28,090 bases of DNA, from positions 1 to 28,090 of IMG/VR virus record IMGVR_UViG_3300030406_002631. The stretch is one strand, 5' to 3'. This document shows, piece by piece, positions 1 through 28,090 of the stretch (positions are counted from its first letter, which is position 1; each line of letters starts with the position of its first letter). A program made the translations under genes and the position numbers. Source of the DNA: a virus. The notes beneath the pieces are model-generated. The model was not told the origin of the DNA. It saw only the letters and a list, made by a program, of their open reading frames with translations, and made no database searches.

Positions 1-2
1 TT

Positions 3-1805
3 TTTGGGCAACACGACCTTTCTTCTGTTTCTGAAAGAGTGGAAATCTACAATTACTGGAACTCTATTGCTGATGGGGCAGAAGCAAAATTTGTGGAGGC
101 GTTTTCCGAGTTCAAGAAAACGTTTGAAGTAGAAAATGGTGAAGAGTATTCCGAGTTTGCTAATAAAATTAAATCTATGAGTCCAGTTGACTTAGATTAC
201 TTAGATGTTCAGGATACCTACCAAATTAAGGAACTACCCGATGCAGATGGTTCCATCGGGATGTTCTTTGATAGCCTATTCGCCCTGACAGATGATGAGC
301 CATACTTCCGAGTCACTGAAGGATTTACTGATACAGAAACTGGTAAGGTAGTTGGTCCAGATATTGAAGTCGAAGAAGAGGCTCCATCTGAGAGCAAGGT
401 TCGCATCAATGACCTGAAGCGAGTCATCTCTGAGCAGATTAGGTCTGAAGGTAATCGATATGGTTCGCATATTGAGGTAGACCCACTACTAGCAATCGAG
501 ATGGTCAACAATGACAAGATAGGAGCATCATTCGATATGAGCACAGTTGAGAATCTTCTCGCTAATATCGCTACTCTCGAATCAGAAAGTGACTCTCCTT
601 CTAAGAAGAAGGCGTATGCAGAAATCAAGAGTCGTCTTCTCAAGATGAAGGATTTCCAACCGGTGGACATGTCGAAGTATCATCTTCCAATCTTCATGGT
701 GAAGGACTTGGGACAAAGTGAACAAGGTGAAGCCAGCAAAACGGATGAAGCAATTGAACAATTCTTGGACGCTCTTACTCGATTAGCGTATGAATACGTA
801 CCACAATTCCCTGCGGGGTCCCTAAGGGCTCAGGACGTAAAGGGGCAGACAACGTATTCTCCTTCAGGTCAAAAGACATTCAAGGTCACATTCAAGCCCA
901 CTCCGGGTGCTAAGGGTGAGACGAGACAATTCTCTGGAAAGAGCAAAGAGGTCCTCGATGATTTGGTGAATGCGGCATACGATTATTTCGTGGAGCCAGT
1001 TTACTCAGCGATGTATGCTGTTGCATCACCTGAGTACCGCAAGTCGTTTGGATTCAAGGGACTATCTTCCCTTATTGCGAGCGACTACAAAGAGGGACTC
1101 ATCTCTGGACTTTACGGAGGACGTGACCCAAGAGTAGCATTGAACGATATCAAAGCAAATCGGCTAGATAGGGTACTTGTCTTCCTTAGAGAGATGGCAA
1201 ACCCTTCCCGAGAGTTCAATGCGGCAGATATCAACTTGAAGGCAAAGAGGGCAATCAATGCTCTCGATGATATGTTCGGTGATTCCAAGGACAATGAAAT
1301 CGTAGTCGGCAAGATGATTGTGGATGCTTTCGGAATTTCAAAGGGTTCTATTGATTCCCGAAATAAAATGCTCACCATGACACTTGGTGAAGCAGATAGT
1401 AAGTTCAAGTCTGGAAAAGCATATTCCATCGTGATGCTACCATACATTTTGAGCGAGAACAAAACTTTCCTCAGCAGGAACGAAACTATCGAGGACGCTA
1501 CTGAGAGATTCCTAGCATTCGTATCCCGAGAACATCCTGATTTGGACCCTCTCCTGAAGAGATTACTCGATGCTCACGACGAAGTGCGCAAACTCAAGGG
1601 GATGGAGATTTACAAACAATTCCGAAGTCTAGAGGACTACGAGCATGTCAGTGAATTTATTGACATGATGCAAGGACGAGATTTGGACATGAGTGCAAAT
1701 GAAGTGAGCATGATTGTGAAGTCTTACGATTCTCATGAATCCATCAGCAAGAACTTCGGCATTTCAGCCGAGGACGTATATTTCGTGAAGGCACACTTCA
1801 GGTGA
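3..1805 (+). CDS. Unknown acidic protein upstream of terminase (5' end probably cut by the window edge)
   Basis: I do not recognise this family. A GTG at 39 could start a 588-residue protein, but the same frame stays open to the left edge without a stop, so the gene may begin outside the window. The protein is long, soluble-looking and acidic, with no signal peptide or membrane segment. Residues about 265-300 (counted from the GTG) are Gly/Thr/Lys-rich and beta-like. The last 40 residues (SMIVKSYDSHESISKNFGIS and following) look like a helix-turn-helix, which is inference from pattern only. Its TGA lies inside the GGTGAT ribosome-binding site of the next gene, so it is translationally linked to the acetyltransferase and terminase. 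The position before the large terminase is where a small terminase often sits, but length and composition do not support that call. Confidence 0.75.
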   Translation, partial: FGQHDLSSVSERVEIYNYWNSIADGAEAKFVEAFSEFKKTFEVENGEEYSEFANKIKSMSPVDLDYLDVQDTYQIKELPDADGSIGMFFDSLFALTDDEPYFRVTEGFTDTETGKVVGPDIEVEEEAPSESKVRINDLKRVISEQIRSEGNRYGSHIEVDPLLAIEMVNNDKIGASFDMSTVENLLANIATLESESDSPSKKKAYAEIKSRLLKMKDFQPVDMSKYHLPIFMVKDLGQSEQGEASKTDEAIEQFLDALTRLAYEYVPQFPAGSLRAQDVKGQTTYSPSGQKTFKVTFKPTPGAKGETRQFSGKSKEVLDDLVNAAYDYFVEPVYSAMYAVASPEYRKSFGFKGLSSLIASDYKEGLISGLYGGRDPRVALNDIKANRLDRVLVFLREMANPSREFNAADINLKAKRAINALDDMFGDSKDNEIVVGKMIVDAFGISKGSIDSRNKMLTMTLGEADSKFKSGKAYSIVMLPYILSENKTFLSRNETIEDATERFLAFVSREHPDLDPLLKRLLDAHDEVRKLKGMEIYKQFRSLEDYEHVSEFIDMMQGRDLDMSANEVSMIVKSYDSHESISKNFGISAEDVYFVKAHFR

Positions 1806-1806
1806 T
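1801..1806 (+). promoter_or_regulatory. GGTGAT ribosome-binding site overlapping the upstream stop codon
   Basis: GGTGAT sits three bases before the ATG at 1810 and contains the TGA stop (1803-1805) of the upstream gene. The same arrangement recurs at 26105-26110. It suggests coupled termination and initiation. Confidence 0.7.
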
Positions 1807-1809
1807 TGA

Positions 1810-2316
1810 ATGTTGAAGCCCTCGGACATTGAGTTTCGGCAAATGTCAGAGGAAGAAGCCGTTAAGGTGTTTCAAGAGGACGGATACTTTGATTATCAAA
1901 AGAGGTCAATGAGATATGGTAAGAATCTGTCACCAACTAGCATTTGGGCCAAGTCTCCGGCAACGATGTTCGTTGCTTTTCTTGGGGAAACTCCCGTGGG
2001 TGTAATAGGGTATTCGAAATACAAGGGTGTGTTGTTGGGTGCAGGTGTTCATATTCGTAAAGAGTACCGACGTAGAGGATTAGGAGATATCCTCATCGAT
2101 AAAATTCTGAAGAGTAAAGGCAGTAAGACTCTCTACGTTAACTTCACGAATAGTGTGGCCGCAGATAAGTATCGTTCCAAGGGTTTCAAAGATATGAAAC
2201 TCGAAGAACTACCCGCAGAGATTCGTGAAGAGTTAGAGGGAACAGGTTACGTTGACCAACTACAGAAGTGGTTCATCTTCTCAGAAAATTGGTGGGGGGT
2301 TGTCAATGGAAATTGA
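1810..2316 (+). CDS. GNAT-family N-acetyltransferase
   Basis: This is a 168-residue Gcn5-related acyltransferase, expected to move an acetyl group from acetyl-CoA to an amine. The acetyl-CoA pyrophosphate-binding motif A is clear at about residues 75-95 (VHIRKEYRRRGLGDILIDKI, with the R-R-R-G-L-G turn after the beta4 strand). The following segment with Y-V-N-F-T-N and A-A-D-K-Y-R-S-K-G-F matches motif B, where a substituted residue and a G-F end the fold. Length is normal for a single-domain GNAT. The substrate cannot be read from sequence; it could be a virion protein, a host protein or a small molecule. The start is set by GGTGAT at 1801. Its end overlaps the terminase start by 11 bases, so it is translated with packaging genes. 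Confidence 0.9.
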   Translation: MLKPSDIEFRQMSEEEAVKVFQEDGYFDYQKRSMRYGKNLSPTSIWAKSPATMFVAFLGETPVGVIGYSKYKGVLLGAGVHIRKEYRRRGLGDILIDKILKSKGSKTLYVNFTNSVAADKYRSKGFKDMKLEELPAEIREELEGTGYVDQLQKWFIFSENWWGVVNGN

Positions 2317-3736
2317 GAATCTCAATTTTGAGGACCAGATGGACCTTGAGATGTCGAGGACATCTTTTCCGTATTTCTTCAAGCACGTTCTTGGGATGAT
2401 GTTTCCTAAGTATATGGAAGAGTGGCTAGAGTTACTGGAATCGACAGACAGAACGGTCATCGTTTGTAGTCGTGACCACGGCAAGTCCGTATTCATGCAC
2501 TCTTGGGTCGTTTGGAATCTAGTGTTCCAGCCTCCTCCATATCAGATGCTCTACATCTCATCGAACCAAAAGCAGACGATGGTCCACATGAGGGATATTG
2601 ACAAGATATTCAATCATAGAATTCTCAAGCAGTTCAAGCCTGCAAGGGGATGGGCTATTGGTAACATCACATTGACCAATGGTAATTCTATTCTTGAGCG
2701 GTCAGTTGGTTCTCAGATTCGTGGTCTTCACCCTCAGGAGATTATCGTTGACGACCCAATGAAAGAGTTCAGCATGACGGCCATCAACAAAGTGAGTGAT
2801 TGGTTCTTCGGGGACTTGATTCCTACACTTCACCACACAGCATCTCTGAGAATGATTGGTACGCCTTTCTCATACACTGACATCTTCTCTCAGTTAGAAG
2901 AGAATGAAGTCTACACTGTCAGGAAGTACCCCTGCTTCAATTCTCTTAACGAACCTCTTTGGCCCGAGCGTTGGGATTACGAATCATTGATTCAACGTAG
3001 AGGAGAAATCGGCTCCCTCAAATTTACGAGAGAATACCTTTGTGTTCCAATTTCCACAGGGACTTCTTTGTTCTCACCAGATTACATTGAAGAGTCAAAG
3101 AATCCGAATGACATTTTGCGTATGGGTCAAAAAACGAGCCAACGGTACTATGTGGGAGTTGACCCTGCTATCTCAACAGATGGTGACTACAACGTTATCG
3201 TCGTGATTGAGAAAGATGAGAACGACAACAAGAAGGTCGTCTACGTTGACCGACAGAAGAACGTGAACTTTCGAGAGAACATCGAGAAGGTGCGTTTGGT
3301 CGGGAAGATTTTCAATCCCGAGGTCGTACTTTTCGAGACCAACACTTTCGCTAAGTCATTCACTCAAGAGTTGAGGAACATCTCTGACCTGAACGTTCGG
3401 GACTTCAACACAACACGTCGTAAGAAGCAGGAAGTTATCCTGAGCCTACAGATGAACTTCGAGAATCATAAAATCAAGTTACCCTACGGCGACGAGAACA
3501 GTCGAAGGGTTACCCAAGCCATCATCGAGGAATTATCGATGTTCTCTATTACTGAAAGTGGAAAATTTGAGGGTATTGGGGCGCATGACGACTTAGTGAT
3601 GGGTCTAGCATTAGCAAATGCGGCGTCGTCAATGGCATCGGATAACTTTATCCTACTAGAAGATATGAATATCTTTGATGCACCTAAGCCTCAGGCTTTC
3701 CCCGGCATGACAGGAGTTTTAGGTCTAAATTTCTGA
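2306..3736 (+). CDS. terL: Terminase large subunit (packaging ATPase-nuclease)
   Basis: This motor protein docks on the portal, drives DNA into the procapsid with ATP and cuts concatemers. It has 476 residues from the chosen ATG. The N-terminal ATPase shows Walker A CSRDHGKS at 54-61, Walker B with the acidic pair IIVDD at 146-150, and the coupling motif GTPF at 185-188. The C-terminal RNase H-like nuclease shows the metal ligands D286 (VGVDPAIS), E344 (LFETN) and the D428-D429 pair (GAHDDLVMG). All hallmark residues are present, so it should be active. A TTG at 2252 would add 18 residues inside the acetyltransferase gene, but the ATG at 2306 is preceded by a strong GGTGGGGGG site at 2291-2299. 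The overlap with the acetyltransferase suggests coupling. A recognisable small terminase was not found nearby. Confidence 0.98.
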   Translation: MEIENLNFEDQMDLEMSRTSFPYFFKHVLGMMFPKYMEEWLELLESTDRTVIVCSRDHGKSVFMHSWVVWNLVFQPPPYQMLYISSNQKQTMVHMRDIDKIFNHRILKQFKPARGWAIGNITLTNGNSILERSVGSQIRGLHPQEIIVDDPMKEFSMTAINKVSDWFFGDLIPTLHHTASLRMIGTPFSYTDIFSQLEENEVYTVRKYPCFNSLNEPLWPERWDYESLIQRRGEIGSLKFTREYLCVPISTGTSLFSPDYIEESKNPNDILRMGQKTSQRYYVGVDPAISTDGDYNVIVVIEKDENDNKKVVYVDRQKNVNFRENIEKVRLVGKIFNPEVVLFETNTFAKSFTQELRNISDLNVRDFNTTRRKKQEVILSLQMNFENHKIKLPYGDENSRRVTQAIIEELSMFSITESGKFEGIGAHDDLVMGLALANAASSMASDNFILLEDMNIFDAPKPQAFPGMTGVLGLNF

Positions 3737-3737
3737 T

Positions 3738-3743
3738 GGTGAT
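3738..3743 (+). promoter_or_regulatory. GGTGAT ribosome-binding site
   Basis: GGTGATAATATG at 3738-3749 joins the site to the ATG at 3747 with a three-base spacer. The identical 12-mer recurs at 19980-19991, and a close relative ends in a TTG start at 17998. Confidence 0.7.
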
Positions 3744-3746
3744 AAT

Positions 3747-5255
3747 ATGATTATTAGCAAGGAAATTGATTTCAGTGCGGAAGAAGAACGCATTGATAGG
3801 CAAAGGTCAGCCCTTGACCGTGCCAGAGACCTAAAGACCCAAATGGACGCAGAATTAGACAGTGCAGGAGTCAAGCAAGAAGATGAGGTTAGGGCGTCTT
3901 TGGATACAATGCCAATTATGTCTCATCATGAGACAGTGGTGAAGATTTCTCAAAAGTTCAACATTAATGCAACCGATGCAAGGAAACGATTAGAGAATTA
4001 CCCCATGGAGTTCAAGATGCAGGACATGACGGTTCCAGAAATCGTCAAGGCTCTACGAAGAAAGCGTCGAGAACTGAAAGGCGATGACAGAATCAAGATG
4101 TCAAAGGCCATCGAGACAGTTATCTCAGGATATGCTGACCATCTCTCCAAGAGCATCGACTCAATTTACTGGATTCGTAAATACAAGTACCCTCTGACCA
4201 AGATGAGGTTCACTGAAACCGATTTGGCTAAACTCAACACGGTTACTAGTGAAAATGACCGAAGAGAAATCATCGATTCGCTCTGCAAGTATTGGGAGGC
4301 AGAGTTAGATGCCAATATTCTACCGTACAACGCTGAGTTCTGCAAGTTAGACAAAGAGATGCGTCAAGCAAAGAGGGAGTTCCGAAGTTGCATTTCCAAG
4401 ATTGCAGATATTCGAACCACGCCAAAAGAGCAGGTTGAGGAGTTCATTCTGAAAACCGTGTGTGAGGAGCAGGGACTTACAGCGAGACAAGTTCACGACA
4501 GGATGCCAAAACAATTCCATCGAAAGACCTCTCCTCAAATGATTTCCAAGATGGTCAAGAAGTTAGAAGTCACATCCATCAACGGACGATACTACAAGTT
4601 GCCCGGAGAAATCAAGAAGAATATCTACGCATACACTGCGGCATTCATCGATTCTGATGGGTACATTACTGTGGATAGGAACATGAATCCCCGAGTTGGA
4701 TTGGTGGCAACAGGTGAGCGAGGTAAAGCGTTCATGCTCGATATCCACAAGGAGTTGGGAATTGGTAAACTCCACCTTGACCAGAAATCTCCTCAAGGTA
4801 CTCGACCCGTTAATCGTCTAAACTTCTATTCGCAAAATGAAGTCTACGAGTTACTCAGCAAGTGCCTACCACATTTCAGAATGAAGAAGCCCAACGCAGA
4901 ACTTCTCATCGAATTGATTCGCATGAAGAAATCCCACAAGAAACAATCTTGGTACAGAGAGCGGTGTCAAGAGATTTTCAAGTTGATGAAGTACGAGAAC
5001 CACAAGGACCACGTAGGATTCGATTTCGTAAAGGAAGGAATCGACATCGAGACTGTGGCTAAGTTACATGATAACTGCAAGATGGGACTCATGGATGACT
5101 TGGAATCGGTACTCAAGAGTGACTTAGATGATGCCATCAACGATTTGGAAAACATCGAAGAGAAGTACCAACTAACCGATAAGGAATGGGACAGTCTAGA
5201 TGATGCGTCAGATTATCTATTTGAACACAAAGGACCAGAGGGTGAAGAAGAATGA
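3747..5255 (+). CDS. Large protein with helix-turn-helix-like regions and one LAGLIDADG endonuclease-like domain
   Basis: The 502-residue protein has three parts. Residues 1-55 are charged and helical. Residues 55-290 are helical and contain two possible DNA-binding segments: about 50-80 (VVKISQKFNINATDARKRL) and about 240-290, which resembles a winged helix. Residues about 290-405 form a LAGLIDADG-type homing endonuclease domain: the motif AAFIDSDGYI at 298-307 gives the helix-acidic residue pattern, and LLSKCLPHFRMKKPNAELL is the helix usually seen before the end of this fold. Only one motif is present, so it would act as a homodimer if active. The tail is acidic and coiled. It directly follows the terminase with its own GGTGAT. 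No flanking intron or intein was recognised. It may be a free-standing homing endonuclease or a domesticated DNA-binding protein with a packaging role. Confidence 0.8.
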   Translation: MIISKEIDFSAEEERIDRQRSALDRARDLKTQMDAELDSAGVKQEDEVRASLDTMPIMSHHETVVKISQKFNINATDARKRLENYPMEFKMQDMTVPEIVKALRRKRRELKGDDRIKMSKAIETVISGYADHLSKSIDSIYWIRKYKYPLTKMRFTETDLAKLNTVTSENDRREIIDSLCKYWEAELDANILPYNAEFCKLDKEMRQAKREFRSCISKIADIRTTPKEQVEEFILKTVCEEQGLTARQVHDRMPKQFHRKTSPQMISKMVKKLEVTSINGRYYKLPGEIKKNIYAYTAAFIDSDGYITVDRNMNPRVGLVATGERGKAFMLDIHKELGIGKLHLDQKSPQGTRPVNRLNFYSQNEVYELLSKCLPHFRMKKPNAELLIELIRMKKSHKKQSWYRERCQEIFKLMKYENHKDHVGFDFVKEGIDIETVAKLHDNCKMGLMDDLESVLKSDLDDAINDLENIEEKYQLTDKEWDSLDDASDYLFEHKGPEGEEE

Positions 5256-5671
5256 ATTGGATGGAGATTTTGAAAGAGATGAGTTGCCCAAGGGCTACGC
5301 AAGATGTAGAGTTAAATACCGAAAATCGGAATTTGACTCGAAAGAACCACATGTACGGACCGGCTAATCCTGATGAGCCGGGAGATTACTGGGACAAAAT
5401 TGCAGAGAAGTGGGAGACTTCGGTAGAAGCGGCTAAGTCCATGCGATGTGGGAACTGCGTAGCATTCGATATCTCCAAGCGAATGATGGAGTGTATGCCC
5501 GGAGAGATTTCTGAAAAGGAAGGGGAAGAAACTCTAGGATACTGCCACATGCATCACTTCAAGTGCCATTCGGCTCGAACCTGTGATACTTGGGCAAAGG
5601 GTGGACCAATCACTGAGAATGATATCTCCAAGGATTGGCAGAAGAAGGCGGAGGCCAAGAAAGATGACTGA
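5252..5671 (+). CDS. Trp-tagged Cys-rich small protein
   Basis: This 139-residue protein starts with MNWMEILKE, the first example here of the shared N-terminal Trp peptide. Six cysteines lie mostly in the C-terminal half: C66-x2-C69, C81, C98, C105 and C111, with the block GYCHMHHFKCHSARTCDTWA. Such a CxxC...C...C pattern with flanking His suggests a zinc or iron-sulphur binding mini-domain; similar Cys blocks ending in CDxWxxGG occur in marine phage proteins, from memory. The ATG overlaps the previous stop as ATGA and the site GGGTGA precedes it. Its function is unknown; a virion or internal-protein role is inferred from the tag and position. Confidence 0.88.
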   Translation: MNWMEILKEMSCPRATQDVELNTENRNLTRKNHMYGPANPDEPGDYWDKIAEKWETSVEAAKSMRCGNCVAFDISKRMMECMPGEISEKEGEETLGYCHMHHFKCHSARTCDTWAKGGPITENDISKDWQKKAEAKKDD

Positions 5672-5879
5672 AGATTGGTTCGATGTTGTCAAGCGCAAGA
5701 AGAAGCGCAAGTCTACAGTGAACCAAGCAGGTAATTACACGAAGCCAGCCCTACGACGACGACTCTTCAATAAAATCAAGAGAGAAGGGAAAGGTGGACG
5801 GCCGGGACAATGGTCGGCTCGTAAAGCGCAAATGTTGGCTATGGCATACAAGAGAGCAGGAGGAGGATATCGTGACTGA
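5664..5879 (+). CDS. Trp-tagged small basic protein with WSARKAQ motif
   Basis: This 71-residue, strongly basic protein begins MTEDWFDVVKRKKKRK. An in-frame ATG at 5583 lies deep in the previous gene and is rejected, because the tag aligns with the next protein only from 5664. The C-terminal 45 residues carry GGRPGQWSARKAQMLA and end in GGGYRD. I know this motif from small proteins of many marine phages and some large viruses, which I associate with DUF5872; that assignment is from memory. The gene overlaps its left neighbour by eight bases. Its size and charge fit a DNA-associated internal protein, which is inference. Confidence 0.85.
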   Translation: MTEDWFDVVKRKKKRKSTVNQAGNYTKPALRRRLFNKIKREGKGGRPGQWSARKAQMLAMAYKRAGGGYRD

Positions 5880-6159
5880 GGAATGGTTCGATACTCTGAA
5901 AGCGAAAACTAAGCGACAACGTGCCCTTAGTGAATGGACCCGAGAAGATTGGCAGTACGTTTCTGGTGATAAGAGGGAAATGAAGAAGCCACGTTCAAAG
6001 CGAGGAAGGTACGCTCCAAAGTCTGTTGCTGAATCTCTCACTGCTAAGGAAAGAGCATACGAGAATCGCAAGAAGCGAGAAGGCTCTAAGAAAGGAAAGC
6101 AATTTGTCCCTCGTGGTAAATCTGCTAAAAAGAAGTATAAACGTGTTGAAGGACTATGA
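5872..6159 (+). CDS. Trp-tagged small basic protein, N-terminal paralogue of its left neighbour
   Basis: This is a 95-residue basic protein from a GTG at 5872, with an excellent GGAGG site at 5862-5866. Its first residues (VTEEWFDTLKAKTKRQ) closely match those of the preceding protein (MTEDWFDVVKRKKKRK), while the rest differs. The C-terminal half reads LTAKERAYENRKKREGSKKG and then Q-F-V-P-R-G-K, a pattern I recall in small marine-phage head-region proteins. A start at 5794 would remove the tag from the N-terminus and lacks a good site. No fold is known to me. It shares the tag-plus-basic-body design of its neighbours. Confidence 0.82.
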   Translation: MTEEWFDTLKAKTKRQRALSEWTREDWQYVSGDKREMKKPRSKRGRYAPKSVAESLTAKERAYENRKKREGSKKGKQFVPRGKSAKKKYKRVEGL

Positions 6160-6587
6160 GTTGGTTTCAAGTTCTTAAAAAGGACATGAGTTACTGTATA
6201 TGCAGTGGACCAAATAAAACTAAAGGATTTACTTGTAAGCAACATTGTAAGTATGGTCGAGTAAAAAAAGAAGAACCGAGAAAAGGTACAGGAAAGAAAC
6301 CCAAAGGTTCCTCACGAAGATTATACACCGATGAAAATCCAGATGACACAGTTCCAGTAAAATTCCGCACAGCCCAAGATGTTAGAGATACCTTCGCTAG
6401 TTCTGCGTTCAAGTCAAAGTCACATCAACGGAAATCACAAATCATCAATCTGGTAGAGCAGAGAGCAAGAGTAGCGGCAAGGAGAGCGAAGGACCCGGAA
6501 GCGAGAAAGCGATTGAAGGCCGCACATCAAGTAGCATTAGCCCGAAAGGAATCTAGTAAAAGGAAAACACAGAGGATGAGGAACTGA
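6156..6587 (+). CDS. Trp-tagged basic protein with N-terminal Cys cluster
   Basis: This 143-residue protein begins MSWFQVLKKD, the shared tag, followed by a four-Cys knot (C14, C16, C27, C31) that could bind a metal. A basic linker leads to a conserved-looking body, residues about 65-140, with VPVKFRTAQDVRDTFASSAF, S-K-S-H-Q-R-K-S-Q-I-I-N-L and a Lys/Arg-rich helical tail. I recall this body from small phage proteins that travel with the WSARKAQ and QHKD families, with no known function. Its ATG overlaps the previous stop (ATGA). The charge suggests nucleic-acid contact; this is inference. Confidence 0.85.
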   Translation: MSWFQVLKKDMSYCICSGPNKTKGFTCKQHCKYGRVKKEEPRKGTGKKPKGSSRRLYTDENPDDTVPVKFRTAQDVRDTFASSAFKSKSHQRKSQIINLVEQRARVAARRAKDPEARKRLKAAHQVALARKESSKRKTQRMRN

Positions 6588-6588
6588 A

Positions 6589-7434
6589 ATGTCTGACCTT
6601 AGCATCTACGAAGTTTCTCCCAGAGATGGGCTACAGAATTCTTCTTTCGAGATGTCAGTTGATGAGAAGGTCTACCTCGTAGAGTCACTATTCCATGCAG
6701 GTCTAGATGAGATGGAAGTCGCCTCGTTTGTTAATCCAAAATATGTCCCACAGATGGCTGGTTCGAAAGAGGTGTTTTCCCAGACTAAGCACCTTGGAGA
6801 CTTTGGCACTCTGATTCCCAATCAGCGAGGATTCGATGATGCCAAGTCACTAGGCGTTTCGAAGTTCAATGTCTTCTTCTCTACATGCGAGGAGTTCAAC
6901 AGAAGGAACCTGAATCGTTCATTCGATGAGAAGTACCTAGAACTGGAATCGATGCTAGAAGAAGTGGACCAATCTGATGTGAGGGTCTACGTATCGTGTG
7001 CTTTCGGTAGTCCTTTCAGCGGATTACCAGATGAGCACAAACTCAGAGATGTCGTTGAAAAAGCATCTCACCTTTCGGATGAAGTTGTCTTATGCGATAC
7101 TGTTGGAACATGTCACCCAACATTGATGCTTAGAACATTGGAGTTAGTGAAGGACGTAGACGCTACGTTAGCCTTACATCTTCATGAAAATAAGAACGGT
7201 TCTAAGATTATGAGTAATGTCGAGGCGGCGGTTCGTTGGGGAGTTACTAAATTCGACGCTAGTGTGGCAGGGTTAGGGGGATGCCCGTTCATCCCCGGTA
7301 GCGGAAAAAATCTGTCAACTAATGAATTCATTAAATGGGCAAACAATAATAATTATGAAACAGGAATCGAAATAGATAGTTTAGAAGAGATTACTCAGTT
7401 ACTTAACAGAAAGAAAATGGAGGTCATAGTATGA
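6589..7434 (+). CDS. HMG-CoA-lyase-like enzyme (DRE-TIM metallolyase family)
   Basis: The 281-residue TIM-barrel enzyme would cleave 3-hydroxy-3-methylglutaryl-CoA to acetyl-CoA and acetoacetate. The family signature EVSPRDGLQN is at 8-17. Comparison with human HMGCL finds every key residue: R12 and D13 (human R41, D42), E43 (E72), H197 and H199 in LHLHEN (H233, H235), C232 in the loop GLGGCPFIPG (C266) and N241 (N275), with near-identical spacing. It therefore looks catalytically complete and closer to HMG-CoA lyase than to isopropylmalate or homocitrate synthases. The specific substrate is still inference. Length is slightly shorter than bacterial forms, with a reduced C-terminus. It lies between two Trp-tagged small proteins; its ATG follows GAGGATGAGG, and its stop overlaps the next start (ATGA). 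The last 40 codons are more AT-rich than the rest. Confidence 0.92.
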   Translation: MSDLSIYEVSPRDGLQNSSFEMSVDEKVYLVESLFHAGLDEMEVASFVNPKYVPQMAGSKEVFSQTKHLGDFGTLIPNQRGFDDAKSLGVSKFNVFFSTCEEFNRRNLNRSFDEKYLELESMLEEVDQSDVRVYVSCAFGSPFSGLPDEHKLRDVVEKASHLSDEVVLCDTVGTCHPTLMLRTLELVKDVDATLALHLHENKNGSKIMSNVEAAVRWGVTKFDASVAGLGGCPFIPGSGKNLSTNEFIKWANNNNYETGIEIDSLEEITQLLNRKKMEVIV

Positions 7435-7751
7435 CTTGGAAAGAGACACTGAAGAAGAAAGAACTTGTTGGAAACCAAAAGGAACTCGACCGTAACAAGA
7501 ACGGTAAGTTGGATGCTGAAGATTTCAAGATGCTCCGTGAAGGAGTGGAGATTGAGAAGGCAGACATGTCCATGCTAAGAACACTCATCATGGAGAAACT
7601 GAAGAAAGAGGGTGGGGCGGCAGGTCTTCGTGACTTGGAGAAAGTCGTTCGTCCTCATGTCAAATCTTCATTCAACGTTAAGGAATTCATCAAGCGACAC
7701 ATGAAGCGCACAGTAGAAGAACATCGACATGGAGATTACATCTTAGTGTGA
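7431..7751 (+). CDS. Trp-tagged protein with an EF-hand-like loop
   Basis: This 106-residue protein begins MTWKETLKKK, the shared tag. Residues 20-31 form a canonical calcium-binding loop: D20, N22, N24, G25, L27, D28 and D31 occupy positions 1, 3, 5, 6, 8, 9 and 12, and the loop continues into DFKMLR, as in EF-hand or dockerin repeats. Only one loop is present. Residues about 60-106 are helical and basic, possibly a winged helix ending in HGDYILV. It overlaps the lyase stop by four bases, so the two are co-translated. A role in calcium-stabilised capsid assembly or packaged cargo is possible but not shown. Confidence 0.87.
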   Translation: MTWKETLKKKELVGNQKELDRNKNGKLDAEDFKMLREGVEIEKADMSMLRTLIMEKLKKEGGAAGLRDLEKVVRPHVKSSFNVKEFIKRHMKRTVEEHRHGDYILV

Positions 7752-7755
7752 TACC

Positions 7756-8121
7756 ATGCAATGGTTTGACATTGTAAAGTCCGGCCCTTGCTGTGACGAT
7801 TGTTCTGAAGTTTTGAAAACTGATGACTTAATCAATAAAGCAGATATTAAAAGAATTAAGGGCGGAGTCATTTATCGTGGAGAAAAGTTTCCCGGTCTAA
7901 ATAAACCAAAACGAGCACCAAAAGGTAGTTCTAAGAAATATAGGGTTCTAGCCCACCAAGATGGTAAATATAAGATTGTCATGTTCGGTTTCCGTGGTAT
8001 GCAAGACTTTTTACAACACAAAGACCCAAAACGTCGGGCTAATTTTAAATCACGACATAACTGCGATGAGAAGAAAAATAAACTAACTGCTGGTTGGTGG
8101 GCCTGTAACTACAATTGGTGA
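7756..8121 (+). CDS. Trp-tagged protein with the QHKD...RHNCD body common in marine viruses
   Basis: This 121-residue protein begins MQWFDIVKSG (shared tag), followed by a Cys group C12, C13, C16. The C-terminal 60 residues carry KYRVLAHQDGKYKIVMFGFRG, interrupted here as V-M-F-G-F then MQDFLQHKDPKRRANFKSRH, and NCDEKK...TAGWWACNYNW. This body is widespread in phages and large DNA viruses and I associate it with DUF5754, from memory. Function is unknown, although it is often near head genes. It is more AT-rich than the genes on either side. It is the last of the first run of tagged genes and lies just before the portal. Confidence 0.86.
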   Translation: MQWFDIVKSGPCCDDCSEVLKTDDLINKADIKRIKGGVIYRGEKFPGLNKPKRAPKGSSKKYRVLAHQDGKYKIVMFGFRGMQDFLQHKDPKRRANFKSRHNCDEKKNKLTAGWWACNYNW

Positions 8122-8170
8122 AGCAACATTGATAAGGTGATGGACCCAACGGAACTTAGGGGATGATGTT

Positions 8171-9811
8171 ATGGTAGAGGAACCACGCAGAAGATTCTCC
8201 TTTGGTAACTTATTTCGTCGTAGAACCCCTGTTCCCGAAGATAGGTCCATTTACAACATAGGTATCCAAGAGCGGGCTAATTCCTATATGATGACCGCTC
8301 CATTTATTTATCGTATAGTAGAGCAATCAGTTATTGTTAGAACTTGTATCTCTAATATCAAGCAAGAGGTCTTTCGAAGAGGATACTATTGGGAAGAAGC
8401 ATTTACTATGCAATGCAAGACTTGCGGTAAGAAACACTCTAACCCGGTTACCGAATGTATGCGGTGTGGTAGCACGGAACTCAGAAAACCCGACCCTAAG
8501 CAATTGGAGTACGCTGAGAAATTTCTCGACGGGTACGTCAATGGTTCTGAGCAACTCTTCGTTGATGTTCTGAAGGAATTAGAAGACGACCTCAACATCA
8601 TGGATGATGCTTACATCGTTCTCGTCAAGGAGTATTACCTTGACAACTCGGGAACCATTCGTATGCATCGAATCAAGGAACTCTTCCGTGGAGACCCTGT
8701 AACCATGATGATTTACTCTGATGAAGAGGGTAAGATGGGTACTCGGGGTTTCACCTGCCTTGACCATCGAAGTTTCCTGAGTGACAATGCTCATGACCAC
8801 TGCCAAGAATGTGGTAAGTCATTATTCCCGGTTCACTATGTGAATCGAGCAAAGGGCAGTGACCAGTATTTCATCAAAGGAGAGGTGCTTCACTTCAGCA
8901 AGTATCAGCCATCTCGACTCTACGGTTTCTCACCAATTTTGACATTGTTCAATCATATTACGACACTCATCGCTATGGAGAATTATGTCAACAGTTACTA
9001 CTCTAAGAGCCGTACACCCCGAGGTTTATTGGCAGTTCAGACACGTAACATGGACTCAATGCGTCAATTCTGGCGAGGTGTGAAGGAGAAGATGGAGCAG
9101 GACCCACACTTCATCCCTATCATGGGTATTGAGGCTGAGAATGGAAAGGGGTCTGTTGAATGGATTAAATTCATGGATAACCTGAAGGAAATGGATTACG
9201 TTTCCGTCAAGGATGACTTGCGTGACAGAATCTCTGCTTTCTATGGTGTCAGTAAGGTGTTCATGTCTGACAACTCTGCCGGAGGAGGTCTCAACAATGA
9301 GGGAATGCAGATTCTTGTCACGAATCGAGCAGTTCAGATGGCTCAGAATATCTACAACGATTACGTCTTCCCATTCATGCAGATGCAGTTTGGCATCACC
9401 GATTGGAAACTTAGGTTACCCCCCTCAGAAGAGGAGGATGAAATCGCTACACTGCGAAAGCGGGAGATTGAGATTAACCTCGCCGCTTCAATGAAGAACT
9501 TAGGATTTGAAGTCGATATGGATGAAGATGGTAGGTTCACTTTCACTAAGGAGAAACCCAAAGAGGAAATGCCTATGGCTGAAGATGGCCCAGTTGAAAA
9601 GGATAATCTCATAGAATCTGATATTGTTGAGCCAGAATTAGATGAAATGCAACCAGAGACATTAGAGGATAGAACACCTAAACCTCAGGAGAATCCTCCC
9701 GCCACAAGAAATAAACCTCGCATGAGCGTAGGGCCGGACAAGAGGTTGACCGGATTACCTGAAGAAGCCGGAAATCAAAACGTCGATAGAAGAAGCGAAA
9801 GGAGAATTTGA
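8171..9811 (+). CDS. Portal protein with two zinc-ribbon insertions
   Basis: The 546-residue portal forms the dodecameric ring at the capsid vertex through which the terminase pumps DNA. Portal-type segments are the N-terminal region up to about 70, the wing and stem region around 235-345 (EVLHFSKYQPSRLYGFSPIL, R-T-P-R-G-L-L), and the crown-side segment AFYGVSKVFMSD followed by G-G-G-L-N-N-E-G (356-378). Two metal sites interrupt the fold: C82-x2-C85 with C96-x2-C99, and C196-x2-H199 with C211-x2-C214. Both look like intact zinc ribbons and are not standard in portals. Residues 460-546 are acidic, Pro-rich and probably disordered. The ATG follows GGGGATGATGTT. It begins the head-assembly block and is followed closely by several small genes. 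Confidence 0.93.
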   Translation: MVEEPRRRFSFGNLFRRRTPVPEDRSIYNIGIQERANSYMMTAPFIYRIVEQSVIVRTCISNIKQEVFRRGYYWEEAFTMQCKTCGKKHSNPVTECMRCGSTELRKPDPKQLEYAEKFLDGYVNGSEQLFVDVLKELEDDLNIMDDAYIVLVKEYYLDNSGTIRMHRIKELFRGDPVTMMIYSDEEGKMGTRGFTCLDHRSFLSDNAHDHCQECGKSLFPVHYVNRAKGSDQYFIKGEVLHFSKYQPSRLYGFSPILTLFNHITTLIAMENYVNSYYSKSRTPRGLLAVQTRNMDSMRQFWRGVKEKMEQDPHFIPIMGIEAENGKGSVEWIKFMDNLKEMDYVSVKDDLRDRISAFYGVSKVFMSDNSAGGGLNNEGMQILVTNRAVQMAQNIYNDYVFPFMQMQFGITDWKLRLPPSEEEDEIATLRKREIEINLAASMKNLGFEVDMDEDGRFTFTKEKPKEEMPMAEDGPVEKDNLIESDIVEPELDEMQPETLEDRTPKPQENPPATRNKPRMSVGPDKRLTGLPEEAGNQNVDRRSERRI

Positions 9812-9812
9812 A

Positions 9813-10031
9813 ATGACAGATACAGCACAAAGAGTAAGGCAGTTACAAAAGGAACTAGCCCAAGCAAAATCAGATTTAGCCGCTAGTGACCGAGTAGGTA
9901 CTCGAAGTAACCGACTTGATGTTGCAGGCACTGACCCTAGCCTACAAAAGAGAAACATTCCCGGTTCCTCTGAAATTCCTGATGTAATCCTATTACCTAA
10001 GAAACAGCGACGTACTGAAAACAAGTGGTAA
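9813..10031 (+). CDS. Small hypothetical protein after portal
   Basis: This 72-residue protein starts one base after the portal stop, with GGAG in the site GAAAGGAGAATTTGAA. The N-terminal 28 residues (MTDTAQRVRQLQKELAQAKS and onward) are a short coiled coil; the rest is Pro/Ser-rich, ends basic, and looks unstructured. I do not recognise the family. Placement between portal and scaffold-like genes suggests a head-assembly accessory. Confidence 0.75.
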   Translation: MTDTAQRVRQLQKELAQAKSDLAASDRVGTRSNRLDVAGTDPSLQKRNIPGSSEIPDVILLPKKQRRTENKW

Positions 10032-10033
10032 AC

Positions 10034-11269
10034 ATGTTCTTCTCCGAACTTAAGAATGACCAATCCCTTATGGGATTAGTTGATACTATTCTTAAGAGGG
10101 TGAACCTTTCAGAAGAAGACAGAGAGATTATTTCAGACCTTAATAGGCAAAACTATATTCATGATATTAGGGGAACTAAACTCCCTATGTATCTCAAGAA
10201 GCGTCTAATTTCTAAGTTAGAGGAAGAAGAGATTGAAATAAAGTTAACCAAGGATATCAATAGAAAATTGAAAGCAATCAAGTCTTTAGCAGATAACTTA
10301 GATAAGATTGCTTTCTCGTTATCTAAGTTAGATAAGATGATGAGTAATCCGGATATTACTTATTCAGATATTGAGGATGAACTTAAGAACTTGGGAGGAG
10401 GTACTCCATCAGTATTTTCTGACTTAATTAGTAACAATAAGTTACCTCAAGTTTTAGATAAAGGTATGACCGCAAATCTTCTATCAAGATTTGATGAAAA
10501 GAGTTTTGATGAACTGTTTAGAAACTTTGGAAGCGAAGAACTACATCAAAGATATATTGATTCAGGCATTGAAGAAAATAAGATTGAGACTCTTAAGTCC
10601 CGGTTAGATAGGTCAAAAAATAATCTAGAGAAGATTAAAGTTCATCTTGAAAGCATTCAAGATACATATAATGATAGTAAAAAGTTGAGAGAGACAATGG
10701 GTGAGTCTTTACTACCAGAGGGAGTAAGTGAAAGCCAATATCAGTTAGAATTGATGCAAGCCTTTGCTGATGTATTTGGTGTAAAGTTAAATCTAAGAAA
10801 ACAAATTATGGTTAGCCAAGAAGAACTTCAATCAGAAATGGAACTTCTTAGGCAAATGATTGAGGATGAAAATTTAGAATCGCTACATGAAGATGCTAAA
10901 AAGAGACTCAAATATTTAGAAATAATCACTCCTAAAATATATATGGTAGACGATATTCATCAAATGGTAAGTGCTTCTCCGGAGTTCGAGAAAGAGTTAT
11001 CTAAGAAGTTAACTAGGGCAGAAAGAGAAATCATTAAGACTTTAGCAGGATTTGATGTCCGTATCCATAGAAACGATATGAGTAAATTTAGGGAACTACT
11101 CAAGAGAAGAGGAGACCTATTAATGGATAAAGAAATTCAGTCACTGTTAAATGACACAGAAGAAACACTAGAGACAACTGCTTCCGAAGCAGAAGAAATT
11201 TCTCAAGTGCTATCTAATTCATATACTATTCTAGACGCACTTATGCAACAAAAGGAGGAAAGAAACTGA
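10034..11269 (+). CDS. Long coiled-coil protein in the head block
   Basis: This 411-residue, Lys/Glu/Leu-rich protein is mostly helical. Long coiled coils are likely at about 60-110, 170-230, 240-295 and 330-410. No enzymatic motif is visible. A GTG at 10025 lies in the same frame, but it overlaps the previous gene, and the ATG at 10034 follows directly after that stop. Its first residues, MFFSELKND, resemble a degenerate Trp tag (compare MSWFQVLKKD) with Phe in place of Trp. The gene is markedly AT-rich, with TTA and AGA codons dominating, unlike the portal before it. A structural, scaffold-like or internal-core role is inferred from position and helicity. Confidence 0.8.
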   Translation: MFFSELKNDQSLMGLVDTILKRVNLSEEDREIISDLNRQNYIHDIRGTKLPMYLKKRLISKLEEEEIEIKLTKDINRKLKAIKSLADNLDKIAFSLSKLDKMMSNPDITYSDIEDELKNLGGGTPSVFSDLISNNKLPQVLDKGMTANLLSRFDEKSFDELFRNFGSEELHQRYIDSGIEENKIETLKSRLDRSKNNLEKIKVHLESIQDTYNDSKKLRETMGESLLPEGVSESQYQLELMQAFADVFGVKLNLRKQIMVSQEELQSEMELLRQMIEDENLESLHEDAKKRLKYLEIITPKIYMVDDIHQMVSASPEFEKELSKKLTRAEREIIKTLAGFDVRIHRNDMSKFRELLKRRGDLLMDKEIQSLLNDTEETLETTASEAEEISQVLSNSYTILDALMQQKEERN

Positions 11270-11628
11270 TGTGGGAAGACGTATTGAAGAGGAAATCTCC
11301 TCAAGAAATCGCAAAGGAATACAGCCCGATGCTAGAGAAACTCGATAAGAAAGTAAAGAAGAAGGTAAAGCGTACCTTACAAGCCGCTCAACCTACTGAA
11401 TATTTTGGTCAAGACTTTACCAAGTTGTCAGAGTTACTGGACGTATTGAAGGAACTAGACTTAATTAAGTCAGATGATGACATGAAGAAGGAAGTTTTAA
11501 CAATTGATGAGGAAAACTTAGACTTAGTTGCACAAGCCGCTACCCTCCGAAAGAAGTATGAAAGTCTTTATAGGCGAGTGCGAGGCATGGTCTATCCAAA
11601 GCGTAAGGGGGACTTACGAGATGAGTGA
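11269..11628 (+). CDS. Trp-tagged helical protein
   Basis: The 119-residue protein begins MWEDVLKRKS, the shared tag with no residue between Met and Trp. The rest is helical and charged, with basic runs at about 25-36 (DKKVKKKVKRT) and 100-115 and no Cys cluster. Its ATG overlaps the stop of the coiled-coil gene (TGATG), and AAAGGAGGAAAG provides the site. It is the last N-terminally tagged gene and is separated from the others by the portal. No family was recognised. Confidence 0.85.
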   Translation: MWEDVLKRKSPQEIAKEYSPMLEKLDKKVKKKVKRTLQAAQPTEYFGQDFTKLSELLDVLKELDLIKSDDDMKKEVLTIDEENLDLVAQAATLRKKYESLYRRVRGMVYPKRKGDLRDE

Positions 11629-11866
11629 CGAAACAAATGAGATGCTACTACTAATGAAAGAATTAGTTACAAGAATCAAAACACTAGAAGAAACAGTTTA
11701 TCATAAAGATAATCTCTTAATGAAAGCAGGATGGGTAGTAAGTGAGTCCCCTTCTCCCAGCATCTCTAATTCTGGCATTTCTAGTGACCTTCCAGATAGT
11801 GATACTATCTCGAAAATGGATTGGTCGCAAATTCACGAAATGGTAGAAAGAATGGAGGGAGCATGA
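11621..11866 (+). CDS. Small helical protein ending in MDWSQIH peptide
   Basis: The 81-residue protein starts at the ATG at 11621, which overlaps the previous gene by eight bases; earlier in-frame starts lie inside that gene. The first 35 residues form a coiled coil (MLLLMKELVTRIKTLEETVY), followed by a Ser/Pro linker. The C-terminus reads D-T-I-S-K-MDWSQIHEMVERMEGA. This end closely matches the C-terminus of the protease/scaffold fusion (MDWSDIHRVARGN). Shared C-terminal helices suggest that both bind the same partner. Coiled coil, linker and docking helix is a scaffold-like design. No family was recognised. Confidence 0.8.
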   Translation: MSDETNEMLLLMKELVTRIKTLEETVYHKDNLLMKAGWVVSESPSPSISNSGISSDLPDSDTISKMDWSQIHEMVERMEGA

Positions 11867-12255
11867 TGCCTGAGAAAGTTACCAAAGAAGAACGCCTTGC
11901 AGAACAAATCATGGATGTTGTATCTAAGGCAAGAGAGATGCTCCAAGAACCAACTAATGAGCAACTTCCCCTCCCAAGTAATGAGGAAGAAGTTGAGCGT
12001 AAAGACCCTAAGCCTATGGCGGACGAGACTGAAAATCTTAACCAAAAAGAAGAGGGCTTTGGTCTAGGTGGGGAGGAAGTCGGTTCTCCGGTAAAGAAGG
12101 AAGAGGAGCAGACCCCAAGGGAAATTATGATTGCTATCTCTAAACTCAGGGATGCAGAAAGAAAGCGAATCATGGAAAAACTGTACGAACTGGGTAATAA
12201 AATGGGCTTATATCCCCAGTTGGCTCGATTGAAGGCAAAACAGCAGAATAAGTGA
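11863..12255 (+). CDS. Acidic, partly disordered hypothetical protein
   Basis: The protein has about 130 residues from the ATG at 11863 (ATGA overlap) or one fewer from 11866; ATGGAGGGA lies just upstream. Residues 1-30 are helical, the middle 40-95 is rich in Glu, Pro and Lys and probably disordered, and the last 35 residues (REIMIAISKLRDAERKRIME and onward) are a helix. Nothing catalytic is visible. It belongs to the run of small assembly-type genes between portal and ligase. The role is unknown. Confidence 0.72.
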   Translation: MMPEKVTKEERLAEQIMDVVSKAREMLQEPTNEQLPLPSNEEEVERKDPKPMADETENLNQKEEGFGLGGEEVGSPVKKEEEQTPREIMIAISKLRDAERKRIMEKLYELGNKMGLYPQLARLKAKQQNK

Positions 12256-12259
12256 TTAG

Positions 12260-14773
12260 ATGCCCTCATCTGCACTTCTCTTAGAGAAGGATACTAATTT
12301 GCTTAGTAAGCAGATTCTTGATTTGTTTGAATCAGTTCGTGCGGCCTATTTGATGGCTCGCACAGATTCTAAATCTTATGGAAATAAATGGCAAGGTGCC
12401 GTAAAACAAATTCGTGAAAAATTAGAAACAAAAGGTTCTATGGGAACTCTTCTTTCTGAGTATGTAAATGAAAAAGATTTAACTTCCCAAGATGTGATGA
12501 ACCCAGAATCTACAGTTGCTCGTAATTTATATGAAAGTATTAAAGAATTAAGATTAAAAGATGATGCGGTAAAAGACCCATTTGCTAAAGAGTTCGGCGA
12601 CGAAACCCTTGACCGTCTTCTAGAAGACCAAGGTAATATGGTGAAATTTATTCACTATGCTATTCGTAGTGACAATAGAACACTAATGCCAGAATGTTAT
12701 GCCCATATCGAGGTCGAGGAAGACAAAATTACACGGGGTCTTCAGGGGTTAGACCTACATCCTGACGATGTATCCCTCTATATTTCCGAACACTACGGGG
12801 ACGAAAAAGATACCTCTACAGTAGAAACCAAGGTTAAGGCCGCTTTTGACTCTTTGAAAGAGGCGTTCCTCCACATGAACAGTGAGGAGGATTGGTCTAA
12901 CTTAATGCGTGTAGATGTGAAGAAGTCTACAGAAGAGAAAGCGATTAGTGACTTTGTAGTTCCGAACAAACCCATGTATCGAATTTTCGACATTGAGGAC
13001 ATGAATGAACTCAAAGGGTTCTCTGGGGAATACGTCGTTCAAGAAAAGTACGATGGTATGCGCATTCAAATTCATAAGATTGATGACCGGGTGAAAATCT
13101 ATTCCTACAATGAAAAGGATATCACTGAGAAGTGTCCTGAACAAGTCAAAGTGATGCAAGCAAAGCACTTTGGAGATTGCATTCTAGATGGAGAACTCAT
13201 TCTTTTCGATGGGGACAGTGCCCTTCATCGAGCCGATACTATCGCTCACGTATTCAAAGATAAATACAAAGATGCCAGATTAAGGGCGCACGTTTTCGAT
13301 ATCATTCGGCACGAAGACCGAAGTATTCACGATGAAACTCTACAGGATAGGCTCAACACATTGTTCAACAATTACTCTATCCACTCTGATGAGTATCTTC
13401 AGTTCCCTTCCAAGAAGGATACCCGAATGGCAGATAGCCTCAAGGATATTGAGAAGTATGCTGAGGAAATCATGGACATGCCTACAGCAGAAGGTGTTGT
13501 CATCAAAGATGCTACATCCACATATTTCATTGGCACAAAGAAGAACCCCAAGTGGGTGAAGTGGAAGAAATTCAAGGACCTTGACCTTCTAGTGTTAGGG
13601 AAGAAGAAAACGAAGAGTAACCTTTACTCTTACACTCTTGGTGCTGGACCAGTAACCGAAGGAGAAGGGAAAATCTACTCTGAGTATGAGGGTAAGAAAT
13701 ACATGAATGTTGGAAAGGCCCTCAACACGAAAATCAACGTTGATGTTGGGGCCATTCTCCGAGTCAAAGTAGACGAGGTGAAGAGTAATGGAGAAGGATT
13801 CACCATCTATTCTGCTAAGGTTATTGAAATCCCAGAGGTTCAACATCCAGATAAAGTCATCACTCTTGAGTTACTTGCTGAAGATACCAAGCCCTCTCTG
13901 AAGTATAAGGTGAAAGCACTTCGTAAGGGATTCGGAATCACTGACTATATTCACGGTGAGGCTACTATCATCATGAAATCTGACCTAGATGGTTTCACAA
14001 TCTATGGGTTCGAGGAAGATAACCTCATGTCAAAGAATGCCATTGCTAACTTAGATTACTGGAAAACTCAGGCAGAGGAAGTCATGAAGACTAAGCAGGC
14101 CCTCATCACTACAGCAGTATTGAACTTCCTCAAGGATAAAGGTCCTCAAACCATCGATGCGACCCATAAGTTCCTACTCGAAAAAGTTGGTGAAGAGTAC
14201 GAAGATGTCTTAGAATCAGATAAGAAGAAACTAAAGAATTGGTTAGACTTTAGGGATGGGATTACATTTGATAGACAAACTAACAAATTAATTCACGATG
14301 TAGATAAATTAATCAAGTATGAAACTCCTGACAAGTATCGTAAAGGACAATTCAAAATCTACTATAGGAAGGATGAGAACTTAGAACTAGTTATGAAACT
14401 GGGTGACGAAGAGTTGTCTTGGACTATCGATATTGAAACTGAAGAAGATATTTACTCCTTATTCGGTAAGGCAGGCAAATACCCTGCTGAAGTAACTCGG
14501 GCATCTTCAAAGAAAAAGGTGCTTGATAGTGGTGATATTACATTAGGAGTCCAGAGAGAAGATTATCACGAATATTTCTTATCTGGTAATCGTTTTGAGA
14601 CTAAAATGCATTTCCGTGTCATTGAAGTAGATGGAAAGGAGATGTGGTTGGCTTGGACGGGATACAAGCAAACTCCCGCAGATAAGAGTAATGACGAAGG
14701 ACAGTGGAATTTTACTCAAGGGAAGTATAAGAAATTAGCACTCCCAACCGAAGAAACCGAGGCTATTAAGTAG
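12260..14773 (+). CDS. ATP-dependent DNA ligase with extra N- and C-terminal regions
   Basis: This 837-residue enzyme seals nicks through a lysyl-AMP intermediate. Core nucleotidyltransferase motifs are intact: motif I EKYDGMR with K263 as nucleophile, motif III ILDGEL at 308-313, IIIa AHVFDII at 343-349, motif IV EGVVIK at 411-416 and motif V KWVKWKKF at 431-438. An OB-fold follows to about 525. The N-terminal 235 residues are helical and resemble no ligase DNA-binding domain that I recognise. Residues 540-680 and about 690-830 are additional; the last includes EYFLSGNRF and MWLAWTGYKQTPAD, faintly reminiscent of the LigD phosphoesterase region, which is uncertain. Typical viral ligases are 300-600 residues, so this is large. 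It lies in the head block, directly before the protease. Codon use changes inside the gene: AT-rich at both ends and less so in the core. Confidence 0.96.
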   Translation: MPSSALLLEKDTNLLSKQILDLFESVRAAYLMARTDSKSYGNKWQGAVKQIREKLETKGSMGTLLSEYVNEKDLTSQDVMNPESTVARNLYESIKELRLKDDAVKDPFAKEFGDETLDRLLEDQGNMVKFIHYAIRSDNRTLMPECYAHIEVEEDKITRGLQGLDLHPDDVSLYISEHYGDEKDTSTVETKVKAAFDSLKEAFLHMNSEEDWSNLMRVDVKKSTEEKAISDFVVPNKPMYRIFDIEDMNELKGFSGEYVVQEKYDGMRIQIHKIDDRVKIYSYNEKDITEKCPEQVKVMQAKHFGDCILDGELILFDGDSALHRADTIAHVFKDKYKDARLRAHVFDIIRHEDRSIHDETLQDRLNTLFNNYSIHSDEYLQFPSKKDTRMADSLKDIEKYAEEIMDMPTAEGVVIKDATSTYFIGTKKNPKWVKWKKFKDLDLLVLGKKKTKSNLYSYTLGAGPVTEGEGKIYSEYEGKKYMNVGKALNTKINVDVGAILRVKVDEVKSNGEGFTIYSAKVIEIPEVQHPDKVITLELLAEDTKPSLKYKVKALRKGFGITDYIHGEATIIMKSDLDGFTIYGFEEDNLMSKNAIANLDYWKTQAEEVMKTKQALITTAVLNFLKDKGPQTIDATHKFLLEKVGEEYEDVLESDKKKLKNWLDFRDGITFDRQTNKLIHDVDKLIKYETPDKYRKGQFKIYYRKDENLELVMKLGDEELSWTIDIETEEDIYSLFGKAGKYPAEVTRASSKKKVLDSGDITLGVQREDYHEYFLSGNRFETKMHFRVIEVDGKEMWLAWTGYKQTPADKSNDEGQWNFTQGKYKKLALPTEETEAIK

Positions 14774-14801
14774 TCGTCAAACATAGGACGGAGTGGGAGC
14801 A

Positions 14802-15953
14802 ATGGAAAGCATCCTTGCAGTACGCAAAGACGAATTCGAGATTCTCAAAAGTAGCGACGAACTAATGATTGGTGGGTACGCAAGCATCGAAATTGTAGAC
14901 AAGCAAAATGACTTAATCACTTTAGATGCATTAAAAGACGCAGTTCAAAAATTCATGGAGGAAAAACCCTTTAGGAATGTAATGACAAATCATTCAAATG
15001 TTCAAGTAGGAACTGTAGTAGATTCATATCGAGATAAAACAGGACGACTCTGGAAAACAGAAGTAGACGACGTAGGATTCTTTGTAGTAATTAAACTAAG
15101 AGAGGACATCGAAAAAGCAAAAGAAGTCCAAAGAGGAATTAGAAAAGGTACTCTACGTTCATTTAGCATTGGTGGACAAGCACTCAGAAAGAATAAGAAA
15201 ACACATCCCGAACTAGGGCAATACAACGAAATTTCAAAATTAGAACTACACGAAGTCACGATTTGTGAAAAAGGAATCAATCCAGAAGCAAAATTTGACA
15301 TTTTAAAACAAGACAAAGGTGAGAAAATGACTGAAGAACTGACGAAAGCATTGGAAGAACTCGATTCTCTTCTCAAAGAGATGAAGGGTGAGAAAGAAAT
15401 GATGGAACATGCCGCCCACGAAGAAGAAAAAATGGGCGAGTATGCCATGATGGAAGAAGAGAAGGCCGAAGAAATGATGGCTTACAGCGAAGAAGAAGAG
15501 AAGGCCGAGCCTGCCACAGAAGATGGTGAGCCTGAGGACCGAATCGTCGTCGATGCTGGAAAGCCCACTCATTCCGCTCCTGTTGTGAAAGGATTCACAA
15601 ACGAGGAATTGGGTACTCTTGACCTCTCAATTGACAACATTGAGAAGGCATACGAGGCATTCCGCCAAGAGCAATTAGAGGCTCTTGCTTATGATAACCT
15701 CAAGAAAGCGTTCGAGTCCCGATTCGAGCGAGAGAGTGCAGAGCGAGCAGAGATGCTTGCAAAGCAGAACTACGACGCCGCTTCCGAGGTTGAATCCTTG
15801 AAGAACGAGTTTGCGGAACTCCGCAAGTCTCTCACGGCTGAGAAAGATGAGATTCTAAAGGCACAATCCGAGCCTGCGTTCGAGGTCCCTTCATTGGACC
15901 AAATCGCAGATATGGATTGGAGTGACATCCACCGAGTTGCCCGAGGAAACTGA
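14802..15953 (+). CDS. Prohead protease (XkdF-like) fused to scaffold domain
   Basis: This 383-residue protein matures the procapsid. Residues about 1-170 match the XkdF/S78-like serine protease fold: GYASIEIVDKQNDLI at 25-39, H64 in MTNHSNVQVG, S122 in LRSFSIGGQA and LELHEVTICEKGINPEAKF at 147-165. H64 and S122 are the likely catalytic pair. Residues 177-245 are Glu/Met-rich and acidic, 265-365 form a coiled coil, and the C-terminus is MDWSDIHRVARGN. Acidic plus coiled-coil is the usual scaffold design. A GTG at 14793 is possible, but GGAGTGGGAG at 14790-14799 best fits the ATG at 14802. A second start at 15327 may yield the scaffold alone. The protease part is AT-rich and the scaffold part is not. 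The capsid gene follows immediately. Confidence 0.88.
   Translation: MESILAVRKDEFEILKSSDELMIGGYASIEIVDKQNDLITLDALKDAVQKFMEEKPFRNVMTNHSNVQVGTVVDSYRDKTGRLWKTEVDDVGFFVVIKLREDIEKAKEVQRGIRKGTLRSFSIGGQALRKNKKTHPELGQYNEISKLELHEVTICEKGINPEAKFDILKQDKGEKMTEELTKALEELDSLLKEMKGEKEMMEHAAHEEEKMGEYAMMEEEKAEEMMAYSEEEEKAEPATEDGEPEDRIVVDAGKPTHSAPVVKGFTNEELGTLDLSIDNIEKAYEAFRQEQLEALAYDNLKKAFESRFERESAERAEMLAKQNYDAASEVESLKNEFAELRKSLTAEKDEILKAQSEPAFEVPSLDQIADMDWSDIHRVARGN
15318..15329 (+). promoter_or_regulatory. Internal ribosome-binding site and ATG for a stand-alone scaffold
   Basis: GGTGAG at 15318-15323, three bases before an in-frame ATG at 15327 (M176 of the fusion), repeats the layout used at true gene starts in this window. 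Initiation here would give a 208-residue protein holding only the acidic and coiled-coil scaffold part. Phage lambda makes Nu3 from within gene C in this way. Confidence 0.55.
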
Positions 15954-15967
15954 AGGAAGTGAAGAAA

Positions 15968-17338
15968 ATGAGTAAAGGATACATTAACACGATGACTGAC
16001 CTTGAAGCGGCCACCTACGGCGTTAGCGGTGTAGGCGGAAATGCTCTCTTGAAGCAGGCTGGTGCGGTTGCGAACATCAACAGCGCATACCGCCACGATA
16101 CCGGTACTGATTTCGTTGGACAGGCCGCAGGTCTAACTGCGCTTTACAACGTACTTTACGGCCAAAAAGTTTGGTCGATGCTAAACCGGGAAGTTAACGC
16201 ACTCAGCGTTCTTTCCAAGCGACCTTGGTCCTCTAGCGGATGGCGAGTTCTCAAGAGCCGTCCCTCTGGTGGCTCTGGTTCAACCTTTGGAATCGGTACA
16301 ACGGATTTGTCGCTTACTGGCGGTACTTCCTTTGATGCTCTCCGTGCTGACAAAATTGGTGGTGTTCCTGAGAACGCCTCATTCAGCAACTCTGAGGATG
16401 GTCTCGTCCCAATGACCCCAGAGTACGAGCAACTCTACTACAGCCCGAAGATTGTTGCTCACCAATTCGACTTCAGTGAGTTATCCCTTGAGATGGCCGC
16501 TATTGACGACGGTGTTGGCGACATTCGGGCTATTGTCCGTGAAGACATGGGTAAGCACCACGCTGAGGTCCAGAACAAAATGCTCGTAATGCCTCTTGAG
16601 CACTACGACAATGCGACCTACACGGCAATTGAGCGAAACTACACCTCGCTCCACAAAGTTGTCACGTCCTCTGCCGAATTGAACGCAATGAACGATGGTT
16701 CGCTCCTTGCTACCGGTAGCGGTGCTTCCACACTACCTGACCAAATCGTGAAACTCTACGGTTCCACGGCTCGTCAACTAAGCAGTGGAAATGCGGTTGC
16801 TTCCTTCTTGGATGCTGAGGTCGATTTCGGTAACGGATACGCCGCCGGAGATATCCGACCACTTACCCTAACTCTGCTCAATGACATGATTCGACGGCTC
16901 CGCCTCAACGGTGGGTCGCCCAAGGTCATTCTGACTGGATACGACACAATTCAGACAATTGCGGACCTTCTACAGTCCCAAGAGCGATTCATGGACCGAC
17001 AGGAGATTATCCCCACCTTCAACGGTGTTCGGGGAATCAAGGGTCAGGAAGTTGGATTCCGAGTAGCCACCTACTTTGACATCCCAATCATCCCAGTGAA
17101 GGATATGCCCGTTACCAAGAACTCCGGCGCAACCGGTGGAGTTTCGGACCTACTCTTCTTGGATACCGACCATCTCTGGCTCGGTGTCATGAAGCCCACA
17201 CAATACTTCGAGGACGGAATTACGAACGGCAACCCATTCGGTGTCGGAACTCTCGGAAACCGTGCAATGTACCGAACCATCGGTGAGGTCGGATGTTCCT
17301 TCTGGAAGGGACAGGGTAAAATCACGAACGTAAAGTGA
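15968..17338 (+). CDS. Major capsid protein, HK97-fold type
   Basis: This 456-residue protein follows the protease/scaffold gene, the standard position. It has a short N-terminal arm, a Gly/Ser/Thr-rich loop (RPSGGSGSTFGIGTTDLSL, about 97-115) that could be the E-loop region, and an alpha/beta body with PKVILTGYDTIQTIADLLQS (about 320-340) and a C-terminal strand set (LLFLDTDHLWLGVM, Y-R-T-I-G-E-V-G-C). These fit the P and A domains of HK97-like capsids; the assignment rests on context and pattern, not on a signature motif. A GTG at 15959 is in frame, but the ATG at 15968 has GAAGGAAGTGAAG upstream. Codon use is strongly biased to C-ending codons such as TAC, AAC and GAC, as expected for the most abundant virion protein. 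Confidence 0.9.
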   Translation: MSKGYINTMTDLEAATYGVSGVGGNALLKQAGAVANINSAYRHDTGTDFVGQAAGLTALYNVLYGQKVWSMLNREVNALSVLSKRPWSSSGWRVLKSRPSGGSGSTFGIGTTDLSLTGGTSFDALRADKIGGVPENASFSNSEDGLVPMTPEYEQLYYSPKIVAHQFDFSELSLEMAAIDDGVGDIRAIVREDMGKHHAEVQNKMLVMPLEHYDNATYTAIERNYTSLHKVVTSSAELNAMNDGSLLATGSGASTLPDQIVKLYGSTARQLSSGNAVASFLDAEVDFGNGYAAGDIRPLTLTLLNDMIRRLRLNGGSPKVILTGYDTIQTIADLLQSQERFMDRQEIIPTFNGVRGIKGQEVGFRVATYFDIPIIPVKDMPVTKNSGATGGVSDLLFLDTDHLWLGVMKPTQYFEDGITNGNPFGVGTLGNRAMYRTIGEVGCSFWKGQGKITNVK

Positions 17339-17369
17339 TACACAAACAAAAGAAAGGAGATGAAGAAAT

Positions 17370-17636
17370 ATGGCATTTAGTAGCACAGTAACATTAGACA
17401 TCCAAGTTGCCGGTAACCGACGAATGGTTATCGGCACTTGGAACGCAGACAGCGTGACTGGTGGAGACATTTCCACTGGTCTCTCAGAAGTTGAGAGCAT
17501 TGTTCTCGGTCACACCGGGAGCGCAGTAGAAGCCGCAGTAGCAGTAGTTAACGAGACTCTTCCGCTTGCTAGCGGAGATGTGACAATCGTCACAACATCT
17601 GGTGACACTGGGACATTTATCGCCGTCGGCAACTGA
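17370..17636 (+). CDS. Small beta-rich capsid-associated protein
   Basis: This 88-residue protein follows the capsid gene, with the strong site AAAGGAGATG. It is all beta-type, with MVIGTWNADS, a GGDISTGL loop, VESIVLGHTG and VTIVTTSGDTGTFIAVGN. Proteins with this layout directly follow the capsid gene in many marine phages and are taken as decoration or neck proteins. Function is inferred from position. High use of C-ending codons, like the capsid gene, suggests high expression. Confidence 0.82.
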   Translation: MAFSSTVTLDIQVAGNRRMVIGTWNADSVTGGDISTGLSEVESIVLGHTGSAVEAAVAVVNETLPLASGDVTIVTTSGDTGTFIAVGN

Positions 17637-17646
17637 GGTGGCTTAA

Positions 17647-17985
17647 TTGGCACACACAGTTACGCTGATTGCTGACCATAAGGGCATTACTGCCCCTAGG
17701 GTCAGTGGCGATGAATACGTCGTTGATGCGGCATTGGACATCACTGCATACGTAGCAGGTGGAATTGTCGTCACTGCGTCCTCTTTGGGACTCAGTACGA
17801 TTACTGCCGCCTTTGTGACCGGAGTCGAAGAAATCGGTCACTCTGCACGAGCAGTAGCCACAGCAGAAACGGGACTATACGAGTCTAGCAGTTCTTTCAA
17901 ACTAATTCTCTCTACGGGTTCAGCCCAACAATCGGGAACTGGTAACGAGGGAACTGTACGGGTTCGAGTCTACGGCAACCTCTGA
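17647..17985 (+). CDS. Small beta-rich virion protein
   Basis: The 112-residue protein starts with TTG at 17647, preceded by GAGGTGGC; no ATG fits. The sequence is rich in Val, Ala, Thr and Ser with beta character (MAHTVTLIADHKGITAPRVS, G-G-I-V-V-T-A-S-S) and ends VRVRVYGNL. It resembles its left neighbour in composition but not clearly in sequence. It is likely a capsid decoration or head-surface protein, by position. Confidence 0.8.
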   Translation: MAHTVTLIADHKGITAPRVSGDEYVVDAALDITAYVAGGIVVTASSLGLSTITAAFVTGVEEIGHSARAVATAETGLYESSSSFKLILSTGSAQQSGTGNEGTVRVRVYGNL

Positions 17986-17995
17986 GCGTGATAAT

Positions 17996-18322
17996 TTGGC
18001 GAAGATTACTCTGAAAGAGTCATTCCGACCCAAGTTCTTTGACCTGACAGTTGGAGGAGAACTACTCCGATTGGAGAAGGGTTCCACAGAAGAGATTGAT
18101 TTCTCTACAGCACTTTCGTTCTACGGTTCGGAAGTGCTGGATGTGGAATTCCTCTCCTCGGAAAAGGGGAAGTTTTCTGAAATAACGGACGGACAATTGG
18201 CAATGGTTTGCCGAGCAACTGGCGTAGATGCTGACCGTAAATCGGTTACACAGCATTTCTTCCCAGTTAAGAAGTCAACCGTCCGTAAGCCCACTGTTAA
18301 GCCTAAAACCGCTAAAAAGTGA
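17996..18322 (+). CDS. Small protein with basic Lys/Pro/Thr tail
   Basis: The 108-residue protein starts with TTG at 17996 after CGTGAT at 17987, matching the GGTGAT-type sites. The N-terminal 90 residues are mixed alpha/beta (FFDLTVGGELLRLEKGSTEE). The C-terminus, PVKKSTVRKPTVKPKTAKK, is a positively charged unstructured tail similar in style to the one in the small gene at 26115. Such tails could contact DNA or acidic capsid surface. No family was recognised. Confidence 0.8.
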   Translation: MAKITLKESFRPKFFDLTVGGELLRLEKGSTEEIDFSTALSFYGSEVLDVEFLSSEKGKFSEITDGQLAMVCRATGVDADRKSVTQHFFPVKKSTVRKPTVKPKTAKK

Positions 18323-18327
18323 GTTTA

Positions 18328-18355
18328 GTCCGAAGGGTTAATACCCAAGCCGGAC
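18328..18355 (+). promoter_or_regulatory. Intergenic hairpin
   Basis: GTCCG (18328-18332) pairs perfectly with CGGAC (18351-18355), and the inner GGGT (18335-18338) pairs with ACCC (18343-18346) around a TAAT loop. It lies in one of the longer intergenic gaps. No T-run follows, so it is more likely an RNA processing or stability element than an intrinsic terminator. Confidence 0.5.
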
Positions 18356-18376
18356 ATGGAACAGCGAGGGAAACCT

Positions 18377-18694
18377 ATGGGTACGACCTGTCGAACTAGT
18401 GGTGTATTATCAGCAAGCACAGTAGTTGCTACGTCTCGCTCACGCTTAACGAGTTTACACGGTGTTGCCATCACTGATGGAACAAATCGTGTAACGATTA
18501 AGGTGTTCGATTCAGCCAATTCTACTGTCAGCGGAAAGACGGAAGTTGCGAGGTTCATCTATCACGAGAACAACAACACTCCCGGTGCTTCTTTCGAATA
18601 CGATATGCACAACGTAATCTGCGATAACGGAATTTACTTGCAGATTACCGCTGGTGGGTCATCCTCTGCCGCTGTTTCCGTGGAGTTCGCTTGA
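18377..18694 (+). CDS. Small beta-rich head or neck protein
   Basis: The 105-residue protein starts at the ATG at 18377, with GCGAGGG seven bases upstream; an ATG at 18356 lies beside the hairpin without a good site. It begins MGTTCRTSGVLSASTVVATS and reads as a beta sandwich with IKVFDSANSTVSG and a terminal VSVEFA strand. Short proteins with this layout are common in marine phage head-tail regions, from memory. Function is inferred from position. Confidence 0.78.
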   Translation: MGTTCRTSGVLSASTVVATSRSRLTSLHGVAITDGTNRVTIKVFDSANSTVSGKTEVARFIYHENNNTPGASFEYDMHNVICDNGIYLQITAGGSSSAAVSVEFA

Positions 18695-18695
18695 C

Positions 18696-19088
18696 ATGTC
18701 GGCTCTCAATCAAGATAGCCGACTAGTAATGGCGATTCTATTCGTAGGGTCGATGAGTGGAATCAACGTATTCTTCTACTCTAACTACGGTGCTGAACTG
18801 CCGTGGAGTGCTCTAAGTCATGCTATTCTCTTCGGTCTAGTTACCGTTGGAGCAATCATGATTATGAAGGTCATTTTCGATTTAGCCCTTAACGACCGAA
18901 TCGAAATCTGGCTCATGGATAGAAGAATCCTCACGTTCTGGGAGAGGCAACGTCGTGATGAAGAACAGCGACAGAAGTTCCAACAATCCAGCACAGACTT
19001 CATGAAACAGTATAACGTCACGAACCTACCTACTAGTTATGAGGCTCAAGAAGTCAGTAATACCTTCTTGGCATCTATTGAACAGTAG
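18696..19088 (+). CDS. Two-pass membrane protein with charged C-terminal helix
   Basis: This 130-residue protein starts at the ATG one base after the previous stop. Two hydrophobic segments are clear: about 10-28 (LVMAILFVGSMSGINVFFY) and 42-64 (AILFGLVTVGAIMIMKVIF). Residues 75-105 are a charged helix (RRILTFWERQRRDEEQRQKF). It is the first of three adjacent genes with membrane character, ending in the GTPase. A holin is possible from size and topology, but no lysin is nearby. It could instead be a virion or host-membrane protein. Function is unknown. Confidence 0.75.
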   Translation: MSALNQDSRLVMAILFVGSMSGINVFFYSNYGAELPWSALSHAILFGLVTVGAIMIMKVIFDLALNDRIEIWLMDRRILTFWERQRRDEEQRQKFQQSSTDFMKQYNVTNLPTSYEAQEVSNTFLASIEQ

Positions 19089-19093
19089 GTGAT
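19088..19093 (+). promoter_or_regulatory. GGTGAT ribosome-binding site
   Basis: GGTGAT begins on the last base of the previous stop and lies three bases before the GTG start at 19097. Confidence 0.65.
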
Positions 19094-19096
19094 GAC

Positions 19097-19312
19097 GTGT
19101 TACCTAACTTATTCAGCCATGATGATAACCGCATGGCTTACGACCTTCAGCGGGCGCATTCTGCTGACATTTGGTTCGTAAAAGCCCGAGCATGGGTTTG
19201 GGGAATTACATCCTGCTTTGCCTCCCTATTATTGGGCAATATTGCGGGAGTTTTTGACATCAACATTATGGGATGGATGATTGATGGAATTAAAGGTTTT
19301 TGGGGGCATTAG
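19097..19312 (+). CDS. Small single-pass membrane protein
   Basis: The 71-residue protein starts with GTG at 19097, set by the GGTGAT at 19088. Residues 32-54 (AWVWGITSCFASLLLGNIAG) are a transmembrane segment, preceded by a charged N-terminal part. The end (GWMIDGIKGFWGH) is amphipathic. It lies between the two-pass membrane protein and the GTPase with only short gaps, so the three probably act together. No homologue was recognised. Confidence 0.75.
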   Translation: MLPNLFSHDDNRMAYDLQRAHSADIWFVKARAWVWGITSCFASLLLGNIAGVFDINIMGWMIDGIKGFWGH

Positions 19313-19317
19313 TATAA

Positions 19318-19980
19318 ATGTCATTAATGACAGGATTTGCCATCCTTATGGGTGAACTTGTCCTAGGAACCTATAAGAAACTACACGCAATCAACTTCGG
19401 AGTTTATGGTTCTACGATGGTAGGAAAAACTACAATGCAACATCAATTAAGAACCAGAGGAGAAGTACCACAGATTAAACATAGGACTGTTGGAAGAGAA
19501 AGGGCAACACGAAAGTATCTAAAATTAGATGAGTCCGCTTATACAATAAGGTCTGCTGATATTGGAGGAGAAGCAATCTACTGGAAAGAGTGGGTTAAAG
19601 ATATGAAACTTAGAAAAGTAAAATACATTATCTTTATGATTGACCACCGACATATGGAAAACAAAAGTAATCTAGACCATCAAGTAGCATGGAAGTATTT
19701 AGTAGACACTATTTGCAGTGATATTTGGCCTAATGGTAAAAAGAAGAAAGCAAAAGAATATCCTTTAGCGATTGGACTCTGGGCTAATAAATACGATATT
19801 TGGAAGGATAAATATGAATACGACGGGAAAATCGAAAGGCACCCAATCTTTGAACCATTCAAGTATGGTATGCAACAACTTAACGATAAGGGAATTCCCA
19901 CGCACAAATACATCATGTCTGCGAAATCCGAACCCGAGATGGTTTACCGGGGAGTCTTCACGATGATTAAGAACTATTAG
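19318..19980 (+). CDS. Ras/Arf-like small GTPase
   Basis: The 220-residue protein carries the G motifs of TRAFAC small GTPases: G1 GSTMVGKT at 31-38, G3 DIGGE at 81-85 (the DxGG form seen in Arf and SR-beta proteins), G4 NKYD at 157-160 and G5 SAK at 201-203. T57 or T64 may serve as the switch-I threonine. The usual catalytic Gln after DxGG is Glu here, so hydrolysis may be slow or need a partner. The N-terminus (MSLMTGFAILMGELVLGTYK) is hydrophobic and could be a membrane anchor, as the Arf N-terminal helix is. Residues 138-146 are an inserted Lys-rich loop before G4. It follows two small membrane proteins. Most of the gene is AT-rich; the last 35 codons are not. A role in membrane remodelling is inference. 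Confidence 0.85.
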   Translation: MSLMTGFAILMGELVLGTYKKLHAINFGVYGSTMVGKTTMQHQLRTRGEVPQIKHRTVGRERATRKYLKLDESAYTIRSADIGGEAIYWKEWVKDMKLRKVKYIIFMIDHRHMENKSNLDHQVAWKYLVDTICSDIWPNGKKKKAKEYPLAIGLWANKYDIWKDKYEYDGKIERHPIFEPFKYGMQQLNDKGIPTHKYIMSAKSEPEMVYRGVFTMIKNY

Positions 19981-19985
19981 GTGAT
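19980..19985 (+). promoter_or_regulatory. GGTGAT ribosome-binding site
   Basis: It is part of GGTGATAATATG, identical to the initiation region at 3738-3749, and sets the start at 19989. Confidence 0.7.
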
Positions 19986-19988
19986 AAT

Positions 19989-20621
19989 ATGCTTAACCAA
20001 CCAAATTTGATTAACAGCCCGACAACAGGAACAAGTTTCCTACCTCCGCTCATTGATGCCCGTATGCCGGGTCCAATCATGGAGTATCGATTTAGAGAGA
20101 CGATTCCTAAGAAGAAACTCAAGGAGTTGAAGAAGGTACTCATGCCAGAAAAGAAGAAGATTCTATTCGTCAAGTTCGGATTCAAGTTCAACTTGAAAGA
20201 CCGATGTGTGGTCTGTGGCGTTCAGCACTTCTGGGAGGCATCGGATAATCTTCGGCCAACGATTCCTCTATCTGAAGTCGAGAAAGGACGACCGCTTCGG
20301 GGAACATATTGTCCCAAACATTCTGCTCATCATAGGCAATTTGAGATGCTTCAGCAGGTAGTTTTGGCAGAAAAGCACGGACTAGATTTCAAAGCATACG
20401 TGCCTAAACCAAGAGTACCATCAATTATGAAGCCAAGAGGTCCATTAACCACATTAAACGCACAAGATATTGCATCCCTATCTGCGGCCGGATGGGTTAT
20501 TAAACAGGCCGCTCCTGAAGGAGATGAGACTCCACCCGATGAGGTCAAGCGTCTTCTAAAAGAAATTCAATTGGATGTAGAAAGAATTAATTTCTTAATG
20601 AAAGGAGGAGAAAAGAAATGA
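19989..20621 (+). CDS. Zinc-ribbon-like hypothetical protein
   Basis: The 210-residue protein has a Pro-rich N-terminus, a basic helix at 36-57 (RETIPKKKLKELKKVLMPEK) and a likely metal site made of C73-x2-C76 and C108-x2-H111, with extra His at 114 and 115. Residues 150-180 contain LTTLNAQDIASLSAAGWVIK, and the C-terminus is helical. I do not recognise the family. It overlaps the next gene by four bases (ATGA), and the pair lie between the GTPase and the connector region, so a neck or vertex role is possible. Confidence 0.8.
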   Translation: MLNQPNLINSPTTGTSFLPPLIDARMPGPIMEYRFRETIPKKKLKELKKVLMPEKKKILFVKFGFKFNLKDRCVVCGVQHFWEASDNLRPTIPLSEVEKGRPLRGTYCPKHSAHHRQFEMLQQVVLAEKHGLDFKAYVPKPRVPSIMKPRGPLTTLNAQDIASLSAAGWVIKQAAPEGDETPPDEVKRLLKEIQLDVERINFLMKGGEKK

Positions 20622-21304
20622 GGAACAAGTCTGTCTATAATGCAGTTCAGATGAGCGCACAGAATAATTTCAAGTCAATGAACAATCTTCTGCAATTGCA
20701 GGAGAATCACGTTGAAGAATTCTTTGAGTACCACGGTAAGGCTTTCCTTGAGTCTCTTGAGAAACTCATGGAGGATGTGATGGAGAGGACCATCAGCCAA
20801 ATGCTTGCTAAGTTAGAGTTCGTTACTGACTCTACTGGCAAATTGAGTATGCATCCTGATGCCATGCGAGAGTACGAGAAGATTACTCAAGAGAACATCA
20901 ATCTCGACCTTGAGGCTATTCGTAACTCTGCATTGAATACAGAAGTCATCAATCAGCGACGACTTGCGAAGCAACAGTATCTAGAATCCCAAGGATTCTC
21001 CACGGGTGTAGCCGGTGGACAACCCGGAATGGGCGGAATGAATGGGATGAATGGGATGAATGGTATGGGACCCGGAATGGCCGGTGCTGGAATGGCCGGA
21101 GCAGGAGGAATGTACGCTGGGGCTGGAATGGCCATGAATAACGGTTCAGGATATCCCGTTCCACCATCAGGTCAAGATGGATATGGTCGTCCATATTGGA
21201 TTGACCCACAAACTGGAAACATGAGTTATGAGCCACCAAGTGCTGGCTTACACCTTGCCGAAAAAGCACAGAAACTTGCGGCTTGGGGCAAGTGGCTCAT
21301 GTGA
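20618..21304 (+). CDS. Helical protein with Gly/Met-rich repeat region
   Basis: The 228-residue protein has a helical N-terminal 130 residues (LLQLQENHVEEFFEYHGKAF; LEKLMEDVMERTISQML), then a low-complexity stretch at about 131-175 built from GMNGMNGMNGMG and GMAGAGMAGAGG. The last 50 residues contain SGQDGYGRPYWIDPQTGNMS and a short helix. The Gly/Met region is encoded by tandem 9-bp and 15-bp repeats. Flexible glycine linkers of this kind occur in virion proteins. Function is unknown; ATGA overlap couples it to the zinc-ribbon gene. Confidence 0.8.
   Translation: MRNKSVYNAVQMSAQNNFKSMNNLLQLQENHVEEFFEYHGKAFLESLEKLMEDVMERTISQMLAKLEFVTDSTGKLSMHPDAMREYEKITQENINLDLEAIRNSALNTEVINQRRLAKQQYLESQGFSTGVAGGQPGMGGMNGMNGMNGMGPGMAGAGMAGAGGMYAGAGMAMNNGSGYPVPPSGQDGYGRPYWIDPQTGNMSYEPPSAGLHLAEKAQKLAAWGKWLM
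21041..21103 (+). repeat. Tandem in-frame repeats coding Gly/Met/Ala linker
   Basis: AATGGGATG occurs three times in a row at 21041-21067 (the third copy has one change), and GGAATGGCCGGTGCT / GGAATGGCCGGAGCA are adjacent 15-bp copies at 21074-21103. Both are multiples of three, so copy-number change would keep the frame. Confidence 0.85.
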
Positions 21305-21315
21305 GAGTGATTTAA

Positions 21316-22614
21316 GTGCAAATTCGGATTGACCTCGGTGACGGCATCAAAGAGTATGCCGCTAGCGAGAAATTAGGAGCACCCTTGCTTCTTGCGTTTG
21401 AGGGGTCCGAAGATAAGTTCGATGACTTTGTATCTGATATTAGGGATTCGTTTAGAGAATCTGCTAAGTTAGAAAAATTTGATGCTAGTAAGTATAAGGA
21501 ATTATGGACTAAAATTATAGAAGACAGTCTTAAAGATGTAGATGTTACTGATTTCTTAACTCCCGAGAGCAAGAAGAAGTTCGAAGATAATCTAAAATTA
21601 ATTGGTGGTAAGTCAGATATTACCATTGGTGCCTTTTTAGATGGAACTGCTCCCAGTGCTATTCCCTCTGGTGAGGGTTATGGTCTAACGGCCAAGAACA
21701 GATTTACCAATAAAATTCTAAACAATCAGCCGATTTACTTAGAAGATGTTCTAGGTAGAGTTGAAATTGTTGAGGATATTGATTATGACTTTTCAGACTT
21801 AGATTCAAAGGGTGCTGAAAATGCATTTAGATTTAAGCCACAAATTGAAGTGATGTTTAAGGACTTATTAGATGAAAAAATGAGAGCACTTAAACAGATT
21901 GGTATTACTAAGGTAGATAAGAAAAAGTTCCCAATGAAGACTAAGAGTACTACTGAATTACCATTACTTGGGTTAAAGGTCCAAAAGAATCCTAAATTCT
22001 ATGAAGATGTAGAGAAACAAGAAGAAGAGGAAGAAGAAGTTGATGTTAGCGTTACACCAACTGTTGCTTCTGCAAAATATAAATTAGAACCTACTTTTAC
22101 ATATACTTACACTAGTGAAATCTTATCTAAATTAGATGCAAGTAGTGGAGAAAAAAGTGCCATTGAATTCTTAAAAATCATGGCTTCTGAAGTAGAAGAT
22201 GACTTACTCAAAGAAATAGAAAAAATGAGGCCAGCAGTTACTCAATTGAGTTCTCATTTTGAAAATCTTATGGTTACAATAACTACCATTCCTAGTAAAA
22301 TTAGTCTAGCGTTCCCTGAAGGAAAAGATTCAACAACAATTAAATTTAAGTTTAACATAGAGTATGATGATGCTTACACTTTAGATATAAATCCAGTAGA
22401 TATTTTTATGTCTGCTCAAGATATTGCCCGTCAAGGAGAAGGAAAAAGCGATACTGCTAGGAGAGCAAAAGAATTCATTGGCTCTTATTCTAGATTTAAG
22501 CAACAGGCCGAAAAGGGACAAACTGGACAATACTATCCAGAAGTAATGGAAGAAATTACTGAAATTGTTTCTAGAGTAAGGCAATTAGAAAAAATGATTA
22601 AGAGGCAAGGATAA
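21316..22614 (+). CDS. Unknown AT-rich structural-region protein
   Basis: The 432-residue protein starts with GTG at 21316, with AGTGAT upstream at 21306; no ATG is near. It is mixed alpha/beta with no recognised motif. Residues about 30-80 are helical, an acidic run follows at about 235-245 (KQEEEEEEVDVS), and the C-terminal 60 residues are helical (EEITEIVSRVRQLEKMIKRQ). The first 35 codons match the less AT-rich neighbours; the rest is strongly AT-rich, with TTA and AGA codons. Its stop overlaps the connector start (TAATG). It is probably a virion or neck component, from position alone. Confidence 0.75.
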   Translation: MQIRIDLGDGIKEYAASEKLGAPLLLAFEGSEDKFDDFVSDIRDSFRESAKLEKFDASKYKELWTKIIEDSLKDVDVTDFLTPESKKKFEDNLKLIGGKSDITIGAFLDGTAPSAIPSGEGYGLTAKNRFTNKILNNQPIYLEDVLGRVEIVEDIDYDFSDLDSKGAENAFRFKPQIEVMFKDLLDEKMRALKQIGITKVDKKKFPMKTKSTTELPLLGLKVQKNPKFYEDVEKQEEEEEEVDVSVTPTVASAKYKLEPTFTYTYTSEILSKLDASSGEKSAIEFLKIMASEVEDDLLKEIEKMRPAVTQLSSHFENLMVTITTIPSKISLAFPEGKDSTTIKFKFNIEYDDAYTLDINPVDIFMSAQDIARQGEGKSDTARRAKEFIGSYSRFKQQAEKGQTGQYYPEVMEEITEIVSRVRQLEKMIKRQG

Positions 22615-23726
22615 TGCCATCAACATCCAAGGACCCCAGTGCATTTACGACCATTAACCCATCTTACGCAGATGGGCGTGGTTTCTACACTAGGGCTAGT
22701 GATGTTGCTGACATGCTTCAGATTCCTGCTTTCGATACAACAACCAATCCAACTCTCGCTCAAGTCGGGGCTATCATCAAGCGAGTAGAGGGTATCATTG
22801 ACAGTAAGGTAGACACTTCTTACCGTCCTCTTGTCATTGAAGATGAAGTTCACAACTTCGAATACACTCGAATGCCCGCTCAAGCATACTATGGTGGGTA
22901 TGTCGGATTCGTTCAGTTGGACAAAATGAAAGTTGGAAAGGTCATCAGTCTCGAAGTGTGGCAAGGTAGTAACTACGAGGAACTCGCTTCTGCCCGAGCA
23001 AGTATCGAATTCGATGAGAGTCAATACGGGCAAATTACCAACGCCGTTCTGACTCTACCTAATGGAATCACATTTACTCTTACAGGTAGTGAAAACGTTG
23101 GAACACTCTTGGGTACATCGAGTTTCAACAAGTCATTTGGTGCAAGGACCACTGCACAACAGTTTGCTGATTTGGTCAACGAATCCTTCCCTAAGTCCAC
23201 TTACCAATTCACTCAGGAAACTGCGTCCAAGACCGTCACAGGTAGCGTATCGAGTTACAACGTGTCAGACTTCTTCAGAGCAAGAATTGACAGTGAGAAC
23301 CCGAGGAGGGTGTTTATTCACAGTCTTTTGAATGGGGAAGATGGGGCAGACTGTACCCTTACAGCCACCTACACAGGGAGTGCGGTCACGGTTACGAACT
23401 TCACAGACAAGGAAAACCTAGGAAGGTTGTCGAATTGGTGGAATATCGATGATGAGGGCCGTATTTTCTTCTTACAGGAATATCCTTACCACACGAACAA
23501 TTCAGTAAGAGTGACCTATGTCTCAGGCATTACCCGAGTTCCGGCAGAGATTCATGAAGCCGCCACCAAGTTGACTTGTGCTGAGATTCTTCGACATGAC
23601 GACCAAACGATTCTCATCGCTGATACAGGAGCAGGAATCGATACAAAGACGAAGTACGATATTCTACGCAAAGAGGCCATGGACATCTTGACCGGCAAGC
23701 AAGCCTACGTTTTCCTATTAGATTGA
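22614..23726 (+). CDS. Putative head-tail connector protein with inserted beta domain
   Basis: The 370-residue protein has terminal helices typical of connector proteins of the HK97 gp6 / YqbG kind: an N-terminal helical part (RASDVADMLQIP...VGAIIKRVEGIIDSKVDTSYRP) and a C-terminal part with VRVTYVSGITRVPAEIHEAA and TKLTCAEILRHDDQ. Between them, about residues 80-300 form a large beta-rich insertion, unusual for this normally 100-150-residue family. Location after the head genes and before the tail genes supports the call. The connector assignment is inference from pattern and order. Confidence 0.68.
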   Translation: MPSTSKDPSAFTTINPSYADGRGFYTRASDVADMLQIPAFDTTTNPTLAQVGAIIKRVEGIIDSKVDTSYRPLVIEDEVHNFEYTRMPAQAYYGGYVGFVQLDKMKVGKVISLEVWQGSNYEELASARASIEFDESQYGQITNAVLTLPNGITFTLTGSENVGTLLGTSSFNKSFGARTTAQQFADLVNESFPKSTYQFTQETASKTVTGSVSSYNVSDFFRARIDSENPRRVFIHSLLNGEDGADCTLTATYTGSAVTVTNFTDKENLGRLSNWWNIDDEGRIFFLQEYPYHTNNSVRVTYVSGITRVPAEIHEAATKLTCAEILRHDDQTILIADTGAGIDTKTKYDILRKEAMDILTGKQAYVFLLD

Positions 23727-23727
23727 C

Positions 23728-23925
23728 ATGGATATCAGGCGCATTCAAAATAAACTCGATGAGTTACGTCAACAAATGGAAGACCGCAATAGGCAATTGA
23801 AACTAGTAGCACCAATCTTAGGAGCAGACTTTTCTTTTAGTGATGAAGAAATAATCAAAGATTTAGAAGAAAAGATTGCTAAGTATATGGAAAAGGAATT
23901 CATTAATAGAATGGAGGGTAAGTGA
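23728..23925 (+). CDS. Small coiled-coil protein
   Basis: The 65-residue protein begins one base after the connector stop (TTGACATG). It is helical throughout (IQNKLDELRQQMEDRNRQLK, then LEEKIAKYMEKEFINRMEGK) and charged. No family was recognised. It lies between two neck genes, and its stop overlaps the next start. Confidence 0.72.
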   Translation: MDIRRIQNKLDELRQQMEDRNRQLKLVAPILGADFSFSDEEIIKDLEEKIAKYMEKEFINRMEGK

Positions 23926-24455
23926 TGGATGAAAGCACCCTTCTTATTGAACTCCTAAACAATAATTTCTCCACTTCTGCAACTACACTACAAACTGCTG
24001 GCACAATTAGTGCCACGCATGCAGTAGTTCCTACTATTATTGATATTCGAAATTTGAATAAGAATACTGCCGTGCGATATGATATGTCCAACAAAACTAT
24101 TGCTAATCGTACTTCTGACCTAATTATCATTTATGAAGATGGTCAAACGCTAAACTACCCAACTATTCATTATGATATTGCTGATGAGACTTACAACATG
24201 ACAATGCACATTCGCTGTATTCATGATGAAAGAGCCTCAGGGGACGCAAATTTTGGCCGTGACAGGCTAAGGGCTTTATACCTGATTGCACGTCACACAC
24301 TTGAGTCTAAGAGGCGTGGCTTCACTGCATCCGACGGAACTAGAATAAATCAACTATTTGTTGGCGCAAGGTCAGAATCTAACGACAGAAACAAGAGATT
24401 GTTTGGATATAAAGTAAACGTAGAATTGAAGAGATTTGCGGTCACCGTCCCTTAG
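23925..24455 (+). CDS. Putative neck / tail-terminator protein
   Basis: The 176-residue protein starts at the ATG at 23925 (GTG at 23922 is also in frame), with GGAGGG upstream. A beta-alpha-beta layout with LIIIYEDGQTLNYPTIHYDI, YNMTMHIRCIHDERASGDAN, FGRDRLRALYLIARHTLESK and the final strand KRLFGYKVNVELKRFAVTVP fits tail-completion proteins that cap the tail tube. The call rests on order (after the connector, before the tail tube) and on this pattern. Confidence 0.6.
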   Translation: MDESTLLIELLNNNFSTSATTLQTAGTISATHAVVPTIIDIRNLNKNTAVRYDMSNKTIANRTSDLIIIYEDGQTLNYPTIHYDIADETYNMTMHIRCIHDERASGDANFGRDRLRALYLIARHTLESKRRGFTASDGTRINQLFVGARSESNDRNKRLFGYKVNVELKRFAVTVP

Positions 24456-24469
24456 TCCGTTTGTAAAAG

Positions 24470-24475
24470 GGTGAT
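24470..24475 (+). promoter_or_regulatory. GGTGAT ribosome-binding site of the tail tube gene
   Basis: GGTGAT lies five bases before the ATG at 24481, in a 25-base intergenic gap. Confidence 0.65.
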
Positions 24476-24480
24476 GCAAT

Positions 24481-26109
24481 ATGGCGAACACAGACATTTT
24501 CTTAGGCTCCGGTGCAAGTATTACTTTTATTCCTGAAAATGATTTATTCATTGGAGTGGGATTAAAAGATGGTGGTGGTGCATTAGATGGCAGTGCTCAA
24601 TCAATTATTCAAGTTAACTCGACCTTTGATTCAGACTTCGAGTTAATTGTTGACCTATACAAAGGGTGTCTATTAGAGCGTTACAATACTAGTGACGCCC
24701 TACAATCTACTCACAGAATTACATCAAATGATGCTAATTCGTTCACTATTTCACCAAGTGCTTCTGCCGCTTCTACGGACTATTTCGTAGTGAAGTCCTA
24801 TGGTGCCCCTGTTCCCGCACCAGTATCTACTGCAAAGCGTCTACTTTCTGATGAGTGGTTAGGTATTCTTGAGAGTGCTTCTTTCCCCTCTACAGAGGTA
24901 GAGATGAAGCAAACGAACCTTTCTCTCGGTGGTTCTAGGAACTTTACTTACCAATACAAGGGTATCACGTCTTTCAGTGGAGGTAACCTTGGATTGGTTG
25001 CGAATCATGGAGCATACTTGTATTACTTCTTAGGAAAGTGCACTCAACTGATTTGCAGTACCGATGCTTTGGCTACAGCACTATCAACTGATGCGCATCG
25101 ACAAACTCTAGCACACGGTAGTAGTGACAACGATTCTTTCCTCATTCGTTCTATGGACGCAGGAACCGGAGAGGTTGCGGCAGGTGACGATGCTACAATT
25201 TTGGGTATTGTAGAAACTGGTCCAATCTTTAGAAGGACCATCGGGAACAAAATTTGTCCGCCAATCTCTCCATTTGAAGCAACTGATGCTCAGTTAGACT
25301 TCTACCATAAGTTGGACCGACCTACCGGTTCTACAACACTCAGTAAGGCAATCACTTACACCTTTGCCGAGCAAGATGGTGACCTATTACCATCGTTCGC
25401 CTTAGAGCAGAACTTCTCTAAGTTGACTGGAACGAACCAATATCGTACCAACACTGCGGCCGAAGCAGAAGACTTGAACTTCGTCAAGATTGCTAGGGGA
25501 TGTCGTGTCAACACACTAACAATGACGGCTAACGAGAATGAAGAGGTCAAGATGACACTCGACCTAACAACTCGAAATGTCCACACTCTCTCTCAGACTG
25601 AGCAATATGATGCAAGGAGAGGCGTTACCGATGAATCGAGTTTCCTCAACTATGAGTCTTCAACGAACGCAGATGAGACCCGAGAACCGTTCTTCTTCTC
25701 AGATGGGACCTTCAAGTTACTCGGGGAGACCTTCCTTAAAATCAACACCCTCACGTTAACGATGAACAATAACTTGCAGGATAGGAGGTTCTTGGGTATC
25801 GGTGCTAAGGATATCTCTGAAGCCATCCCTGCTCAAAGGACCTATGAGTTGGCTTTCACTGGTCACGTAACAGATGACGCTCTCTACACTGCTCTACTGA
25901 ATGACAGTGAAGATACGACTCAGACCATTGAACTCATCTTCACCAAGTCTAACGGTGAAAACATCACCCTCAAGTTCGATGATTACTTTGTATCTGCTAA
26001 CACGTTCCCGATTCCTGACGATAAGGGTCCAGTTGTTGTAGAAGCAACTGTCATGCCAAGGACATTGAACACCTGCACCGTGAAGACTCACTGGATTCTG
26101 CAAGGGTGA
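24481..26109 (+). CDS. Major tail tube protein
   Basis: The 542-residue protein is beta-rich and polymerises into the tail tube. Tail-tube hallmarks in the C-terminal half are a strand pair of the type LGETFLKINTLTLTMNNNLQ followed by D-R-R-F-L-G-I-G, then a symmetry-type region QRTYELAFTGHVTDDALYTA, and a later strand set ending VVVEATVMPRTLNTC. The N-terminal 130 residues look like an additional domain. It is longer than the common 150-250-residue tubes. Position just before the tail chaperone pair and tape measure strongly supports the role. The first 100 codons are AT-rich and the later ones less so. Confidence 0.82.
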   Translation: MANTDIFLGSGASITFIPENDLFIGVGLKDGGGALDGSAQSIIQVNSTFDSDFELIVDLYKGCLLERYNTSDALQSTHRITSNDANSFTISPSASAASTDYFVVKSYGAPVPAPVSTAKRLLSDEWLGILESASFPSTEVEMKQTNLSLGGSRNFTYQYKGITSFSGGNLGLVANHGAYLYYFLGKCTQLICSTDALATALSTDAHRQTLAHGSSDNDSFLIRSMDAGTGEVAAGDDATILGIVETGPIFRRTIGNKICPPISPFEATDAQLDFYHKLDRPTGSTTLSKAITYTFAEQDGDLLPSFALEQNFSKLTGTNQYRTNTAAEAEDLNFVKIARGCRVNTLTMTANENEEVKMTLDLTTRNVHTLSQTEQYDARRGVTDESSFLNYESSTNADETREPFFFSDGTFKLLGETFLKINTLTLTMNNNLQDRRFLGIGAKDISEAIPAQRTYELAFTGHVTDDALYTALLNDSEDTTQTIELIFTKSNGENITLKFDDYFVSANTFPIPDDKGPVVVEATVMPRTLNTCTVKTHWILQG

Positions 26110-26110
26110 T
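26105..26110 (+). promoter_or_regulatory. GGTGAT ribosome-binding site for a TTG-started small gene
   Basis: GGTGAT contains the stop TGA (26107-26109) of the tail tube gene and lies four bases before the TTG at 26115. Confidence 0.6.
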
Positions 26111-26114
26111 TTTC

Positions 26115-26252
26115 TTGGTATCCAGATACGATTTAATCGAGATGACGAAGACTCTTCGTGAGGAGTCATCTAAGAAGAAAGTGGCTCCAAAGGCCACTGC
26201 AAAGCCCACACCAAAGGTGACACCAAAGAAGACAACCCCGGCTAAGAAGTAA
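26115..26252 (+). CDS. Very small protein with Lys/Pro/Thr tail
   Basis: This 45-residue frame starts with TTG at 26115 and ends with TAA. The first 20 residues form a possible helix (VSRYDLIEMTKTLREESSKK) and the rest alternates Lys, Pro, Ala and Thr (KATAKPTPKVTPKKTTPAKK). This tail resembles that of the gene at 17996 and the histone-H1-like tails of some bacterial proteins. It fills the gap between tail tube and chaperone and has a good GGTGAT site, which supports it as real. Function is unknown; binding to an acidic partner or DNA is inferred. Confidence 0.62.
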   Translation: MVSRYDLIEMTKTLREESSKKKVAPKATAKPTPKVTPKKTTPAKK

Positions 26253-26253
26253 A

Positions 26254-26297
26254 TTCCACCAACACACCGTTTGTTTGTTTGTTGGTAAGAGGTGGAA
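26254..26297 (+). promoter_or_regulatory. Hairpin that can mask the ribosome-binding site of the tail chaperone
   Basis: TTCCACC (26254-26260) pairs perfectly with GGTGGAA (26291-26297), which is the ribosome-binding site for the ATG at 26301. The adjoining AACA (26261-26264) pairs with TGTT (26280-26283). An alternative stem, ACCAACA with TGTTGGT (26280-26286), would leave the site free. The loop is a GTTT repeat. It may set low or switchable translation of the chaperone. Confidence 0.5.
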
Positions 26298-26300
26298 AAT

Positions 26301-26666
26301 ATGCAAGATAAAAAAGTATTAACCGACAAGAGTTTACTCTTTAGCCCGCAAGAAGCAGAAGTTCACTATGTACGTGCCGCACCAGATAGTGATGAATACC
26401 TAAAAGTATGGGTAAAAGAACCAACGTGGCTACAAGTAGAAAAGGCACTCAATACTGTCATGAAGATTGGCAACGGAAATAATGTCGATTTAGACCTCAA
26501 TGCAATGTACCGATATATGGTAGAGAACTTTATTGAGAAGACAGAACCATCACTCTCCACAATTGATTTGATTAGAATCTCTCCCTACGTAGGAAACCAA
26601 ATCAAAGAAATCTTACCGAATCCTTTTGACACATTACAAGAGGGTGAAGTAAAAAACGACGAATGA
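26301..26666 (+). CDS. Putative tail assembly chaperone, first frame (gpG-like)
   Basis: The 121-residue protein lies between the tail tube and tape measure, where tail assembly chaperones sit. It has a short N-terminal beta part (EVHYVRAAPDSDEYLKVWVK) and a helical body (LDLNAMYRYMVENFIEKTEP; LIRISPYVGNQIKEIL). The ATG at 26301 is preferred to the GTG at 26292, because GTGG is part of the ribosome site. Near its 3' end is a phase-correct -1 slippery heptamer, and the next frame overlaps its stop, as in lambda G/GT. Chaperones of this kind coat the tape measure during tail assembly. Confidence 0.72.
   Translation: MQDKKVLTDKSLLFSPQEAEVHYVRAAPDSDEYLKVWVKEPTWLQVEKALNTVMKIGNGNNVDLDLNAMYRYMVENFIEKTEPSLSTIDLIRISPYVGNQIKEILPNPFDTLQEGEVKNDE
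26651..26657 (+). other. Programmed -1 frameshift slippery site (AAAAAAC)
   Basis: The sequence is A-AAA-AAC in the correct phase: zero-frame codons are GTA AAA AAC. A slip back by one base enters CGA CGA ATG, the frame of the following gene, with no stop before it. The product would be 118 residues of the first protein plus 67 residues, about 185 in all. Confidence 0.68.
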
Positions 26667-26857
26667 GGGATGTGATTAGACGTGGGCCAAAAACGCCCCG
26701 TGACACATCTCTCTTCATCAAATACACTTTGGCAACGATTGGGATTTCACCATTAGAAGTAAATTCAATGCACTATGAGGACGTATTAGATTTATTTTAC
26801 TTACATCTTAACGTTAAGCAAATGGAAGCAGAAGAAATGACAAAGGGGCTGAAATGA
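26663..26857 (+). CDS. Putative tail assembly chaperone, second frame (T-like extension)
   Basis: This is a 64-residue frame if started at the ATG at 26663 (ATGA overlap with the first frame). More likely it is expressed mainly as the C-terminal extension of the first protein, through the slippery site at 26651. It is helical with a conserved-looking IKYTLATIGISPLEVNSMHY segment. Its size and position match the T part of G/GT chaperone pairs, which links the chaperone to the tail tube subunit. Confidence 0.68.
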   Translation: MRDVIRRGPKTPRDTSLFIKYTLATIGISPLEVNSMHYEDVLDLFYLHLNVKQMEAEEMTKGLK

Positions 26858-26858
26858 T

Positions 26859-28090
26859 ATGTCTTTGGACCAACTTAAGAAGGATATCAAAGATACGGCT
26901 GAAGAAATGTCATCTTTAGAAAATGTCTTCGGTCAGTTTACTAAGATGGTTAGTGATTTATCTGGCACTCTTAATGAATTACGTAAAGTTCAGACTACTG
27001 TTGGTCAAACTGCCTCCAAAGTTTCCACACTTAGCAGAACACGAGCAAAAATAAGGGCACGTAGGTTAAATCAACTAAGACAGCAAAGAGTTTCTGAATC
27101 TTCAGGTATATCTGGAACAGTTACATTAGAAGATGAAGAAAAGGCATCTACCGAGCAAACTACCCTTCTTGGAAAGGTTTTGTATGGTGAAGGTGGATAT
27201 AAGTTCTTTAGAAATGTATTAAGTGGTGCTGGCCTTTTCAATTTTATTGCTAGCGGTCGAGTATTCTTTGATGTTTATAGTAAGATAAATTCTGGATTTA
27301 AGAAACTCTTTGGTGGAGATTTAAAAGACAAAATATTAGGAGATTTTCCATCTAAATTAAAAAGTATTGGGACTTCTGCGAACAAATTAGGTAAGTTCTT
27401 TGGTCCCGGTAGGGGCAAACTTGCCAGACAGTTTGGGTATACTTTCGTAAAACTATTTATGGCAATTAGTAAAATTGGCTTAGTAATTACTGGTGCTTTA
27501 TTATTGTTTATGATTTTAAAGAAAGCATTTGGTAATATAAATTTTGACACTGTATTTGACTTTGTGATGAAAATTGGAGAAGGTATTAGCGGCTTCTTTT
27601 CTTATATTGGTGGACTATTCGCTCCCTTCTTTGGTGAAGGTGGACTAATTAGTCAACTTGCTACTTCTATTATAGCATTATTTAATGGGGAAGGAAATTT
27701 CTTCTTTAAACTAGGAGATGTCCTTTTAGTAGCAGTACAATTCCTTGGTAAATTCGTCAAGAGTGTTTTCCTTTTGACTTATGAAATATTAATCGGTTTA
27801 CCTGCTAGATTATTAGGTGGGATTGCCAAGGTAGTAGGGAATGTATTCAATTGGTTAATATCTTTACCATCGATATTAATTACAGATTTGAGAGAAGTAA
27901 TAGCCCGATTATTCCGAATGGATGGACCACTTAGGGCAATTTTTGAGGCACCATTTGATATGATTAGTGGTATCTTTGACGTTGCAAAAAGTGTAGGTAG
28001 TTTCATTACAGATACTTTTACGAGTGTTGTGACTTTAATAGGAGATGTTGCGAAGAACCCCGGAGATGCTCTAAAAAACTTTAAGGTAGA
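26859..28090 (+). CDS. Tape measure protein, N-terminal part (cut by the window edge)
   Basis: A frame starting at the ATG at 26859 stays open for 410 codons to the right edge. The N-terminal 110 residues form a helical, coiled-coil segment (MSLDQLKKDIKDTAEEMSSL; ELRKVQTTVGQTASKVSTLS). Hydrophobic stretches follow, the clearest at about 197-220 (FMAISKIGLVITGALLLFMI), with many Gly/Phe-rich segments such as FFSYIGGLFAPFFGEGG, as is typical of tape measure proteins. These set tail length and are later ejected to help DNA cross the membrane. It follows the chaperone pair by one base. The gene is AT-rich. Total length is unknown. Confidence 0.87.
   Translation, partial: MSLDQLKKDIKDTAEEMSSLENVFGQFTKMVSDLSGTLNELRKVQTTVGQTASKVSTLSRTRAKIRARRLNQLRQQRVSESSGISGTVTLEDEEKASTEQTTLLGKVLYGEGGYKFFRNVLSGAGLFNFIASGRVFFDVYSKINSGFKKLFGGDLKDKILGDFPSKLKSIGTSANKLGKFFGPGRGKLARQFGYTFVKLFMAISKIGLVITGALLLFMILKKAFGNINFDTVFDFVMKIGEGISGFFSYIGGLFAPFFGEGGLISQLATSIIALFNGEGNFFFKLGDVLLVAVQFLGKFVKSVFLLTYEILIGLPARLLGGIAKVVGNVFNWLISLPSILITDLREVIARLFRMDGPLRAIFEAPFDMISGIFDVAKSVGSFITDTFTSVVTLIGDVAKNPGDALKNFKV

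Follow-up and report, generated by a model that had tools for sequence, protein, structure and literature searches.

Peptides that load proteins into shells

Encapsulin cargo-loading peptides are short terminal peptides that bind the inside of an HK97-fold shell; they are usually C-terminal, belong to cellular compartments and serve one or a few cargos per shell. Among tailed phages the closest described system is the capsid-targeting sequence (CTS) of phage T4, a short N-terminal peptide common to the unrelated proteins IPI–IPIII and Alt, whose carriers are packaged in the head and have bodies that vary between related phages. About ten residues suffice, and for the internal protein IPIII the first 10 residues are enough for head entry (PMC9026906). 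In phage P22, cargo fused to the C-terminal part of the scaffold is packaged in vivo, and the scaffold ends in a helix-turn-helix that is essential for assembly (PMC9962691). Such loading works in tailed phages, as the T4 internal proteins (PMC9026906) and the P22 scaffold fusions (PMC9962691) both demonstrate.

Here we describe a short tryptophan-containing peptide, the tag, in viruses of the type of Magrovirales, which are viruses of Poseidoniales archaea (PMC10768690). Like the T4 CTS it is a short N-terminal peptide common to unrelated proteins, and it probably works like the CTS, a likeness proposed for the way of working and not extended to homology. In contrast to the CTS, no common cleavage site was seen after it, and it has far more carriers per lineage, is found also internally and at C-termini, and resembles the C-terminus of the scaffold itself. 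The P22 cargo fusions were engineered, whereas the magrovirus itself appears to place a scaffold-like peptide on many proteins. The nearest isolates found by portal protein are the Druskaviridae (HVTV-1 and HCTV-5, 27–28 % identity), and the HVTV-1 genome, unlike those of magroviruses, has no tag and a protease C-terminus without the scaffold motif. A search of open-licence papers did not find the tag motif and returned unrelated peptides only.

The locus and its tagged genes

The window, by which we mean the whole 28-kb stretch of DNA analysed, is a fragment of a tailed virus of Magrovirales type. The N-terminal tag is absent from the terminase, portal, protease and major capsid proteins themselves and present on their neighbours:

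2306..3736, + strand: terminase large subunit, untagged (PF17289)
8171..9811, + strand: portal protein, untagged (PF04860, phrog_18178)
14802..15953, + strand: prohead protease-scaffold fusion (PF04586 Peptidase_S78 at residues 19–175; long C-terminal helices in the model)
15968..17338, + strand: major capsid protein (MCP), untagged (phrog_24667, PF17236)

Genes for an ATP-dependent ligase and an HMG-CoA-lyase-like (HMGL-like) protein are also in the window, and DNA polymerase B (PolB) is absent from the fragment. Its portal protein has relatives on marine viral contigs as long as 96 kb, and in four relatives PolB is encoded on the opposite strand, far from the portal gene and within the untagged part of the genome. 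HMGL-like and ATP-dependent ligase genes have been described in Magrovirales (PMC10768690), and because these two genes, the portal relatives and the placement of PolB in relatives match the published description, the window is read from its sequence as a Magrovirales-type tailed virus, with structural genes related to those of ~90-kb PolB contigs that have a separate, oppositely transcribed replication cluster. PolB matches are split over two separate ORFs in two relatives (G001, 28243–30519; G002, 23358–25256), and the published Magrovirales map likewise has PolB in two separate ORFs. Magroviruses are uncultured. At 28 kb the window record is too short for a count of its full tag set, and the counts below come from relatives. 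A scan with the portal alignment returned mostly relatives that were already known, and querying with the MCP of a divergent contig led to further clades.

A preliminary description had reported the tag at the N-termini of seven window proteins, starting at 5252, 5664, 5872, 6156, 7431, 7756 and 11269. All seven are present in frame at these positions, all contain W-x-x-[ILVT]-[LV]-K, and a probable eighth copy is added here:

5252..5275, + strand: tag MNWMEILK on a Cys-rich protein, 5252–5671 (translation; 26 aligned orthologues)
5664..5693, + strand: tag MTEDWFDVVK on a basic ‘QWSARKAQ’ protein, 5664–5879 (translation)
5872..5901, + strand: tag (V)TEEWFDTLK, with a GTG start, on a protein at 5872–6159 (translation)
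6156..6179, + strand: tag MSWFQVLK on a protein at 6156–6587 (translation)
7431..7454, + strand: tag MTWKETLK on a protein with an EF-hand-like stretch, 7431–7751 (translation)
7756..7779, + strand: tag MQWFDIVK on a DUF5754 protein, 7756–8121 (translation; Pfam PF19058 at residues 58–101)
11269..11289, + strand: tag MWEDVLK on a helical protein, 11269–11628 (translation)
2287..2310, + strand: probable degenerate C-terminal tag NWWGVVNG on a GNAT-like protein, 1810–2316 (comparison with relatives)

The 26 aligned orthologues of the 5252 protein all keep W3 and K8, while the positions between these two vary, residues 4 and 5 among them. The Cys pattern of the 5252–5671 protein, CxNCxAFD..C..GYCxMH.FKC, looks by eye like that of high-potential iron-sulfur proteins; no match to this effect was found in Pfam, NCBIfam or the PDB, and a search of solved structures with the family returned nothing. 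The EF-hand Pfam match of the 7431 protein is weak and under the cut-off. In some relatives (L001, L009 and L043 among them) the body of the 11269–11628 protein begins MTWDYY(E/N)xGxEF.. in place of the tag, a different N-terminus that also contains Trp.

The eighth copy is the probable, degenerate one that ends the GNAT-like protein in ..SENWWGVVNGN. Among the relatives of this protein, that of L030 ends KWMGVLKWN and that of L029 ends KNWFVLLRR, and those of L001 and L034 carry the tag between domains.

Frequency and consensus of the tag

The preliminary description had proposed a comparison with shuffled sequences, and in the relatives N-terminal enrichment is far above chance. Four near-complete relatives have 421 genes that encode 80 aa or longer products; in 49 of these the tag lies near the start, against 0.16 expected when each protein is shuffled, and an internal Met is followed by the pattern in 2 of 2,155 cases. 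A codon-level search of 14 relatives found the pattern 145 times and its reverse twice, and across 81 loci 316 of 475 W..hhK occurrences begin within 10 residues of a called gene start. The observation is real and much larger in scale than had been reported.

The consensus is [S/N/T]-W-[K/E/F/Q]-[D/N/S]-[I/V]-[L/I]-K. When 150 family representatives are aligned, W and K alone are invariant, and since both are required by the search pattern, what the alignment tells us is that the representatives have no further residue in common. The 8 residues downstream of the tag contain no conserved residue, and no common cleavage site was seen there. Tag codons vary synonymously, with Ile and Lys near genome usage and Leu mixed, and it is therefore the peptide, and not the DNA, that is conserved and under selection. 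An internal MCP match, WLGVMK/WLSVMK, was not counted as a tag, being a conserved, non-terminal stretch of the capsid protein.

Bodies that carry the tag

The relatives hold 752 distinct tagged proteins, with bodies that fall into ~345 families, 215 of them singletons, between which no similarity is detected except in the tag; these families are single-linkage BLAST clusters (E 1e-4), in which distant relatives may be split. A Pfam search for one function common to the bodies gave scattered matches with one member each and no such function, the names including tRNA nucleotidyltransferase, GNAT, 2H phosphodiesterase, PAP2 and pentapeptide repeats. In one 14-kb stretch (L110), 19 of 25 called genes are tagged. 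The tagged proteins had been described as mostly basic, which holds for six of the seven in the window and does not hold generally, the median pI of the 345 family representatives being 5.9.

Two functional assignments were tried and set aside. A tagged ADP-ribosyltransferase-like protein (L165), considered as an analogue of Alt, received no support from Pfam, and four tagged families resembling HExxH metalloproteases by motif had a weak DUF6782 match as their sole Pfam backing.

Three bodies from the window have untagged homologues in bacterial marine phages, those of 5664, 5872 and 6156 being found in HTVC033P (gp42, gp39 and gp40), HTVC103P and Lederberg. For the 5664 protein, phrog_17747 and the bacterial-phage homologues align solely downstream of the tag; for the 5872 protein, which has untagged homologues in pelagiphages, the alignment to phrog_14910 begins at residue 11. 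In HMO-2011 the 5664 body is preceded by a different N-terminal module. As these alignments are read, the tag is an addition to the bodies and is not ancestral to them.

Contrary to the earlier description, the tag is also not strictly N-terminal: most copies are, and others stand between domains or at C-termini. In relatives, proteins of the 6156 family have the same body, which in some of them begins with the tag and in others has a KGGYYWGS-type domain ahead of the tag. A pattern search gave nine matches at C-termini, a pair of which come from near-identical loci. An N-degron or start-site effect is strongly disfavoured by these positions. In L017, L026, L034 and L055, a KGGYYWGSKGPF..AAYASGY-type domain stands ahead of the tag and body of the 6156 family; we take this domain to be one that occurs in bacterial marine phages.

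Genome placement and taxonomic spread

In four near-complete genomes all tagged genes are on the portal strand. Of the 231 genes inside the head-gene block 58 carry the tag, and of the 329 outside it one does (p=1.6e-23), the block being taken as −25 to +12 kb of the portal gene, limits that were chosen after the map was seen. The tagged genes had been said to surround the portal gene; in relatives most of them lie upstream of the terminase gene instead. The earlier interpretation, that one short peptide on many bodies points to a docking or localisation signal over common ancestry, fares better, since the unrelated bodies, conservation at protein level and confinement to the virion-assembly gene block all fit such a signal more closely.

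The exact tag codon pattern gave 33 scattered matches in 84,980 cellular genomes, one per contig, and when their surroundings were read one stood at a called gene start (in a Sulfurimonas MAG); the tag is essentially absent from these genomes. With the same pattern in viral contigs, among the matches listed, most tagged-gene loci also encode further proteins of magrovirus type; about a dozen matches are without a tagged gene.

A tag-like motif at the end of the scaffold

Two untagged head proteins of the window end in a motif that partially resembles the tag, a new clue drawn from sequence comparison:

15912..15938, + strand: C-terminal tag-like motif MDWSDIHRV of the prohead protease-scaffold, 14802–15953 (conservation in relatives)
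11816..11842, + strand: C-terminal tag-like motif MDWSQIHEM of a coiled-coil-like head protein of 81 aa, 11621–11866 (orthologues)

Among 82 relatives, 78 have a protease-scaffold whose C-terminus reads MDWSDIHKMV or nearly so, and in the remaining four the DNA record stops before this point. In two further clades the protein ends in MSWDEINELV or MSWDEIHGLF, and the C-terminal motif is thus kept across three clades. Orthologues of the coiled-coil-like protein (~80 aa) end MDWSDIHKMVE... A joint motif, [ML][STDNE]W.[DENST][IV], occurs 11 times among the 1,334 Trp residues of untagged proteins, seven times at the C-termini of these two proteins, four times in variant tags and nowhere else, an exclusivity that is not an independent test because the motif was chosen after both sets were seen.

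Against the tag matrix the commonest scaffold motif, DWSDIHK, scores 6.0 bits, the best scaffold version, DWKDIHK, 11.1 bits, and DWSQIHE of the window's coiled-coil-like protein −6.9 bits; the tag consensus itself scores 24. Position +4 is L/I in the tag and H/N in the scaffold, and the Lys is not kept in every scaffold. With scores running from −6.9 to 11.1 against 24, the resemblance is consistent but partial. The predicted scaffold structure, of low overall confidence, has two long helices and then a helix-turn-helix, with W373 starting the last helix; the model would thus end in two short helices, as does P22 scaffold with its C-terminal helix-turn-helix. Both structure models, one for the protease-scaffold and one for the 5252 family, were poor (mean pLDDT 55).

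Proposed function and alternatives

Because a similar peptide ends the capsid scaffold, the tag is probably a loading label for the new virus particle, and the idea of capsid cargo, raised in the preliminary description, gains independent support from the tag-like ends of the protease-scaffold and the coiled-coil-like head protein. On balance we think it likely that the tag serves as a portable docking motif by which accessory proteins enter the magrovirus procapsid during its assembly, and that it does so by mimicking the capsid-docking end of the scaffold, packaging and the partner being what we infer. The peptide [S/T/N]-W-[K/E/F/Q]-[D/N]-I-[L/I]-K would probably form a short amphipathic helix, with Ser/Thr/Asn as N-cap, a face formed by W, I and L, and Lys to close it, and may copy the end M-[S/D]-W-x-[D/E]-I-[H/N] of the protease-scaffold and 81-aa protein. 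The genes of the tagged proteins share strand and block with the head genes. Their products would dock next to the scaffold, on the inside of the capsid protein or on the scaffold core, become enclosed, remain in the virion and probably be delivered into the next host.

More tentatively, and a little short of an even expectation, this could be a general cargo-loading code, in which a scaffold-mimicking peptide, placed at the N- or C-terminus or between domains, brings proteins into the capsid, ten to twenty or more per genome, as a set that is open-ended and changes fast, and each virion delivers a protein payload to its archaeal host. If the loading role is right, one peptide would tell from sequence which hypothetical proteins ride in the virion, in an archaeal virus group that is among the most abundant in the ocean. 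Hundreds of families without a known function would then have a role to test, a small natural tag for capsid loading would be at hand, and there would be a way to study how archaeal tailed viruses act on Poseidoniales cells as infection begins.

The varied enzymes and binding domains among the bodies (tRNA nucleotidyltransferase, GNAT, 2H phosphodiesterase) would also suit docking, late in infection, to a host or intracellular viral hub such as an assembly focus, a membrane or RNA polymerase, in place of packaging; this seems unlikely given a replication half of the genome without tags and the similar motif at the scaffold end. It is likewise improbable that the tag docks proteins to another part of the virion (portal, neck or tail) or to a coiled-coil core, and not to the capsid shell, in which case they would still travel with the virion. 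Tagged genes do occur around the terminase and portal genes, and in G009 near head-tail connector genes, and the coiled-coil-like protein has the same C-terminal motif, but the motif that ends the protease-scaffold is consistent with a contact with shell or core, and most tagged genes are upstream of the terminase gene, away from the tail genes.

That the tagged genes are diverged duplicates with a common ancestral 5′ segment, and the tag functionless, is a far more doubtful proposition: some adjoining tagged genes are true paralogues, such as four in a row in G006, but against this stand the ~345 families without detectable similarity outside the tag, its retention at domain junctions and C-termini, and an invariant W and K among varying neighbours. 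A translation or DNA-level element (start-site context or recombination site), suggested by a tag that mostly follows the start codon and is often near a preceding stop codon, is largely refuted by the free synonymous codon variation and by internal and C-terminal copies, and can be practically discounted. The paralogues in G006 (11931–14600) form a tandem of four tagged genes (MTWFSIVKNRLLVKPKTQLRVQD..) upstream of the terminase gene.

Other recurring stretches

A longer form of the tag has a second stretch like AEE(F/Y)APEEM ~15 residues in; it was found in 8 distinct proteins by pattern, examples being:

L210, 73–462: longer tag form with the AEE(F/Y)APEEM-like stretch
L208, 1602–2018: the same
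L107, 694–1272: the same
L025, 8560–9039: the same

In the head region of HVTV-1 (L253, 19230–28018), gp113, gp115 and gp116 share a VY(I/V)xxxxEAPE-type stretch, seen by pattern in gp115 only and by eye in gp113 and gp116, which is possibly another recurring head-gene module.
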